Notes under the pieces: generated by a model
Seen by the model: only the letters and a program-made list of their open reading frames with translations
Told to the model about the DNA's origin: nothing
Database searches by the model: none
Source: Leptolyngbya sp. NIES-3755
GTDB taxonomy: Bacteria > Cyanobacteriota > Cyanobacteriia > Leptolyngbyales > Leptolyngbyaceae
Direction of reading: 5' to 3'
Assembly (NCBI GenBank): GCA_001548435.1
Contig: AP017308.1
Span: 2,923,030 to 2,987,029 of the forward strand
Length of the DNA: 64,000 nucleotides
Part shown: positions 1 through 64,000 of the stretch, piece by piece
Layout of the letters: each line of letters opens with the position of its first letter
How positions within the stretch are numbered: position 1 is the first letter of the stretch
Position numbers and translations under genes: made by a program

Positions 1-590
1 TTTCTATTGCAGCGATTGGTCTGATTATTGAGCGATCGCAGTTTTGGAGTCGGATTATCAAACGTCAGCCCAAAATGATGCAGCGCGTCTTGATGTTGTA
101 TCAAGAGAACAATGTTGGAGAAGCGATCGCGGTTTTGAAGAAGAACATTGATCTGCCTGCGGCGAGAATTTTGCTGTCGGCTTTGTCGCTCGATCGACCC
201 ACTCCTGAGCAGTTTCGATTAGCAATGCAAGCCGAAGCGCAAGCAGAAACACCAGGAATGAAGCGGTTTACGAATGTCTTTGACATGATTGTGGGACTGT
301 CTCCGCTGTTTGGCTTATTGGGAACCGTCACCGGATTGATTGTTTCATTCGCCTCACTTAACATTGGTAATGTGGGCGGCAGTCAAACGGCGGGAGTCAC
401 AGGCGGGATTAGTGAAGCTTTAGTTTCAACCGCTACGGGATTAGTTGTCGCGATTTTCAACCTGTTCGCAGTCAGTATCTTTCGCGGTTTTTTCACTCGT
501 CAGTCTGCCTTGATTCAGGAATACGCGAATCGGTTTGAACTGATTTACAGTCGGCGTTACGAAGATAGTCCATCTAGATTGCACTCCTAG
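1..590 (+). CDS. exbB: ExbB/TolQ-family proton channel, 5' end cut by window edge
   Basis: Inner-membrane proton channel subunit that, with ExbD, powers TonB-dependent outer-membrane uptake. The frame is already open at base 3 and reads SIAAIGLIIERSQFW before the first internal Met at 75, so the true start lies outside the window. The family hallmark is visible: a Gly-rich segment around GLSPLFGLLGTVTGLI followed by a second membrane helix near ALVSTATGLVVAIFNLF. The ExbD gene starts 18 bases downstream, and an AMIN-TonB receptor and ECF importer follow, so this pair probably serves that receptor. A second ExbBD pair lies at 27.5-28.5 kb. The MotA/TolQ/ExbB assignment is secure; the specific partner receptor is inferred from position. 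Confidence 0.93.
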   Translation, partial: SIAAIGLIIERSQFWSRIIKRQPKMMQRVLMLYQENNVGEAIAVLKKNIDLPAARILLSALSLDRPTPEQFRLAMQAEAQAETPGMKRFTNVFDMIVGLSPLFGLLGTVTGLIVSFASLNIGNVGGSQTAGVTGGISEALVSTATGLVVAIFNLFAVSIFRGFFTRQSALIQEYANRFELIYSRRYEDSPSRLHS

Positions 591-608
591 TTTTTCTCGA
601 CAACTCTT

Positions 609-1010
609 ATGCTATTTCCTGAAGAGAATGATGCGCCACCGCAGATTAATATTGTGCCGATGATCGATGTGGTGTTTGCGCTGCTGACCTTTTTCATCGT
701 TTCGACTTTGTTCTTAACACGCTCTGAAGGATTGCCTGTGAATCTTCCACGAGCCGCAACAGCGAAGACGCAACAGCAAACGAGAATTGCAGTGAGTGTG
801 CAACCCAATGGAGACATTGCCCTCAACAAACGCCCAGTTCAACTATCTGAGCTAGAAACTGGGGTGAGAACCTTAGTGCAGGCAAATCAGCAAGCAGTCG
901 TAGTGATTAATGCGGATGAGAAAGTACAGCATGGTGAGATTGTGGCTGTGATGGATGAGATTCGCAAAATCGAAGGGGTGAAAATGGCGATCGCGACTAA
1001 GAAAAAATAG
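609..1010 (+). CDS. exbD: ExbD/TolR-family biopolymer transport protein
   Basis: Partner of ExbB in the proton-driven TonB energising complex. It is 133 residues, the usual size. One N-terminal membrane helix (about residues 15-37, IVPMIDVVFALLTFFIVST) contains the conserved membrane Asp in the NIVPMIDVVF motif. A periplasmic domain follows, ending in the typical VVINADEKVQHGEIVAVMDE pattern. The gene is 18 bases behind exbB and probably co-transcribed. The next gene, an exported protein, begins about 95 bases later. No oddities seen. Confidence 0.93.
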   Translation: MLFPEENDAPPQINIVPMIDVVFALLTFFIVSTLFLTRSEGLPVNLPRAATAKTQQQTRIAVSVQPNGDIALNKRPVQLSELETGVRTLVQANQQAVVVINADEKVQHGEIVAVMDEIRKIEGVKMAIATKKK

Positions 1011-1105
1011 CTTGCCAACGAAAATGAAACTTTGAGATCCTGAAGTGTTCGATCCACCATTCAATCGCTAGAATCAAGCTATCGCCTATCGATTGAGTCA
1101 CACTT

Positions 1106-1759
1106 ATGTTATCTCGCTTCATGATTTCTGGGATGCGGAACGGGGCAATCCTTGCGGTCGTGTTGTCCAGTATTTTTGGATCTCGTGCGATCGCGGCACA
1201 AACAACATCAGATGTTCCGACTGTACGATCGTCGATTTTGCAGCCTGATTTGCGAGTTCCTTGGTCACAACCTGTTCGAGTGCTTGATCCCTTTGAAGGG
1301 GAAGCATTGGCAGTGTTTGATCAGAACTATTTTTCTCGATCGTTTCGTAATCGCAATGCTCAAGTCAAAGTCGTGAGTCTATGGAAGCCCAATTCTGTTC
1401 GGGTGCTACTTGCCTACAGTGGTAGAGACTGTACGATCGCGCAACCCCCATTTCCACGGTATCGCCGCTTGTATGCCTCAAAGTTTGGCTATTATCCGTT
1501 TGACGATGGCTTTCCTGAGTCAGTTTGCTTTACCAGTGGGGGCACTGAGAAGATTACAGGGCTATCGGTCAAAGTGGGAGAGCGAGTTTTTCAACTCGAA
1601 AACAAAAACGGTCAGTTTCCGATTTCCTCAGAGCTTGCCGCAGCGCTAAAAACTGCACCAGAGCAAAATGTGCAATTGAGAGCAACAGCAGATAATGGCG
1701 AAGTCGTGGATAGCGCGATCGGACAAGGCACGGTTAGAGCTTGGAGAAGCATCTATTAG
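1106..1759 (+). CDS. exported hypothetical protein between ExbD and TonB receptor
   Basis: I do not recognise a named family. The 217-residue product has a hydrophobic N-terminus (about residues 12-31) ending in an Ala-rich stretch, consistent with a Sec signal peptide and a periplasmic location. Only two cysteines appear in the mature part (in GRDCTIAQ and ESVCFTSG), so a disulfide is possible. The C-terminal half (about 150-217) looks like a small beta-rich domain. Its place between ExbBD and a TonB receptor suggests an accessory role in the same uptake system, but that is inference from position only. An alternative start at residue 6 (MISGMRNG) is possible. Confidence 0.7.
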   Translation: MLSRFMISGMRNGAILAVVLSSIFGSRAIAAQTTSDVPTVRSSILQPDLRVPWSQPVRVLDPFEGEALAVFDQNYFSRSFRNRNAQVKVVSLWKPNSVRVLLAYSGRDCTIAQPPFPRYRRLYASKFGYYPFDDGFPESVCFTSGGTEKITGLSVKVGERVFQLENKNGQFPISSELAAALKTAPEQNVQLRATADNGEVVDSAIGQGTVRAWRSIY

Positions 1760-1874
1760 TGCAAAGGTGAGGGTAGAACCTTTAGACCCTTGACTCCAGA
1801 TTAAATTAATCCCCTGGGTGGGTATAGCAAAACTTCTTTTCATATTGATAAAGTAATCGGGAGCATTTCGATCG

Positions 1875-1892
1875 CTTCACTCTAGGGTGAAG
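1875..1892. promoter_or_regulatory. operator-like palindrome upstream of the first TonB receptor
   Basis: The 18-mer CTTCACTCTAGGGTGAAG is a near-perfect inverted repeat (6-base arms and a CTAG core), ending about 70 bases before the receptor start. Its position and symmetry suggest a dimeric regulator site. Which regulator binds is unknown; the sequence does not resemble a Fur box. Confidence 0.4.
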
Positions 1893-1962
1893 TTTGTCTA
1901 TTACGATACCCGGTTAATTTCGCTTCAGTGGCTGCACTAGGCGAATTGGATCTGTGTGAGGA

Positions 1963-4332
1963 ATGATGCGACACCATTGGTATTTGTCTTGTCTGCTGGC
2001 TCCATCGTTTGTTGCCTGCACTGTTTTATCTGCGAATCTTGCGGCTGCTCAAACCGCGACTGCGATCGATGTACAGATTAGCTCAACTAGCTCTGGATTA
2101 GCAGTTCGGCTAGAACCGACAGTCGCAACTGTTTCGACCACACCGCCTACTATCTCTGGAAACACGGTTACGTTTGAGGTGCTGAATGCTCAACTGAAGA
2201 GTGGAACCTCTTTTCGGCGAGACAATCCGGGTGCGGGAATTGCATCGATCGTGGTTTCGTCGATCGATGCAACACGATTGAGAATTGAGATTACCGGAAC
2301 CACGACTGCGCCCACAGTGGAAGTATCGCGGCAAGATCAAGCGATCGTTCTGAATGTTCCGACTGCACTCGCTGAAGAAGACGAAGAAGAAGTCATTGCA
2401 GTGGGAAATCGTCGTCCAACACCGCGATCGCAGACTCCTGCCTCGGTCGAAGTGAAAACAGAAGCGGAACTTCAGCGCGAACGTCCTTTAGTGCGATCGA
2501 TTGTTGATAATTTGCAAACGGTTCCGGGGATCACGGTGAATCGCTTGGGATTGTTAACGGGATCGCTGAACATTCGGGGATTGACCGGAGAGCGGATTGG
2601 ATTGTTAGTCGATGGAGAACGGCTACCCAATCGCCAATTTGGTCCGAGTTTTACCTCGATCGACCCGTTTCGAGTGGAACGCATTGAAGTGTTGAAAGGT
2701 CCTGCTTCTTCGATTTATGGAGCCGATGCGTTTGGTGGCGTTGTGAATGTGATTACGACAACTCCCAGACCCGATCGACCGTTTCGAGTCCGGACTCAAT
2801 TGTTTGGCGGTGGAGCGGCAGAACTGACCACAAATTTAGAAGTTCAAGCACCGAATATTATTGTTGGGGGATCGTATAGCACCGCTGGTGATGCACGAGA
2901 TGGTAAGGGTAATTTGATTCCATTGGGAACGAGCTATCAGTTTACTAGCGGCTATGCGAGTGGACGGATTGATCTCAGTCGATTGGATCGCTTGGAAATT
3001 CGGCTCGATCGTACCAGTCAATATGGTGTGGATTTAGCCGGATTTGCGACTCCGCCAGAAAGTCCATTTCAGATTACGAGCGCTCAGAATGCGTATCAAA
3101 ATCGCGATCGCTATTCTTTGGCATATATCAATGAAGGCGTACCTGGAGGAACAAATTTTGCGCTTCGAGGATACTATCAGCGGTTCGAGGATCAGACTGA
3201 CTTAAACAACCTATTAACCATTCCAGGTCGAACAATTAGTCGAGGTCCATTTCTGCCGCCGATCGTCGTGCCAACTCTCCGCATTCCGGGAGCCAGTTCG
3301 AGTCGTGGATTAACCGAAACGTTCGGGTTTTCGGCTCAGGCGAATAGCTCGATCGGGGATGCGATCTTAACGTATGGGTATGATTTCAGCCGCGATCGAG
3401 GTTCTTCATTTGATCTGTTAAACAATCAGCGAGGCGTTTTAGGAACTCGCACGTTTAACGGGGTGTTTGTGCAGTCTGCTTATCCTGTAATTCCGAAGCT
3501 AACGTTAGCAGCAGGCTTACGGTTTGATGCGTTCGATTCTGAAGCGGACAACAATCAACAACGCAATGATAGTGCTGTTACTTTTAATGTTGGCAGTATC
3601 TATCGGTTTACCAATGCGCTTGCGTTGAGAGCGAATTTTGCCCAAGGATTTCGTCCGCCAACCTTGCAACTGTTATTTGGCAGTAATGCTGACGGTTCCT
3701 TTTTTGCTCCGACACGCGGCGCGATCGTTGCCAATCCAGATCTGAATCCAGAACGTGCGAATAACTTTGATATTGGCTTTGAATATCAAACGCGAGATGT
3801 CTCAGCCCGTTTGGGTTATTTCTACAACAACATTTCGGACTTCTTAGGGTTCAATCCAATCGTGCCGCGACAAACGACCGCTGGATTTGCCACGCTGGAA
3901 ACCGCAAACAAAGACGTGATTTTACAAGGGGTCGAACTTGCTGCAAGCTATCAATTTACTCGCGGATGGTTTCTGGATGGCAATCTCACCTACGTTTCGG
4001 GTCGAGATACATCAGGAGCACGATTATCACAGCTTGAAGTCTTTCCAGTCACTGCACTGGTTCGATTGCGATATGACGATGGGCGATTTAGTAGCTTCTT
4101 GCAATCTCGAATCTATGGAGGGCAGGGAACGGTTTTACTTGCGAATAATGTCGAAGGTGAAGGCAGTCCAGCCGCAACCGTGTTTGATTTTCAGATTGGC
4201 TATCGTGCAACTCAATCGACTGAATTAACATTAACGATCGAGAACTTGTTCAATGCTGATTATGTGTTTCCCACAGTAAATATCTCGGCTCCAGGAATTC
4301 GAGTATTGGCTGGAATTCGTGCAGATTTTTAG
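1963..4332 (+). CDS. TonB-dependent outer-membrane receptor with N-terminal AMIN domain
   Basis: The 789-residue receptor has an N-terminal signal peptide, an AMIN-like domain (about residues 30-135), an acidic linker (EEDEEEVIAVGNRR, typical of a cyanobacterial TonB-box region), a plug domain (about 150-260, with RIEVLKGPASSIYGADAFGG), and a 22-strand-type barrel ending in the terminal aromatic ADF. The plug and barrel style (ASVEVKTEAELQRERPL, GLTGERIGLLVDGERLP) is closer to BtuB/colicin I-type receptors than to hydroxamate siderophore receptors. Start ATG at 1963 has AGGA just upstream. It is followed by ECF transporter genes and, convergently, CobN, so a corrinoid, tetrapyrrole or cobalt chelate is a plausible substrate. 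Substrate is inference. Confidence 0.9.
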   Translation: MMRHHWYLSCLLAPSFVACTVLSANLAAAQTATAIDVQISSTSSGLAVRLEPTVATVSTTPPTISGNTVTFEVLNAQLKSGTSFRRDNPGAGIASIVVSSIDATRLRIEITGTTTAPTVEVSRQDQAIVLNVPTALAEEDEEEVIAVGNRRPTPRSQTPASVEVKTEAELQRERPLVRSIVDNLQTVPGITVNRLGLLTGSLNIRGLTGERIGLLVDGERLPNRQFGPSFTSIDPFRVERIEVLKGPASSIYGADAFGGVVNVITTTPRPDRPFRVRTQLFGGGAAELTTNLEVQAPNIIVGGSYSTAGDARDGKGNLIPLGTSYQFTSGYASGRIDLSRLDRLEIRLDRTSQYGVDLAGFATPPESPFQITSAQNAYQNRDRYSLAYINEGVPGGTNFALRGYYQRFEDQTDLNNLLTIPGRTISRGPFLPPIVVPTLRIPGASSSRGLTETFGFSAQANSSIGDAILTYGYDFSRDRGSSFDLLNNQRGVLGTRTFNGVFVQSAYPVIPKLTLAAGLRFDAFDSEADNNQQRNDSAVTFNVGSIYRFTNALALRANFAQGFRPPTLQLLFGSNADGSFFAPTRGAIVANPDLNPERANNFDIGFEYQTRDVSARLGYFYNNISDFLGFNPIVPRQTTAGFATLETANKDVILQGVELAASYQFTRGWFLDGNLTYVSGRDTSGARLSQLEVFPVTALVRLRYDDGRFSSFLQSRIYGGQGTVLLANNVEGEGSPAATVFDFQIGYRATQSTELTLTIENLFNADYVFPTVNISAPGIRVLAGIRADF

Positions 4333-4341
4333 GAGGTCACA

Positions 4342-4881
4342 ATGTCGCGCTGGCAACTGAGAGACTACGTGTTCGCCGCATTTATGACGATCGGAATCGC
4401 GATCGCATCCGTGGTCACGGTTCCATTAACGCTCTCGATTCCGCTACCGGGAGTTCGCACGATTGTCTGGGCACCGTTCGCTGGAATCTTCCTCACATTA
4501 GGCATGGCAAGATTGCAGCGGCGTGGAAGTGTGGCTTTAATGATTGGAACATTAGCATTGTTACTCAGCCGAATTTCTTGGATTATTACGGCTTTTTTAG
4601 TCGCTGCATTACTCATCACAGAAGGGGTCATGTGGTTTCGTGGCGGCTATCGAAATCGAATGGATCGATTGATCGGCAATGCAGTGTTTTTTGCTAGTGC
4701 AACAGTCACAGGCGCGATCGTAGGGGCGTATGCTGCGGGTGATGCGTTTGCGGCTTGGATTTCACAAGCTTGGATTCTGATCCCGATGACGTTGCTTTCT
4801 GGGGCGGCAGGTGCGATCGGGTGGTGGATGGGTGAGAAAATCGTGACTCAACTGCAACGGGCTGGAAAGCTCAATGTTTAA
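4342..4881 (+). CDS. ECF transporter S component-like membrane protein
   Basis: A 179-residue membrane protein with about five to six hydrophobic helices, of the size and organisation of substrate-capture (S) components of energy-coupling-factor importers. A strong AGGAGG overlaps the receptor stop and sits 6 bases before the ATG, so translation is coupled to the TonB receptor. Its end overlaps the next gene (T component) by 8 bases. The S component defines substrate; the sequence resembles MptD-type S proteins in overall look, but I see no residue set that fixes the ligand. Together with the outer-membrane receptor it makes an outer- plus inner-membrane import line. Confidence 0.75.
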   Translation: MSRWQLRDYVFAAFMTIGIAIASVVTVPLTLSIPLPGVRTIVWAPFAGIFLTLGMARLQRRGSVALMIGTLALLLSRISWIITAFLVAALLITEGVMWFRGGYRNRMDRLIGNAVFFASATVTGAIVGAYAAGDAFAAWISQAWILIPMTLLSGAAGAIGWWMGEKIVTQLQRAGKLNV

Positions 4882-5542
4882 GTTCCTGTTTCGGATCAAT
4901 CCGTTGTTAAAGATCGGAATCAGTTTGGCGATCGTTACCGTTGCTCTATCGTTAAAATCCTTGGATGCGATCGCGTTTCTCGTGATCATTCTGCTGATTC
5001 TGTTTCTCACTTCGATGCGGATTCGAGTGAAAAGCGCGCTCACCGTTCTACTCGGATTCATCGCATTTGTGGCGTTTGGAACCTGGACACTGAACAATTG
5101 GCAACTCGCTTTATTCTATGCACTTAGATTATTAGCATTGTTGCTTCCGGCTCCGGTTTTCGCATTCACAACTTCTCCAACTGATTTGGTACGGGCATTA
5201 CAAGCGATTAAACTGCCTTCGTTTCTCGTATTAAGCTTGATGTTAACTTGGCGATTTTTGCCGGTGATTCAACAAGAAGCGCAGCGTATTCTCGAAGCAA
5301 ATCAACTCAGAGGCGTTAATCTGAGCCGACAGCCGCATCGCTGGTTTTCTGGCTTGTTTGTGCCGCTCGTGTTTCGGATTGTCAGCTATGCCGATGAAGT
5401 GACGATCGGGCTTGAAACCAGAGGCTACGATCCAGATGCCCCCAGAACAATCAGTCAGCCACTAACTTGGCAAGTTCAAGATACCGTGTTTACGATCGCA
5501 TCGCTTCTAATTTTTGGCATTGTTGCTCATTTGGAACTATGA
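4874..5542 (+). CDS. ECF transporter T component (CbiQ family)
   Basis: The transmembrane coupling subunit of an ECF importer (222 residues). Four to five N-terminal helices are followed by the characteristic cytoplasmic coupling region with short Ala/Arg-x-Gly motifs (EANQLRGVNL at about 139-148 and LETRGYDPDAPR at about 180-191), which contact the ATPases. It overlaps the S gene by 8 bases and the ATPase gene by 4 (ATGA), indicating one operon. Family membership is clear; the partner substrate depends on the S component. Confidence 0.9.
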   Translation: MFKFLFRINPLLKIGISLAIVTVALSLKSLDAIAFLVIILLILFLTSMRIRVKSALTVLLGFIAFVAFGTWTLNNWQLALFYALRLLALLLPAPVFAFTTSPTDLVRALQAIKLPSFLVLSLMLTWRFLPVIQQEAQRILEANQLRGVNLSRQPHRWFSGLFVPLVFRIVSYADEVTIGLETRGYDPDAPRTISQPLTWQVQDTVFTIASLLIFGIVAHLEL

Positions 5543-6813
5543 ATCAATTGACGATCGAGAATTTATCCTTTACCTATGCAGGACAATCCAAACCTGCTTT
5601 ACAAGGTATTAATCTCTCAATTTCGTCGGGTGACATTGTTCTGATCACAGGCGCAACCGGAAGCGGTAAGAGTACATTGCTCAATTGTTTGGCTGGAATT
5701 GCACCTTCCTATACGGCTGGAACGTTGAGCGGTGAGATTCTTTATCAGAATCAATCAATTTTGACGTGGGACATTAAAGCGCGATTGCGTTATCTCGGCT
5801 TTCTGCTTCAGAATGTGGAAACACAAATTTTTACCGATCGTGTGAGCGATGAAATTGCGTTCGGTCTAGAGAATCTCAATCTATCACCCGAACAGATCCC
5901 GAATTTGATCGAGACTGCACTGCAAGAATTCGGCTTAGTTCAACAACGAAACTGGACGATCGAACAACTCTCAGCGGGACAAAAACAGCGATTAGTAATT
6001 GCTTGCATTCTGGCAATGAAACAGCCGATTTTGATTATGGATGAACCGTTTGCGTATCTCGATCGTGCTAGTGCAGCTTATCTATTAGAGCTATTAAAGT
6101 CGCGTGTAGCACAAGGACAAGCGATCGTTTTAATTGAGCATCGATTAGATTTAGTGCAATCGATCGCAACTCAAACGCTGCATCTACCGCAAGAGCGATC
6201 GACAACTCAGAGCCGTTCTGAAGAAGCTACAACTCTACTCGATCGCGTTGTCTTACACTGTCGAAATCTCAGTTGGGGTGGTTATCCTGCGTTTCCTGAT
6301 CTCACTGTTCATGCAGGAGAAACAATCTTACTTCAAGGTGACAATGGCTGCGGTAAAACAACATTGTTAAAGCTAATCAGCGGATTACTCAGACCCACTA
6401 CAGGGACGATCGAGCTTTTAGGACAACCCCAACCGCGCCGAATTGTGGATATCGCTCGTTCGGTTGGCTTTGTCTTGCAGAATCCGAATCATCAGCTATT
6501 TGCGGAATCGGTCAGGCAGGAGGTTCAGGACAATCTAGAGATGTTGACGCAACTAAATTTAGAGACACAGGCAGAACAGCATCCTCGATCGCTGTCTCAA
6601 GGACAAAAACGCCGCCTGACTTTGGGTGCAGTTCTCGCTCGTCGCCCCAAGATTTGTCTGCTCGATGAAATCACAGTTGGACAAGATCCAACATCCCTGA
6701 GTTTGATGCTGAACCTACTAAAACAATTTACCCAAGCAGGCGGCGCAGTCATTGTTACCAGTCACGATCCACAGGTTGCAAATCGATTGAATGCAAGAGT
6801 GATCAAACTCTAG
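5539..6813 (+). CDS. ECF transporter ATPase, two CbiO/EcfA domains fused
   Basis: A 424-residue protein with two complete ABC ATPase domains, equivalent to the EcfA1/A2 pair. Domain 1 has Walker A GATGSGKST, signature LSAGQKQR and Walker B ILIMDEPF. Domain 2 has Walker A GDNGCGKTT, signature LSQGQKRR and Walker B ICLLDEITVG. I chose ATG 5539 (MNQLTIENLSF) because it overlaps the T-component stop as ATGA and begins exactly at the ABC fold; the frame is open upstream but inside the T gene. It ends 4 bases into the convergent VOC gene. Confidence 0.93.
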   Translation: MNQLTIENLSFTYAGQSKPALQGINLSISSGDIVLITGATGSGKSTLLNCLAGIAPSYTAGTLSGEILYQNQSILTWDIKARLRYLGFLLQNVETQIFTDRVSDEIAFGLENLNLSPEQIPNLIETALQEFGLVQQRNWTIEQLSAGQKQRLVIACILAMKQPILIMDEPFAYLDRASAAYLLELLKSRVAQGQAIVLIEHRLDLVQSIATQTLHLPQERSTTQSRSEEATTLLDRVVLHCRNLSWGGYPAFPDLTVHAGETILLQGDNGCGKTTLLKLISGLLRPTTGTIELLGQPQPRRIVDIARSVGFVLQNPNHQLFAESVRQEVQDNLEMLTQLNLETQAEQHPRSLSQGQKRRLTLGAVLARRPKICLLDEITVGQDPTSLSLMLNLLKQFTQAGGAVIVTSHDPQVANRLNARVIKL

Positions 6814-7184
6814 TGCGCCATTGATGCGCCAGCGGGTTGCGGTGCAGGTTGAAGCAAGCTGAGAAGATGACCGTCAGGAGTTCTGACCGCTGCAACTTTT
6901 CCGAAAGCGGGTTCTCTGACTCGTCCTTCGAGAGTTGCACCCCTGTCTTCGAGAGCTTTGATTGCAGCATAGACATCTTCAACATGAAAACTCAGAATCG
7001 GTGAGTCTCCGACATTGCTGACACTTTCTGCGGCATGAAACGCGATCGTCGTTCCATTCGCATCGAGTTCCGCCCATCCAGGACTTGCCATTTTGACCGG
7101 AATTCCTAATCCCTCACTGTAAAACTTCACGCTTGCCATCACATCTTTGACCATTAACATGACGTGCTTAAATTCTGCTGCCAT
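6810..7184 (-). CDS. VOC (glyoxalase/bleomycin-resistance) superfamily protein
   Basis: A 124-residue single-domain protein with the vicinal-oxygen-chelate pattern: HVMLMVKDVMASVKFYSEGLG at the start, ILSFHVEDVYAAIKALEDRG in the middle and a C-terminal AAVRTPDGHLLSLLQP strand. Members bind a divalent metal and act as lyases, dioxygenases or binding proteins; the substrate is not deducible. It starts 5 bases after the CobN stop and is presumably co-transcribed with it, while its 3' end overlaps the convergent ECF ATPase by 4 bases. Confidence 0.85.
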   Translation of the reverse strand: MAAEFKHVMLMVKDVMASVKFYSEGLGIPVKMASPGWAELDANGTTIAFHAAESVSNVGDSPILSFHVEDVYAAIKALEDRGATLEGRVREPAFGKVAAVRTPDGHLLSLLQPAPQPAGASMAH

Positions 7185-7189
7185 TCGAT

Positions 7190-10100
7190 TTACCTCACTG
7201 TTGTTTCTGTTTTTAAGCCTAGTTCAATTTGAGTTTCAATGTCACGATAAATTTGCTGTAGTTGTTCGCGTTGTGTTTCGTTTGCCTCCCAGTATCCGCG
7301 ATAGTCAGCTTCACCTAGCTTACGGATGATTTCTGCTTCTGCATATCGATTATTTTCTAGCATTCGCTCTCGCATTTCCGCATCGAATACAAATCGTTCA
7401 GCGACTCGGCTCCAAGTGGCAGTTCCCACGCTTCGAGTCGTCGCATCTAAACCGAGTAAATATTCGACGCGATCGGCGATCGCTTGCCCTCCTTGATGCG
7501 CGTGATTCAGTATCCCATCAATCCATTTCGGATTAAACAATCGACTAGTCACACCTTGCCGAACCGCTTCCGCGATCGTTTTCACTTGAATGCGTTCTTT
7601 CGTCGTATCTGCGATTAAAACTTGCGGTCGATCGCCACTAATCAACGTCGCTGCTTGTGCCATTCCGCCAAAGAATTCGTAGTAGTGATCAATATCGGTC
7701 ACTTCAAATTCGTGAGAATCGCGCACTTGAGTGATGAATTTCGTGCGTCCGAGTGCGGCAGTGAAAGCCTCTCGTGATTCAGTTCCGGTTAATCGATCTC
7801 CATACAAATATTGAGTACGATCGATGTACATTTCTCCCAAATCCGCTTCACTTTCCCAAGCTGCGGTTTCAATCATCGTACTGAGTCGATTGCCGTATTC
7901 GCCCGGAGGTGGACCAAATAATCGAGCCGAAGCTAACCGAAAATCAAGCTGTTCACTCGTGGCTAATGTGTGTCGTCGAACTGCATTTTGATCCAATGGC
8001 TCATCAAGTTGAGCAACCATTTGAAATGCCAGATCAATTAATCGAACGAGATTCGGAAAGAGGTCACGGAAGAAACCACAGATGTTAACAGTGACATCAA
8101 CGCGAGGACGATTCAATTCTGCAATTGGAATCACAACCGGACGCATAAAGTAACCTTGTCCACGATCGACTCTCACTCCGATGTACCGCAAGATTTGCCC
8201 AATCGTTTCTCCATACGTTTTACAAGTTTCAAAACCCCACAAAATCACGCCCACTGCATCAGGATAATTTCCATGTTCTGTGTAGTATCTGGAAAGCGTT
8301 TCTTCTGCGATTTGTGCGCCCCGTTCATAAGCGCTATCAGTCGGTAACTTTGTCGGGTCAAACTGATACGTATTGCGTCCAGTCGGATAAGTGTGTGGAG
8401 TTCGTACTGGATCACCACCCAATCCAGGCTCGATGTATTTACCATCTAGAGCATCAAGCAGCGATCGTACTTCGTCAGTCGCTTCGATCTGTTTTGCGAT
8501 CGCGCTGAGATAGTTAAACGCAGGTTGTAAGCTTTTTTCAATTGAACCGCCAGATAAGAACTGTGCAATCAGCGATCGACTTTTCTCGCCTAGCTCGATC
8601 ACTTTAGAATCCGCAGAATCGAGTAGATCATCATAATTCCAACCGTGTCGCTGGGCAAGCAATCTAGGTAGAGATGGTGTTTCAGGGCGATCGTACCGAG
8701 CAACCAAAGTTAGATAATCAATCAGTGCATCATCTTGCAAGCGATGACCAAATGTATGCAATCCAATCGGAATGGCAACGCGCTTCAGTTCAAATAAATC
8801 AAGATGCAACGTTTCTAATGCAGCTTCATAAAGCTCCAATTCTTCAATGTTCTGTTTCAACTCATCGGTAAGCAACAATGGCACATCGTTTTCATCGCAC
8901 ACTTGGATAATTTGGCGAAGAATTGCGATCGCTCTCGGTAAGCTTTTCGTTTTCTGATCCTCGTATTCATCGAGCAAATCTTCAAGTTCAGTTAAATGCT
9001 CATACAGTCCTGCTGGTACAAACGTTGGAGACGCATAGCTGACGAGTTGAGCATAGCTGCGACGTTTCGCGATCGTGCCTTCAGAAACATTCACCACATG
9101 ATAGATATAACTATTGGGTAAAGTTCCGAGCAGCGCATCGGGCACAGAGTTTTCATCTAATGCAACTTGCTTTCCGGGCAAAAACTCGAATGTTCCATGC
9201 GTTCCCACATGAACCACAGCATCAGCATTCCAGCCCTCTTCTAACCATCGATAAAAACTAATATATTGATGATGTGCAGGCAAACTATCGTCGTGATGCA
9301 GCTTGCTTGGGTCTTCATGCACACCGCGTGAGGGTTGAATTGCAACGACAACGTTTCCGAACTCAATTCCTGCAATCAGCAAATCAGTACGATCGACCAT
9401 TAGATTTCCAGGTGGCGCACCGAATATCGACTCAGTTTGCTTTTGAATCGAATCGGGTAAGCGATCGTACCACTGCAAATACTGTTCTAGCGGCACTCGA
9501 ATGGCATGATTCGCCGTTAAATGAACCGAAGTAAAATCGCCATTGTGCAACAGTCCTCGATCGAGAAACAAATCTTTCAAGGTTCCCGATTCAGGTGGCG
9601 TAACTGAGTACCCTGCTTGCTGCAATTGATGTAAAAGATGTTCCACCGAAGCAAACACATCTAAAAACGAAGCAGTTCCTAACGTACCTTCGCTCGGTGG
9701 ATAGTTAAAAATGACGATCGCAATTTTCTTCTCTAAATTTGCCTTACGCTGTAGCGCAATCCGTTTCAAAATGCGCTGTGCCAATCGTTTCCCACGTCCA
9801 AGAATTGGTGTTGCGGCTCCCTGCTCATTTAATCCATAAATAATAACCGGATCGATCGCACCATCCAACTCTGGAAAAGCAACGGTCGAGAGCGTTTCAA
9901 CAGGTGGCAATCCTTCAGCGGTTTGCTCCCACACTGCGATTTCCCGATTGTTAGAAGTAACTGCGACATAGTACGGAATATTTAGTGTTTTCAGCAATGC
10001 GATCGTGCGTTCTGCATCGCCGCCCAACGGTCCGCCATCTAACCGAAACCATAAGAGGGATACGATCGCATCACAAATCGGAGCGCCATCAAGAATAAAG

Positions 10101-10888
10101 TGCTGTTGTAGTGCCTCTGTTGTTTTGATTCCGTCTGCAAAGAACGGCAATACATTCGCTGACTGGGATAGTTCCGCAAACAGTTCCGCACCCCCTTCTA
10201 GATTAAACGTCATGCTCGTGCCACTGTAGAACAAAACGGCAACTGTGGGACGTTCTGGATCAATCGGATGGTCTGCAATGTAGTCTGAGTAAGAGAGATA
10301 ACGCCGATGTGTGACTAAATCCAAGAAGCCGAAATCTGGATAGACGATCGGTTCGTCCGATTGAACTGGAACATCCGCATACTCAGCCGCAACGAACTTC
10401 AGCAGATTCGCCAGATTCTCGACACCTGAATTCGTCCAGTAACTCACACACTTTGACCAGTTTCGCGCATGATGTTGAGCTTCGGGCGGCAGCTTTTCCG
10501 TCATCGACCCAACCGACTGCTTCATTTGTCGATAGTCAGTTTCTCTAGACGGTGCACTCCCCAAAGAAAAGGCTTTCATTCGTGTCATTGCCATCACACT
10601 CGGACCCCCGCCAAAAACAGGGATAAACGCAATGTCTTCGCCCTGAGTTTCAACGAGTGCACGTTGAATGAGTGCGATCGCATTTTCAGGATTGCCCCGC
10701 AAATCAAACAACACAGCTTTCGATTGCTGGATCGTTTCGAGTGCGTCTTGCTCTAATTGATGCAATAAAATCGGCACAACCTCAAACAAAGCGCCACATT
10801 GCTGAGTAATTTGTGCGATCGCACGAGGAAGATCTCCCAGCGGAGAAGCCGACGAAATCAACGTGAGACGAGGTAGCGTTTGAGACAT
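7190..10888 (-). CDS. cobN: CobN-type metal chelatase large subunit
   Basis: A homologue of the ATP-dependent cobaltochelatase large subunit CobN, related to magnesium chelatase BchH/ChlH (about 1232 residues; family about 1200-1300). Recognisable CobN blocks include VVHVGTHGTFEFLPGKQVAL, PTGRNTYQFDP and GVILWGFETCKTYGETIGQ. I prefer ATG 10888 (MSQTLPRLTLISS), which starts the fold; the frame extends to 10987. No CobS/CobT-like AAA partners are present in this window. The VOC gene follows immediately. It faces the TonB-ECF block, which suggests cobalt or tetrapyrrole metabolism, but many cyanobacteria have CobN-like proteins of untested substrate, so cobalt specificity is inferred. Confidence 0.9.
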   Translation of the reverse strand: MSQTLPRLTLISSASPLGDLPRAIAQITQQCGALFEVVPILLHQLEQDALETIQQSKAVLFDLRGNPENAIALIQRALVETQGEDIAFIPVFGGGPSVMAMTRMKAFSLGSAPSRETDYRQMKQSVGSMTEKLPPEAQHHARNWSKCVSYWTNSGVENLANLLKFVAAEYADVPVQSDEPIVYPDFGFLDLVTHRRYLSYSDYIADHPIDPERPTVAVLFYSGTSMTFNLEGGAELFAELSQSANVLPFFADGIKTTEALQQHFILDGAPICDAIVSLLWFRLDGGPLGGDAERTIALLKTLNIPYYVAVTSNNREIAVWEQTAEGLPPVETLSTVAFPELDGAIDPVIIYGLNEQGAATPILGRGKRLAQRILKRIALQRKANLEKKIAIVIFNYPPSEGTLGTASFLDVFASVEHLLHQLQQAGYSVTPPESGTLKDLFLDRGLLHNGDFTSVHLTANHAIRVPLEQYLQWYDRLPDSIQKQTESIFGAPPGNLMVDRTDLLIAGIEFGNVVVAIQPSRGVHEDPSKLHHDDSLPAHHQYISFYRWLEEGWNADAVVHVGTHGTFEFLPGKQVALDENSVPDALLGTLPNSYIYHVVNVSEGTIAKRRSYAQLVSYASPTFVPAGLYEHLTELEDLLDEYEDQKTKSLPRAIAILRQIIQVCDENDVPLLLTDELKQNIEELELYEAALETLHLDLFELKRVAIPIGLHTFGHRLQDDALIDYLTLVARYDRPETPSLPRLLAQRHGWNYDDLLDSADSKVIELGEKSRSLIAQFLSGGSIEKSLQPAFNYLSAIAKQIEATDEVRSLLDALDGKYIEPGLGGDPVRTPHTYPTGRNTYQFDPTKLPTDSAYERGAQIAEETLSRYYTEHGNYPDAVGVILWGFETCKTYGETIGQILRYIGVRVDRGQGYFMRPVVIPIAELNRPRVDVTVNICGFFRDLFPNLVRLIDLAFQMVAQLDEPLDQNAVRRHTLATSEQLDFRLASARLFGPPPGEYGNRLSTMIETAAWESEADLGEMYIDRTQYLYGDRLTGTESREAFTAALGRTKFITQVRDSHEFEVTDIDHYYEFFGGMAQAATLISGDRPQVLIADTTKERIQVKTIAEAVRQGVTSRLFNPKWIDGILNHAHQGGQAIADRVEYLLGLDATTRSVGTATWSRVAERFVFDAEMRERMLENNRYAEAEIIRKLGEADYRGYWEANETQREQLQQIYRDIETQIELGLKTETTVR

Positions 10889-11052
10889 GACTCGACCAAT
10901 GAATCGTTCCCTTTGAGGATAATGATTCTCTCTTATCTCTGCAACCCTTAATGCTGAGTCGTCAAAATCCGGTTCCTGGAATTGCATCGATCGAGATTAT
11001 CAATCAAAGCGCGAATTACGAATGCTCGGTACATCGCTCTCAAGACGTTGAT

Positions 11053-11778
11053 TCAACTAAGATAATTCAATTCAGTCGTCAGCCAATCCCGGAACATCCG
11101 AGCTAGAACTTCTTGATGTCGCTCTGGGGTTAACTCTGCTGGAACGAACTCTTCCACCATGAATAAATGAGCCGCTTGATCGATTAGCATCGGACCACTC
11201 ACCTGACCGGGCGGGGTACTAAACACGATCGCAGAAACATCAGGTTTAAGATTCCAGCGATATACCTTGCCTTCATACCCACACTGATATCGACGACTAT
11301 CATCCATATCGTAAAGGTGTGCAGCTTCGTAAAAGCTAATTTCTTCTTCCTCGATTTGATAGGCAATCTCTTGTGCAAGCTGCAAATACGGCACAACAAT
11401 GCGATAGAGCAGAACTTGATCAAACTCGGAGCGATTCTCAGCAAAAAATCGTTCTACTTCTTTAGAAAACAAGACTTGAGCGAGTTTATCGGCTTGTAGG
11501 CGATCGCGAATTCCAGCTTCCCAGTCTTCTGCACTGATCAACTGATCCGAGAGCCAAGCTAAGGTATCACTCGCTCGAAACAATCGATTCTCATAGCGCA
11601 TTCGGTCAGCTTCGACTTGGATTTCTTCAGGTGTAACGGTGATTCCTCTGGCTGCGATCGCCTGCTCGATAATCTCTTGCTGAGCCACCGATCGACAAAT
11701 CTCTTTCAGTTGCAAGCTCTTCTTCAGTGCAAAAATGATTTTATCGGGTTCTATGTCTCCTCCCTTAAAGCTAGTCAT
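11053..11778 (-). CDS. parvulin-like peptidyl-prolyl isomerase (SurA/PpiC-type) beside peptide genes
   Basis: The 241-residue product has an N-terminal helical SurA-like region (about 1-110: QQEIIEQAIAARGITVTPEEI, then EDWEAGIRDRLQADKLAQVLF) and a C-terminal parvulin-like segment (about 120-235). The latter has the pattern A..I....SFYEAAHLY....GYEGKVYRW...IVFSTPPGQVSGPMLIDQAAHLFMVEE. No signal peptide is apparent, so it is probably cytoplasmic or co-exported. It lies 24 bases behind a double-glycine leader peptide gene on the same strand and is probably co-transcribed. Parvulin-like proteins of this form are commonly associated with cyanobacterial peptide-export loci. A folding or escort role for the peptides is inference. 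Confidence 0.8.
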   Translation of the reverse strand: MTSFKGGDIEPDKIIFALKKSLQLKEICRSVAQQEIIEQAIAARGITVTPEEIQVEADRMRYENRLFRASDTLAWLSDQLISAEDWEAGIRDRLQADKLAQVLFSKEVERFFAENRSEFDQVLLYRIVVPYLQLAQEIAYQIEEEEISFYEAAHLYDMDDSRRYQCGYEGKVYRWNLKPDVSAIVFSTPPGQVSGPMLIDQAAHLFMVEEFVPAELTPERHQEVLARMFRDWLTTELNYLS

Positions 11779-11802
11779 CTTTTTACCCTTGATGCGTGTG
11801 TT

Positions 11803-12084
11803 TTACCAAAAAATCTGTGGAGAACCGTCCCCAAACTGATTAATCACAATAAAAATAGGCATTGAGATGTTGGTTGAGATCGCAGTATTCCCGATCGAGG
11901 TTCCGCCAAGGTTTGCCACCGTTGCAGAAGCGGCAGGATTAATATTTAACGATTGTAGAATGGGCTGGAACAGGGAGAATAGAGCACTCTGTCCAATATT
12001 GCTTAGCTGACGATGCCGCCGTCGTCCTCCAAGAATAGAGGTCTCAAACTCTTCTTCTACATAATCTATATCAGCAATGATCAT
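11803..12084 (-). CDS. divergent double-glycine leader peptide (93 aa)
   Basis: A small protein beginning MIIADIDYVEEEFETSILGG, which matches the leader layout of the three other small genes nearby (Met, hydrophobics, acidic residues, then GG at 19-20). Cleavage after GG would release a core of about 73 residues that starts with a basic RRRHRQ stretch and is otherwise Ile/Ser/Asn-rich, without cysteine. Its core differs from the other three, so it may be a distinct class or the partner of a two-peptide system. It is the gene closest to the parvulin-like gene. Function unknown; identification rests on the leader and context. Confidence 0.7.
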   Translation of the reverse strand: MIIADIDYVEEEFETSILGGRRRHRQLSNIGQSALFSLFQPILQSLNINPAASATVANLGGTSIGNTAISTNISMPIFIVINQFGDGSPQIFW

Positions 12085-12127
12085 GGTTGTTATCCTGAAT
12101 CAGAAATAGGTTGGAAAACTTGGAACA

Positions 12128-12162
12128 TCGATCTCCGACTGCTCGAAAACATCGGAGATCGA
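12128..12162 (-). terminator. hairpin after a leader-peptide gene
   Basis: An 11-base perfect stem (TCGATCTCCGA / TCGGAGATCGA) with a 13-base loop lies 35 bases past the stop of the peptide gene at 12197. On the minus strand it is followed by a T-richer stretch (TTCCAAGTTTTCC) rather than a clean T run, so it is either a weak terminator or a processing/stability element between adjacent peptide genes. Confidence 0.5.
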
Positions 12163-12196
12163 ATGTTTAGGCATCTAGATTGATGCAATCCGCAAT

Positions 12197-12415
12197 TTAA
12201 GCACCGAGAACGATCGCGCCTAAACCACCCGTATTGATCTGCAAGCTACCACCACTCGTGAGCGAGGTGCTACCACCAGGACCTGAAGTGGCGGTCGTTT
12301 GCATCAGCGAGGTGTGTTGATTGAAGTATGTCGTGTTGAAAGACAGGTCGAGACCGCCTTCGAGGTCGGTTGCTTCAGCGGTGATTTCTTGATAGCTTAA
12401 GTCTGTGATAATCAT
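12197..12415 (-). CDS. double-glycine leader peptide (72 aa), copy related to 12991-13209
   Basis: The leader MIITDLSYQEITAEATDLEGG ends in GG at residues 20-21, the usual cleavage signal of peptidase C39-type exporters. The predicted core (about 51 residues) has no Cys, Lys or Arg, contains TSGPGGST and ends GAIVLGA. The leader is nearly identical to the 12991-13209 gene and the core shares the Ser-Gly-Pro-x-Gly-Ser motif and the C-terminal VLGA. A good ribosome site (AAGGAGAAAAAG) precedes the ATG. It is preceded by a 93-bp element duplicated upstream of the sister gene. Probably a secreted bacteriocin-like or signalling peptide; no activity can be read from sequence. Confidence 0.8.
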   Translation of the reverse strand: MIITDLSYQEITAEATDLEGGLDLSFNTTYFNQHTSLMQTTATSGPGGSTSLTSGGSLQINTGGLGAIVLGA

Positions 12416-12450
12416 CTTTTTCTCCTTTGTAATTCGGTGATTTTGTTGTT

Positions 12451-12543
12451 AACAACTCTGTAGAAGCTGTTATGTATAAGATAGCGATTTGAGCTAGTAG
12501 ATAGGGGATTTCTTGCTATTTATGTAGCCAAATTGGCTGAGTT
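12451..12543 (-). repeat. 93-bp duplicated upstream element, copy 1
   Basis: This element, 35 bases before the peptide gene at 12415, matches 13246-13338 over its full 93 bases. The first 33 bases are virtually identical (AACAACTCTGTAGAAGCTGT and onwards), the rest diverged. On the coding strand it carries a minus-10-like CTTATACATAA. It probably contains the shared promoter and 5' leader. Confidence 0.8.
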
Positions 12544-12632
12544 CTTTTGTGAGTTAGTTCAAGGTTTTATCAACAGCAAAAATAGCACGCTTAAACCATA
12601 AACGTGCTGGGAAATATTCTCGATCGTAAGTT

Positions 12633-12866
12633 CTAGAAAGTCCAAAAACCTGACGGGTTCGCGCCTAGAACAAGCGCACTCAAGCCGAAAGTAGAAATAT
12701 CTAAACGCCCAATATTTGAGAAAGCTGAGCTTCCATTTGGACCAGACATTGCACCACTTTGAAAGATGGACATCAGTTGGTGATATGCGGTTAGAGTTGC
12801 TGCCCAATCTGTTCCACCTTCGAGCGTATCCAAATCAGCCGCAGTTTCCAGATCAGTAATGACCAT
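12633..12866 (-). CDS. double-glycine leader peptide (77 aa)
   Basis: Third member of the local family. The leader MVITDLETAADLDTLEGG ends in GG at 17-18. The core contains the family motif MSGPNGSSAF and GLSALVLGA, but extends a further eight residues (NPSGFWTF) beyond the VLGA end of its sisters. No cysteines. A GGAGAGGAACATG ribosome site precedes the start. Its upstream region lacks the 93-bp element found at the two sister genes, so it may be transcribed from the upstream peptide gene or from its own promoter. Confidence 0.78.
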   Translation of the reverse strand: MVITDLETAADLDTLEGGTDWAATLTAYHQLMSIFQSGAMSGPNGSSAFSNIGRLDISTFGLSALVLGANPSGFWTF

Positions 12867-12892
12867 GTTCCTCTCCTTGGATATTAGAAATA

Positions 12893-12918
12893 GCGCATTT
12901 GTGCTGCCAGAAATGCGC
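12893..12918 (-). terminator. 8-bp inverted repeat between peptide genes
   Basis: GCGCATTT and AAATGCGC form a perfect 8-base stem around a 10-base loop, 70-100 bases past the stop of the 12991 gene and about 27 bases before the 12866 start. There is no T run on the minus strand, so attenuation or mRNA processing is as likely as termination. Confidence 0.35.
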
Positions 12919-12990
12919 CATTTATGCCGAACTTTAAGAGCAGAGTAGCAGAGAAGATTTGAGAATCATTCTACTGTATCGCTGTGTAGA

Positions 12991-13209
12991 CTAAGCACCT
13001 AACACGATCGCATTGAAGCTGCTGGTGTCGATTTTGACGTGCTGAGCATTGGTAAATGAACTGCTTCCAGCCGGTCCAGAGGTTGATCCAGATTGCATGA
13101 CAGCAAGGCTTTGTTCAAAATGAGTTGCATTGATAGAAAAATCTACGCCGCCTTCAAGCTCATTCGCTTCGGTTGTCACTTCTTGATAGCTGAGATCAGT
13201 GATAATCAT
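12991..13209 (-). CDS. double-glycine leader peptide (72 aa), first of the array
   Basis: The leader MIITDLSYQEVTTEANELEGG has GG at 20-21; the core (about 51 residues) includes TSGPAGSSSF and ends NAIVLGA. It is the same length as the 12197-12415 product and clearly paralogous to it in leader and core, with no cysteine. The upstream 93-bp element (13246-13338) is shared with that paralogue, so gene and promoter were duplicated together. The product is probably exported and leader-cleaved, but no C39-type exporter is encoded in this window. Confidence 0.8.
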   Translation of the reverse strand: MIITDLSYQEVTTEANELEGGVDFSINATHFEQSLAVMQSGSTSGPAGSSSFTNAQHVKIDTSSFNAIVLGA

Positions 13210-13245
13210 GATGTTCTTCCTTTGTTTTGTAATGTTTTCTTGGAT

Positions 13246-13338
13246 AACAACTCTGTAGAAGCTGTTATGTATAAGATACCGTTTTAGATTTAGAGACGGG
13301 GTATTTCTTGCTGATTATGTAGCCAAACTGGCGCAGTT
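13246..13338 (-). repeat. 93-bp duplicated upstream element, copy 2
   Basis: Second copy of the element at 12451-12543, 36 bases before the 13209 start. Same length without gaps; the gene-proximal third is the most conserved, including the minus-10-like CTTATACATAA on the coding strand. A second conserved block is GTAGCCAAA near the distal end. Confidence 0.8.
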
Positions 13339-13405
13339 TTTTCAGGGCTAATCTATTAGCTCGGAATCGATGCTGAGAAATTTGCTCCCATTAATCTAAT
13401 ATAAT

Positions 13406-14209
13406 TCAAGACTTTTTCTGAGCTTGCAGTCGATCGAGTCTCAATTGATGCTGGGCACTAAACAGCGATCGGAATCCGAGTAACACAGTTCCAATCGTGG
13501 CAAGTCCAGTTCCAGCCGCGATCGCAAAAATTAGCACAATCTGATAGCGGACTGCATCATTTGGATCTGCACCTGCAATAATTTGTCCGGTCATCATTCC
13601 GGGTAGGCTGACCGTACCCATAATCATCATTTGATTGATCGTTGGAATCATGCCCGTTCTCACGGCTTCTTGAATCGTTTGTTGTGCTGCTTCCCAGCGA
13701 GTCGCGCCGAGTGCTAGCAAAGATTCAATTTGATCTCGTCGTACTGTTAAATCTTCAGTAAAGCGATCGAGTGCCAGAGAAGTTCCAGTCAAGGCATTGC
13801 CTAGAATCATTCCTAACATTGGAATAACATATTGTGGACTGTACCATGGCTCAACGCGAATAATGCTTGTGACGATCGCTGCGATCATGAGGGCAGAAGA
13901 GATAAACATTGAAACAAAGCTATTCCAAAACATTCCAGCGTATCGACGTTTTGTGCGATCGACCGCAGCTTGTCCGGATAGTACCGTCATAACCAGCGTA
14001 ATCATTAAAACTAGCCAAGCTGACTGTAGGGTAAAGATCCATTTCAGCACATAGCCAATGAGTAGCAGTTGAACGGTCATCCGAATCGAGGCAATCCCTA
14101 ACTGTTTTTCTAATCGCAGTTTGAGCACGATCGATAAAATGAGGTTAATCAAGATAAGCAGTGCAGCTAGAGCAAGCTGACTGTTACTGATAGGAACGTA
14201 GGAAGTCAT
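13406..14209 (-). CDS. fetB: FetB-like ABC permease (UPF0014 family)
   Basis: A 267-residue membrane permease with about seven hydrophobic segments and UPF0014 hallmarks: RLEKQLGIASIRMTVQLLLIG near the N-terminus, VIPMLGMILGNALTGTSLALD in the middle, and ALGATRWEAAQQTIQEAVRTG, the cytoplasmic coupling region. The E. coli FetAB pair is an iron exporter that protects against oxidative stress; the same role is inferred here from family and from the iron island beside it. The gene overlaps the upstream ATPase gene by 4 bases (ATGA). Confidence 0.85.
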   Translation of the reverse strand: MTSYVPISNSQLALAALLILINLILSIVLKLRLEKQLGIASIRMTVQLLLIGYVLKWIFTLQSAWLVLMITLVMTVLSGQAAVDRTKRRYAGMFWNSFVSMFISSALMIAAIVTSIIRVEPWYSPQYVIPMLGMILGNALTGTSLALDRFTEDLTVRRDQIESLLALGATRWEAAQQTIQEAVRTGMIPTINQMMIMGTVSLPGMMTGQIIAGADPNDAVRYQIVLIFAIAAGTGLATIGTVLLGFRSLFSAQHQLRLDRLQAQKKS

Positions 14210-14853
14210 AAGCGTTTAAGCAGTAATTGTCGATCGGTCATTCGGGTAAGCTGCTCCGGGTCATGACTTGTCCAGAAATACGATCGCAGTGGATCTTCTT
14301 GCTGCCAAAGTTGGACAAGAGACTCAAACTGTCGTTCAGTTCGAGCATCGAGAGACGCAGTAGGCTCATCGAACAGTAATACAGAGGGAGAGCAAAGCAG
14401 GGCACGTAGGAATGCAGCGATTTGAGCTTCGCCTCCTGAAAGTGCATGAATAGGACGATCGAGAAAATCTTCAGAACGACCAAGATTGTATAAATACTCT
14501 AGAATTCGCGGTCGCTGAACCGTGTAGGGTTTAAACGTGCGATACATAGACAGCTTGTAGAGTGCTTGTAGATTTTGCTCAACCGTTCCTTCTAGCAGAG
14601 CAGGACGCTGATGTAAGTACAAAACTTGAGTTCGATACTGTGGAATGAACCAGTCAGAGAGAGGCTTTCCCTGAAATTTTATGTCGCCAGACTGAACGGG
14701 ATCGAGTGCAGCGATCGCTCTTAAGAGCAACGTTTTTCCGGCTCCAGCTTCTCCTGCGATCGCGCATCGTTCTCCCGGATACAACTCAAAATTAAGCTGC
14801 TGCCAAATCCATCTCCCCTGAATCTGCCGCCCTAAATTCTGGATGATTAACAC
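14206..14853 (-). CDS. fetA: FetA-like ABC ATPase
   Basis: A single ABC ATPase domain, 215 residues: Walker A GEAGAGKTLL (T followed by Leu rather than the usual Ser/Thr pair), signature LSGGEAQ, Walker B SVLLFDEPTASLD, and the H-loop ending in YFWTSHDPEQ. It overlaps the UPF0014 permease gene by 4 bases, so the two form the exporter operon. The 212 bases upstream of it separate it from the divergent AraC regulator and contain a strong Fur-like box nearer the regulator. Confidence 0.85.
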   Translation of the reverse strand: MLIIQNLGRQIQGRWIWQQLNFELYPGERCAIAGEAGAGKTLLLRAIAALDPVQSGDIKFQGKPLSDWFIPQYRTQVLYLHQRPALLEGTVEQNLQALYKLSMYRTFKPYTVQRPRILEYLYNLGRSEDFLDRPIHALSGGEAQIAAFLRALLCSPSVLLFDEPTASLDARTERQFESLVQLWQQEDPLRSYFWTSHDPEQLTRMTDRQLLLKRL

Positions 14854-14997
14854 ATTCGTTTCACCAGTTCGACAGCTTTACTATACAGAACATCGTGCCT
14901 CGACATCCGCGATCGATATCCTAATCAAATGTGAGAAAACAATATTAGCGGCATTACCACGATTAACAACATTGATGACTTGACAAGTGCTTACATA

Positions 14998-15016
14998 AAT
15001 GAAAATCTTTATCAAT
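14998..15016. promoter_or_regulatory. Fur box before the first AraC regulator
   Basis: AATGAAAATCTTTATCAAT matches 16 of 19 positions of the classical Fur consensus AATGATAATCATTATCATT. It lies 50 bases before the ATG at 15066, where Fur would repress the regulator under iron sufficiency. Confidence 0.7.
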
Positions 15017-15091
15017 TGCTGTCCATCGATTTGAGTCGAGAGTTGTGGGGGATAGAGCGATCGCGATGTCGTTAATGTACTTAGAACGAGA

Positions 15092-16117
15092 TTGGAAAGA
15101 GTTTTGGGAGACGATGCTTCTAAGACAGAAAAGATTTGTCAACCTGACTCATTTGAGGTTTGCCATTCCTGGAAAAGCGCCTTGTGTCAAGGGTACATGC
15201 GTCGTGTAGAATTGCGAGATCTTTGGTTAGAGATCGAGGAACGTCGAGTCACCAAAGACGTAGTTTTCAAGTTTGAATCTGCCAGTTGGGGACCAGTTTC
15301 CGGCTTTTTTGTCACAGGAAGCTCAAAAAATCGCTACTTAGATCTGACTTGTGAAAACGCCGAAACTCCTGGTCGCAACTACCTGGAAAGTATTCAATCG
15401 GGAATCGAATTTAATTATCTTTTTGCAGCCGAACCCGTCTTAAGAGTGCGCTTAGGCTTTCAAAGAGATGCACTGATGCGATTTCAGGACTTCTCAACCT
15501 TGCCTCCAGAGCTAGTTCCTTTAGTTTGTGGAAAAGCAGCCTCATCGTTCTACCGCCAAGGCAACACAACCCCAGAAATGCAGGTGATTTTGCATCAAAT
15601 CTTGCATTGCCCTTATCAGGGAGCCATCAAGCAGATGTATTTGGAAGGCAAGGTGCTAGAACTCGCTGCTCTTCAGTTTGTTCAACTTTTGGAGACGAAC
15701 CGTTCTTCACATCAAGAGTCTGCATTCAAAGCAGATGAGGTGGAGCGGTTGCACCATGCCAAAGACATTCTGATGCAACAGTTTGAAAACCCGCCTTCGA
15801 TTTTGGCACTCGCACATCAAGTTGGGTTGAATGACTTCAAGCTGAAACAAGGATTTCGTCAGGTGTTTGGAACAACAGTATTTGGCTACTTGCGGGAATA
15901 TCGCTTAGAACAAGCTCGTCTGTTACTCGCGGATGGACAGTTGAATGTACAGCAAGTAGCGCAAGCGATCGGGTATGCTCATGCGGGATATTTTGCTAAT
16001 GCCTTCAAGCGCAAGTTTGGCATAAATCCGAAGGCATATCGATCCCACTCTGCTCAAGCTACGATCGATGCGTCAAAAAATCCACCCAGTGCTACAAATA
16101 ATCCGTTGAGTAGCTAA
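15092..16117 (+). CDS. AraC-family regulator (PchR-like), apparent frameshift at the 5' end
   Basis: Transcription regulator with a ligand-sensing N-terminal region and a C-terminal double helix-turn-helix (about residues 225-330: LALAHQVGLNDFKLKQGF, then VAQAIGYAHAGYFANAFKRKFG). PchR-type proteins activate siderophore receptor genes when the siderophore is bound. The frame given starts at TTG 15092 and gives 341 residues. A better family N-terminus (MSLMYLERDWKEFWE) lies in another frame from ATG 15066, aligning with the paralogue at 25992-26993 (FDIDCEDLWQ); a one-base indel near 15090-15110 would join them. Either a frameshift mutation, a sequence error or a true TTG start. It directly precedes the interrupted receptor. 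Confidence 0.85.
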   Translation: MERVLGDDASKTEKICQPDSFEVCHSWKSALCQGYMRRVELRDLWLEIEERRVTKDVVFKFESASWGPVSGFFVTGSSKNRYLDLTCENAETPGRNYLESIQSGIEFNYLFAAEPVLRVRLGFQRDALMRFQDFSTLPPELVPLVCGKAASSFYRQGNTTPEMQVILHQILHCPYQGAIKQMYLEGKVLELAALQFVQLLETNRSSHQESAFKADEVERLHHAKDILMQQFENPPSILALAHQVGLNDFKLKQGFRQVFGTTVFGYLREYRLEQARLLLADGQLNVQQVAQAIGYAHAGYFANAFKRKFGINPKAYRSHSAQATIDASKNPPSATNNPLSS

Positions 16118-16154
16118 AACAGACTTCATTTCTCGTGTTGTTCAGTTTAGACTT

Positions 16155-16183
16155 ATTGCAAATAATTCTCGTCTATTTGCAAA
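16155..16183. promoter_or_regulatory. 21-bp-spaced direct repeat with Fur-like core before receptor
   Basis: TTGCAAA occurs at 16156-16162 and again at 16177-16183, exactly 21 bases (two helical turns) apart, as expected for an AraC dimer. The interval also contains AATAATTCTC, a Fur-box half pattern (12 of 19 to consensus over 16155-16173). The receptor ATG is 25 bases downstream. Confidence 0.55.
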
Positions 16184-16207
16184 AGTCTTTGGGTTGAGGA
16201 AGTTACG

Positions 16208-18655
16208 ATGCAAGTTCAACGGTGGGTATGGCTGTGGAGTGTTCTGTCAGTTTTGATAGTTCCCTGTTTCAAAACAGAAGCTGCAAAAGCAGAAGGGGAA
16301 CAACAGTTAAGTCATGGGACTGCTCCTGTTTCTCAGATCAATCCGCGACCTGCCACAACCGTCAAAGAATGGATGGCACAAGTACAAGCTGCTACGGTTC
16401 AAGTCACGGCAGTGACCCTTAATCCTGTTGATACTGGGCTAGAAATTCTGCTGCAAACCGCAGACGCAAGACCACTCTCTATTGATTCCTCTAGATTTCG
16501 ATCGCAAGGAAATCAACTCATTGCAGAGATTCCCAATGCAGTACTCACATTGCCTCAAGGATTTAGAGCGGAGAATCCAACCGCTGATGTCGCCCAAGTT
16601 CAAGTCGTTCAACAAGATGCCAATACGCTGCGAGTCATTGTCACGGGAAACAATGCTCTTCCTCAGCAAGATGTGAGGCTTAGAACAGGAACCTTTGTTT
16701 ACAGCCTCAAGCCAGAAGTAGATGAGCCAGATGAAGAAATTGTTGTCACAGGCGAAGAGCAGGGAGGTTATCTTGCTCCGAATGCTTCGACTGCAACTCG
16801 CACTGATACGCCCATACGCGATACACCTCAATCGATTCAAGTGATCCCCAGACAAATTATCGAAGACAAACAAGCGATCGGGGTTGAGGAAGTTCTGGAG
16901 AATGCAGCAAGTGTGACCTTTTTGGGCAATCAAGATGGTCGCGGTCTGAACTTTGCGATTCGAGGGTTTGAGAATGCTCCCATCTCGCGGGATGGCTTTT
17001 TCTATCGATTTGGACCAGATCTGGCAGAACCAGAAGTTGCGAATCTGGAACGAGTGGAAGTGCTAAGAGGACCTGCATCAGTCTTGTATGGTCAGGCAGA
17101 ACCGGGGGGCGTGATTAATCTAGTCACAAAGCAGCCTCTATCAGATCCGTTTTACCAGCTTCAATTCCAAACAGGCAATCGGGGGTTGATCAGTCCTAGT
17201 ATCGATCTATCAGGACCCTTGACTGACGATAAACGAGTGCTTTACCGTCTGAATGCGCTTTACCGTCGAGAAGATAGTTTTCGGGACTTCGAGAATAATC
17301 TCGATCGCATCTTTGTCGCTCCCACATTGACCTGGAAACTCAATGATCAAACGGACTTAACTTTGAATGTTGAGTACACGAAAGATCGGGAGCCACTTAA
17401 CTTTGGAACGATCGCATTTGGGGAGGGGATCGCGAATATTCCGCCAGAGCGAATTGTGAACACCAATCCTGACAATACGATCGAACAAGATTTCTTGAAT
17501 GTCGGCTATACCCTAGAGCATCGATTTAATCCGAATTGGCGACTGAGAAATCAGTTGCGCTATAACGCCAGCAACTATGAAATCAGCGTTTTGCCAATTC
17601 CGTTTTCTCTGGATGAATCAACTGGAATTCTCGATCGAGCGTTTGCGGCTCAGAGTGGAAAAACAGATGCCTTTTTTCTTTATACCAATGTTCAAGGCAA
17701 GTTTAATACAGGTTCTATCAAGCACACTTTGCTGTTTGGAGTTGATCTCACTCGTGCGGAAAGTGCAGGAGAAACCAGAGTGGGATTCGATCCTGAATTT
17801 GCGAGTCCTATCAATATTTTTGCTCCAGATTATTCAGCGACTCCAACTCCTTTGCGGGCAAGCATTCCGGTTTTTATCGACATTGATACGACGACGGAGC
17901 AGCTTGGAGTTTACCTGCAAAACCAGATTGAACTGTTGGACAATTTAATTGTAGTAGCAGGCTTACGCTACGACACAGTAACTCAAAAAACAATCGATAA
18001 TCTCGAAAGCTCTGAGTTTCGGCAATCTTATAGTGCATTCACACCCCGAATTGGCATTGTCTACCAACCGATCGAGCCGATTTCACTTTATGCAAACTAC
18101 TCTCGCTCCTTTGCGCCGAATCTCTCTGATGTCGAATCCGCAGGAACACCATTAGAGCCAGAAGAAGGAGAAGGGATTGAGGTTGGAGTGCGAGCCGACA
18201 TCATTCGCAATCGTCTTGCAGCGACACTTGCATTTTTCAACATTACTAAGCAAAATGTGGCAACGACTGACCCCAACAATCCTTTTCTATCGATCGCAAC
18301 CGGAGAACAACGGAGTCGAGGCATTGATTTCAGTTTGACTGGACAAATTCTGCCGGGTTGGAATCTTGTTGCTTCTTATGCTTACATTGATGCAAAAGTG
18401 ACAGAAGACAATACCGATATTGTGGGCAATCGTTTGATCGGTGTTCCTCAACACAGTGCAAGCTTATGGACCACTTACGAAGTTCAATCTGGAAATTTAC
18501 GAGGATTAGGCTTTGGACTGGGATTTAACTTTGTTGGAGAGCGGCAAGGTGATCTAGACAATAGCTTTAGGGCGGATAGCTACGGGAGCGTGTCACCTTC
18601 TGAGGAGAAAAATGAGAATAAAGGAAACCGATTCCTGAAGAGGTTCCCGCGATGA
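16208..18655 (+). pseudogene. AMIN-TonB siderophore receptor, 5' part, interrupted by an insertion sequence
   Basis: Outer-membrane siderophore receptor: signal peptide, AMIN domain (about 55-170), TonB-box region DEEIVVTGEEQGGY, plug (about 195-315, LERVEVLRGPASVLYGQAEP) and barrel. Native sequence runs to base 18583 (792 codons, ending RADSY); there an insertion sequence enters, and the frame continues into it to stop at 18655, adding an unrelated 23-residue tail. The missing last 56 residues, including the terminal Phe needed for barrel assembly, lie at 19770-19940. Rejoined after removing one target copy, it gives an intact 848-residue receptor. Close paralogue of 23328-25847. The truncated product is probably non-functional, although the insertion looks recent. 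Confidence 0.92.
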
Positions 18656-19760
18656 CTCCTGAAGACCAACAAGCGCTGAATGCCCATGTTCAAGCGATTG
18701 CAAAAATCTTGTACAACGATGCTGACAAAAGCCAGATAACGAATTTGGCAGAAATCGAAGCGATGGTGCGAACTCAAGTGCAACAGCACGTCACACCAGG
18801 ATTAGGGAGTTTTTTATCACAGCAGTTACCGCCACAACTGAAGGCTACCCGCGACGGTTGAAAAGTATCTTAGGAGAACTGCAATTGACGAGTGAACAAG
18901 CGACACGATTAGGGGTATCTGCGAGAAGCCAAATGAGTCCTTACTTGGAAGCGTGCTGTTTGAGAGCGAGTGCAACGGTTTCCTATGCCCGCGCAGAACG
19001 AGACATCGCGGTGTATACAGGAATGCGCGTCAGCGCCAAAACGCAACAACGATTAGTCCAGCGACAACCGTGGGAAGAACTTGAACCCGAAGCGCCAGAG
19101 CCGATTCTGGAAATCAGTATTGATGGCGGCAATGTGAAGTTAACCAGTGGCACTCAAGACGAACCGGACTGGCGACAGTACAAAGCCGTTCGCATCAATG
19201 GCAAGGGAGAAAGTCGAGCTTGGTTTCAGGACAATGAGGCATTGGTCGCAACAGTGAGCGCGCGTCCGATGGCAGAGGTCGTTGTCTGTCTGGGCGATGG
19301 ACACGACGGCATCTGGAACTTGCATCAGCAGATCGTCGCGTTGAGCGAGCAACGGATTGAGATTCTCGATTGGTATCATCTCAAGGAGAACTTGTTCAAG
19401 TTATCGAGCGACGAAATCGACCGAGAACAGATAGAAGCTCAGTTATGGAAAGGAGATGTGAGCGCTGCTCTAGCCCAATTAGCGGCGTGTCCCTCCGATG
19501 AGGCAGAGCGGTTTTGCAACTATCTGCTGAAGCATCAACATCGGATTGTGAACTACGACTACTACGCGGCTGAGGAGCTATGTTCGATTGGGTCAGGAGC
19601 CGTGGAATCGTTGGTCAAACAAATTGATCAACGGTTGCAGATTGTTGGAGGTCGGTGGAAAGCGGAGCATATTCCGAAAGTGCTGGCACAACGCTGTGCT
19701 TATCTCAATGAGCAACTGAATCCCACGACATCTATTCTCTCAAGAAGGTGACACGCTCCC
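18584..19760 (+). mobile_element. ISKra4-family insertion sequence, complete (1177 bp)
   Basis: The ends are perfect 18-base inverted repeats: GGGAGCGTGTCACCTTCT at 18584-18601 and its complement at 19743-19760. They are flanked by a 9-base direct duplication GATAGCTAC (18575-18583 and 19761-19769). The element carries one transposase split across two frames. Intact ends, clean duplication and an uninterrupted host gene on both sides indicate a recent insertion. Family named from the transposase sequence. Confidence 0.93.
18652..19751 (+). CDS. ISKra4-family transposase in two frames joined by a likely -1 frameshift
   Basis: The upstream part starts at ATG 18652 and stops at 18861 (69 codons); the main part is in the -1 frame, stopping at 19751. 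A slippery heptamer T TTT TTA sits in phase at 18810-18816. A -1 slip there gives an unbroken 366-residue transposase, with no stop in the -1 frame between 18816 and the main part. Catalytic DDE-like acids are visible: SIDGGNVKL, CLGDGHDGIWNL and GSGAVESLVKQ, plus the LDWYHLKENL block. The start overlaps the truncated receptor's stop as ATGA. The final codons and stop lie inside the right inverted repeat. Confidence 0.9.
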
Positions 19761-19940
19761 GATAGCTACTTCCTCACCAATGCTGCTCTGTTCTACCGCC
19801 GCGATCGCTGGCAAGTGCGCCTCAATGTTGATAATCTTTTTAATGTTGACTATATCAGTGCAGTTAGCAACAGTAGACTGCGCGGAATCTATCCAGGAAA
19901 TCCGCTGACTGTCCGAGCTTCCGTTTCAGTAGAATTTTAA
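19761..19940 (+). pseudogene. C-terminal remainder of the interrupted TonB receptor
   Basis: After the second target copy (19761-19769) the receptor frame resumes as FLTNAALFYRRDRWQVRLNV and continues through NVDNLFNVDYI to the terminal VEF and a TAA. This is the end of a TonB-dependent barrel and supplies the last 56 residues of the gene starting at 16208. There is no start codon or ribosome site of its own. The downstream binding protein gene begins about 30 bases later and may now depend on read-through or on element promoters. Confidence 0.9.
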
Positions 19941-19972
19941 TTTCTCTTGTGATTGCGAGGACTCAGACAGTG

Positions 19973-21025
19973 ATGAAAATCGTTGCGTTCACTCGATTAG
20001 TGACGTTTGCGCTACTGACAATGATTGCGATCGTAGCTTGTCAGGGTGATGTTCGCCATTTGAGCATAGAGTCTAGCTCTCCTTTACCGAATCGGTCTCA
20101 CTGTCGGACAGTTAAACATGAAAGCGGAGAGACCAGCGTTTGCGGTCAACCCAACAGAATTGTGGCACTTGAACCCTATGCGCTAGAACCTTTATTGGCA
20201 CTAGGAATTCAGCCAGTAGGGTTTGCAGACCATATCGCATTTCACCGAGGAGACTATGCAAATCCTAGTCAACAAATTCCCTATCTAGGGAAGCAAATGA
20301 CTCGTTCCCTTGTAAATCTTGGTTTGGATTCCAGTCCTTCGATCGAAATGATTCTGAAACTCAAGCCTGATCTAATCGTAGGGCTTCACCAGAATAACGC
20401 GGCTCAATACGCAACTTTCTCTAAAATTGCCCCTACCGTGTTAATTAATTATGGAGAGACAGAAGCAAATCTGAAGACGATCGCAAAAGCAGTAGATCGT
20501 TCCAAACAAGCTGAACAAGTGTTAGCCGAAACACAACACTCGATCGCGATCGCTCGTGAAACGTTTGCTCCCTTAGCTACAACACATTCAAAAGTACTAT
20601 TGCTTTCTGCATCAGAACTGCACGAGATGTCTCTAGAAAGCCCTATGGATGCTTGTGGTTCGCTGATTAAAACCTTGGGATTTCAACTGATGGCTTTATC
20701 TGAAGCTGCGAACTCCAACGCATCCAAGTTCCTTTCTCTCGAAGCATTGCCAGACTTGAATGCGGCTAACTTAATTATTGTTCTAGGAAGCAATTTTAGT
20801 GATCAGTTGAAGGGTGAGGATTTTGCAACTCATCAGCTCTTTAAGTTAAAACAGGCTTGGAAAACGAATGCGATCGCACAATCTTTAGATGCTAGTAAAT
20901 CCGGGCGGGTGTATTTCATTCCCGTTTATCTTTGTCGAGGTCTACCGGGTACGATCGGTACACAACTCTATCTCAACGAACTTCAGAAACAACTATTATC
21001 GGATTATGGCTCCAGTTACGATTGA
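19973..21025 (+). CDS. siderophore-binding lipoprotein (FecB/FhuD-type periplasmic protein)
   Basis: Captures ferric siderophore in the periplasm for an ABC importer. I chose ATG 19973, giving a lipoprotein signal (MKIVAFTRLVTFALLTMIAI then VAC) with Cys about residue 17-20 and GAGG upstream; a GTG at 19949 is possible. The class III binding-protein fold is evident: PNRIVALEPYALEPLLALGI, PSIEMILKLKPDLIVG and IAPTVLINYG, with the long connecting helix after it. It follows the interrupted receptor in the same direction, so the insertion may be polar on it. No permease gene is adjacent. Confidence 0.88.
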   Translation: MKIVAFTRLVTFALLTMIAIVACQGDVRHLSIESSSPLPNRSHCRTVKHESGETSVCGQPNRIVALEPYALEPLLALGIQPVGFADHIAFHRGDYANPSQQIPYLGKQMTRSLVNLGLDSSPSIEMILKLKPDLIVGLHQNNAAQYATFSKIAPTVLINYGETEANLKTIAKAVDRSKQAEQVLAETQHSIAIARETFAPLATTHSKVLLLSASELHEMSLESPMDACGSLIKTLGFQLMALSEAANSNASKFLSLEALPDLNAANLIIVLGSNFSDQLKGEDFATHQLFKLKQAWKTNAIAQSLDASKSGRVYFIPVYLCRGLPGTIGTQLYLNELQKQLLSDYGSSYD

Positions 21026-21036
21026 GAAATCCAAGT

Positions 21037-22293
21037 TTAGGTATGCTCACTAGATTGATGAACGTAAGCAAAATAACCATAAAACCCGATCGCAATCATA
21101 CTCAGGGCACAAGTCGTATAAATCAAAGCAAAACCCGCGCCGGGACTCGAACCAAAAATCCATTTTACTAATCCTGTAGAAGAAGCCATCGCAGGTTCAA
21201 CAATACGATCGCCCAACGGACCCGCGATCAATGCTGCAACTGCTGACAAACATTGCGCCAGAAACGAATTCGCCGCAAACACTCTTCCCTGTGCCTCTGG
21301 GCTAACTCTTGCCATCCAAATTGCCGTCTCAGAACTATCCATCAACGGAAAATTGAACGAAGAGCAAAACTGAGCCGAAAGCCAGACTTGCGGAACTCGC
21401 CCCAATCCTACCGTCATTTTGCTTAACCCTGCCCCGATCATCGAAACAAGAACGCCTCGAATCGGTTGTTTAAAGCCTCCCCAAACTGTCACCGCGATCG
21501 CGCCTGTGACTCCACCCATTCCTGCTGCTGTGCCAATCTGACCTAATACGGCTGCACTGCCATTGGTTCTTGCCAAAATCATTGGAGCATACAGCACCTC
21601 ACCTAAGTCATGCACAAAGCAAAATGGAAGCACTAAAACGAGTAAGTTGCGTAAAGCAGCATGAGTCAGCAGGAACCGAAAGCCAAACATCAGATCTCGT
21701 CGGAAGTTGAATCGGCTAAATTGCTCTGGTTTGACAGGTTGGGGAATTGCGCGAGGCAGAAGGGTCACGATCGCAACTAAAAACGTTAGACTATCAATTC
21801 CTAAAATACCGCTCACTCCGATCATCGGATAAAGACTCGCCGCGATCGCAGGTGCAACAATCAGTGAACCATAGTGCAATGCTGATCCCAGACTACTGGC
21901 ACGAGTATAATGCTGCTCAGGAATTAGCAAACTGATTGAAGCCGAGTAAGAAAGTTCTTGCAGTTGGCTGAAGATGCTTGCGATCGCAGTCGCCAAATAC
22001 AAATGCCAAATTTGCAGATTGTGAGTTAGGTATAACAGCAGTAGCACTAAGCTAGAAAGTGCTGTAATCGTATCTCCCAGTAACATAAGATATTTACGGT
22101 TAAAGCGATCGACGATCGCACCAGAAACCAAGTTGATCAGGATTCGGGGCACTTGGAAAAAGAAGCCGATTAGAGCGAGAGGCGTTGCGGAACCCGTTGT
22201 TTCCCACGTCCACAGTTCGAGAGCAAATCCGGTCATGTAAGTGCCGATCGTCGAAACAAGCTGACCAAACCAGAGGATAATAAAAGTACGCAT
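21037..22293 (-). CDS. MFS transporter, probable siderophore exporter
   Basis: A 418-residue major facilitator with about 12 hydrophobic helices. It has the loop motif GAIVDRFNRKYLMLLGD between helices 2 and 3 (a version of the MFS signature) and resembles EntS-type exporters in its opening (FIILWFGQLVSTIGTYMTGF). EntS-like proteins export siderophores from the cytoplasm. It is the last gene of the receptor-binding protein-MFS run on the minus strand, starting 24 bases after the binding protein stop. Its 3' end faces the other binding protein gene with 11 bases between them. Export substrate is inferred from context; there is no synthesis gene beside it. Confidence 0.82.
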   Translation of the reverse strand: MRTFIILWFGQLVSTIGTYMTGFALELWTWETTGSATPLALIGFFFQVPRILINLVSGAIVDRFNRKYLMLLGDTITALSSLVLLLLYLTHNLQIWHLYLATAIASIFSQLQELSYSASISLLIPEQHYTRASSLGSALHYGSLIVAPAIAASLYPMIGVSGILGIDSLTFLVAIVTLLPRAIPQPVKPEQFSRFNFRRDLMFGFRFLLTHAALRNLLVLVLPFCFVHDLGEVLYAPMILARTNGSAAVLGQIGTAAGMGGVTGAIAVTVWGGFKQPIRGVLVSMIGAGLSKMTVGLGRVPQVWLSAQFCSSFNFPLMDSSETAIWMARVSPEAQGRVFAANSFLAQCLSAVAALIAGPLGDRIVEPAMASSTGLVKWIFGSSPGAGFALIYTTCALSMIAIGFYGYFAYVHQSSEHT

Positions 22294-22316
22294 TCCAATC
22301 GGATTAACTCACATTT

Positions 22317-23312
22317 CTAAGAATCAAGTAGATACTTAACTAAATCATCAAGGATCGCGTTAGCAGAAAGAATATTACCAAAAATCCAATACCCCGAACT
22401 AACGGTGTAAACCTGATGCTGTTTTACTGCTTTGAGCGTTTGCCATAAAGGGCTATCAGTGTATTGCTGAAAGCTCTTTTCGGCTCCTGGATCGAGTGCG
22501 ACGAATATTACATTGGCATTGAGCCAATCAATGTTCTCTAGGCTAACCATGACATATCCCCAATCTGAGTGGGGAAGTTGCTGCTGCTGGCGCTGAAATT
22601 CCGGAATCGATAATATTTTAAGCTCCTCTAAAACATTTATTTGAAAGGATCGATCGTTGAGAAACTGTGTGAATTGGACATTCGTGTAGAATCGCATCAC
22701 ACAGACCTTTAAGTTTCCAGTCTTTTGAGCAAATCTTAATCGTAGGGTGTCAATCCGCTGCTGATAAGCTACGAGTAATTTTTTGGCTTCCTGACTACGA
22801 TCGAGATTTTTTGCAACTTGTCTCAGGATATCCTTCCAACCCGTCTGTGAGTATTGAATTGGTAGTGTTGGTGCAATTTGAGAAAGAACGGAATAGATTT
22901 GAGGTGTGAGATACAACCCCATAATCAAATCAGGCTTTAACTGAACTATTTTTTCTAGATTCGGTTGACCTTCTTTGCCTAAATCTGCAATAGTTCTGAT
23001 CCTGTCTCGTAGGATAGGTAGTTTGCTTCCGACAAGATTTGGAGTTGTAGTAGCAATTGGATTGATTCCCAATGCTAATAAAATCTCTAAACTTTCTTGA
23101 TCCATGACGATCGCACGTTTCGGGCGGCGTGGAATACAGCTTTCTCCAAACTCATGTTGAGCAATCTGGCAATCAGAGGATGTATTCTTCGATGGATAAT
23201 TTTGAGACGTTTGGTTGATCATGCCATAGCAACTTTGAAGCAAGGCAATTAATAGTAGAAGTATTATCAATCGCTGAATGTGCTTTCGATAAAGCCGATA
23301 AACTATAGTCAT
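22317..23312 (-). CDS. siderophore-binding lipoprotein, second copy
   Basis: A 331-residue FecB-type periplasmic binding protein with an N-terminal hydrophobic stretch ending LLQSC, a probable lipobox. Fold markers are PKRAIVMDQESLEILLALGI, PNLEKIVQLKPDLIMGLY and IAPTLPIQYSQTGWKDILRQ. It follows the second TonB receptor with an AGGAGG ribosome site overlapping the receptor stop, so translation is coupled, and precedes the MFS exporter. Only distantly similar to the 19973-21025 protein, which suggests a different siderophore class. Confidence 0.88.
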   Translation of the reverse strand: MTIVYRLYRKHIQRLIILLLLIALLQSCYGMINQTSQNYPSKNTSSDCQIAQHEFGESCIPRRPKRAIVMDQESLEILLALGINPIATTTPNLVGSKLPILRDRIRTIADLGKEGQPNLEKIVQLKPDLIMGLYLTPQIYSVLSQIAPTLPIQYSQTGWKDILRQVAKNLDRSQEAKKLLVAYQQRIDTLRLRFAQKTGNLKVCVMRFYTNVQFTQFLNDRSFQINVLEELKILSIPEFQRQQQQLPHSDWGYVMVSLENIDWLNANVIFVALDPGAEKSFQQYTDSPLWQTLKAVKQHQVYTVSSGYWIFGNILSANAILDDLVKYLLDS

Positions 23313-23327
23313 GTCACTGTTAGCCTC

Positions 23328-25847
23328 CTAAAACGTCCAAGAAATTGAACCTCTCACAACAAAAGGAGAACCATAAAAAACACGCAAAGGACTTTCTGCC
23401 GATTCAAAATAGCGAACATCAAACAAGTTTTCAATGTTTAAGCCGATGCGATAGTTCTCTCGACGGTAAAACAAAGAAACATCAGTACGGGTATAGCCAG
23501 GAACTTGAAAGGAGTTGTCTAAGTCGCCCTGTCGTTCACCTACATAAAAGAGTCCAAGCCCAAAACCTAGACCTCTTAGAGAACCTGTTTGAACTTCATA
23601 GCTTGTCCATAAACTTGCAGCGTGTTCTGGCACATTATTGATACGATTACCAACAGTAAAGGTATTATCAGCGGTAATCTGAGCATCAGTGTAAGCATAT
23701 CCAACCGCGATTTTCCATCCCGGTGAAAGCTCCCCAACAATATCTAATTCAATCCCGCGACTTCTTTGCTCGCCGGTTTGAATTGAAAAGTTCGGATTGA
23801 TCGGATCAGTAGTCAAGACATTAGAGCGAGTAATTTCGTAGAAAGCCAGAGTGGTTGATAATCTACGATTAAGCCAGTCTGCTTTGACCCCGACTTCATA
23901 TTGAGTTCCTCGCTCTGGCTGAAACAGGGTATTATCAAACGCAGTACCAACACTTTGTAAGAAGGAGCGACTATAGTTGGCATACAATGAAACGGAGTCA
24001 GTAGGTTGATAGACTAAGCCAACTCGCGGACTGAATGCTTCATCCTGTTGGAAAGACTCAGAAATATCACCAGAGTTCAGCTTTTGGCTTATGATGTCAA
24101 ATCTTCCCCCAACCAGCAATTTCAGATTCGGCAAAAGCTCAATCTGATCTTGAAGATAGATACCAAGCGAATTTTTAGATATGAATTCTTTAGGAAATTC
24201 TGCAATGAATCGTCTCTGGGCACGACCATACACAGGATTGAATAAATCGATTGGGCTTAATTCAAACTGCCGATTTAGCCCTGAATAGACATCTCGACTG
24301 AGATCAAAGCCAAATAGTAATTTGTGAGTAATGCTGCCAGTTCTCAACGTACCAACGATATTAGTGTCTAGGATATAAGTGTCCTGAGACTGATCGCTCG
24401 TAGTGAATAATCCTCGCTCTAATGTACGATCGTCATCGAGTAGAGCCGATCCAAACAAAGAATTTTGAGGAGTTCGTAGAAATGTAGCTCGAAAGGCGTT
24501 CTGTAACGTCCAATCAGAACTCAATTGGTGGTCAAGTGTATAGCCAACGCGCAAAGAATAGCGATTATTCTTATCTAGTGCATCATCGGGTTCGCCAATG
24601 AATCGATTTCGAGGAAGTCGTCCATTGATATTTGGAAGGACAGTTCCTCTAGCTGGCAATCCTCGATCGTTTGGTTGTTCAGAAATTGTATATTCTCCCT
24701 CTAGTGTAAGCTTTGTGGAAGGGCTAATCTGCCAAGTGAGAACAGGAGCGATTAGATAGTTCCGACGATCAAAGAAGTCGATAAATGTTCCAGTAGTAGA
24801 AGCTCCTGCTGTAAGACGATAAAGCAAAGTTTTAGAGTCATTCAAAGGTCCTGTAAGGTCTAGGGAACCTGTATAGGTATCAAAATTTCCAATTGTTCCT
24901 TCAACCGTATATTGAGAAACAGGCAAAGGTTTTTTCGTTACAATGTTTACGGTTCCTCCTGGAGCGCCTTGGCTAAATAAAGCACCTGCTGGACCTTTGA
25001 GTACCTCGATACGTTCGATGTTAGGAATAGCAATGCGGTTTGTAACGTTCGTGCCGTCCCGCAAGCCATTACGAAGAACGCCGCCCCCCGAAAACCCCGT
25101 CGAAAACCCTCGGATCGTGTAGCTTTCAAAAGCAGATTGTGATGAATCTCCAGCAATTACTCCAGAGACTGTACGAAGGGCTTCATTCACGCTTTGTACC
25201 TGACGATCGCGTAGTAGTTCTTGGGGAACAACTTGCACAGAGAAGGGCAAATCCCGAAGCGGTGTATCTGTTCTACTTCCGGTCGTAGAGTTCGGTACGC
25301 GATATCCCCGCTGACCTTCTCCCGTCACGACAACCTCTTCATCTGGCTCTTCTTGTTCTGGATTGAGGCTGTAGGCAAAGTTTCCCGCTCTCAAGGTCAC
25401 TTCTTGTTCAGGTAGAGCATTATTGCCGATGACATTAATCCGAATACGGTTAGCCTCTTGCTGCCTGACCTGAATCACTGCAATATCCTCGGTTGGATTT
25501 TCTACTGTGAATGTGGGCGCGTCAGGCAATGTAAGTACAGCGTTAGGAATCTCTGCGATCAGGCTGTTTCCTTCAGTGCGAAATTGAGCCGTATCGATCG
25601 ACAATGGCTGATTGTTTGCTGTAGTGAGTACGATTTCTAGTCCTGTAGCGGTTCGATCGACAGTCACACCCGTTACTTTGATCGTCTCTGCCTCAATTTG
25701 TGCCATCCACTCTTTCACGCTGGTTGCAGGTCGATCAGAACGGTGAACATTGGAGATTTGCGAGTTCTGTAGTTCCGCTGCCCAAGTTATTTGCGCCCAG
25801 AATCCGACTGATAAGCCTAATAACCAAAGCCCTAGCTTTCGATCCAT
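23328..25847 (-). CDS. AMIN-TonB siderophore receptor, intact
   Basis: An 839-residue outer-membrane ferric siderophore receptor: signal peptide (to about 23), AMIN domain (about 40-170), TonB-box region EEPDEEVVVTGEGQRGY, plug (about 195-310, IERIEVLKGPAGALFSQGAP) and barrel ending ISWTF with the terminal Phe. It is paralogous to the interrupted receptor throughout. It heads an operon with a binding lipoprotein and an MFS exporter. Its promoter region carries 21-bp direct repeats that overlap the 3' end of the AraC gene behind it. Since its sister is broken, it is probably the working siderophore receptor here. Confidence 0.93.
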   Translation of the reverse strand: MDRKLGLWLLGLSVGFWAQITWAAELQNSQISNVHRSDRPATSVKEWMAQIEAETIKVTGVTVDRTATGLEIVLTTANNQPLSIDTAQFRTEGNSLIAEIPNAVLTLPDAPTFTVENPTEDIAVIQVRQQEANRIRINVIGNNALPEQEVTLRAGNFAYSLNPEQEEPDEEVVVTGEGQRGYRVPNSTTGSRTDTPLRDLPFSVQVVPQELLRDRQVQSVNEALRTVSGVIAGDSSQSAFESYTIRGFSTGFSGGGVLRNGLRDGTNVTNRIAIPNIERIEVLKGPAGALFSQGAPGGTVNIVTKKPLPVSQYTVEGTIGNFDTYTGSLDLTGPLNDSKTLLYRLTAGASTTGTFIDFFDRRNYLIAPVLTWQISPSTKLTLEGEYTISEQPNDRGLPARGTVLPNINGRLPRNRFIGEPDDALDKNNRYSLRVGYTLDHQLSSDWTLQNAFRATFLRTPQNSLFGSALLDDDRTLERGLFTTSDQSQDTYILDTNIVGTLRTGSITHKLLFGFDLSRDVYSGLNRQFELSPIDLFNPVYGRAQRRFIAEFPKEFISKNSLGIYLQDQIELLPNLKLLVGGRFDIISQKLNSGDISESFQQDEAFSPRVGLVYQPTDSVSLYANYSRSFLQSVGTAFDNTLFQPERGTQYEVGVKADWLNRRLSTTLAFYEITRSNVLTTDPINPNFSIQTGEQRSRGIELDIVGELSPGWKIAVGYAYTDAQITADNTFTVGNRINNVPEHAASLWTSYEVQTGSLRGLGFGLGLFYVGERQGDLDNSFQVPGYTRTDVSLFYRRENYRIGLNIENLFDVRYFESAESPLRVFYGSPFVVRGSISWTF

Positions 25848-25951
25848 CCGTCTATCCTCTACACCTAATTTTGAGAATCTTCTATAACGCTTTGTTGGGA
25901 AGCTTTCTCAACTGCTTAGACTGAATCGTATCGTGAACCATGGCTTACTAC

Positions 25952-25992
25952 TTTGCTGAAACGGAATTTTTGTTTGTTGAAACGGAACTTTT
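25952..25992 (-). promoter_or_regulatory. tandem 20-bp direct repeat, AraC-type operator candidate
   Basis: TTTGCTGAAACGGAATTTTT (25952-25971) and TTTGTTGAAACGGAACTTTT (25973-25992) agree at 18 of 20 positions with a 21-base period. They lie about 105 bases before the receptor start at 25847 and touch the stop codon of the AraC regulator gene. This arrangement fits an AraC activator dimer site. Confidence 0.65.
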
Positions 25993-26993
25993 TAAGGCTG
26001 CATTGCTTTTGGACTGACTCCAAACGTTTTGCGAAATGCAGTACTAAAAGCACAAAGATTTTTGTAGCCGACTTTGTGAGCAACTTCGGTAACACTCCAA
26101 CGATGCTCTAGCAACAGCGATCGCGCTTGTTCCATGCGACACTGATGTAGATAACTAAAAACGGTCGTGCCAAATACCTGTTTAAATCCACGTTTTAGCG
26201 TACAGTCGTTTAGACCCACTTGCCGCGCCAAAGCAAGCAACGATGGGGGATCATCCATCTGACCCACCAGAATGTTCTTAGCTTGATAAATTCGTTCGAC
26301 CTCTGTAATTTGTGGGGTTGTCGATCGCTGAGTTGGCGAGTTGCTCGAACTCACTTGGTCTAACCTTCTAACTTGGTCGAACCACAATGACAAGACTTCA
26401 ATCGATTTACTTTCTAGATACATCTGCTTGATTGCACCGTGGTAAGGACAGTTCAACATTTGCTGTAAAGCAAGGTGCATTGCGGGTGTAATCTTGCGAA
26501 CGGGAGAAAATGGTAGCGCTTCATCGCGTACTAACATGCGCTGCAACTCAGACGGGAGGACATCCGGTTGATCCCCGATCAAGGTTTTTAACCGTTCTGG
26601 CTCTAGATGAATATCGACTTGCACGGTAGGTCTATGAGCTAACCCTTTAACTGTGCCACCTGGAGAAACTAACCCAGCAAGCAAATGCTGACTCTGGTTC
26701 ATTTCTACCCCGTTCTGCAACTGAAATCCTGATGAGAGAATGAACATCCATTCAAGATAAGAGTTTTCTCCGGGCGGGAGACGATTGATCACCAAATCAT
26801 CTTTGAGTTGATACTGATGAAAGGTGAGATCAATGCCGCTTCGGAGTTCAATGTCACGTTTATAGCCTTCTCCGATCGCGGACGGACAGACAGCAATGCG
26901 ATCGCTTGCATCCTCTGGATCAGCTTGATGTGCCTGTTGACGGCTGATCTGCCACAGATCCTCACAATCTATGTCGAACAGTACACTTCCCAT
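25992..26993 (-). CDS. AraC-family regulator (PchR-like), second copy
   Basis: A 333-residue regulator paralogous to the one at 15092-16117. The N-terminal sensor region begins MGSVLFDIDCEDLWQ. The C-terminal DNA-binding part has LALARQVGLNDCTLKRGFKQ and VAHKVGYKNLCAFSTAFRKTFG, the two helix-turn-helix units. I prefer ATG 26993, which begins the family homology; the frame extends to 27053 but that would start within the Fur-like box. It reads into the receptor operon with the same orientation and is separated from it by the direct-repeat operator. Role: siderophore-dependent activator of the adjacent receptor (inferred). Confidence 0.88.
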   Translation of the reverse strand: MGSVLFDIDCEDLWQISRQQAHQADPEDASDRIAVCPSAIGEGYKRDIELRSGIDLTFHQYQLKDDLVINRLPPGENSYLEWMFILSSGFQLQNGVEMNQSQHLLAGLVSPGGTVKGLAHRPTVQVDIHLEPERLKTLIGDQPDVLPSELQRMLVRDEALPFSPVRKITPAMHLALQQMLNCPYHGAIKQMYLESKSIEVLSLWFDQVRRLDQVSSSNSPTQRSTTPQITEVERIYQAKNILVGQMDDPPSLLALARQVGLNDCTLKRGFKQVFGTTVFSYLHQCRMEQARSLLLEHRWSVTEVAHKVGYKNLCAFSTAFRKTFGVSPKAMQP

Positions 26994-27035
26994 ACTTGAA
27001 ATTTGCTGCAACGATGACGTGTGTACCCTACCATA

Positions 27036-27054
27036 AATGAGAATTATTAGCAAA
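27036..27054. promoter_or_regulatory. Fur-like box before the second AraC regulator
   Basis: AATGAGAATTATTAGCAAA matches about 14 of 19 positions of the Fur consensus, 42 bases upstream of the regulator ATG at 26993. It would tie the regulator to iron status, as for the first copy. Confidence 0.6.
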
Positions 27055-27145
27055 TAGATGATGGTAAAATTGCAATTAAAGCGATTCCAATTTCCGCCTC
27101 ATCCCGCGGCTTCACAGAAAGCAAAAACTCTGATTAAATCAGATC

Positions 27146-27370
27146 GTGCCCGAAGGACTCACAGTCAAAGATCTCGTGGCTCAAGGACGCTATCCCTACC
27201 AGAATTAGCGGCAACAATGGTCTACTCAAGATGAAAAGATAGTTCAGCGTACATTGGAGATTACTGATTTAACTGAACTGAGCGATCGCGCTTTAGATAC
27301 CCTCTCTGGTGGACAATGCCAACGAGCTTGGATTGCAATGACACTCGCACAAGACACAGAAATTCTACTG
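27146..27370 (+). pseudogene. remnant of a siderophore ABC ATPase (FecE type)
   Basis: One frame reads VPEGLTVKDLVAQGRYPYQN, then a TAG stop, then [20 protein letters not shown] and [20 protein letters not shown] up to DTEILL, just before the expected Walker B LDEPT. This covers the Q-loop to signature part of a ferric-siderophore ATPase. The N-terminal Walker A region and everything after EILL are missing, and a stop interrupts the middle. It is a decayed fragment. It occupies the gap of roughly 480 bases between the AraC regulator and ExbD. Confidence 0.85.
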
Positions 27371-27392
27371 ATACAGTCTTATCAAATTTTCT

Positions 27393-27473
27393 TACTTTGG
27401 TTTAGTTAATCCTGGCAGTACTAGCGCGATCGACCAAGCTTGTCAAAAACTGAAGCAAACAGTTCTCAAGTAG
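27393..27473 (+). pseudogene. C-terminal remnant of a siderophore-binding protein
   Basis: The frame reads [20 protein letters not shown] and ends KQTVLK before a TAG. This matches the C-terminal helix of FecB-type siderophore-binding proteins. It follows the ATPase remnant after about 22 bases and in a different frame, so a deletion appears to have fused the middle of an ATPase gene to the end of a binding protein gene. Only 5 bases separate it from the convergent ExbD stop. Short, so the family call is moderate. Confidence 0.6.
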
Positions 27474-27478
27474 TAACC

Positions 27479-27886
27479 CTACTCGATCGCTAACGAGACA
27501 CGATCGCCGCCTAACTCTTTCAGCGTTCCAAGCACCTGAATCACCTCTTCATAAGTCAATTGCTTATCGGCTTTCAGCACAACCGTTCCTCTAGGATTCT
27601 GAGCTAGATAAGTCTGAATGGTCTGGGTCAACTGTTCGCGAGTTGTGGGGCTACCTTGCAACAAGATCTGCTGTTGTTGATTCAAGCCTACAATCAGTGG
27701 ATCGATCGGTCGTTCTCGATTCACTCCTGATTTTGAACTTGGCAAAGCGACATCCACGGATTGAAAATTCGTCAAGGTCATCGACACAATGATAAAGAAT
27801 GTGAGAATAGTCATAATCACATCCATCATGGGAACTAGATTGACCTCTGGCATTGATGAGCCGCTCTGCCTTGACTTAGATTTCAT
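27479..27886 (-). CDS. exbD: ExbD/TolR-family protein, second copy
   Basis: A 135-residue ExbD with one N-terminal helix carrying the conserved Asp (EVNLVPMMDVIMTILTFFII) and a periplasmic domain ending GTVVLKADKQLTYEEVIQVL. It overlaps the ExbB gene by 11 bases and forms a futA-exbB-exbD run. It supplies proton-motive force to the siderophore receptors nearby; the assignment to these receptors is by position. It differs clearly from the copy at 609-1010, so the two pairs are not a recent duplication. Confidence 0.93.
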   Translation of the reverse strand: MKSKSRQSGSSMPEVNLVPMMDVIMTILTFFIIVSMTLTNFQSVDVALPSSKSGVNRERPIDPLIVGLNQQQQILLQGSPTTREQLTQTIQTYLAQNPRGTVVLKADKQLTYEEVIQVLGTLKELGGDRVSLAIE

Positions 27887-28529
27887 CGCTGATACTTCCT
27901 CGCTTGTACCAAACTTGCCGATAGATTAGCTCTAGCTCACTGCCAATCTCTGCGAAGTAATCCATCTGTTTTGCTTGCAGCGTAACACACAGTCGGAAAA
28001 TGGCTAAAGCGACGATCGCAACAATCATTCCTGCTGCTGTCGTGATCAATGCTTCTGCAATTCCCAACGCTGCTTTAGAAGTATCGACGGCACTACCAGC
28101 ACCTCCAATCCTAAGATTAAAAAACGTGATGATCAGTCCCGTCACGGTTCCCAGCAAGCCCAGCAAAGGAGCCATTGCAATCACCGTTTCGAGTAGCTTA
28201 TCGCCTTTGTGCATTCTGGCGAATTCTTTGTCACTGGCGGACTCCAATGCTAATCGCAGCGTTTCTGGCTCTGGACGATCGAGCTTTAATGCAGAGTACA
28301 AAAAACGCGCGATCGCAACTTCCCGATGAGATTCGGCAATCGATCGCGCTTGATCCAAATCCAATTCAGCCGCTGCTAGAATGCGATGTGCCAAGCGATC
28401 TTCACCGCTCAAGACTGTCCACCAGAACCAAGCTCGCTCTAGCGCACAAGCGATCGTCAGCATTGATAAACCTGTCATAGGAATCATTACAGGTCCACCC
28501 TTCGCGGCTAAATCAAACAGCGTTGACAT
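27876..28529 (-). CDS. exbB: ExbB/TolQ-family proton channel, second copy
   Basis: A complete 217-residue ExbB: N-terminal helix (about 13-33, GGPVMIPMTGLSMLTIACAL), then a cytoplasmic loop, then the paired helices AMAPLLGLLGTVTGLIITFF and ALITTAAGMIVAIVALAIF with the Gly-rich family signature. Its ATG overlaps the stop of the iron-binding protein gene (TAATG), so it is translationally coupled to it. Partner of the overlapping ExbD. Confidence 0.93.
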   Translation of the reverse strand: MSTLFDLAAKGGPVMIPMTGLSMLTIACALERAWFWWTVLSGEDRLAHRILAAAELDLDQARSIAESHREVAIARFLYSALKLDRPEPETLRLALESASDKEFARMHKGDKLLETVIAMAPLLGLLGTVTGLIITFFNLRIGGAGSAVDTSKAALGIAEALITTAAGMIVAIVALAIFRLCVTLQAKQMDYFAEIGSELELIYRQVWYKRGSISDEI

Positions 28530-29575
28530 TACTTCCAGCCTGCTCGATCCATAATTTTTAGAGCTTCTGCATTGTTGCGACCATAGATTGCTGCATTCAG
28601 ATTATCAGCTTTGAAGGTTCCATAGCTGGCTAACACCGCATCGATCGGAACACCTGCAACGGCTGGATATTCATTGTTGCTTTCCGCAAAAATTCGCTGT
28701 GCTTCGTTGCTTGCCAGGTACTCCAAAAATTGAATCGCTGCCGCTCGGTTTGGCGCAGTTTTGAGTACGCCGCCACCGCTGATATTGACGTGCGTTCCTC
28801 GATCTTGTTGGTTTGGGAAAAAGACACCAATCTTTGACGCAACTTCTTTGTCTTCCGCTTTGTTTGATTTCGCGAGACGGGGTAGATAGTACGTGTTCAC
28901 CAGCGCCAGATCTCCCAGTCCTGCTGCGATCGACCGAATCTGAGCGGTATCATTTCCTTCAGGCGAACGAGCGAAGTTTGCGACCACCCCTCTCACCCAT
29001 TCTTCGGTTTTTTGATTGCCATGCGCTGCCAAAATCGACCCTGTAAGCGATTGATTGTAGACATGACCCGACGATCGCGTGATGACTCGTCCCTTCCATT
29101 TTGGATCGACCAAATTTTCGTAGGTCGAAAGCTCCGAAGGCTTGACGCGATCTTTGTTGTACATGATCACTCGCGCCCGTCGAGTAAATCCAAACCATTG
29201 TCCATTGGGTTCTCGCAGGTTGGCAGGAATCGTAGAGGTCAACACCCTAGAGTTTACAGGCTGAAATAATCCTGCTTCTTGGGCACGCCATAAGCGACCT
29301 GCATCCACAGTAATTAAGACATCTGCGGGACTATTCGCTCCTTCGCTTTTGATCCGCTCGATCAGCTTATCTGCATCTGCTTCAACCAAGTTGACTTTGA
29401 TGCCCGTTTTCTTCTGGAAACCTTCATAGATCGCATTGTCGCTATCATAGTGACGTGCAGAGTACAAATTCACTACACCCGCAGCGTTTGATGATTGCAT
29501 CCTGGCAAGCTGATGAGAAGCAACTGCCGCCATTGCTGCACTTGAAGCGAGGAAGGTCCGTCGTTTGATCGCCAT
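28529..29575 (-). CDS. futA: ferric iron ABC transporter binding protein (FutA type)
   Basis: A 348-residue periplasmic Fe(III)-binding protein. The N-terminus (KRRTFLASSAAMAAVASHQL) is a twin-arginine signal, as in cyanobacterial FutA. The mature part shows VVNLYSARHYDSDNAIYEGF, then GRLWRAQEAGLFQPVNS, FGFTRRARVIMYNKDRV and the iron-ligand Tyr pair in ALVNTYYLPRL. In cyanobacteria FutA works with FutB/FutC; neither is in this window. The coupling to ExbBD is unusual, because FutABC import itself does not need TonB; it may simply reflect shared iron control through the Fur-like box upstream. Confidence 0.9.
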   Translation of the reverse strand: MAIKRRTFLASSAAMAAVASHQLARMQSSNAAGVVNLYSARHYDSDNAIYEGFQKKTGIKVNLVEADADKLIERIKSEGANSPADVLITVDAGRLWRAQEAGLFQPVNSRVLTSTIPANLREPNGQWFGFTRRARVIMYNKDRVKPSELSTYENLVDPKWKGRVITRSSGHVYNQSLTGSILAAHGNQKTEEWVRGVVANFARSPEGNDTAQIRSIAAGLGDLALVNTYYLPRLAKSNKAEDKEVASKIGVFFPNQQDRGTHVNISGGGVLKTAPNRAAAIQFLEYLASNEAQRIFAESNNEYPAVAGVPIDAVLASYGTFKADNLNAAIYGRNNAEALKIMDRAGWK

Positions 29576-29619
29576 AAGACTCCATTCAATTCCCTAAAGC
29601 TGATAGATTTTGCTATTTA

Positions 29620-29638
29620 ATTGAGATTGATTTCCATT
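29620..29638. promoter_or_regulatory. Fur-like box before futA
   Basis: ATTGAGATTGATTTCCATT matches about 13 of 19 positions of the Fur consensus and lies 45 bases upstream of the futA start. The 275-base gap to the divergent TonB-like gene is otherwise AT-rich with no other gene seen. Confidence 0.5.
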
Positions 29639-29850
29639 AAGAAACGTAGAAGAGTTTGGAATCTATGTCAAGTAAAATCTTATTTAAAGTTCAGTGAATG
29701 GTTTAGAGGCTCATAATTTAGCCTCTATCTAGTCAAAATCCGCAAGATTTAAACCTATTCGGTTGATAATGAATCCAAATATTGTTTTACAATTAGACGA
29801 TAATTTATCGCAATTCTGAAGGTCAGAGTTCTGGCTTTTTAACGGTCGTT

Positions 29851-30522
29851 ATGGTTTTCAAACTGCCCCAGATTACTCTATGGCACATGCTCCCGATCAC
29901 GATCGGGTTGCACGGATTGTTATTTGCAATCCCCATTCCATCGACAGACGGCGAAGCTCAGAAGCCAATTTCCGAATCCATCAACGTCGTGACCTTACCA
30001 AAGCCATCGCCCCCGAAATCCCCGCCCAGTGAGACCCCCAGAAGAAGTGAAGCGATCGCAACTCCAAAACCCCGAACGACTTCCAAAGCCCAGCCCACTC
30101 TCCCACCCCGTTCAACCCCAACACCGACGACTCCAATCCCACAGTCATCGACTCCACCGCAGCCGACTCCACAACCATCCCCTTCAATTAGCCCATCCCC
30201 TTCAGTTAGTCCCTCTCCAGTCGATAAACTGCAAATTGTAGGAGCAGTTCCAGGCTGTAACGGTCAATCGGGATGCTGGCAGATTGCAAATTCACAAGGT
30301 AGAGCGATCGCTGGAACATTAGAAGAACAGCTTCAACAACAAGGCTTTACCCTGACGGAGAAAGACTTAGACCAAGATACTGGCTTTCGAGTGTATGAAG
30401 TGGCAAAAGATGGAGTAAAGCAGTACTATCTGCACATTGTTTGGAGCGATCGTGGAACTGCTTATGTCCGCAACACTGATTTGCTTTCTCATAGTCAGAT
30501 TACCGCAATGACCGGACTGTAA
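29851..30522 (+). CDS. TonB-like periplasm-spanning protein
   Basis: A 223-residue protein with one N-terminal membrane helix (about 8-27, TLWHMLPITIGLHGLLFAIP), a long Pro/Ser/Thr-rich stretch (about 50-127) suited to spanning the periplasm, and a compact C-terminal domain (about 128-223, with a Cys pair in VPGCNGQSGCWQI). This is the layout of TonB. The C-terminal domain does not show an obvious TonB_C signature, as is common for cyanobacterial TonB candidates. It is divergent from futA-exbB-exbD, which supports a role as the TonB of that system. Function is inferred from architecture and place. Confidence 0.65.
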   Translation: MVFKLPQITLWHMLPITIGLHGLLFAIPIPSTDGEAQKPISESINVVTLPKPSPPKSPPSETPRRSEAIATPKPRTTSKAQPTLPPRSTPTPTTPIPQSSTPPQPTPQPSPSISPSPSVSPSPVDKLQIVGAVPGCNGQSGCWQIANSQGRAIAGTLEEQLQQQGFTLTEKDLDQDTGFRVYEVAKDGVKQYYLHIVWSDRGTAYVRNTDLLSHSQITAMTGL

Positions 30523-30685
30523 AACGGTTGTGTTTTTCCTCTGCTAGTTAGAACCGGACTGACAAGGGTGCAGTCAGCATGGGAGATTTTCGGATCAGTT
30601 GTGAACTTGCGAATAACATTGCCACAGCTTATGGACTCGGTAAGCCTGAGCCAACTCGGTGGTTGAATCTGACTTGATCATTCAC

Positions 30686-31546
30686 TTAGCACCAATCATG
30701 GGTCGCAGCAAATTGACAGAATGCCTTAATTGAATCATTGTCCTGCCCGACTCTCCAAACTAATCCAACTGTGCGTTCTACTTCCCAATCTGCGATCGCG
30801 ATGTAAGTGACTCCGGGCAAGTCTCGCCATTCTGCCATCACGGTCATCCCTAACCCCGCAGCCACTAACGCAATCACCCAATCCTCGTTATCCGCACGAT
30901 ACACCACGTTTTGTCTGAGTCCCTGCGCTTCAAACTGCTGTTTCACACTGCACCTTAACCCGCAATGCAGTCGATCGATGTAGGGCTGTCCATCCAATTC
31001 GCTCCAGCGCACTGATTTACGTTGAGCAAAGGGATGAGTATTTGACACCGCTAGGGCAATCCGCTGACGAAACAACGGGAGTGTATTGCCGTTCGCTTCA
31101 ATTCCATCGAGTCCAGTGACGAGTAAATCGATTTCACCTAGCTCTAGTCGCTCTCGTAATGCTGCTGGGTCGCCATCTTGTAGCTCGATCGCACTATTTG
31201 GGTAAGTCTGTCGAAATGCTGCAATCAGTTGAGCAAAGGGACTAATCCGAATCGTGCGTAGCAGTCCCAATCTCAGAATCGGCTGCGTCTTGAAAGTTTT
31301 GAGTTCGTGCAAGACGGCATGATAGTCATTCAGAATCGATTGTGCCTTGGTGAGAAAGAATTTTCCTGCGGCGGTCAGAACGGCTCTACGTCCACCGCGT
31401 TCAAACAAAATTACGCCCAGTTCTTGCTCTAGTTTTTTGATGCCTGCGGATAACGATGGTTGCGAGACAAGCAAGCGTTCTGCGGCTTTGGTGAAACCAC
31501 CCGTTTCGACGATCGCAAGAAAGTATCGAATCTGATAAATATCCAT
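30686..31546 (-). CDS. LysR-family transcriptional regulator
   Basis: A 286-residue LysR-type regulator: N-terminal winged helix-turn-helix (MDIYQIRYFLAIVETGGFTK through QPSLSAGIKKLEQELGVILF) and an effector domain with the usual IDLLVTGLDG and AGLGMTVMAEWRD segments. I chose ATG 31546; a TTG two codons upstream is possible. It is divergent from a glutathione S-transferase gene and a PNPOx-like gene, which are the likely targets. A small palindrome covers its start codon, suggesting autoregulation. Confidence 0.9.
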   Translation of the reverse strand: MDIYQIRYFLAIVETGGFTKAAERLLVSQPSLSAGIKKLEQELGVILFERGGRRAVLTAAGKFFLTKAQSILNDYHAVLHELKTFKTQPILRLGLLRTIRISPFAQLIAAFRQTYPNSAIELQDGDPAALRERLELGEIDLLVTGLDGIEANGNTLPLFRQRIALAVSNTHPFAQRKSVRWSELDGQPYIDRLHCGLRCSVKQQFEAQGLRQNVVYRADNEDWVIALVAAGLGMTVMAEWRDLPGVTYIAIADWEVERTVGLVWRVGQDNDSIKAFCQFAATHDWC

Positions 31547-31560
31547 AGTCAATGCCTATG
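31544..31560. promoter_or_regulatory. CATAG-N7-CTATG palindrome over the LysR start
   Basis: A perfect 5-base inverted repeat with a 7-base spacer, of the size of a LysR-type half operator. It overlaps the LysR start codon and is about 87 bases before the divergent GST gene, so it may serve both. Confidence 0.4.
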
Positions 31561-31646
31561 ACTTTCATGTTTAAAACAGACTTGCTTTATCTCAAGACTG
31601 CTTCGATGATAAAACACATCGACCCAAAAATAGAGGAACTGCGAAA

Positions 31647-32249
31647 ATGCTAAAGCTGTACGATTTCACCCTCTCTGGAAACTGCTACAAAGTTCGCTTG
31701 CTGCTTTCATTGCTAAGACTAGAATGCGAACTGATGCCGGTGGATCTCAAGAGGGATGAACAAAAGACTTCCGAGTTTCTTCATCTCAACTTGTGGGGAC
31801 AAGTTCCGGTTCTAATTGACAACGATGTAATGATCCGGGATTCTCAGGCGATTCTGATTTATCTAGCAAAGCGCTATGGGGGTGAGTCCTGGTTCCCCAA
31901 TGATGCAGGATCATTAGGGTTAGTGATGCAATGGTTAGCGACTGCCGGACATGATGTTCAACAAGGATTTGCCGCCGCGAGGATCTATCATCTGTTTGGT
32001 CAGCAATTAGACGTTGAAACCGCAACTGCACGAGCCTACACCGTTCTCAAAGTGATGGATCAGCACTTATCTCAGCGGCAATGGTTGGAGCTTGATCGAC
32101 CTACGATCGCGGATATTGCTTGTTTTCCATATATTGCGCTGGCTGAAGACGGCAAGATCAATCTGTCAGATGCCCCCAATGTGCTGAGATGGCTCGATCG
32201 CGTTAAACAACTGCCTGGATTTGTGTCGATGCCCGGAATTGCAGTTTAA
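31647..32249 (+). CDS. glutathione S-transferase family protein
   Basis: A 200-residue GST: N-terminal thioredoxin-like domain (about 1-78, LYDFTLSGNCYKVRLLLSLL, with cis-Pro in GQVPVLID and the glutathione-binding RDSQAILIYLAKRYG) and a C-terminal helical domain with the N-capping motif DRPTIADIACFPYIALAEDG. Transfers glutathione to electrophiles or acts as a peroxidase; substrate unknown. It is divergent from a LysR regulator and 12 bases before a PNPOx-like gene, so the pair looks like a regulated detoxification operon. Confidence 0.9.
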   Translation: MLKLYDFTLSGNCYKVRLLLSLLRLECELMPVDLKRDEQKTSEFLHLNLWGQVPVLIDNDVMIRDSQAILIYLAKRYGGESWFPNDAGSLGLVMQWLATAGHDVQQGFAAARIYHLFGQQLDVETATARAYTVLKVMDQHLSQRQWLELDRPTIADIACFPYIALAEDGKINLSDAPNVLRWLDRVKQLPGFVSMPGIAV

Positions 32250-32261
32250 GGAGACTGAACA

Positions 32262-32870
32262 ATGCCTCGTAAATTTGGTGAAATCGCGTTCACGCCTGAA
32301 GTACAAGCTGCCCAACAGCAGCGAGGTTCTCGGCAAACCTATGAGCGTTATATTGCGAATGGTCCCGCGACTGACACGATCGATGCCAAAATGGAGGCAT
32401 TGATCGCTCAACTCGATGGCTTTTATCTTGGAACAGTGAGTTCTAATGGTTATCCCTATATTCAATTCCGAGGCGGTTCTCCCGGTTTTCTGAAAGTCAT
32501 CGATGAAAAGATGCTTGCTTTTCCAGACTTCAAAGGTAATGTGCAGTACATCACGGTTGGGAATCTCGATCGCGAAGCGAAAGCTTTCTTATTTTTGATG
32601 AATTACCGCCACCAGGAGCGCCTCAAGATTTGGGGAAGAGCCAAGTATGTCGAGAACGATACAGCATTGATTGAGCAAGTACAGATACGAGGCTACAGAG
32701 CAGAAATTGAGCGAGTCATCTTGTTTGAGGTAGAAGCTTGTAGTTGGAACTGTTCGCAGCATATTCCCATTCGCTACTCAGAAACAGAAGTTCAAACGAT
32801 GATGGAGGCGCAAAAACACCGCATTGCAGAGCTTGAATCTCAGTTAGCAGATTTGCGATCGTTGCAGTGA
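32262..32870 (+). CDS. pyridoxamine 5'-phosphate oxidase-family flavin protein
   Basis: A 202-residue split-barrel protein of the PNPOx-like superfamily. The core strands read IAQLDGFYLGTVSSNGYPYI, then VIDEKMLAFPDFKGN, QYITVGNLDREAKAFLFLMN and RLKIWGRAKYVEND. The C-terminal helix (about 170-200) looks coiled. These proteins bind FMN or F420 and reduce diverse substrates; this long form is typically annotated as general stress or unknown. It follows the GST by 12 bases with GGAG before the ATG. Confidence 0.85.
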   Translation: MPRKFGEIAFTPEVQAAQQQRGSRQTYERYIANGPATDTIDAKMEALIAQLDGFYLGTVSSNGYPYIQFRGGSPGFLKVIDEKMLAFPDFKGNVQYITVGNLDREAKAFLFLMNYRHQERLKIWGRAKYVENDTALIEQVQIRGYRAEIERVILFEVEACSWNCSQHIPIRYSETEVQTMMEAQKHRIAELESQLADLRSLQ

Positions 32871-33001
32871 AATGCACCCATCTTCTAATTTGCTCATGTT
32901 CTTTTTGGGAGTATAGACAGTCCTATTTCTCCCCCGATCGAGCCAAAATTATTAACGGATCGGCTACGCTTATAAATACGATCGCATTCCAAAAATTCCC
33001 G

Positions 33002-33598
33002 ATGACTCAACTTCTCACCAAATCTGTAGAACAGCGATTGATCCACCACGGGCACACCTGGGAACAGTTCAAGCTGATCCAGAAAGGCTTTGAAGGATTT
33101 CCGGGAGTGCGGCTGTTTTATTACGAAGGAACGATCGAGATTCTAATGCCTGGACAAGACCACGAGTTTTTTAGCCGAATTATTGCAATGCTGCTCACTG
33201 TTTTCTTCGAGGAAATCGGAGAGGAATTTGCGCCGACCGGATCGATGGATCAAGAACGGGAAGGAATTGTTTCGGCGCAGGCGGATGAATCGTATTGCAT
33301 TGGGGATTTGAAACCGTTACCGGATTTGTCTATTGAAGTTATCTTCACCAGCGGGGGTCCAAGCAAATTGGCGCGGTATCAGGCATTAGGAATCCCCGAA
33401 GTGTGGTTTTGGCAGGATGGATTATTTACTCTGTATCATTTGCGCGAGAACGGGTATGAACGGATTTATCGGAGTGAGTTGCCGCATCTCGATCGATTAA
33501 ATCTTGATGTTTTAACGCAATGTGTTTTGATGGCTCAAACTTCACGACTTGAAGCGATTCGATCGATGAGGGCTGCCGTAAAAAGTCAGACAGATTGA
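33002..33598 (+). CDS. Uma2-family protein (DUF820, PD-(D/E)XK nuclease fold)
   Basis: A 198-residue member of the Uma2/DUF820 family, greatly expanded in cyanobacteria. Nuclease-fold positions are visible: VRLFYYEGTIEILMPGQDHE, PDLSIEVIFTSGG and GIPEVWFWQDG. Start ATG 33002 (MTQLLTKSVEQRL) is where homology begins; the frame extends to 32867 but without a likely N-terminus. Biological role unsettled; many are thought to be transposon- or repair-linked. It stands alone, 48 bases before the symporter. Confidence 0.85.
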   Translation: MTQLLTKSVEQRLIHHGHTWEQFKLIQKGFEGFPGVRLFYYEGTIEILMPGQDHEFFSRIIAMLLTVFFEEIGEEFAPTGSMDQEREGIVSAQADESYCIGDLKPLPDLSIEVIFTSGGPSKLARYQALGIPEVWFWQDGLFTLYHLRENGYERIYRSELPHLDRLNLDVLTQCVLMAQTSRLEAIRSMRAAVKSQTD

Positions 33599-33646
33599 CG
33601 CGATCGACAGTGCTACAGTGAGTCGTGACAGTCAACAATTTATAGT

Positions 33647-34873
33647 ATGAGTTTATCGACGCTGATTTTGGTCGCGATGGCGGTGGGGATTGGGTTTGGG
33701 GCAGGACTGCATGATTATTTTCCGACGCTGATTCTGCCGCTCGATCGCTATTTGCTCACGCCCGTTGGAACAGCTTTTTTGCGGCTGATTCAGTTTGTTG
33801 TCGTGCCGATCGTGTTCTCTTCGCTGATTTTGGGTTTGACTCGGATTCAGAACGCGGCACAGGTAGGACGGTATGCAATCAAGTTGATTTTGAGCTATTG
33901 CGTCACGAGTGGAATTGCCGTGGCAGTGGGAATTGTTCTTGCGATCGTGGTTCAGCCGGGAGTGGGTGTAGCGATTTCTGGCAGTGTTCCAATGAGTGAA
34001 GTTGCTCAACAACAGTCTTTAATCGATTGGTTAGTGAGCTTGATTCCGACCAATCCATTTGAAGCGCTTAGTACGGGTAATTTGCTACAAGTGATTTTCT
34101 CTTCTGCATTGATTGGAGTTGCCATTCAGCTAGTTGGGGAAAAGGCAGCGAGCTTTCTTAGCTTTGTGGAAAGTTGCTATGTGATTAGTGAGAAGGTTTT
34201 ATCGATCGTGCTTTATGTTGCTCCAATCGGTGTTTTTGCGTTAGTTAGCTCAGTGATTGCTACTGAAGGACTTCAGTTAATTTCTAAGTTGTTTGCTTAT
34301 GTCTTTTCGCTGTTTGTTGGATCAGTGATTATGACTTTGTTCTATTTGTTAGTTCTAGGAATTCTGAGAGCTAAGCCGATTAAATTGCTTCAAAGTCTTA
34401 CTCCAGCTTTATCTTTGGCGTTTGGGACAGCGAGTTCTAATGCTGCACTTCCAGTTGTACTAAAGAACATTCAAGAGGAATATGGATTACGGGAGGACAT
34501 TGCGAGTTTTGCGATTCCGTTGGGAACTGCATTGAAGCGGGATGGATCAGCGATTTTGCAAGGATTTAATGCTGTGTTTATTGCTCAGATGTTTGGGATT
34601 CCTTTGACTCCTTCATTGTTATTGGCGATCGTACTAAGTACATTTTTAGTTTCCTTTAGTACTCCAGGCGTTCCGGGTGCTGGAATTATCATGATGACAA
34701 CCGTTCTGACAGCTTCGGGATTGCCTTTAGAAGGAGTTGCGATCGTGGCAGGAGTCGATCGATTAACCGATGGATTTAAGACTGTGATGAACATTATTAG
34801 TAATGTTGCAAATGCAGTGATTCTCAATGTGTGGGAGAGTGCATCAGAACAAGATATCACAGAGCTAACTTAA
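33647..34873 (+). CDS. dicarboxylate/amino acid:cation symporter (DAACS family)
   Basis: A 408-residue secondary transporter of the GltP/DctA family, taking up glutamate, aspartate or C4-dicarboxylates with Na+ or H+. Family marks: the re-entrant Ser-rich hairpin FGTASSNAALPVVLKN (about 260-275), PLGTALKRDGSAILQGFNAV (about 285-304), STPGVPGAGIIMMTTVLTAS (second hairpin) and the substrate-coordinating VDRLTDGFKTVMNIISN. Start ATG 33647. It overlaps the convergent tautomerase gene by 4 bases. Confidence 0.92.
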   Translation: MSLSTLILVAMAVGIGFGAGLHDYFPTLILPLDRYLLTPVGTAFLRLIQFVVVPIVFSSLILGLTRIQNAAQVGRYAIKLILSYCVTSGIAVAVGIVLAIVVQPGVGVAISGSVPMSEVAQQQSLIDWLVSLIPTNPFEALSTGNLLQVIFSSALIGVAIQLVGEKAASFLSFVESCYVISEKVLSIVLYVAPIGVFALVSSVIATEGLQLISKLFAYVFSLFVGSVIMTLFYLLVLGILRAKPIKLLQSLTPALSLAFGTASSNAALPVVLKNIQEEYGLREDIASFAIPLGTALKRDGSAILQGFNAVFIAQMFGIPLTPSLLLAIVLSTFLVSFSTPGVPGAGIIMMTTVLTASGLPLEGVAIVAGVDRLTDGFKTVMNIISNVANAVILNVWESASEQDITELT

Positions 34874-35256
34874 ACATCAACTTTGTAATTCAATTGATGT
34901 TCATCTCCCGGTAATCCTCGAAAGCCCCAATTGTGTTTTGGAGTTTCAAAGATCGTGATCTCTAAGTCTTGGGGCGAAATTCCAAGCGGTTGCAATCGAT
35001 CGAACAATAATCGAATGAATTGCTTTTTGGCTTCAATGCTGCGACCTTCAAAAATGCTGATTTCGAGAATTGTGTAGCGATCGCTGCGATCGTTTGGGAA
35101 ATAAAAATCTGCTGGATCGAGTGGAAAAAACCGATGAAACCGTTTATCAACCGGATACTGAAGCGCATCGATGACGCATTGATGAATTGCATCTGAGAGT
35201 GCTGACTTGATCGGATCGAGTGTCTGTCTTAAGCCGTAGATTTTAACTTGAGCCAT
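34870..35256 (-). CDS. tautomerase-family protein without N-terminal Pro
   Basis: A 128-residue protein of the tautomerase/MIF superfamily (long, Tautomerase_2-like form): MAQVKIYGLRQTLDPIKSAL, then FHRFFPLDPADFYFPNDRSD, ILEISIFEGRSIEAKKQFIR and the C-terminal DLEITIFETPKHNWGFRG. Tautomerases use Pro at position 2 of the precursor as the catalytic base; here it is Ala, so classical tautomerase chemistry is doubtful unless the start is misplaced (no in-frame MP is visible). Substrate unknown. Confidence 0.8.
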   Translation of the reverse strand: MAQVKIYGLRQTLDPIKSALSDAIHQCVIDALQYPVDKRFHRFFPLDPADFYFPNDRSDRYTILEISIFEGRSIEAKKQFIRLLFDRLQPLGISPQDLEITIFETPKHNWGFRGLPGDEHQLNYKVDV

Positions 35257-35284
35257 TGTTCGATGACGAAAACGATTCGGACTA

Positions 35285-37024
35285 TCACATATCGTACAGG
35301 AACTCTTTCAAGACAACACAATTTCGCCCTGCCTGCTTCGCTTCATACAATCCAGCATCTGCCACTTCAATCCAGGCTTTCGGGGTAATGCTCGAAGAGG
35401 GAACAACACTAGACACTCCTAAGCTTAATGTGACAAATGGCGAAATTAGTGATCCACCATGTTCTAATTGCATTGCTTCAACTTCCGATCGAATGCGTTC
35501 TGCGACAATCAGCGCTCCGTTTGCATTCGTAGTGGGTAGTAATACAATGAATTCCTCGCCTCCATATCGTGCAGTCACATCAATCGATCGCTTTACCGAT
35601 CGACGAATTGCTGCCCCCACTTTTCGCAAACAGTCATCTCCTGAAGCGTGACCATATGTATCGTTGTAGCGCTTGAAATAATCGACATCACAGAGAATCA
35701 CACTCAGTGGAGTTTGCGATCGCCATGCTCGTTCCCATTCGCGGGTGAGCGCTTCATCAAACGATCGACGGTTTGCTAATTGCGTCAGACTATCCTGCAT
35801 CGATAGAACATTGAGCCGCTGAGCTTCGATTGTCACGCCGATCATGGCTGTCATCCCGATCGCAATTGCACCGGGTACGATCGGAACCCACCAGCCTAGA
35901 AGAAATAAGCCATAACTTGCAGTAACTGAACCAAGAATTAAACAGACTGTCCAGCCCATTTTGTAGAAGAACGAGTCGCGTCGGACACTTAACCAGGCGC
36001 TGATGCTCGTTAAGCCAAGAATGAAGCTCCATTCTGCCCATTCTGGTAAGGTTTGAATTAAGACGCGTCGATCGAGAACTGCACTAATAATCTGGCTGGT
36101 AATATTGGCATGAAGCTCAACACCCGACATCGGTTGGGGACTGGAACCAGAGGCGCTACTGTATGAGGTGAAAAAAAGATCAGAAGCTCCAGCGGATACA
36201 TCACCGACTAGCACAATGCGATCGCGAAACAAAGTCGGGGAAATGTTGCCTTGCATCACATCCCACGCGGAAATCATCCGAAACTTTCCTTTACTACCAC
36301 GCGGATTGAGTAGGATTTGATAGCCGCCTGCATCTGCATTGATATACCCCCCTACATTTGAGGTGAGAGGTGGAAACGGTACTTCATCGAGTTGCAGAAC
36401 TGAAGCATTTGGATTGGGCAAAATGCCTTGAACTGCGAGATATTCGATCGCAATTCTCAAACTGAAACTCTCGATCGGGGAATCGGTGGAGGGAAAGAGA
36501 AATGCTCGTCGCACTCGTCCATCTACGTCTGCGATGATGTCACTTGCACCGATGCGATCGGAGTTTGTCAGAATTGGATTTCCTGGAACGGTTTCGCCTT
36601 GATCGCCGATGACTTTCTCAATGCCGATGAGATTGGGAGTGGTCTTGAAGAGTTGGGTGAGTCGATCGTGTCCGGGTTCAGTCGCTAAGTTGCGATACAA
36701 ATCCAAGCCAATCACACGCGGTTGTTGTGCTCGAATCCGGTCTAAGACAGTCGCTACCGCATGATCAGAGATTTGTGAATTGTTGAGCTTTTGCAAATCG
36801 GATTCAGTGAAACCCACGAGGACAATACGATCGTCTCTGGGTTCGGTGGGGCGGGGTTGAATAAAGCGATCGAAAGCGGAGAGTTCGAGAATTTGCAACA
36901 GTCCAATGCCGCGAATTGCCAGAATAAAGCCTGCGGTCGTGATGCCCGATAGGAACGCTCCTCGGTATTGATAGAGCCATTTTTGTCCCAGATGGGTGAA
37001 GTGGGACAGAACCTTAGAAGCCAT
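35285..37024 (-). CDS. CHASE2-domain diguanylate cyclase
   Basis: A 579-residue membrane sensor making cyclic di-GMP. Order: one N-terminal helix, extracytoplasmic CHASE2 (about 40-320, with DRIVLVGFTESDLQKLNNSQ and RDRIVLVGDVSAGASDLFFT), three helices (about 325-395), and GGDEF (about 420-575) with active-site ARYGGEEF and LANRRSFDEAL. GGEEF is a catalytically competent variant. There is no EAL domain. It is divergent from the haemagglutinin-CHAT gene; cyanobacterial CHASE2 genes often neighbour CHAT and DUF928 genes, so a shared envelope function is plausible. Confidence 0.92.
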   Translation of the reverse strand: MASKVLSHFTHLGQKWLYQYRGAFLSGITTAGFILAIRGIGLLQILELSAFDRFIQPRPTEPRDDRIVLVGFTESDLQKLNNSQISDHAVATVLDRIRAQQPRVIGLDLYRNLATEPGHDRLTQLFKTTPNLIGIEKVIGDQGETVPGNPILTNSDRIGASDIIADVDGRVRRAFLFPSTDSPIESFSLRIAIEYLAVQGILPNPNASVLQLDEVPFPPLTSNVGGYINADAGGYQILLNPRGSKGKFRMISAWDVMQGNISPTLFRDRIVLVGDVSAGASDLFFTSYSSASGSSPQPMSGVELHANITSQIISAVLDRRVLIQTLPEWAEWSFILGLTSISAWLSVRRDSFFYKMGWTVCLILGSVTASYGLFLLGWWVPIVPGAIAIGMTAMIGVTIEAQRLNVLSMQDSLTQLANRRSFDEALTREWERAWRSQTPLSVILCDVDYFKRYNDTYGHASGDDCLRKVGAAIRRSVKRSIDVTARYGGEEFIVLLPTTNANGALIVAERIRSEVEAMQLEHGGSLISPFVTLSLGVSSVVPSSSITPKAWIEVADAGLYEAKQAGRNCVVLKEFLYDM

Positions 37025-37137
37025 AACGGGCAGCGCAACGAAAAGCGGAGTGTGCTTTTTTAGTTATCCCAATTTTGGAGAGTCAAAATCGTTGGATTTG
37101 GCGGGGCTGTGTCGATTAATAAAGCAAAGCCCGATCG

Positions 37138-40100
37138 ATGAATCCTGTTATGAAACCTGTTGCTCGAATTGCTGCTCTACTGCTTTTGATGCCCGCTCCC
37201 AGTTTTGCTCAAATTGTGCCTACGACTGGAAGTGGCACGATCGCGCTTCCTCAAGGTCAACAGATTCAGATTCAGGGCGGAATTGAGGCGGGAACGAATT
37301 TGTTTCATAGCTTCGATCGCTTTAATCTCGATGCGAATCAGACAGCGACCTTTTTTGCTAATCCTGCCATTCAGAATATTCTCGGTCGAGTCGTGAGCGG
37401 TGAAGCTTCGAGAATTAATGGCTTGCTGCAAGTGAATGGAAATGCCAATTTGATCCTGATGAATCCAGCGGGAATTCTGTTTGGGGCGACAGCGCGATTA
37501 GATGTGCCTGGATCGTTTACAGCGACGACTGCGAATCGAATGGGTATTGGATCTGGCGTGTTCAATGCAATTGGTACAAATGATTATGCAAGCTTAATGG
37601 GAACACCATCGAGTTTTGATGGGCTATCAGGCGGAATTTTTAATGCGGGAAATTTGACTGCGGGGCGAAATCTATCGCTGTTTGGTGGAACGGTTCTGAA
37701 TATTGGGACTTTGAATGGGCAAATCGTTTCGATCGCTGCTGTTCCGAATGGGATTCGTGTCACTCCTGAAGGCAGCTTGCTCAGTTTAGAGATTCCAAAT
37801 GATGTTGCAACTCGATCGCTTCCTGAATTGCTCACAGGTGGAGAATTGCAGAATGCAACGCAAGCAGTGATACAAGATGGAGTTCCAACATTAACGCAAA
37901 CAGGAACCGCGATCGTCAGTGGGAATATTTCCGGATCGAATGTTCAGATTGTGGGCGATCGAATTGGATTAATTGATGCCAACGTTCGAGCAGAATCGAT
38001 TCGAGTTGGGGGCGATCGACAAGGGATGGGAGAATTTCCGCGATCGCAATTTCTATTTGGTAACAGTGGCACTCAGATTGAAGGAAAAAATGTCATTCTC
38101 TGGTCAGATCAAGCGACTCGCTTTCATGGTTCGATTACATCAAATAATGGATTTGTTGAAACCTCTGGAAAGCAAACCTTAGATGTTACTCAAGCTAGAG
38201 TTAGTGCGATCGGTGGTACTTGGTTACTTGATCCATCAGACATTACGATCGTATCAGGTGGAACTGGAACACTAACAAGCGGAGTATTTGATCCACCAAC
38301 AGGAGGAGCCACGATCGATCCTGCCACGATCGAAGCCGCCTTAAACAACAATACAAGCGTGGCCTTGACCACTGCAAATGGTTCTGGTGGAAGTGGCGAT
38401 ATTAACTTGCTAAGTTCGATCACTCAAACTGGATCACAAGCTTCTTTAACTTTGACTGCGAGACAATTTTTCAGGGAACCTACTGCTCGAATCAATCTCA
38501 GTGGTAATAACTTTTTAGACTTCAATTTGAACCAGGTTGCACCACTGCCAAGTCTTTCAGCAGTTTCAATTCAGAATGCGATCGATGCGATCGGAACGGG
38601 AAGTGGTCCGATTCAAATCAACTTAGGTAGCGGAACTTATACGATCGCAGGAACTCCGATCACCGTTTCAAGCAATCGAAATCTAACAATTAATGGAAAT
38701 GGCTCAGCGAATACAGTTCTAACCGGAAACAATACAACGCGAGTGATCGAGGTCAATCCAGGTGCATTAGTCACACTCTCGAATTTGGCAATCTCCAATG
38801 GTAGAGCACCGATTGGAGAAGCAGGCGGCGGAATTCTTAACTCTGGTAATACTATCTTACGCGGAGTGAATGTGAGAGATAATGTCGCATTCGAGGGTGG
38901 CGGAATTCGTAATTTTGGAGCAATCTCAATTTTTGATAGTACATTCAATCGTAATCAGGCAAGTTTCGCGGGTGGCGGAATTCGCAATAGTGGCAGCGTG
39001 ACGATCGATAGAACAGTTTTTAACACTGGAACCGCAGATTATGGAGGTGCAATTTCTAATCTTGCTGGAACAGTTACGATTGCAAATACTAGCTTCAATA
39101 ACAATACAGCAAACATTAACGGAGGTGCGATCGCGAATGATAGCACTATGACTATTACTCAAACCGAATTTGCAGGAAATCGCGCCAATGCTGAAGTCGG
39201 TGGTGCAGTAAGTAATACCAGTAGTTTGACTGTAACTAGAGCGAACTTTGTTAATAATTCAACAGGCAACAATTCAGGAAATGCAGGAGGCGCGATCGCG
39301 AGTTTTAGCCTTTTAGGTTCCACGCCTCAAATCTTTATATCTGATGTGAATTTCGGACAGAACACCTCTTACCGAGGCGGCGCAATTAGTCTCTCTCCAG
39401 AATCTCGTCTCACTGTTCAAAACAGTCAATTCTTTCAAAATCAAGCATTTTCCGTGGGCGGCGCGATCGATAACGGTGGAACAACTGGGATCATTGGAAG
39501 CTTGTTTCAAGAGAACTCTGCGTTTGGGGCTGCTAATCCTGGCGGCGGTGCGATTCATACATACGGTGCAGCCAGCATTCTTAATATCTCAACCAGTCAT
39601 TTCTTAGGGAATCGATCGCAAACGGGCGGTGCGATCGATAGCTTTTTCCCGAATACAATCAACATTGATAGAGCCTTGATTGAACAGAATGTCGCGGATG
39701 GAGAAGGGGGTGCGATTTTAACAGATCGAGGTTCTACTTTAACGATTACAAATAGCGAGATTCGGAACAATCGTTCTACAGGAGATGCTGGAGCGCTCTA
39801 TATCAGTGCAAACAGCAGAATTGAGAATACGATTATTCAGAACAATGTGAGTTCTAGTGGAAACGGTGGCGGAATTTATACGATCGGTAATATCAATCTG
39901 GTTAATAGTCGATTGATCGGGAATGCTGCTGTGAATGGTGGAGGACTGTTTATTGATCCTGGATCAGTCGGAGATGCGGGAACGGCAACGATTACAGGAA
40001 CCACGATCGCAGATAATATCAGTACAGCCAATGGTGGAGGAATTGCGAATACAGGACAATTAGGAATTACTAACACAACATTTTCAAACAATACAGCCAA

Positions 40101-42036
40101 TCAAGGTGGTGGACTTTTTAGTACTGTAACCAGTAATTTATCGAATACAACACTTTCTGGAAATACAGGCGGCGGAATCTTTGTGAGTAGTGGAGTAACT
40201 GAACTTCAAAGTACAACGATCGCGAATAACACAGATGGAATTTTTAACTTTGCTGGAACTGTGAGATTGAGAAATACGATCGTTTCAAATAGCCTCAATT
40301 CTGATGTTTTAGGTTTATTTGATGACTTGGGCAACAATCTCATTGGTATCAGTGATGGCAGTACTGGCTTTACGGTGAGCACTTTAGTAGGAACCCGATC
40401 TAATCCAATTACTGCGAATCTTTCACCGCTTGCAAACAATGGCGGATTGACTGCGACTTATGCACTTTTACCGAATAGTCCAGCGATCAATCGAGGCAAC
40501 AATCTGAATGTATCTAGCTTCGATCAGGCAGGTCGTCCTCGCATTCAAGACAATACGATCGATATCGGTGCATTCGAGTCTACACCAATTCCTCCGCCTC
40601 CCGATCCAATTCCTCCCACGGCTCCCCCTATGTTGATTGATCCGCTTACACCGATGGATCAACCGATTCTGAATAATCCATCTGCACCCTCGATCGAACC
40701 GCCCACAAGCACACCTTCTGAATCGAATACCGAACCTCAGCAATCCGTTTCATCGGTGATCGAATTAGAGCGATCGCTGTCAAATGAATATGCAGAGTAC
40801 TACGATTTTGAATTGCCTAAAGTCGCAACAATGCAAGATATTCAAGATGCCCTCACCCAAGCTCAACAAATAAAAGGAGTGCGATCGGGAATTATCTATG
40901 CGCTTTTTGTTCCGAATGCAATTACACCTGCCCCGAAGTCTGGAGAAATGCTAACGGATCGAATTGAACCGATTACACCCTTATTGCGATCGCAGTTAAA
41001 ACAAGAGAGCGATCGATTAGAGTTAATTCTCGTTACTTCGACTGGGCGGGCAATTCGCTATTCAACGACTGCAACTCGCGCTCAAGTGGCACAACAAGCA
41101 AAACTTTTTCGATTAGCGGTTTCTGATGTGGAAGATGAAGGTTACTTAGCACTATCAAAACAGCTTTATCAATGGCTAGTTCAACCTTTAGAGCCAGAGT
41201 TACAGCGTGAGGGAATTCAAGGACTAATTTACTGTTTGGATGAAGGATTGCGAACTTCTCCAATTGCGGCAATGGCAGACGATCGCGGATTTGTGATCGA
41301 TCGCTACACCATTTCAATGATTCCGAGTGTGACTTTGATCAATCGAGGCATTCATACGCTCACTGCTCAATCTGTGTTAGCAATGGGAGCCGATTATTTC
41401 CGAGAACATACACCGCTTCCAGCCGTTCCAACTGAGCTAGAACTGATTAGTGAACAGTTTTGGAAAGGAAATCGCTTTCTCAATCAAGACTTTACTCTAG
41501 AGCGATTGTTGCAAGAAAGGCAACGCACTCAGGCTGGAATTGTTCATTTAGCCACACATGCAGAATTCAATCCAGGAAAACCCGATCGCTCATACATTCA
41601 ACTGTGGGATCGACCGATTAAACTCAGCGAAATGTCCTCGATCGCTTGGTCGAATCCAGCCTTGCATTTATTAGTTCTGAGTGCTTGTGATACTGCGATC
41701 GATAGCGTGGAGGCTGAACTTGGATTTACTGGACTGGCGGCAGCTTCTGGAGTTCATTCGGTGATGGGCAGCTTGTGGGAAGTTTCGGATGTCGGAACCT
41801 TGGCGCTCATGAGTGAGTTTTATATTCAGCTTCAGAAAGTTTCGACTCGTGCAGAAGCACTCAGACGTGCTCAACTTGCACTCCGTAATGGTACGGTACG
41901 AATTGAAAATAGAACATTGATCACCAGTACAATTCGGGTTCCTTTACCGCCCGCATTACGGCAAGATACTGACCTTCGATCGTTCAATCATCCTTTCTAT
42001 TGGGCAGCTTTCACGCTGGTTGGGAATCCTTGGTAG
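37138..42036 (+). CDS. secreted filamentous haemagglutinin-like protein with C-terminal CHAT protease domain
   Basis: A 1632-residue exoprotein. Order: signal peptide (about 1-25), two-partner-secretion haemagglutination domain (about 30-150, with NLILMNPAGILFGATARLDV), further haemagglutinin repeats, a long right-handed beta-helix of short Gly/Asn-rich repeats (about 470-1120, many GGAI/GGGI turns), a Pro-rich linker (about 1150-1200) and a caspase-like CHAT domain (about 1210-1632). The catalytic dyad is His in VHLATHAEF (about 1473) and Cys in LVLSACDTA (about 1514). No TpsB pore gene is in this window. DUF928 follows. Confidence 0.92.
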   Translation: MNPVMKPVARIAALLLLMPAPSFAQIVPTTGSGTIALPQGQQIQIQGGIEAGTNLFHSFDRFNLDANQTATFFANPAIQNILGRVVSGEASRINGLLQVNGNANLILMNPAGILFGATARLDVPGSFTATTANRMGIGSGVFNAIGTNDYASLMGTPSSFDGLSGGIFNAGNLTAGRNLSLFGGTVLNIGTLNGQIVSIAAVPNGIRVTPEGSLLSLEIPNDVATRSLPELLTGGELQNATQAVIQDGVPTLTQTGTAIVSGNISGSNVQIVGDRIGLIDANVRAESIRVGGDRQGMGEFPRSQFLFGNSGTQIEGKNVILWSDQATRFHGSITSNNGFVETSGKQTLDVTQARVSAIGGTWLLDPSDITIVSGGTGTLTSGVFDPPTGGATIDPATIEAALNNNTSVALTTANGSGGSGDINLLSSITQTGSQASLTLTARQFFREPTARINLSGNNFLDFNLNQVAPLPSLSAVSIQNAIDAIGTGSGPIQINLGSGTYTIAGTPITVSSNRNLTINGNGSANTVLTGNNTTRVIEVNPGALVTLSNLAISNGRAPIGEAGGGILNSGNTILRGVNVRDNVAFEGGGIRNFGAISIFDSTFNRNQASFAGGGIRNSGSVTIDRTVFNTGTADYGGAISNLAGTVTIANTSFNNNTANINGGAIANDSTMTITQTEFAGNRANAEVGGAVSNTSSLTVTRANFVNNSTGNNSGNAGGAIASFSLLGSTPQIFISDVNFGQNTSYRGGAISLSPESRLTVQNSQFFQNQAFSVGGAIDNGGTTGIIGSLFQENSAFGAANPGGGAIHTYGAASILNISTSHFLGNRSQTGGAIDSFFPNTINIDRALIEQNVADGEGGAILTDRGSTLTITNSEIRNNRSTGDAGALYISANSRIENTIIQNNVSSSGNGGGIYTIGNINLVNSRLIGNAAVNGGGLFIDPGSVGDAGTATITGTTIADNISTANGGGIANTGQLGITNTTFSNNTANQGGGLFSTVTSNLSNTTLSGNTGGGIFVSSGVTELQSTTIANNTDGIFNFAGTVRLRNTIVSNSLNSDVLGLFDDLGNNLIGISDGSTGFTVSTLVGTRSNPITANLSPLANNGGLTATYALLPNSPAINRGNNLNVSSFDQAGRPRIQDNTIDIGAFESTPIPPPPDPIPPTAPPMLIDPLTPMDQPILNNPSAPSIEPPTSTPSESNTEPQQSVSSVIELERSLSNEYAEYYDFELPKVATMQDIQDALTQAQQIKGVRSGIIYALFVPNAITPAPKSGEMLTDRIEPITPLLRSQLKQESDRLELILVTSTGRAIRYSTTATRAQVAQQAKLFRLAVSDVEDEGYLALSKQLYQWLVQPLEPELQREGIQGLIYCLDEGLRTSPIAAMADDRGFVIDRYTISMIPSVTLINRGIHTLTAQSVLAMGADYFREHTPLPAVPTELELISEQFWKGNRFLNQDFTLERLLQERQRTQAGIVHLATHAEFNPGKPDRSYIQLWDRPIKLSEMSSIAWSNPALHLLVLSACDTAIDSVEAELGFTGLAAASGVHSVMGSLWEVSDVGTLALMSEFYIQLQKVSTRAEALRRAQLALRNGTVRIENRTLITSTIRVPLPPALRQDTDLRSFNHPFYWAAFTLVGNPW

Positions 42037-42232
42037 AAAAATCGCTTTTCTCCGGATCTCGGACTTGTGCCCCTGTAGGTTAAAGTATTGCTTAATACAG
42101 CAGCTTCCTGAATCCCCCTTAGAAGCATCGATTACCCCCTCAAACAACCCTTTCGCGATCGCCCCCAGTTTCGACTAGAGCTTTTCTGGTGGATTTCGGG
42201 GCGATTGGTTTCTTGATACTCAGAGTGGCACG

Positions 42233-42997
42233 ATGTCTAAACTATTTTTTGCTTCACTTGCGATCGCAACCTTCGGCTTTGTGATGGTGAGTCATGTTGG
42301 TGAACAACTCGTCGAGTTTGGTTCCGCTGCGTCTGCAAATCAACCCCAGCAGCGAGTTCGTTGGCGACCGAATCCTAAAATGGGAAGTGCTCGCAGTACG
42401 TTGTCGGGTGGCAGGCGTGGAAGCGCGATCGCTCAGTGTGATGCAACTCGAATTATGAAGCCTGCAACCTTGACCTTATTGGTTCCTCAAGCAAATCAAG
42501 GATTGTTTACAACGGCGGCAAATCCGACCTTTTTTTGGCACACAGAGACCGATCGATCCACCCAAGCTGAGTTCATTTTGTCTGATCCGAACCAAGCAGA
42601 ACCTGTGTTCACCAAAACGGTTGCAATTGATCGCTCAGGTATTAGTCGCGTTGCACTTCCCGCCGAATTCGCACTCAAAGCAGGAACTCGCTACCGCTGG
42701 ACAGTCCTTCTCGCCTGCAATGGTGGAGCCTCCAAAGAAGTCGTCGCCCGCAGCTTTGTGGAACGGATTGAGAATGCTGACTTACAACAACAAGTCAATT
42801 CACGCTCAAGTGTCGATCGTGCTTCCAAATTTGCGGCAGAAGGAATCTGGTATGACGCGATCGCCACGTTGATCGACGCAGCACAGCAAGATCCGAATAA
42901 TTCACAGATTAGGGCGGAACTACGATCGTTACTCTCACAAGTGGGAAGACCGTCGATCGAAATCGCTCAGGTGCTTGAGTCAATGTTTGGTACGTAA
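42233..42997 (+). CDS. DUF928-containing exported protein
   Basis: A 254-residue protein with an N-terminal signal helix (about 1-35), a Ser/Arg-rich linker, and the DUF928 core (about 80-245): PATLTLLVPQANQGLFTTAA, then PTFFWHTET, LKAGTRYRWTVLLACNGG and WYDAIATLIDAAQQDPNNSQ. DUF928 proteins are a cyanobacterial family commonly next to CHAT or CHASE2 genes; function unknown. It follows the haemagglutinin-CHAT gene by 196 bases in the same direction and ends at a strong terminator. Confidence 0.88.
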   Translation: MSKLFFASLAIATFGFVMVSHVGEQLVEFGSAASANQPQQRVRWRPNPKMGSARSTLSGGRRGSAIAQCDATRIMKPATLTLLVPQANQGLFTTAANPTFFWHTETDRSTQAEFILSDPNQAEPVFTKTVAIDRSGISRVALPAEFALKAGTRYRWTVLLACNGGASKEVVARSFVERIENADLQQQVNSRSSVDRASKFAAEGIWYDAIATLIDAAQQDPNNSQIRAELRSLLSQVGRPSIEIAQVLESMFGT

Positions 42998-43021
42998 TCG
43001 GCTTGAACTTTTAACGCTTTG

Positions 43022-43045
43022 GCGGGTCGCGAACCCGCTTTTTTT
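43022..43045 (+). terminator. intrinsic terminator after DUF928
   Basis: GCGGGT and ACCCGC form a 6-base GC-rich stem followed directly by seven T residues, 25 bases after the DUF928 stop. It cleanly separates the CHAT block from the glycosylation operon. Confidence 0.85.
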
Positions 43046-43160
43046 ATGGTTGAACATCTACCGAAAGTTCGATCGTACTCTTCTTCACGTCTGTCTTTAT
43101 GCGGAAGACGATCGAGCTTGAAACGCCTACGCTGCGTATGATGTTAACGGTAGGAAAAAC

Positions 43161-44162
43161 GTGAGCGGGACGATTTCAAACTTAGAAAAAATTGCGATCG
43201 TCCGGGCATTACCAGGACTGGGAGACTTTCTATGTGCAATTCCAGCCTTACGTGCCTTGAGAACGGCTTTTCCTCAAGCGCGGGTTACATTCATCGGGTT
43301 GCCTAATTCACAGGGCTTGGTGGAGCGATTTTCACAATACATTGACGAATTTGTAGTGCTGCCAGGTTATCCAGGTTTACCAGAACAGCCTGCAAACTTA
43401 GCCGCGTTGCCAGAGTTTTTTGAACAGATGCGATCGCGAAAATTCGATCTAGCGATTCAAATGCACGGAAGTGGTGTAGTAACGAATCCGCTAACTTTGG
43501 GCTTGAGTGCAACTCGAACGATCGGCTTTTTTCAACCGGGTCAAACTTGTCCTGATCCAGACTCATTTCTACCATTCGTTGAAACAGAACACGAGATTCT
43601 AAGATATCTTCGACTGCTTGAGTTTGTTGGGATTCCAGCTTCAGAACCAGAGATGGCATTTCCGATCGCAATGCTTGATCGACAAGAGTTTCAAACTTTG
43701 TCTCAGCTACACGGATTGAAGCGATATGTCTGTATTCATGCGGGGGCGAGTGTGCGATCGCGGTGTTGGTCGGGCGATCGATTTGCAGCGGTTGGAGAGC
43801 AGCTTGCTCAGAAGGGTTGGCAGATTGTTTTGACTGGAACTTGTGAAGAACGAGGATTGACGGACTCGATCGCTCGATTGATCAAGGCTCCAACAATCAA
43901 TCTAGCAGGACGCACAAGTTTAGGAACATTAGCGGCGTTGTTAGAAGGCTGCAAATTATTGGTGAGCAACGATACGGGAATTTCCCATCTTGCTGCGGCA
44001 CTGAAAGTTCCGAGTGTTGTGATTTTTAGTGGTTCTGACCCTTTGCGATGGTCGCCTTTGGATCAGCAGCGACATCGATCGATTGTTCCGCCTGCTTCGG
44101 TGGGTGATGTTTTAGAGCAAGTTGAATCGTTGTTGAAGCAGGAGTCGATCTATGTGGCATGA
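43161..44162 (+). CDS. glycosyltransferase family 9 (heptosyltransferase-like)
   Basis: A 333-residue GT9 enzyme of the ADP-heptose:LPS transferase type. N-terminal: IAIVRALPGLGDFLCAIPAL. C-terminal nucleotide-sugar site: VCIHAGASVRSRCWSGDRFA, then TCEERGLTDSIARLI, NLAGRTSLGTLAALLEGCKL and LVSNDTGISHLAAALKVPSV. Start is GTG 43161 with AGGA upstream. It is the first gene of a six-gene run with overlaps of 4-11 bases, and a phosphoheptose isomerase domain is encoded later in the same run, which supports heptose as a substrate. It overlaps the next gene by 11 bases. Confidence 0.9.
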   Translation: MSGTISNLEKIAIVRALPGLGDFLCAIPALRALRTAFPQARVTFIGLPNSQGLVERFSQYIDEFVVLPGYPGLPEQPANLAALPEFFEQMRSRKFDLAIQMHGSGVVTNPLTLGLSATRTIGFFQPGQTCPDPDSFLPFVETEHEILRYLRLLEFVGIPASEPEMAFPIAMLDRQEFQTLSQLHGLKRYVCIHAGASVRSRCWSGDRFAAVGEQLAQKGWQIVLTGTCEERGLTDSIARLIKAPTINLAGRTSLGTLAALLEGCKLLVSNDTGISHLAAALKVPSVVIFSGSDPLRWSPLDQQRHRSIVPPASVGDVLEQVESLLKQESIYVA

Positions 44163-44586
44163 ACAAAAGATATTGGTGATTCAACCGGGCAACAATGCTG
44201 AAAGCTTGCGATCGGGAATTGAACAAGTGCGATCGCGCTTTCCAATGGCTCAGATCGTGCTGTTGTGTACGGCTCAACTGAGTCGGATGGCATTGTCGAT
44301 CGTGGATATTAATCAGGTCTTGGTGCATTGTGCGATCGATGAAACTGGATTGTCTGGTGCTCCGGAGCGATTGTTGAACTTGATTGAACTTCTGAGAGTT
44401 GAGCAATTTGAGGCTGCGATCGTTCTACCCGATGAGAATCGATCGCCTTATTCGTTTGCTTATCTTTGTTATTTGGCAGAGATTCCGGTGCGGATTGGGG
44501 TGTCTTGTGAGTTTGGAGGCGGAGTGTTGTCACAGTGCGGGGCGAGTCTTGAGGAACTGCTGGAACGAGTTCAGGAGGCGGCGTGA
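44152..44586 (+). CDS. GT9-like half protein, unrecognised
   Basis: A 144-residue protein resembling only the N-terminal Rossmann half of GT9 enzymes: KILVIQPGNNAESLRSGIEQ, then FPMAQIVLLCTAQLSRMALS, FEAAIVLPDENRSPYSFAYL and EIPVRIGVSCEFGGGVLSQC. The nucleotide-sugar-binding C-terminal half is absent, so it is unlikely to be a transferase by itself. It overlaps the full GT9 by 11 bases and the regulator gene by 4 (GTGA), which indicates it is translated and maintained. Perhaps a regulatory or complex-forming subunit; function not known. Confidence 0.65.
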   Translation: MWHEQKILVIQPGNNAESLRSGIEQVRSRFPMAQIVLLCTAQLSRMALSIVDINQVLVHCAIDETGLSGAPERLLNLIELLRVEQFEAAIVLPDENRSPYSFAYLCYLAEIPVRIGVSCEFGGGVLSQCGASLEELLERVQEAA

Positions 44587-45845
44587 TACGAGACGGAATC
44601 TTGCTGACTCGATTTAAACGAGTTGCGAAAGGGATTGTTCAACGCATTCAAGAAGTGCTGAATGCACAGGTTTTTGTGGTGGACGATCGAGGAATGATTG
44701 TTGCAAGTACGGAGGTTGAAGCGATCGGTCATTGTTTTGATGCACCATCGAATATTAGGTTGCCTTTCCAAGTTGAGCAACAACGGGGAGAAGTGATTCT
44801 CAGCCATTTAGAGTCGGATGAAATTTCACTGCGGCTGACACAGGTTCTAGTTGAATTGATCGTGAATCAGGCATCATCGATCGCGCATCAACCTCTACAG
44901 CCTGAATTGAAAAATAAGTTTATTCATGACTTGCTTCGCGCTCCTAGTCGAGATGAATCGGAAGTATTGAGAGAAGCACAGATTTTAGGCTTAGATTTCA
45001 CTCGTCCTCGTGCTGTGATTTTGATTGATGCGGCTCATTATTTACTGTCTTGCCCAACTAAACCGTTTGAAATGTTAGATGTTCAAACCCAAAGGAGCAT
45101 TCAAGTCATCATTGGTAGCATTGTTAAATTCTTTCATCTACCGAACGACACAATTTGCGCTTACATTGGCGGTAGTGAAATTGCAGTACTCAAAGCGAGT
45201 AGCACTCAGGATTTAGAAGCTTGGGCAGATCAGAAAGATCCAGCGGGGAACCCTTCTTGGGCGAACTTAGCAGCCCTCAAACGAGCAAGCACAGAACTAT
45301 TGAATCAACTGCGATCGCAAACTCAAACGGATCTGAGTGTTGGGATTGGGCGATATCATCCGGGAATTCAGGGATTAGCTCGATCGTATCAAGATGCAAG
45401 AGCGGCATTATCTCTCGGTCATCATTTTTCTGGAGATAATCGCGTCTATTGTCTGGATGATCTGGGTGTCGCTGCATTTATTGGCATCTCAGACGAAAGC
45501 ACAAAAATTGATTTGGCAAAGCATTTATTAAGTCCATTAGATCAAGAACCGGAACTGATCGATACGCTACAAGCTTTCTTTGCCGAGAATTGCTATCCGT
45601 CTTCTACTGCAAGCAAGTTATCTATCCACAGAAATACTTTAAGTTATCGCCTTGACAAGATTACTTCGCTCACTGGACTGAATCCCCGTCTATTTGATGA
45701 TGCGGTTCAAATCCGATTGGCGTTACTATTACGCTCTTTTGTCAATTCGCATCCAGAAAATGATATTCGATTGGGCAATTGCACAATCTCTGAGCATTCA
45801 AATTCTTTACATCTTGTGCAAATGCCCAATGTATTCTCTCATTAA
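44583..45845 (+). CDS. CdaR/PucR-type transcriptional regulator
   Basis: A 420-residue regulator with an N-terminal sugar-diacid recognition-like region (about 12-135: AKGIVQRIQEVLNAQVFVVD, DRGMIVAST), a GGDEF-like middle part (about 140-310, with LSVGIGRYHPGIQGLARSYQ and DARAALSLG), and a C-terminal PucR helix-turn-helix (about 330-395: FFAENCYPSSTASKLSIHRN, TLSYRLDKITSLTGLNPRL). Start GTG 44583 overlaps the previous stop. CdaR relatives respond to sugar acids; here it is embedded in a glycosylation operon, so it may sense a sugar intermediate (inference). Confidence 0.88.
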   Translation: MIRDGILLTRFKRVAKGIVQRIQEVLNAQVFVVDDRGMIVASTEVEAIGHCFDAPSNIRLPFQVEQQRGEVILSHLESDEISLRLTQVLVELIVNQASSIAHQPLQPELKNKFIHDLLRAPSRDESEVLREAQILGLDFTRPRAVILIDAAHYLLSCPTKPFEMLDVQTQRSIQVIIGSIVKFFHLPNDTICAYIGGSEIAVLKASSTQDLEAWADQKDPAGNPSWANLAALKRASTELLNQLRSQTQTDLSVGIGRYHPGIQGLARSYQDARAALSLGHHFSGDNRVYCLDDLGVAAFIGISDESTKIDLAKHLLSPLDQEPELIDTLQAFFAENCYPSSTASKLSIHRNTLSYRLDKITSLTGLNPRLFDDAVQIRLALLLRSFVNSHPENDIRLGNCTISEHSNSLHLVQMPNVFSH

Positions 45846-45916
45846 ATTTTGCATGATGTAAGCAATCGGTTCAGTATGTTTGTTTTGTGCGATCGCACTT
45901 ATTCGGAATTTTGTCT

Positions 45917-46885
45917 ATGAAACCTCTTCGGATTCTCACCTGGCATGTCCACGGGAGTTATTTGTATTATCTAGTTCAGTCTCCACATCAGTTCTTTCTA
46001 CCTGTGAAACCAGGATTTCCAGAAGGATATGGTGGAAAGTTGGGAGGCTTTGCTTGGGGTGACAATGTGCATAATGTTCCGGCTGACGAAGTGCGGAATT
46101 TGGAGTTTGATTGCATTTTGTTCCAGTCTCGCAAGAACTATCTCGAAGATCAGTACGAAATTCTTTCAGCGAAACAGCGACAGTTACCCCGTCTTTATCT
46201 CGAACATGATCCGCCTCGTGAACATCCGACCGATACTTGCCACGTGGTGAATGATCCGAATGTCCTATTAGTTCATGTCACCCATTTCAATGATTTAATG
46301 TGGGACAGTGGCGATACTCCAACCTCTGTGATTGAACATGGCGTGATTATTCCTGAGTATGTTCGGTACAAAGGGGACTTAGAAAAAGGGATTGTGATTG
46401 TCAATGGCTTGCAGTCACGTGGGCGACGATTGGGGGCAGATGTGTTCGATCGAGTTCGGTCTCAAGTTCCACTCGATTTAGTTGGAATGCAGGCTGAAAA
46501 ACTGGATGGAAAGGGGGAAGTTCCGCATGATCAACTGGCTGAATTTACCTCGCACTATCGATTCTTCTTCAATCCGATTCGATATACCAGTCTAGGTTTA
46601 TCGGTTTGTGAGGCGATGATGATTGGAATGCCGATCGTTGGACTAGCAACAACAGAAATGACCACGGTAATTGAGAACGGCGTTTCTGGCTATGTTGATA
46701 CGAATGTCGATCGCTTAATTGAAGTGATGCAGCATCTCCAACAATACCCGGAAGACGCACAGCAACTAAGTCAGGGTGCGCGAAAATTCGCTGAACAACG
46801 ATTTAATATCAATCGGTTCGTGCGCGATTGGAATCAGGCATTTGCACGAGTTGTCGATCGTAAACCTACTCTTTCTGTCGTATGA
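45917..46885 (+). CDS. glycosyltransferase (GT4-like)
   Basis: A 322-residue glycosyltransferase. I chose ATG 45917 (MKPLRILTWHVHGSYLYYL), where the family homology begins; a GTG at 45887 is in frame. The donor-binding C-terminal part has FFFNPIRYTSLGLSVCEAMM and GMPIVGLATTEMTTVIENG, the usual GT-B nucleotide-sugar pocket. The N-terminal acceptor region with DNVHNVPADEVRNLEFDCIL is typical of this cyanobacterial group. It overlaps the next gene as ATGA. Acceptor and sugar unknown. Confidence 0.82.
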   Translation: MKPLRILTWHVHGSYLYYLVQSPHQFFLPVKPGFPEGYGGKLGGFAWGDNVHNVPADEVRNLEFDCILFQSRKNYLEDQYEILSAKQRQLPRLYLEHDPPREHPTDTCHVVNDPNVLLVHVTHFNDLMWDSGDTPTSVIEHGVIIPEYVRYKGDLEKGIVIVNGLQSRGRRLGADVFDRVRSQVPLDLVGMQAEKLDGKGEVPHDQLAEFTSHYRFFFNPIRYTSLGLSVCEAMMIGMPIVGLATTEMTTVIENGVSGYVDTNVDRLIEVMQHLQQYPEDAQQLSQGARKFAEQRFNINRFVRDWNQAFARVVDRKPTLSVV

Positions 46886-48792
46886 AACGAATTGCATTGA
46901 TCAGTGAACATGCTTCACCGTTTGGGATCTTAGGCGGAGTGGATAGTGGGGGTCAGAATGTCTATGTCGGACAGTTGGCAAAGCATTTAGCAAAACGTGG
47001 GTATCAAGTGGATATCTTTACGAGACGCGATCGAGCTTTGCTGCCAGAAATTGCAGAGTGGAGTGAAGGAGTTCGATTAATCCATGTTCCTGCGGGCGAT
47101 CCAGTGGAGATTCGCAAAGAGGATTTACTCCCGTACATGCAGGAATTTACAGCGTATATGTTGCGGTTTTGTCAGCAGACGCACTATGATTTGGTACATG
47201 CAAATTTCTGGATGTCTGGACTGGTTGCAGCAGAATTAAAGCGAGTGTTGCAAATTCCGTTTGTGATTACGTTTCATGCTTTGGGACGGGTTCGACGCTT
47301 TCATCAAGGTGGGAATGATGAGTTTCCAGATGAACGGTTTGACATTGAGGATCGATTAGTTCGAGAAGCCGATCGCATTATTGCTGAATGTCCGCAAGAT
47401 GAGACTGATTTAGTTCAACTTTACAATGCTGATCCACACAAGATTACGATCATTCCTTGTGGGTTTGATCCATCTGAATTCTGGTGTTTGGATAAAGCAC
47501 TGGCGAGAGTTGCGATTGGACTGAATCCAGACGATCGAATCATTCTACAACTCGGTCGAATGGTTCCACGCAAAGGAGTTGATACCGCGATCGCAGGTTT
47601 TGCCAAGTTCTGTGAGAAGACTCCCGCAAAATTGATCATTGTTGGTGGTGAACTCAATGATAGCGATCCGAGAATTGCCAAAGAAGTCGATCGATTAACT
47701 GCGATCGCAACTGAGCTAAATGTTTCTGATCGAGTGCATTTCGTGGGTCGTAAAGGTCGAGAAGTCTTGCGATACTACTACAGTGCCGCAGATGTGTTTA
47801 TCACAACGCCTTGGTATGAGCCATTTGGAATTACTCCACTCGAATCAATGGCTTGTGGAACGCCTGTGATTGGTGCAAATGTCGGTGGAGTCAAATTCTC
47901 AGTCGCAGATGGTGAAACAGGCTATCTAGTTCCGCCTAATCAACCGGATGCGATCGCGGATCGTCTCTCTCATTTGTATGCCCACCCAACTTTGCTCAAG
48001 AAACTGAGTCAGCAAGCGATTCGACGCGCCAATGATCACTTTACTTGGCAGAGTGTTGCAGATTCGATGGCAACCTTGTATCAGTCGATTTTGATTGATT
48101 CAAGTCCATTAGATTCGACTGCGGTAATCGATCGAGGATTTACTTCAGTCATCACAGCAATCCAATCTGCACAGCAATGCCTTCAAACTGAACTAATACA
48201 AGCTGCAACGCTGATCACGAATTGCTTTACTCAGGGCGGTAAAGTTCTGATTTGTGGAAATGGTGGCAGTGCGGCAGATGCTCAACATTGTGCAGCGGAA
48301 TTTGTTGGACGGTTCAAAATTCCAAATCGTCGAGGACTTCCAGCGATCGCGCTTTCGGCGGATAGTGCTTTGCTTACCGCTTGGTCGAATGATGTTGGAT
48401 ATGATCACGTTTTTTCCCGTCAGATTGAAGCATTTGCACAACCGAATGATTTAGTGATTGGAATTAGCACCAGTGGTCGATCGAAGAACATTCTCGAAGC
48501 CTTTGAAACGGCTCAACGGTTTGGAGTTCCGAGCATTGGAATTTTAGGCGGAGATGGAGGACATGCACGATCGCGGTGTGATTTATCGATCGTGGTTCCG
48601 GCAAGTGACCCACAACATATTCAGGAAGTGCAAATTATTGTGATTCATCTGCTCTGTGAGTTAGTTGAAGCATGGGTGGTGAATCACGAACAGAAACCGA
48701 AGCGACAACGATTGAGATTGCAGAATCGGAATCATTCGGGCATGGCAGTTGAAACCGCGTCTATACAAACAAAAACTGCCTTCGCAGGTTGA
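46882..48792 (+). CDS. fusion of GT4 glycosyltransferase and phosphoheptose isomerase (GmhA-like)
   Basis: A 636-residue bifunctional protein. Residues 1-400 are a GT4 enzyme (SEHASPFGILGGVDSGGQNV, then RMVPRKGVDTAIAGFAKFCE, YYSAADVFITTPWYEPFGIT and ESMACGTPVIGANVGGVKFS). Residues about 420-600 are a SIS-domain sedoheptulose-7-phosphate isomerase with LICGNGGSAADAQHCAAEFV, then LSADSALLTAWSNDVGYDHV and GISTSGRSKNILEAFE. GmhA makes D-glycero-D-manno-heptose 7-phosphate. The fusion couples a heptose-pathway step to a transferase. The last dozen codons and stop are supplied by a palindromic repeat, so the native C-terminus has been replaced. Confidence 0.92.
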   Translation: MKRIALISEHASPFGILGGVDSGGQNVYVGQLAKHLAKRGYQVDIFTRRDRALLPEIAEWSEGVRLIHVPAGDPVEIRKEDLLPYMQEFTAYMLRFCQQTHYDLVHANFWMSGLVAAELKRVLQIPFVITFHALGRVRRFHQGGNDEFPDERFDIEDRLVREADRIIAECPQDETDLVQLYNADPHKITIIPCGFDPSEFWCLDKALARVAIGLNPDDRIILQLGRMVPRKGVDTAIAGFAKFCEKTPAKLIIVGGELNDSDPRIAKEVDRLTAIATELNVSDRVHFVGRKGREVLRYYYSAADVFITTPWYEPFGITPLESMACGTPVIGANVGGVKFSVADGETGYLVPPNQPDAIADRLSHLYAHPTLLKKLSQQAIRRANDHFTWQSVADSMATLYQSILIDSSPLDSTAVIDRGFTSVITAIQSAQQCLQTELIQAATLITNCFTQGGKVLICGNGGSAADAQHCAAEFVGRFKIPNRRGLPAIALSADSALLTAWSNDVGYDHVFSRQIEAFAQPNDLVIGISTSGRSKNILEAFETAQRFGVPSIGILGGDGGHARSRCDLSIVVPASDPQHIQEVQIIVIHLLCELVEAWVVNHEQKPKRQRLRLQNRNHSGMAVETASIQTKTAFAG

Positions 48793-48844
48793 AGAAATTG
48801 AAAAGAGTTAGTCCATGCAGGTGGACTTTGTTTGTATAGCCGCG
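48756..48844. repeat. extragenic palindromic repeat overlapping the fusion gene's 3' end
   Basis: Outer arms CGCGTCTATACAAACAAA (48756-48773) and TTTGTTTGTATAGCCGCG (48827-48844) pair at 17 of 18 positions. Between them are smaller hairpins (CTGC-CTTC-GCAG and AGTCCA-N6-TGGACT). The arm sequence and its flank GAATTCCATTCGCC have the look of a dispersed cyanobacterial palindromic repeat, known to me from several genomes but not verified here. It lies across the stop codon at 48790. Confidence 0.75.
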
Positions 48845-48893
48845 AATTCCATTCGCCACAGCACAAAGAACATAATCCATAGAGGAGCAAATC

Positions 48894-49619
48894 ATGAACG
48901 ATTTAACTGGAAAAATTGCATTAGTTACAGGCGGTGCACAAGGATTGGGAGAAGCAATCTGTCGTGTTCTAGCAACCGCAGGCGTAACTGTGATTGTGGC
49001 AGACATTCGTGAAGAACTTGCAGAAAAGATTGCTTTAGAAATTAGCTCAGAGGGGGGGAAAGCCGCAGCCCTCAGATTAGATGTGACCGATGAAGCTCAA
49101 ATTCAGAAGAGCATTGATAAAGTCATTCAAGACTATGACCATCTGGATATCTTGATCAACAATGCAGGAATTGATGTCACAGTGTCGATCGAAGAACTTG
49201 ATATCAACGCTTGGGATCGAATCATGGCGGTGAATCTCCGCGCTCCTTTCATTCTCTCGAAAGCCGTGATCACACACATGAAGCAACGCCAGTCCGGGCA
49301 CATTGTGAACATTGCTTCAACGGCATCCAAACGAACTTGGGCAAATGCGACCGCGTATCATGCTAGCAAATGGGGCTTGGTTGGCTTTAGTCATGCGCTC
49401 CATGTAGAAGCTCGTCCTGAACGGGTGAAAGTCACGGCTGTGATTGCGGGTGGAATGCAAACCCCGTTTATTCTCGATCGCTTTCCTGATACTCCGCTCG
49501 ACAAGCTCCAAGATCCGAAGAATGTGGCGGATACAATTCGCTATATCTTGACTCAACCCCCTGAAACTGTGATTCCAGAAGTGATGGTGATTCCGATGCA
49601 GGAATCGTCTTGGCCCTAA
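48894..49619 (+). CDS. short-chain dehydrogenase/reductase (SDR)
   Basis: A 241-residue classical SDR: cofactor motif TGGAQGLGEAI (TGxxxGxG), ADIREEL after strand 2, NNAGID, the catalytic Ser in IVNIASTASKRT, and YHASKWGLVGF (YxxxK). The acidic residue after strand 2 (VADIRE) favours NAD(H). GGAG precedes the ATG. It follows the GT4-isomerase fusion after the palindromic repeat. It may modify the sugar or act independently. It is convergent with the NRPS, 25 bases from its stop. Confidence 0.9.
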   Translation: MNDLTGKIALVTGGAQGLGEAICRVLATAGVTVIVADIREELAEKIALEISSEGGKAAALRLDVTDEAQIQKSIDKVIQDYDHLDILINNAGIDVTVSIEELDINAWDRIMAVNLRAPFILSKAVITHMKQRQSGHIVNIASTASKRTWANATAYHASKWGLVGFSHALHVEARPERVKVTAVIAGGMQTPFILDRFPDTPLDKLQDPKNVADTIRYILTQPPETVIPEVMVIPMQESSWP

Positions 49620-49643
49620 TTTGGTTCAGTCCCGCTGTGTTAT

Positions 49644-52600
49644 CTATCGATCGCAGCAGGAAAGGCACTGACTCAGATACTCAGCTAACGTTTGTACATG
49701 CGGAGATTTGAGGAGCGAAAGATGATTGCCTGGAACTTGATAGCGTTCGATATCATTCACTAGAGTACTCCAACCCAATGTTGGATCGGTTTTGGTTGCA
49801 TCTGATGATCGAAACAAAGTCATTCGATCATCATAAGGCTGTGGCGTATATCGATAAGCTGCTTGGGCATTCGCATAGACAATTCGCAGCATCGGAGCGA
49901 TCGTAGATTCATCCAACAATCGCAATTGAGCCGCTTCAGGAATCGATCGCACCACTCTCGACCATTGCCAGCGAGACAACCGCGATCGATTCATTGCAAG
50001 AGCACCATAGTCTAGTAAAAATGGCATAGTAGACCAAAGCGCGTTTCCTAATAGAAATTTGAGGCTTTGATAGATAGAAAGTTTCTGATGCGGAGTAGGT
50101 GTGTCAAATAGTGCTAATAGTTCCACCTGTTTTCCAGCTTGTCTCAGTTGTTGTGCCATTTCATAAGCAACCCATCCACCAAAAGACCAACCTCCTAAAC
50201 AATAAGCGCCTTCTGGCTGTACGGTTTGAATTGCTTTGACATAGTAAGCTGCGATCGCTTCAATTCGATTTAGCGGTGCTGTTTTACCGTCTAATCCTAA
50301 AGGCTGAAGTCCATAAAAACTACGATCGCTCTTAAGTTCATTGGCAAGTTCCAAGTAAGGCAATACCACTCCGAACAAAGGATGCACACAGAAAAAAGGC
50401 TGTGAATGAGTCCCAATTGTAAGCGGAACGAGTGGCGACCAAGATACTTTAGCTTGAGGTTCGATCAAAGGTTGTGATGGATTCGAGCGTTTGCGACGAT
50501 ATGCAGTTCGATCAAGCGGAACTAATGGCGGAATCGTTGGGCTTGTTGTTTCCTGTAACTGATCTAAAACGGGAGCTAGTTGCGCGATCGTGGGAGCTTC
50601 AAACACGTTTTTCAAGGGTAGTTCTACTCCGAAAGCGTCTCGAACCCTCGAAGTCATTTGAGTTGCAAGTAAAGAATGTCCGCCAAGCTCGAAGAAATTA
50701 TCGTGAACGGTCGCATGATTGATTCTTAAAAGCTCTTTCCAAATCTCTAATAGTTTGAGTTCTGTTGTAGTTTTATCAGGATTTTCTGCGATCGCACTGG
50801 GTTGAGTGTTTTCTCTGCTTAATTGTGAGAGGGATTGTCGATCGACTTTTCCACTGGTTGTCATCGGTAGCACTGCTAAGGGGATAAATGCAGCAGGTAT
50901 CATGTAATCTGGCAATGATTGTTTGAGAAACTGCCGGAGGCTAGGAATCAATTGCTGAGCGAGTTGGGCTTGCATTGGATGATTTACATATTCACACCAA
51001 TCTAAGCTTGAGGGTTGAGATAGATTTGAACTGGAATCAACATCTTTTCGAGTGAAGAAAACATCATAGTTACCTTCATCAGATTCGGTAGACCAAGTAA
51101 TTTCTACAGTGTAAGGAAGTATCGCCTCTAAATTCCACCAGTCTTGAGGATCAGTTGCTTCAGTTGGTTGTTCTAATCTCTCTCGCATTTGTCCAACTGT
51201 TTTCGGATTGTCTGTATTATCTAACCAGGTTGCAGTTTTCACCGCAGCATCAACCCGACTGTTTACCACATTTGTAATTTTGAATCGCTCTGGCTTTGTT
51301 TCAAGCAGAATCTTTTTCACAGCGTCGATCGACAATCCACTTTCTGCATCAATGCGCTGTTGAATTGAAGATTGATTGTTAATATGCAGCAGGACATTGT
51401 ACCGAAACTGCGTCATTTCATTGTGATTCTGACCTCGTGAAAGTCGAATTTGTACCGAATTAATTTGAGGAAATCGGTCGCGTAATGCGTGAAAGAACAT
51501 TGGATCGATCGCAAGTTCTGGATCTTGAAACTGCGATCGATCGACAATTTGCCGAAGTTCATCCCGTTTTATTCCTGAATCTACCTGATTGAAGTTCATC
51601 CAGGCATGAAACGCACGAAGAAGCCGCAAGTTTCTGACATCACCAACAAAGAGAACACCTCCAGGTATAAGTCGATCGATCGATTGCTCCAGAACTTGCA
51701 ACAAGTAATCAACGGTTGGAAAATATTGCACGATCGAATTCAAAATAACTACCTCAAACGAGGCTGGATCAATGCCTTCAAAATCAGTTGCCGTTCGATG
51801 CAAGAGTTCAACCTGTGGCAGTGTTTCTAATTGGCTCTGAATTGTTTCTAAAGCAGCGATCGAGAAATCGGTTGCAACATACTTTTCACATTGAGGCGCA
51901 AGCTGAAACAGTAACAATCCAGTTCCACAGCCAATTTCTAAAATGCGTTTTGGTTTCAGTGCAAGAATTTGATTGACTCGATCGTTGACCCATTCTTGCA
52001 TTTGCTCCAGAGGAATGGACTGTCCAGTGTAGCTACTCTTCCAACCCGTGATGTTGAAAAGTTGAGAATCACTCGAAGTTCGATAGGTTTGATCATAGAG
52101 CAATCGCCAATGTTGAATCTGTTGAGAAGAAAGGAGTTCTGATTGCTGCAAAGTTTGTCGATCGAGACTAAAATAAGCAATTAATTGCATCTCGCTAGAA
52201 GTTTTTCCAGAAGTGACGATCGCGGCATCTTGAATTGATGGATGACGTTGTAAAGTCGCTTCGATTTCTCCCAATTCAACTCGGAAGCCTCGGATCTTAA
52301 TCTGATCATCAATGCGACCGAGAAATTCAAGCGAACCATCTGCCCGAAAACAAGCACGATCGCCTGTTTTATAAACAATAGAACCTTTCCAATTGACAAA
52401 TCGCTCCGCTGTGAGTTCTGGACGATTTAGATAGCCACGAGCAATGCCCTCACCGCCAATGTACAACTCGCCTGGAACTCCAACCGGAACTAGATTTGAA
52501 TTCGCATCCAGCACATACACTTGAGTATTCAAAATTGGATGACCAATCAATGCAGGAGAGTCGCCTGGATAAAGTTCTGCAACCGTTGACCAGATCGTTG

Positions 52601-55052
52601 CTTCTGTCGGTCCATACGCATTAAAAAAATGTCGATCGACTGCCCAACGATCAATGACCTGACGCGAACAAGCTTCTCCCCCCGTAATCAATACTCGAAG
52701 TTCGGGAAGCTCGATCGTGGGCAACACTGAAAGCACTGCTGGAGTCAATAACGCATGAGTAATCGCATGATGCTGTAGGAATTGCAGTAAAGGCATTCCG
52801 GGCAACTGAATTGATCGGGGTGGAATATATAGTGCTGCCCCCGAACCCAATGCCAGTGCAATTTCAAAGATGGAAGCATCAAAACTGAGAGAGCTATATT
52901 GCAGCACCCGACTGCTACAAGATAGATGAAAAACTCGCTGTTGTGCTGCAACAACATTACATAATCCTCGATGTGTTAGAAGCACACCTTTGGGCGTTCC
53001 GGTTGAGCCAGAAGTATAAATCACATAAGCAAGCTGATCCGATGAATGTTCGATCTGATGAATTTTTTGCAATCGCATTAGAGGCTGATCCAAACAAATC
53101 AACTTTGCGGACGATTCTGGCAATCTATCAATTAACCAAGATTGTGTCAGTAAGATTGCAACCTGAGTATCACTCAACATCAACTGAAGTCGATCGTGCG
53201 GATAGTTCGGATCAAGAGGAACATAAGCCCCTCCAGCCTTCAGAATTCCGAGAATACCGATTACCATTTCAATCGATCGATCCACACACAATCCAACCAA
53301 ACAATCGGTTCTCACTCCCATCTCAAACAACACTTGCGCTAAATCATCTGCTCTTCGATTGAGTTCTTGATAGGTAATTGAGCCTTGTTCTGAAACGATC
53401 GCGATCGCATTCGGATTCCCTTGTACTTGAGCCTCGAAGATTTGATGAAAACAACGATCGGGCAATTCACACTTCTTCTGATTCCAATGGGTAAGCTGCT
53501 GAGATTCTGCGACTGTTAGCATTGATAAATTGGATAGCCGATCGTCAGGATTTTCTACAATGCTTTCGAGCAGCGTTTGGTAATGATTCACTAAGCGTTG
53601 AATGCGATCGCGATCAAACAAATCAGTACTATAAGAAATAAACCCGCTCAATCCTTCCTGAGACTGCCACAGCGTTCGTAATCCATGTGCTGATTCCCAC
53701 AAGTGAACTTCCAAATCAAACCGAGTGCTACCAAACTCTAGTGGTGCAGGTTCTAACTTCAAGCCTGGTAATTCCAAAGGTTGCATTGGAGCATTTTGAA
53801 GAGCAAACGCAACTTGAAATAGAGGATTCCGATTGAGATCTCGGTCTGGATCAAGTTCCCCGACTAACTTTTCAAATGGCAAATCTTGATATTGATATGC
53901 TTCTAAAGCGGTTTTACGAACTTGCTTTAATAATTCGCGAAAAGAAAGATTGCTGTAAATCTGCGATCGCATGACTAAACTATTCACAAAAAAGCCAATC
54001 AATCCCTCTACTTCACTGCGATGGCGATTTGCAATCGGAACCCCGATCGCGATATCTTCCTGCCCACTGTACCGATACAGTAAGACTTGAAATGCTGCCA
54101 ATAGGGTCATGAACAACGATGCGCCACACTGCTGACTCAATGCCTCTAACTTCTGAGTTAACACTGGCGAAAATTGAATCGGGTATGTTGCACCTTGGTA
54201 GGTTTGAATTGTACGCGGGCGATCAGTTGGAAGCTTCAGCATAGGTAAATTTTGCAATTGTTTCCGCCAGTACGAAAGCTGCCGATCTAGGACTTCACCT
54301 TGTAACCAGTTGCGCTGCCAATAAGCAAAATCTGTGTATTGAATGGGTAATGCTGGTAACCGAGGAGATTGTTCTTCTACAAATGCACGATAAAAATGGG
54401 CAAGTTCTCGCATGAAAACACCCAACGACCAACCATCAGCAATAATGTGGTGCATTGTTAATAAAAGAACTGCATTTGTAGAATCGAATCGTAGTAATGT
54501 CATTCGTAACAATGGATCAAGCGTTAAATCAAACCGTCTTTGCGCTTCGGTTGTTGCAAGTTGTTCAATGATTTGTGCTTGATTTGCTGCGATCGACAAA
54601 TTCACAACAGACAATTCGACTTTGCTCTCAGGATAGATTACTTGTTTAGGCTGTCCATCTATTACTATAAAAGTCGTGCGAAGAGCAGCATGACGAGACA
54701 CGATCGCATCAACCGATTTTTTCAAGGCATCTTGATCAATCGTTCCACTCAAGCGAATTGCAGCGGGCACATTGTAGAACGGATTGTCTTGTGCAAGTTG
54801 CGATAAAAACCAAAGTCTCTGTTGAGCAAATGATAGAGGAAATGTCGTCGATTGCTCTTTCGGATTCGATTGTAGTAATTGCGATCGCAGATATTCAATC
54901 AGTTCTGGTTTACGATCGATTAATTCTTGGTGTAGTTCTGTGGTTAGCACTCCTTCTGGCGCGTTGCAGCGTAATCGAGCGTCTTCGATCGACAACTGCA
55001 CATCTAGACTTTTGAGATAAGTCACCCATTCGGAGATGGTTTGCTGGCTCAT
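49644..55052 (-). CDS. NRPS terminal module: docking-C-A-N-methyltransferase-PCP-TE
   Basis: An 1802-residue peptide synthetase. Order: TubC-like N-terminal docking domain (about 1-60), condensation (active site MHHIIADGWS about 204), adenylation (YTSGSTGTPKG about 684; YGPTEATIW about 814), an N-methyltransferase inserted in the A domain (about 1030-1280, ILEIGCGTG), end of A (TSGKVDRQSL about 1394), carrier protein (GGHSLLATQM about 1462) and thioesterase (GGWSFGGWVAYE about 1621). It adds an N-methylated residue and releases the chain. The A-domain pocket read by eye (D-A-F-L-I-G-A-I-W) matches no code I know. Its ATG overlaps the upstream NRPS stop by 4 bases. Confidence 0.93.
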   Translation of the reverse strand: MSQQTISEWVTYLKSLDVQLSIEDARLRCNAPEGVLTTELHQELIDRKPELIEYLRSQLLQSNPKEQSTTFPLSFAQQRLWFLSQLAQDNPFYNVPAAIRLSGTIDQDALKKSVDAIVSRHAALRTTFIVIDGQPKQVIYPESKVELSVVNLSIAANQAQIIEQLATTEAQRRFDLTLDPLLRMTLLRFDSTNAVLLLTMHHIIADGWSLGVFMRELAHFYRAFVEEQSPRLPALPIQYTDFAYWQRNWLQGEVLDRQLSYWRKQLQNLPMLKLPTDRPRTIQTYQGATYPIQFSPVLTQKLEALSQQCGASLFMTLLAAFQVLLYRYSGQEDIAIGVPIANRHRSEVEGLIGFFVNSLVMRSQIYSNLSFRELLKQVRKTALEAYQYQDLPFEKLVGELDPDRDLNRNPLFQVAFALQNAPMQPLELPGLKLEPAPLEFGSTRFDLEVHLWESAHGLRTLWQSQEGLSGFISYSTDLFDRDRIQRLVNHYQTLLESIVENPDDRLSNLSMLTVAESQQLTHWNQKKCELPDRCFHQIFEAQVQGNPNAIAIVSEQGSITYQELNRRADDLAQVLFEMGVRTDCLVGLCVDRSIEMVIGILGILKAGGAYVPLDPNYPHDRLQLMLSDTQVAILLTQSWLIDRLPESSAKLICLDQPLMRLQKIHQIEHSSDQLAYVIYTSGSTGTPKGVLLTHRGLCNVVAAQQRVFHLSCSSRVLQYSSLSFDASIFEIALALGSGAALYIPPRSIQLPGMPLLQFLQHHAITHALLTPAVLSVLPTIELPELRVLITGGEACSRQVIDRWAVDRHFFNAYGPTEATIWSTVAELYPGDSPALIGHPILNTQVYVLDANSNLVPVGVPGELYIGGEGIARGYLNRPELTAERFVNWKGSIVYKTGDRACFRADGSLEFLGRIDDQIKIRGFRVELGEIEATLQRHPSIQDAAIVTSGKTSSEMQLIAYFSLDRQTLQQSELLSSQQIQHWRLLYDQTYRTSSDSQLFNITGWKSSYTGQSIPLEQMQEWVNDRVNQILALKPKRILEIGCGTGLLLFQLAPQCEKYVATDFSIAALETIQSQLETLPQVELLHRTATDFEGIDPASFEVVILNSIVQYFPTVDYLLQVLEQSIDRLIPGGVLFVGDVRNLRLLRAFHAWMNFNQVDSGIKRDELRQIVDRSQFQDPELAIDPMFFHALRDRFPQINSVQIRLSRGQNHNEMTQFRYNVLLHINNQSSIQQRIDAESGLSIDAVKKILLETKPERFKITNVVNSRVDAAVKTATWLDNTDNPKTVGQMRERLEQPTEATDPQDWWNLEAILPYTVEITWSTESDEGNYDVFFTRKDVDSSSNLSQPSSLDWCEYVNHPMQAQLAQQLIPSLRQFLKQSLPDYMIPAAFIPLAVLPMTTSGKVDRQSLSQLSRENTQPSAIAENPDKTTTELKLLEIWKELLRINHATVHDNFFELGGHSLLATQMTSRVRDAFGVELPLKNVFEAPTIAQLAPVLDQLQETTSPTIPPLVPLDRTAYRRKRSNPSQPLIEPQAKVSWSPLVPLTIGTHSQPFFCVHPLFGVVLPYLELANELKSDRSFYGLQPLGLDGKTAPLNRIEAIAAYYVKAIQTVQPEGAYCLGGWSFGGWVAYEMAQQLRQAGKQVELLALFDTPTPHQKLSIYQSLKFLLGNALWSTMPFLLDYGALAMNRSRLSRWQWSRVVRSIPEAAQLRLLDESTIAPMLRIVYANAQAAYRYTPQPYDDRMTLFRSSDATKTDPTLGWSTLVNDIERYQVPGNHLSLLKSPHVQTLAEYLSQCLSCCDR

Positions 55053-58000
55053 AGTTCAATTTCCTCACGTCGTTGCGTCGCTGGCTTCAAAGCTTCAATT
55101 CTTTGTGCTAATTCTGCGATCGTCGGTGCTTCAAATACAGATCGCAGCGGAAGTTCAACCTGATAGCGATCGCGAATTCTTGAGACTAGCTGAGTGACAA
55201 GCAAAGAATGTCCACCAAGTTCAAAAAAGTTGTCTTGAATGCCAATGCGCTCTCTTCCAAGCAGTTGCCTCCAAAGTGCAATTAAAGCAGTCTCTAGCGA
55301 AGTGGTAGCAGGCGCAGAGTATTCCTGAATTGCATTGAAATGTGGAACAGGTAACGCTCTTTGATTCACCTTGCCGTTAACAGTCAGGGGTACAGAATCG
55401 ATCAAGACAAAAGCAGCAGGCAACATATAAATTGGTAACTTTGTTTTGAGAAACGATCGCAATTCTCGTTCAGTCAAGTTCTCAGCGTTTCGAGGAACAA
55501 TGTATGCGATTAATTGTCGATCGCCTTCGATTTCCCGCACCGTTACGATCGCATCTTGCACATTCAAATGTTGAGCTAAAACCGCTTCAATCTCTTCTAA
55601 TTCAATCCGAAATCCTCGAATCTTGATTTGGTCATCCATTCGTCCTAGGAACTCAAGATTGCCATCTGTCCGATAAATAGCACGATCGCCTGTTCGATAA
55701 AGCCTAAGATTTGCAATCTGAACGAACTGTTGTGTCGTCAATTCTGCACGATTCAAATACCCTTGCGATAATCCATCTCCACCTAAGTAAATCTCGCCGC
55801 TTACTCCTGCGGGAACGGGCTTCAAATTCGTATCAAATAGATAGACTTGCGTATTTGCGATCGCTTGTCCAATCGGAATGTGAGTTGCTGTTTCTGAAAC
55901 ATGCTCCACCTCATACCAAGTCGAAAATGTCGTATTCTCAGTCGGTCCATACACATGAACTAGATGCTGAGGCTTTCCGTGTTGAATCAGCGATCGTACA
56001 CAATTTACATTCGCGCTCTCGCCTCCGAACAATAGATATTTGAGAGATTGAAAGGCATTTGGAATCTGACGAACCGTTTGATTCAGCAATGCAGTCGTGA
56101 GAAATAGAACATTGACTTGCTGCAATTCAGTAACAAACTCAGTCGGTGAAAGCGTTGTCTCCTGTACGATTCCAACTAACTGAGCGCCATTCAGCAATGC
56201 ACCCCACACTTCAAACGTTGCTGCATCAAAGGCAAGATTCGCCACCTGTGCCACTCGATCGCTAGATTCAATCTGAATATAGTTTGTCGCGCAAACTAAT
56301 CGAACTACGGCTCGGTGCGGGATCATTACTCCTTTTGGTGTTCCGCTTGATCCAGACGTGTACATGATGTAAGCAAGCTGATCGGCAGTACAATTGATCG
56401 ATAAATTCTCGTCAGATTCTTGTGCGATCGCGCTCCAAGATTGTTCTAAACAGATAACTTTAGTGTGAAATAAATCTGCCCATTTTGCTTGAGTGAGTAC
56501 GATCGCAATTCCAGCATCTTCGATCATGAAATTTAATCGTTCTGAAGGATAGCTTGGATCAAGTGGGACATAAGCCCCTCCTGCTTTTAGCACTGCTAAC
56601 ATTGCTGCAATTGCCTCTGGCAACAGCGAAGCTCCCGCTTCAATTCCTCGATCTAAACAGATGCCAACAGGTGTTTCAGCTTTCACTCCACAGCGTTGTA
56701 AATATCTTGCAAGTTGATTACTACCTTGATTTAAGGCTTCATAAGTAAAAGATTGATCTCCAAACTGAACCGCGATCGAGTGCGATCGTATTTTCACCTG
56801 TTCCTCGAACAACTGATGAATACAAGCATTGCTCGGATAGCTAGAGCGTGAACTGCTCCAATTCTTTAATACTGTTTGTTGTTCTTGAATGGTTAACAGT
56901 GATAGTTCAGACAAACGATTTTCTGGATTTGCAACAATTCCTTCTAGTAGCGTTTGAAAGTGTTGACGCATTAATGCGATCGACGTTGCATCAAACAAAT
57001 CGGTATTATAAACAATCACGCCGCGTAATCCATTCGAGTGTTTCCACCCCTGACCCCATAAATTCCTAAAATTATCAGCACACTTCCAAACATACAATTC
57101 CAAATCGAAACGTGCTGTCTTTGTTTCTAAAGTGACTGGACTCAGCACTAAACCAGGTAATATCAACTGTTCCATCGGTGTATTCTGTAGTGCAAAGACC
57201 ACCTGAAACAGCGGATTTCGTCCCAAGCTACGAACAGGTTGTAACTCTTCAACTAGCTTCTCAAACGGCAGATCTTGATGAGCGTATGCAGATAGTGTTA
57301 CCTCTCGCACCCGATCTAACAAAGCCTGAAATGTTGGATCACCTGAAAGATCAGTTCTCAACACTAAGCTATTTACAAAAAAGCCGATTAATCCTTCTAA
57401 TTCACTTTGATGGCGATTTGCAACCGGAGACCCGATCGCGATATCTGTTTGCCCACTATAACGATGTAGCAAAGTCTGAAACGCTGCCAACAAGGTCATA
57501 AACAGTGTTACTCCTGCCTGCTGGCTGAGTGCTTCCAACTGATCTAACAATTCCTGCGGCAACTCTAATAGTTGACTTGCGCCTTGATTCCGTTGAATTT
57601 TCGAGCTTGACAAATTTAGAACAGTTACATCGTTTAACTGATGTTTCCAGTACTTTAGCTGACGATCGAGAACATCCCCTTGCAAATACGATCGCTGCCA
57701 GTGAGCAAAATCCGCGTATTGAATCGGCAACTCAGGCAACATAGCAGGTTTTCCTTCGACTAATCCGGTGTAGTATTCGCCAAGTTCTCGAATTAACACC
57801 CCACTCGACCATTCATCGAAAATAATGTGGTGCAACGTGAGCAACAATAAATACTCTGTATCTTCCAATTGCCACAGATGCGATCGCAATAATGCCCCTC
57901 GATCGAGTTGAAATGGTTGCTCAATCTCTTGCCAAATCTGTGTTAATGCAACTTCTTCGTTTTCAGAAAATCCTCGCAGATCAGTAAACTTCAGAGGAAC

Positions 58001-58258
58001 ATGAATAGATTGAGCGACGACTTGAAACAACTGACCCTCGATCGTTTCAAAGGTCGTTCTGAGGATTTCGTGTCGCTGTACGATCGCTTGGAGACTGTCT
58101 TGAAGATGCGATCGCATTAAAGAGCCTGTCAGCCGAAAAACCAGAGGAGTATTGTACAAAGACGCTTCAGGAAGCAATTGTTCAACAAACCATAAGCGTT
58201 GTTGAGCAAATGAGGCTGGAAAAACGAAAACATTTTCTTCAAGCGGATCGGCAACCAT
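55049..58258 (-). CDS. NRPS module: C-A-PCP
   Basis: A 1069-residue single module. Condensation (LHHIIFDEWS about 146), adenylation (YTSGSSGTPKG about 636; YGPTENTTF about 771; VNGKVNQRAL about 963) and carrier protein (LGGHSLLVTQL about 1017). The specificity pocket, aligned by eye to GrsA, reads D-A-F-F-L-G-V-T-F, resembling branched-chain (Ile/Val) codes. It begins directly with a condensation domain, so either this is a lipo-initiation module taking an acyl group or an earlier NRPS elsewhere feeds it. No acyl-AMP ligase is near. Transcribed first in the pair, divergent from the glutamine synthetase gene. Confidence 0.93.
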   Translation of the reverse strand: MVADPLEENVFVFPASFAQQRLWFVEQLLPEASLYNTPLVFRLTGSLMRSHLQDSLQAIVQRHEILRTTFETIEGQLFQVVAQSIHVPLKFTDLRGFSENEEVALTQIWQEIEQPFQLDRGALLRSHLWQLEDTEYLLLLTLHHIIFDEWSSGVLIRELGEYYTGLVEGKPAMLPELPIQYADFAHWQRSYLQGDVLDRQLKYWKHQLNDVTVLNLSSSKIQRNQGASQLLELPQELLDQLEALSQQAGVTLFMTLLAAFQTLLHRYSGQTDIAIGSPVANRHQSELEGLIGFFVNSLVLRTDLSGDPTFQALLDRVREVTLSAYAHQDLPFEKLVEELQPVRSLGRNPLFQVVFALQNTPMEQLILPGLVLSPVTLETKTARFDLELYVWKCADNFRNLWGQGWKHSNGLRGVIVYNTDLFDATSIALMRQHFQTLLEGIVANPENRLSELSLLTIQEQQTVLKNWSSSRSSYPSNACIHQLFEEQVKIRSHSIAVQFGDQSFTYEALNQGSNQLARYLQRCGVKAETPVGICLDRGIEAGASLLPEAIAAMLAVLKAGGAYVPLDPSYPSERLNFMIEDAGIAIVLTQAKWADLFHTKVICLEQSWSAIAQESDENLSINCTADQLAYIMYTSGSSGTPKGVMIPHRAVVRLVCATNYIQIESSDRVAQVANLAFDAATFEVWGALLNGAQLVGIVQETTLSPTEFVTELQQVNVLFLTTALLNQTVRQIPNAFQSLKYLLFGGESANVNCVRSLIQHGKPQHLVHVYGPTENTTFSTWYEVEHVSETATHIPIGQAIANTQVYLFDTNLKPVPAGVSGEIYLGGDGLSQGYLNRAELTTQQFVQIANLRLYRTGDRAIYRTDGNLEFLGRMDDQIKIRGFRIELEEIEAVLAQHLNVQDAIVTVREIEGDRQLIAYIVPRNAENLTERELRSFLKTKLPIYMLPAAFVLIDSVPLTVNGKVNQRALPVPHFNAIQEYSAPATTSLETALIALWRQLLGRERIGIQDNFFELGGHSLLVTQLVSRIRDRYQVELPLRSVFEAPTIAELAQRIEALKPATQRREEIEL

Positions 58259-58467
58259 TCACACTCACGCCAATTGAACTCACTCCGTTGTAAGGCGAAT
58301 TCGCAATCAAGAACTACGCTCTAAGATAGATTTAACGATCGAGAACTTGTACTGTTTTATTGCAGTTTGTTGCAGTGTAAGAACTTTCAAAAGAGTAATC
58401 AGCGACACAATTGAGAGCGACAACCTCTGTAAACAATCTAACGATACTGTTAGAATCGGTTCGACTT

Positions 58468-59829
58468 ATGATTGATCAGCCAATCTCAGAAGATTTGCAG
58501 CCCTTGAAAACGACGCTCAAAGATCAAGGCGTGAAGTATGCGATCGCGAGTTTTGTCGATATTCATGGAATGTGCAAAGCCAAGATGGTTCCGATCGCGC
58601 ATTTTGATCAGATGATGCAGGGATCAGAGCTATTTACTGGAGCCGCACTGGATGGCGTTCCTCAAGAGGTGAGTGATGAAGAAGTTGCCACGATGCCAGA
58701 TCCCAAGAGCGCAACCATTCTTCCTTGGAATACTGAAATGGCTTGGTTTGCGAGTGATTTGTATTTGCAAGGGAAACCCTTTGAGGCATGTTGTCGAAGT
58801 ATCTTGAAGTCTGTTTTACAACAAGCAGCAGAGCTAGGGTTGCAGTTTAATCTGGGAATTGAGACTGAGTTTTTTATTCTCAAAGATGAAACTGGACAAG
58901 TGCTGCCCATTAGCGATCGAGACAATTTAGCAAAGCCTTGTTATGACCTTCAAGGATTGCTCGATAACTATGTTTGGGTCGATGAGATTGTTCAAGCCAT
59001 GAATCATCTCGGTTGGGATGTTTATTCGTTTGATCACGAAGATGGGAATGGGCAATTTGAAACAGATTTTGCTTATTCAGATGCGCTTACAATGTCCGAT
59101 CGACTCATTTTCTTTCGATTGATGGTCAAGGAAATTGCTCGAAAACATGGCTATTTTGCCACTTTTATGCCCAAACCCTTTGCGAATCGAACGGGCAGTG
59201 GTGCTCACTACAATATGTCGCTTGCGGATTTGCAGAGCGGAGAGAATTTATTTGTCGATCGACAAGATCCACGCGGTTGTAAACTCTCAAAACTGGGATA
59301 TCAATTTATTGCGGGGGTGTTGCGTCATGCGCCTGCGATTTGCGCGGTGATTGCACCTACTGTCAATAGCTATAAGCGACTGATCGCACGGGGAAGCATG
59401 TCTGGATTTACTTGGGCACCTGTATATATTTGCTATGGAAACAATAATCGTACCAACATGCTGCGGATTCCATTAGCAGGCGGACGAGTTGAATGTCGAG
59501 CAGCGGACATTTCATGCAATCCTTACTTGGGTGCAGCGATGATTTTGGCAGCAGGATTGGAAGGAATCAAAGAAGAGCTTGACCCCGGTGAGCCACACAC
59601 TGAAAACATGTACACTTACAGTTTGGCAGAACTCAAGAAAATGGGGATTGAAACACTACCGCGAACATTGGGAGAAGCGATCGAGGCATTCGCGGCAGAT
59701 CCAATAAGCGAATCCGTGATGGGATCATTGATGTATCAGACCTATGTGGATTTCAAAACCCAAGAATGGATGGACTATCACAACCATGTTTCGGATTGGG
59801 AAATCCAGCGCTATCTCAAGTTCTTTTAG
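58468..59829 (+). CDS. glnT: type III glutamine synthetase-like enzyme (GlnT)
   Basis: A 453-residue glutamine synthetase-superfamily ligase of the GlnT class. Markers: YAIASFVDIHGMCKAKMVPI, the metal-ligand NLGIETEFFILKDETG, SFDHEDGNGQFETDFAYSD, FATFMPKPFANRTGSGAHYN and the ATP/glutamate region APTVNSYKRLIARGSMSGFT. I chose ATG 58468 (MIDQPISEDLQ); the frame is open to 58411. GlnT-class enzymes include gamma-glutamylmethylamide synthetases and others of unproven substrate. It is divergent from the NRPS with a 210-base gap; whether it modifies the NRPS product is speculation. Confidence 0.88.
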   Translation: MIDQPISEDLQPLKTTLKDQGVKYAIASFVDIHGMCKAKMVPIAHFDQMMQGSELFTGAALDGVPQEVSDEEVATMPDPKSATILPWNTEMAWFASDLYLQGKPFEACCRSILKSVLQQAAELGLQFNLGIETEFFILKDETGQVLPISDRDNLAKPCYDLQGLLDNYVWVDEIVQAMNHLGWDVYSFDHEDGNGQFETDFAYSDALTMSDRLIFFRLMVKEIARKHGYFATFMPKPFANRTGSGAHYNMSLADLQSGENLFVDRQDPRGCKLSKLGYQFIAGVLRHAPAICAVIAPTVNSYKRLIARGSMSGFTWAPVYICYGNNNRTNMLRIPLAGGRVECRAADISCNPYLGAAMILAAGLEGIKEELDPGEPHTENMYTYSLAELKKMGIETLPRTLGEAIEAFAADPISESVMGSLMYQTYVDFKTQEWMDYHNHVSDWEIQRYLKFF

Positions 59830-59875
59830 AGGGTGTTTGACACGTATCGTTTATTGCACTGCCCCGTCCCCGCAG

Positions 59876-62749
59876 CTACGGGCAGTTCTGCACATTGACA
59901 GCTTGATCTGGAATCGCAGCTACGATTTCTTCAAAGCAATAGCTGTCAACCAAAGCACTTAGAGTTTTCGCCAAGGAAGAATTGGATTCAGAAATTTGCT
60001 CAATCAAGTGAAAGACTTGTGTTGCATTCACTCTCATTGCAGCATCATGCAGTTGATTGATCCAGTCGATCGACATTCCTCGGAAATCTGAGGCTGTCAG
60101 ACCAGAATTAGACAGACTTCCATTCTGTGAAGCACTTTGATTGCTTGCCTGCGAAACAGATTCCGCTGGACTCACAGATTCTTCTACATAACAATAGCGG
60201 ACACCTAAATGCTCAGCCATCTTCTCAAAAATCACATCTGCATGAACAGGTTTACGCACAAAGTCATCACAGCCTGCGGTTAGTGCAGTGACCCGATCTT
60301 CTTCAAAGGCACTCCCTGTTAAAGCAATAATAATCGGGGCGCGATCGTGAGATGCTTTGATGCGTCGAGTTGTTTCATAGCCGTCCAAAACTGGCATTCG
60401 CATATCCATCCAGATCAAATCAGGCATCCAGCTTTTGAGCAGATCGATCGCGGCTTGTCCCTGATTGACTGATCGAACTTCAAATCCAATTGGAGTCAGC
60501 AATTCGAGTAAGAGTTGCCGATTTTCTGCTTTGTCTTCAACCACTAAAATTCGATAAATCCGCTGTCCTGGTGCTAATCCAATCACTTCACGAGGTGGGG
60601 CTTGAACGGGCAATGTATGGGGTTCAATCGCACGAGTCCGAATCTCGAAGGTAAAAGTTGCTCCTTTGCCAAACTCGCTTTTAACCGTTATTTCTCCGCC
60701 CATCATTTGCACAAATTTTTGACTAATCGGCAAACCTAGTCCGGTTCCTTGCTGCGATTTTAGTCCTGCTTCGGTTTGCACAAACGGTTTAAACAACAGT
60801 TCAACATCAGTTGGAGAAATGCCAGGTCCAGTATCTTCCACGTCAAAAACAAGGCGCAAATCAGGATACTTCTCTTCGATCGCTCTCACCCGCAAAATCA
60901 CGCTGCCGCTTTGCGTGAATTTGATCGCATTGCCAATTAGGTTCAAAAGCACTTGGCGCAGTTTGCTTTCGTCGGTATGAATATATTGAGGAACAGTGTT
61001 CGATCGATCTAAAATCAATCGCAAGCCTTTAAGCTGAGCTTTAAGCTGAAACATTTGCTGCGATCGATCAAGTAAGCTATAAAGATCGAGATCCGATTCA
61101 TTCAGCTTGATTCGACCCGCTTCAATTTTCGACATCTCTAGCACGTCATTGATGAGCGCCAGTAAATCTTCGCCACTCCGGTTCATCGTCTCTAAATAAG
61201 CTTCTTGACGGGGACTGAGTGCTCCTTCACCCGTCGATCGATGACGAGAGAGTAATTGAGTAAAGCCCAGAATCACGTTCAGCGGTGTTCGTAGCTCATG
61301 ACTCATATTCGAGAGAAACTGGCTTTTAGCAAGGTTTGCCGCATCCGCCGTTTCTTTTGCTTGCTTGAGTTGAGCATTCTTGACACCGAGTTCTGTGGTT
61401 CGTTGAGCAACCCGATCTTCTAGCTCTTCATTCGTGCGCTCTAGCTTAGAAAAAGATTCGCGCAACTGAGCCGCCATTTGATTGAACGATTGTCCTAACT
61501 GGTTTAGCTCGTTGGTGCTGTGGATAGAAACAGTTTGATCGAGATCACCACTTGCGATCGCAGATGCTGCACGTCCCAAGCGTAGAATCGGTTCCGTAAT
61601 CCAACGAGCAGTGAAAATGCCGAACAGGGTTGCAAGTCCAAAGGCTCCAATACATAGCAAAATTGTGTTGCGAGTATTGGCTTGGATTTGATCCATAAAG
61701 TCCGATTCAGGGACGACTACGACAATGAGCCAATCCAAGCCCTGTTCGGTCTTAAGCGGTGCAACTTGTAAAAACTGTCGCTGACCGTTGACATCAAAAT
61801 CGAGTTGTTGTCGATCGACAATCTGATTTAAGCTGCCGAAACGTTGTAATAGATATTGAGTCGTGCGCCCTGTCCAGGGGTCAGAACTATCGATCGCTTT
61901 GACTCGATTCGATTTCTGCATTATTTTCGGTGCAGTCGGATTTTCAACCTGATAGGGTTGCTGATTCGCTGAATTTGCGACCAACAATCCCGTTTGCCGT
62001 TCAATAATAAACGTTTCGCCAGAACGCCCAATTTTCATGCTTTTGAGAAAGTTGCTGATGCGTTCTAACGAGAAATCAACAGCGGCAACACCAATGAGAT
62101 TTTTACGATCGTCAAAGATCGGCAGACTTGCATTTAGCACATAGTTCGGAGCAGCAAACAGCTTGTAAATTTCTCCCCAGTTCGCTTTGCGTTTTTGCAC
62201 CGCAGTTTTATACCAAGGGCGAAGCCGAGCATTAAAGTTCGCTTTTGCCTTCAATAGTTTTGTCCGCTTGAGATTTTGATCAACCGCGTAAAATCGAACT
62301 TCATGCCCGGTTGCTTCCCCTGAAACCTTGATTTGAAGTGTGCCATCGTCTCCACGCTCCGCACCGATATGAGAGCCATCTTTCTCTGTGCCGACATAAA
62401 TTGCTCGCACCGATTCAAAGATTTGAATCTGATTAATGAAGTGTCGCTCTAGCTGATCGAAGTCTTGCAAATTAAGCTCATTGAGCCGAATTGCATCTGC
62501 ATTCACGCGATTAATTTGATGAGGAGTTGTTACATAAGTTTCTAAATACTGCTCAATTCGAGCGGTGATCTCGCTGCGAAGTTGACTCGCAACATCGTTT
62601 ACTGCTTGTTGTCCATTCCGAACAGAGAGCCACCCGGTCAGTCCCACAGCCAAAGAGATTTGTAGAACAAATGGAACTACCAAAACAGGATGCAATGATA
62701 AGCGCTTTGTGAAATTTGAAAGATGATGGGAGAGAGGTCGCATTTCCAC
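59876..62749 (-). CDS. hybrid sensor histidine kinase with receiver domain
   Basis: A 957-residue membrane sensor kinase. Order: N-terminal helix (about 22-42), extracytoplasmic dCache sensor (about 45-345), second helix (about 355-380), HAMP (about 383-435), a coiled linker, HisKA ([20 protein letters not shown] about 486), HATPase_c ([11 protein letters not shown] about 643; [12 protein letters not shown] about 670), receiver ([15 protein letters not shown] about 736; phospho-Asp in [11 protein letters not shown] about 783; conserved Lys VRKPVH about 833), and a C-terminal helical tail of about 100 residues with [13 protein letters not shown]. The ligand is unknown. It is divergent from a second kinase gene. 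Confidence 0.92.
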
Positions 62750-62905
62750 ACTCCTCGATTAAATTGTTTCAATTAAAGCATTCGGTAGAGACTGATCTGA
62801 ATGCGTTGTAAATCTTGCTCATGCTACCGATGTTTAGCATAAAGTGAAATTACCCATACGGGTGACAAAACGCTGAAAAGCTTAACATAAGCAAAGTGGA
62901 GCTTG

Positions 62906-62921
62906 AACACTGAACAGTGTT
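62906..62921. promoter_or_regulatory. palindrome between divergent kinase genes
   Basis: AACACTG-AA-CAGTGTT is a perfect 7-base inverted repeat with a 2-base centre, 64 bases before the response-regulator kinase start. It is flanked on its right by two GTTTCTAGT copies (62924-62932 and 62940-62948). It may bind a regulator serving both divergent genes. Confidence 0.45.
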
Positions 62922-62984
62922 AGAGTTTCTAGTATCAGAAGTTTCTAGTGTTCGAGCCGCACTATCCATTCTTTAGAACATGGC

Positions 62985-64000
62985 ATGAACTATCACAGAA
63001 AAGGTGACATTCTCCTAGTCGATGATACCTTGGACAATCTTCGACTACTCTCAGCAATGCTAAATGAACAAGGCTACACAGTTCGCAGTGTCACGAATGG
63101 ATCAACGGCACTGATGGGGATGCGAGCGCAACCTCCTGATCTCGTGTTGCTAGACATTACAATGCCAGGGATGGATGGATACGAAGTTTGTCAGCGCTTA
63201 CGAGAAGATCCAAACACTCAAGAGATTCCAGTGATTTTCATTAGTGCCCTCAATGAAGCGATCGATAAAATTCGAGCTTTTGCAGTCGGAGGAGCCGATT
63301 TTATTACGAAGCCGTTCCAAGTCGAAGAAGTGCTTGTACGAGTTGAACATCAACTGAAGCTTTGTCGGCTGAAACAACAGCTTCAAGCGCAGAATCGCCG
63401 TCTACAAACGACAGAAGAAGAACTTCGTCGATCGCTAGAACAAGAACGGGCGCTGAATCGAAGAATCGAGGAAATGGTGGCAGTCGAAGAACGGAACCGG
63501 ATTGCTCGTGATATTCATGATTCTTTGGGGCATTTGCTTGTGGCTCTGAATGTTCAGATTGAAACAGGACTCACCTTGTGGAATGTTGATCTCGATCGAG
63601 CGCATCACTTTTTAGCTGAAGCAAAACAGTTAGGATCACAAGCGCTACAAGCGGTGCGTCAATCTGTTTCGGACATTCGATCTGATCCGCTGCAAGGACA
63701 ATTGTTAGAAAGCGCGATCGTCAAACTCACGGATGAGTTTCACCTGACCACAGGTATCCTGCCCGATTGTTCGATCGACTTGTCTCATCCGCTTTCTAGC
63801 CCTGTTAATCACGTTGCTTATCGGCTTGTGCAAGAAGGCTTAACGAACATTTGTAAATATGCAGATGCGACGATCGTTGAGATTCGCCTACAAACAACAG
63901 CGAACGGATTATCACTTGTGTTAAAAGATAACGGTAAAGGATTTAATCCTGATGAACCTTCAGTTGGGTATGGGCTGCGAGGAATGCAAGAACGAACAGC
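62985..64000 (+). CDS. response regulator-histidine kinase fusion (NarL-type kinase), 3' end cut by window edge
   Basis: At least 338 residues, still open at the right edge. The N-terminal receiver domain (about 1-120: ILLVDDTLDNLRLLSAMLNE; phospho-Asp in VLLDITMPGMDGYEVCQRL; conserved Lys in DFITKPFQVEEV) is followed by a coiled coil (about 125-165). A HisKA_3 dimerisation domain has the phosphorylatable His in ERNRIARDIHDSLGHLLVAL, and the start of HATPase_c has LVQEGLTNICKYADATIVEI and LKDNGKGF. I chose ATG 62985 after the non-productive ATG at 62980, which stops after two codons. Such fusions pass signals to a NarL/FixJ regulator, probably the next gene outside the window. Divergent from the hybrid kinase. 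Confidence 0.9.
   Translation, partial: MNYHRKGDILLVDDTLDNLRLLSAMLNEQGYTVRSVTNGSTALMGMRAQPPDLVLLDITMPGMDGYEVCQRLREDPNTQEIPVIFISALNEAIDKIRAFAVGGADFITKPFQVEEVLVRVEHQLKLCRLKQQLQAQNRRLQTTEEELRRSLEQERALNRRIEEMVAVEERNRIARDIHDSLGHLLVALNVQIETGLTLWNVDLDRAHHFLAEAKQLGSQALQAVRQSVSDIRSDPLQGQLLESAIVKLTDEFHLTTGILPDCSIDLSHPLSSPVNHVAYRLVQEGLTNICKYADATIVEIRLQTTANGLSLVLKDNGKGFNPDEPSVGYGLRGMQERT

Follow-up and report, generated by a model that had tools for sequence, protein, structure and literature searches.

An array of GG-leader peptides with a parvulin-like partner in Leptolyngbya sp. NIES-3755 as probable detached cargo of a HetC-like C39-ABC exporter

We analyzed a window of 64,000 nucleotides from Leptolyngbya sp. 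NIES-3755 (contig AP017308.1, positions 2,923,030 to 2,987,029), in which four small genes for peptides with double-glycine (GG) leaders are followed by a gene for a parvulin-like protein. Judged from sequence comparisons, this array is probably the detached cargo of a HetC-like, long-type C39-ABC exporter, and its cores would be secreted unmodified. Here, we propose a pathway based on gene content, conserved gene order, core family membership, leader similarity, exporter phylogeny, and the loss of a catalytic histidine. The genes would form two transcription units: the first would run from an upstream element through peptides 1 and 2 to a terminator, and the second from another copy of the element through peptides 3 and 4 to the parvulin gene. 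A cytoplasmic parvulin-like chaperone would keep the precursors unfolded or pass them to the exporter, whose C39 domain (C1:990,811-993,819), together with its HlyD partner, would recognize the hydrophobic-D-L-x-Y-x-E leader and cut after GG. The Cys-free cores, rich in Ser, Ala, Gly, Thr, and Asn, would then leave the cell, where their role is perhaps that of biofilm-type peptides of the surface or matrix and not that of classical toxins.

All five ORFs were found on the minus strand in the arrangement given by the original prediction. Peptide 1 (12991..13209; 72 aa) has the leader MIITDLSYQE…LEGG and the core motif SGPAGSS; peptide 2 (12633..12866; 77 aa) has the motif SGPNGSS and a shorter leader, MVITDL…LEGG, without Y-x-E; and peptide 3 (12197..12415; 72 aa) has the core motif SGPGGST. 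Peptide 4 (11803..12084; 93 aa) combines a GG leader with the signature LGGxSIGNT…NIxMP, and the SurA/PrsA-type parvulin-like protein is encoded at 11053..11778 (241 aa). The intergenic gaps are, in gene order, 124, 217, 112, and 24 nt, and a purine-rich stretch precedes each of the five start codons. The four translations contain no cysteine, as predicted. A leader shared by all four had also been proposed; this is correct for the GG but not for D-L in peptide 4, whose leader begins M-I-I-A-D-I. Similarly, the proposed core motif SGPxGSS is present in peptides 1 and 2 but not in peptide 3, and peptide 2 runs eight residues past the expected VLGA ending. On the evidence of profile and homology searches, the array is more than chance, because three peptides hit a curated family profile, two with scores above its threshold, and the fourth recurs in five other genomes.

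Peptides 1–3 belong to a named family that was already known, which the earlier reading of the letters could not know: the CTB family bacteriocins (NF038167, cyan_ocin_like; curated cut-off 32 bits). Peptides 1 and 3 score 40.0 and 33.7 bits, peptide 2 falls just under the cut-off (31.3 bits), and peptide 4 does not match the profile. The likeness lies in the cores, the lack of cysteine, and the GG leader; the match of peptide 1 spans profile positions 19-71, which is the core. The classic CTB leader (ELSxEELExVxGG, profile positions 1-20) is not found, in that the window matches begin at profile position 15-21. Ten related element-linked peptides all match NF038167 (four over the cut-off), and all ten matches likewise start at 15-21. 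The window peptides differ from CTB bacteriocins in having a HetP-type leader and no adjoining exporter, and peptide 4 is outside the family. Ten array peptides of other loci gave no family over cut-off in Pfam or NCBIfam scans.

For peptide 4, too, no profile of Pfam or NCBIfam scored over cut-off, and by these searches its family has no name in either collection. It is present in 8 of 388 genomes, the window's genome counted, and its matches in five other genomes are 53–82% identical, with the core as the best-conserved stretch. In all eight genomes the parvulin-like gene follows it downstream within 0.9 kb. The original prediction of secreted-type GG-leader peptides with a parvulin-like partner is thus borne out among the 388 genomes, where homologues keep both the leader with its GG and the parvulin linkage. 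The AlphaFold model of peptide 4 (pLDDT 51) was set aside.

The surroundings of the parvulin-like gene were surveyed in 47 loci: the window, L025-L029, the best-scoring matches of a parvulin search (L064-L103), and L127, which was added for peptide 4. Some genomes contribute two loci, and the set overlaps a separate 58-locus set, so that counts from the two are not additive. As controls, 19 loci (L108-L126) were picked from among the matches of a lower-scoring parvulin group (~179–198 bits), not every match being taken. Within 10 kb, HetP-like genes occur in 33, HlyD genes in 34, and C39 genes in 33 of the 47 loci, and leader peptides occur within 6 kb in 33, with up to seven per locus; the corresponding numbers for the 19 controls are 1, 16, 16, and 3. 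Since the HetP and leader counts differ from the controls and the C39 and HlyD counts are similar, by this comparison the link of the window's parvulin subfamily to HetP and the leader is specific, whereas that to C39 and HlyD is general. Of the 47 loci, 14 show no C39 gene in the sequence read up to 10 kb away, some of them because that sequence or the contig ends; this counts against the detached-cargo reading. In L028 and L029, the same array has HetP-like, HlyD, and long C39-ABC genes beside it, and in L064, L137, L139, L141, L144, and L145 peptide 4 is likewise accompanied by HetP-like and C39 genes.

The leader type of peptides 1–3, MIIxDLxYxE…GG, also ends HetP-like proteins encoded beside HetC-like C39 exporters. 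When the leaders of peptides 1, 3, and 4 were aligned with the HetP tail of their own genome, only 6, 4, and 0 of 500 shuffles reached the score, compared with 92, 208, and 268 for the classic leader of the CTB peptide that this genome encodes at 5,226 kb. Cores 1–3, in turn, match the core of that CTB peptide (0 of 500 shuffles each); one core family is coupled to two leader types in a single genome. A leader regex, composed after viewing the window peptides, was applied to ORFs of 35–260 aa. In the 47 loci it fits 66 of the 3373 that lie no more than 6 kb from the parvulin gene; beyond 6 kb, it fits 0 of 2576 in these and the 19 control loci. A similar leader lies in the C-terminal tail of 28 of 34 HetP-like proteins in the 66 loci. 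Tentatively, D-L-x-Y-x-E…GG might be the signal by which exporters of the HetC-like branch dock and cleave their substrates. In that case, HetP-like proteins might themselves be cleaved and in part exported, and the signal might be shared by a dispersed regulon of small peptides whose units have two-box DNA elements of their own at the head.

These HetP tails and the frequent HetP-like neighbors would also suit regulatory signal peptides, in which the cores, or leader fragments left in the cell, take part in cell–cell signaling tied to HetP-like proteins. HetC itself drives heterocyst differentiation, and its substrate was stated to be unknown in the excerpted text of a 2024 paper (PMC10986499). 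We regard a signaling role of the array as unlikely. The host is a Leptolyngbya relative and presumably not a heterocyst former, and, unlike known signals, the cores are long (~50 aa) with a low-complexity sequence.

The detached-cargo reading is supported by the matching exporter cassette of the same genome (G000), located 1.94 Mb from the array. It encodes a C39-ABC exporter of 1003 aa (C1:990,811-993,819), an HlyD protein (518 aa), and a HetP-like protein (116 aa) with the tail IKDLTYVESIESHESSPKGG; the HetP-like ORF is the sole fit to the leader regex among 155 small ORFs of the 19-kb cassette region. The C39 domain scores 144.8 bits, and the adjacent HetP_family match (C1:988711-988884) scores 112.9 bits against a cut-off of 45. 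The earlier statement that no exporter is nearby is accordingly true of the window and not of the genome. The exporter is 69–71% identical to array-linked exporters, at most 54% identical to the other C39 proteins of its own genome, which has six in all, and 76–78% identical to the exporters of G002, G004, and G027, where array and exporter are likewise apart. A tree of 90 exporters places all 13 labeled as from peptide-4 genomes, the window's included, in a single clade of 19 members, with local support given as 0.999. Six of the 19 have no peptide 4 of at least 25 bits nearby, and a weak peptide-4-like array (28 bits, L089 = L167) was left unlabeled, its exporter being outside the clade. Vertical descent alone could make peptide 4 and the exporter clade travel together. 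The exporter of L028 has a cNMP domain score of 26.5 bits, just under the Pfam cut-off of 27.5, and that of the window's genome shows no cNMP domain at 1e-5, though its N-terminal extension is ~290 residues long.

Export through a short-type C39 exporter (C1:2,995,827 or 5,227,810) of cores that kill related cyanobacteria, as in a classical bacteriocin array, would accord with the NCBI family name and with the ordinary CTB genes found near short-type exporters in this genome, the nearest of which, at 2,995,827, is ~60 kb from the array. We nevertheless consider this improbable: the array leaders do not resemble the leader of the ordinary CTB peptide used for comparison, the short-type exporters are only 31–34% identical to the array-linked type, no immunity-like gene was recognized among the ORFs read, and a locus may hold up to seven leader peptides. 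For the nearest exporter as partner, too, leader type and exporter similarity are unfavorable.

The physical separation of array and exporter counts against the detached-cargo reading and raises the question of a decaying remnant, severed from its exporter and no longer exported. In four more peptide-4 genomes (G002, G004, G027, and G380), no C39 gene is seen in the sequence flanking the array, which reaches up to ~9 kb on each side, and transposase-like ORFs with the same start occur near both the array and the exporter cassette. Decay nonetheless seems very unlikely, as the five ORFs are open in the window, the detached copies read (L025, L026, L027, and L127) likewise keep open reading frames for peptide 4 and the parvulin, the leaders, upstream element, and parvulin-like protein are conserved, and the core is what peptide 4 conserves best. 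We retain probable export by the distant cassette as the preferred explanation.

The parvulin-like protein contains a parvulin PPIase domain (PF00639, 30.1 bits; cut-off 21.7), and its mean column identity is 81% over six sequences. The fold of its AlphaFold model (pLDDT 92.8, pTM 0.74) agrees with this assignment: Foldseek retrieved PrsA/SurA chains, and the PPIase domain alone gave a TMt of 0.80 to 4g2p. No signal peptide is evident. Alignment to HP_0175 set the place of the conserved histidine of the first strand, which we take to be catalytic, at position 126, where all 35 homologues have another residue (Q in 26, R in 6, K in 3). This replacement makes chaperoning likelier than prolyl isomerization, which was dropped as the leading mechanism. 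The original prediction had made isomerization at Ser-Gly-Pro the key step; besides the missing histidine, the occurrence of the same parvulin subfamily beside peptides with other cores speaks against it.

Among known systems, the group II clusters of Wang et al. (2011; PMC3140520, excerpts) resemble the present loci in their long C39-ABC exporter, HlyD, SurA rotamase, and HetP-like proteins. Both L028 and L029 hold the full set, GG precursors included, as do many sister loci, whereas the window has only precursors and the SurA-like gene, 1.94 Mb from the exporter. Those authors sought precursors within 20 kb of clusters; searches confined to exporter surroundings miss such cargo. They described the HetP-like motif KIXDLXYLEX10GG and tentatively linked it to an M16 peptidase, and the excerpts contain no statement that array peptides share it (PMC3140520). 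HetC of Nostoc PCC 7120 is likewise a C39-ABC exporter beside a HetP gene; according to the excerpts, no membrane-fusion gene lies near hetC, and genes bearing the characteristic double-glycine leader were not found around it (PMC10986499), whereas the HetC-like exporters here have HlyD. If the proposed signal is real, it would name the cargo class of HetC-type exporters, possibly of HetC itself, and the arrays offer a concrete leader, a concrete cargo, and one matching exporter for testing. In Synechococcus elongatus, according to the excerpted account, four GG peptides, EbfG1-4, which are extracellular and required for biofilm, go with PteB, a C39 protein involved in export (PMC4997328); their genes are close to the exporter gene, and those of the window are not. 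Graspetide clusters with TIGR04500/MirC also combine a SurA-like precursor partner with a C39 exporter (PMC13097080, excerpts). The TIGR04500 peptide maturation profile was rejected for the parvulin-like protein (55.4 bits, far under the cut-off of 180), and no graspetide synthetase was recognized at the window array. The C-domain of MirC is described there as differing from the PPIase domain in the structure closest to it, whereas the parvulin-like protein here keeps the PPIase fold.

A two-box DNA element heads both putative transcription units. Copy 1 (13245..13332, minus strand) consists of the box GCCA..TTGGC-TACAT and the box TATACATAACAGCT…AGTTGTTA, and copy 2 (12450..12537, minus strand) precedes peptide 3–peptide 4–parvulin. 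A terminator-like hairpin after peptide 2 (12584..12608, minus strand; 10 pairs, T-rich tail) presumably separates the units; the region has four such hairpins against 2.1 in shuffles, which is weak by itself. With up to three mismatches, the element pattern matches 14 times in 388 genomes; 12 matches precede CTB-like genes and two, with three mismatches each, do not. The pattern was built from 10 of the 12, which leaves G002:C1:1,223,351 and G004:C158:16,718 as the only independent successes, and the element was not adopted as a specific marker. Co-regulation of array and exporter through it was also set aside, the element not having been found upstream of the four exporter genes inspected. 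A candidate RNA hairpin in the element shows a double change in one of nine pairs.

The minus strand at 11053–13338 carries four small ORFs followed by a 241-aa ORF, in agreement with the original prediction of four double-glycine-leader peptides and a parvulin-like protein at this place. The intergenic distances are 124, 217, 112, and 24 nt in gene order. Peptides 1, 2, and 3 scored 40.0, 31.3, and 33.7 bits, respectively, against NF038167, the CTB family of bacteriocins (cut-off 32). Because the NF038167 alignment begins at profile position 15–21, these peptides are recognized through the core and hardly through the leader. Peptide 4 gave nothing above cut-off in the Pfam or NCBIfam scans, and the 241-aa protein contains a parvulin domain (PF00639, 30.1 bits; cut-off 21.7).

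Peptide 4 was present in six of 144 genomes with a single-sequence query and in eight of 388 with a profile query, the window's own genome included in both counts. In 8 of 8 cases, it lies <0.9 kb upstream of the parvulin gene on the same strand. The gene order of CTB-like peptide(s), peptide 4, and parvulin is common to the window and five loci (L025–L029), although in L028 and L029 an additional ORF (159 or 192 aa) separates peptide 4 from the parvulin gene; peptide 4 likewise immediately precedes the parvulin gene in L064 and L127. When genome_contigs was searched with the parvulin alignment, 58 loci were recovered, where the neighbors include HetP-like proteins (36 loci), HlyD (34), C39 (33), and leader peptides (33). 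Peptide 4 matched at ≥25 bits in 11 of the 58, always upstream and on the same strand, and nine of these matches exceeded 50 bits; Dulcicalothrix desertica PCC 7102 and several Calothrix are among them. The counts from the 388 genomes and the 58 loci are not additive, because some loci represent the same genomes (L128 = G004, L129 = G027, L132 = G019, and L175 = G380). In L144 (Calothrix sp. CSU_2_0), the core repeat NSIGN(T/V)A is found in four peptides around 6560–8830, which may represent an expansion of the peptide 4 family.

Members of the parvulin family are common, with hits in 260 of 388 genomes at 1e-10. Parvulin loci with profile scores of 306–501 bits (47 loci) were compared with 19 control loci at 175–198 bits, counting C39-ABC within 10 kb and leader peptides within 6 kb; several of the parvulin loci are on short contigs. 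The 47 loci had HetP-like proteins in 33, HlyD in 34, C39-ABC in 33, D-L-x-Y-x-E…GG peptides in 33, and peptide 4 (≥25 bits) in 9, whereas the corresponding counts in the 19 controls were 1, 16, 16, 3, and 0. Thus, C39 and HlyD track the whole parvulin family, and the HetP-like protein and the leader track the subfamily. The leader pattern, which was written after the peptides were seen, fits 66 of 3373 small ORFs within 6 kb of the parvulin gene (47 loci) and none of 2576 farther away (all 66 loci). A small Ser-rich protein of 67–73 aa (…DGxxxAEAxSxVI…) recurs at L066 10171–10392, L071 9048–9260, and L077 4764–4967, and at two of these loci its gene is the immediate neighbor of the parvulin-like gene. 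A contig labeled Candidatus Gracilibacteria (L184) has a parvulin gene and leader peptides of the cyanobacterial kind, and its label is probably a metagenome binning error.

Our main reading is that the array may be the detached cargo of a HetC-like exporter encoded elsewhere in the genome. The genome is 6.76 Mb in size, with the window at G000:C1:2,923,030–2,987,029, and has C39 genes at six places. One of them, C1:990,811–993,819, codes for a 1003-aa exporter and is followed by HlyD and HetP-like genes. Among 155 ORFs (35–260 aa) in 19 kb around this gene, the leader pattern fits one, the HetP-like ORF, and it fits none around the other five C39 genes (18–19 kb each). The 1003-aa exporter shares 66% identity with the array-linked exporters of L028 and L029 (BLASTP), whereas the other five C39 proteins share 52%, 41%, and 31–34% with that of L028. 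In four further peptide 4 genomes (G002, G004, G027, and G380), the stretch around the array (at most about 9 kb to either side) showed no C39 gene, and the best exporter, of the same type, is elsewhere in each genome (63–78% identity). In a midpoint-rooted FastTree phylogeny of 90 exporters, 13 of 13 labeled as belonging to peptide 4 genomes fall within one clade of 19 (local support printed as 0.999); for six of the 19, no peptide 4 lies nearby. The exporter of L089, a locus with a weak peptide 4-like match (28 bits) and unlabeled in the tree, lies outside this clade, and further exporter copies with their own arrays in the same genomes (L077 of G002 and L096 of G028) belong to other clades. 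A 297-aa transposase-like ORF, named by eye, occurs at 18858–19751 of the window, L023 11767–12660, L030 2071–2964, and L031 6911–7804, with an identical protein start in all four copies; these lie near the array, the HetC-like exporter cassette, and two other C39 clusters. This ORF may have helped separate the array from the exporter.

A looser form of the leader motif with GG is found in the C-terminal part of 28 of 34 HetP-like proteins (66 loci), and a similar tail ends the HetP-like proteins encoded next to the exporter in G027 and G002 and also, on a different contig, in G004. In L130, L131, and L135, three members of the peptide 4 exporter clade, no ORF with the leader other than the HetP-like one was seen over the 3 kb that precede the parvulin gene. 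A 2011 report described such a motif in HetP proteins (PMC3140520); no title or abstract start searched, subscription papers being mostly outside the search, ties the array-peptide leader to HetP tails. The genome also has a CTB peptide at C1:5,226,153, which adjoins a short-type C39 exporter and carries a classic leader. Against its core, cores 1, 2, and 3 scored 47, 45, and 56, reached by none of 500 shuffles (means 22–24), and core 4 scored 20, reached by 371. Leaders 1, 3, and 4 were at shuffle level against the classic leader (reached by 92, 208, and 268 of 500) and above nearly all shuffles against the genome's own HetP tail (6, 4, and 0). Ten related peptides (L025, L026, L027, L029, L237, and L239) also match NF038167 from position 15–21, four above cut-off. 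These core and leader comparisons indicate one core family joined to two leader types within one genome. Just outside the window (G000:C1:3000237–3001570), four ordinary CTB genes and a weak fifth match lie near a short C39 exporter.

The AlphaFold model of the parvulin-like protein (35 sequences) has a pLDDT of 92.8 and a pTM of 0.74. Foldseek matched it to PrsA and SurA structures with low whole-chain TM-scores (about 0.3–0.5), and the superposition is good for the PPIase domain by itself (TMt 0.80 with 4g2p). The catalytic His column, placed by HMMER alignment to HP_0175, corresponds to residue 126, which is Gln, Arg, or Lys in 35 of 35 sequences; His204 is present in 24. The N-terminal hydropathy maximum (15-residue window mean) is ≤1.11 in 34 of 35 proteins and 1.95 in one. 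We infer that the protein works in the cytoplasm as a chaperone or adaptor and has at most little isomerase activity. In a different precursor-peptide system, modification depends on the distant SurA-like partner MirC, which co-purifies with the enzyme that carries it out (PMC13097080).

A conserved two-box stretch lies upstream of peptides 1 and 3 and eight aligned CTB-like genes (L025–L029) but was not found upstream of peptide 2, peptide 4, or the parvulin gene. The second box, as a 29-mer with ≤3 mismatches, has two occurrences in the window's genome, both at the array. The first box (≤3 mismatches) has 14 matches in 388 genomes (reversed control, 0); 12 precede CTB-like genes and two do not. 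G019 and G028 have a single match each versus three such genes each. Two of the 12 are new hits, and they revealed additional orphan CTB-like pairs behind the same element in G002 and G004 (L237, G002:C1:1223351; L239, G004:C158:16718) of the 72-aa plus 80- or 89-aa class; neither a parvulin nor an exporter was noticed in the 3 kb or so read at each. Neither peptide 4 nor the element is described in the titles and abstract starts searched, which mostly exclude subscription papers. The element positions and a terminator-like hairpin at 12584–12608 suggest that the array may form two transcription units.

The 75 leader-bearing cores near parvulin genes in the 58 loci are rich in Ser, Ala, Gly, Thr, and Asn, and one contains cysteine. 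No modification enzyme or immunity gene was recognized on reading through the ORFs. In Synechococcus elongatus, four GG peptides promote biofilm formation, and a C39 protein aids their secretion (PMC4997328). Together, these points favor, with modest confidence, surface or matrix peptides over toxins. Elsewhere in the window (49644–58258 and 15092–27053), a pair of large NRPS-like genes was noted by eye, as were several genes of TonB-receptor-like and AraC-like type; together they look like siderophore and iron-uptake genes.
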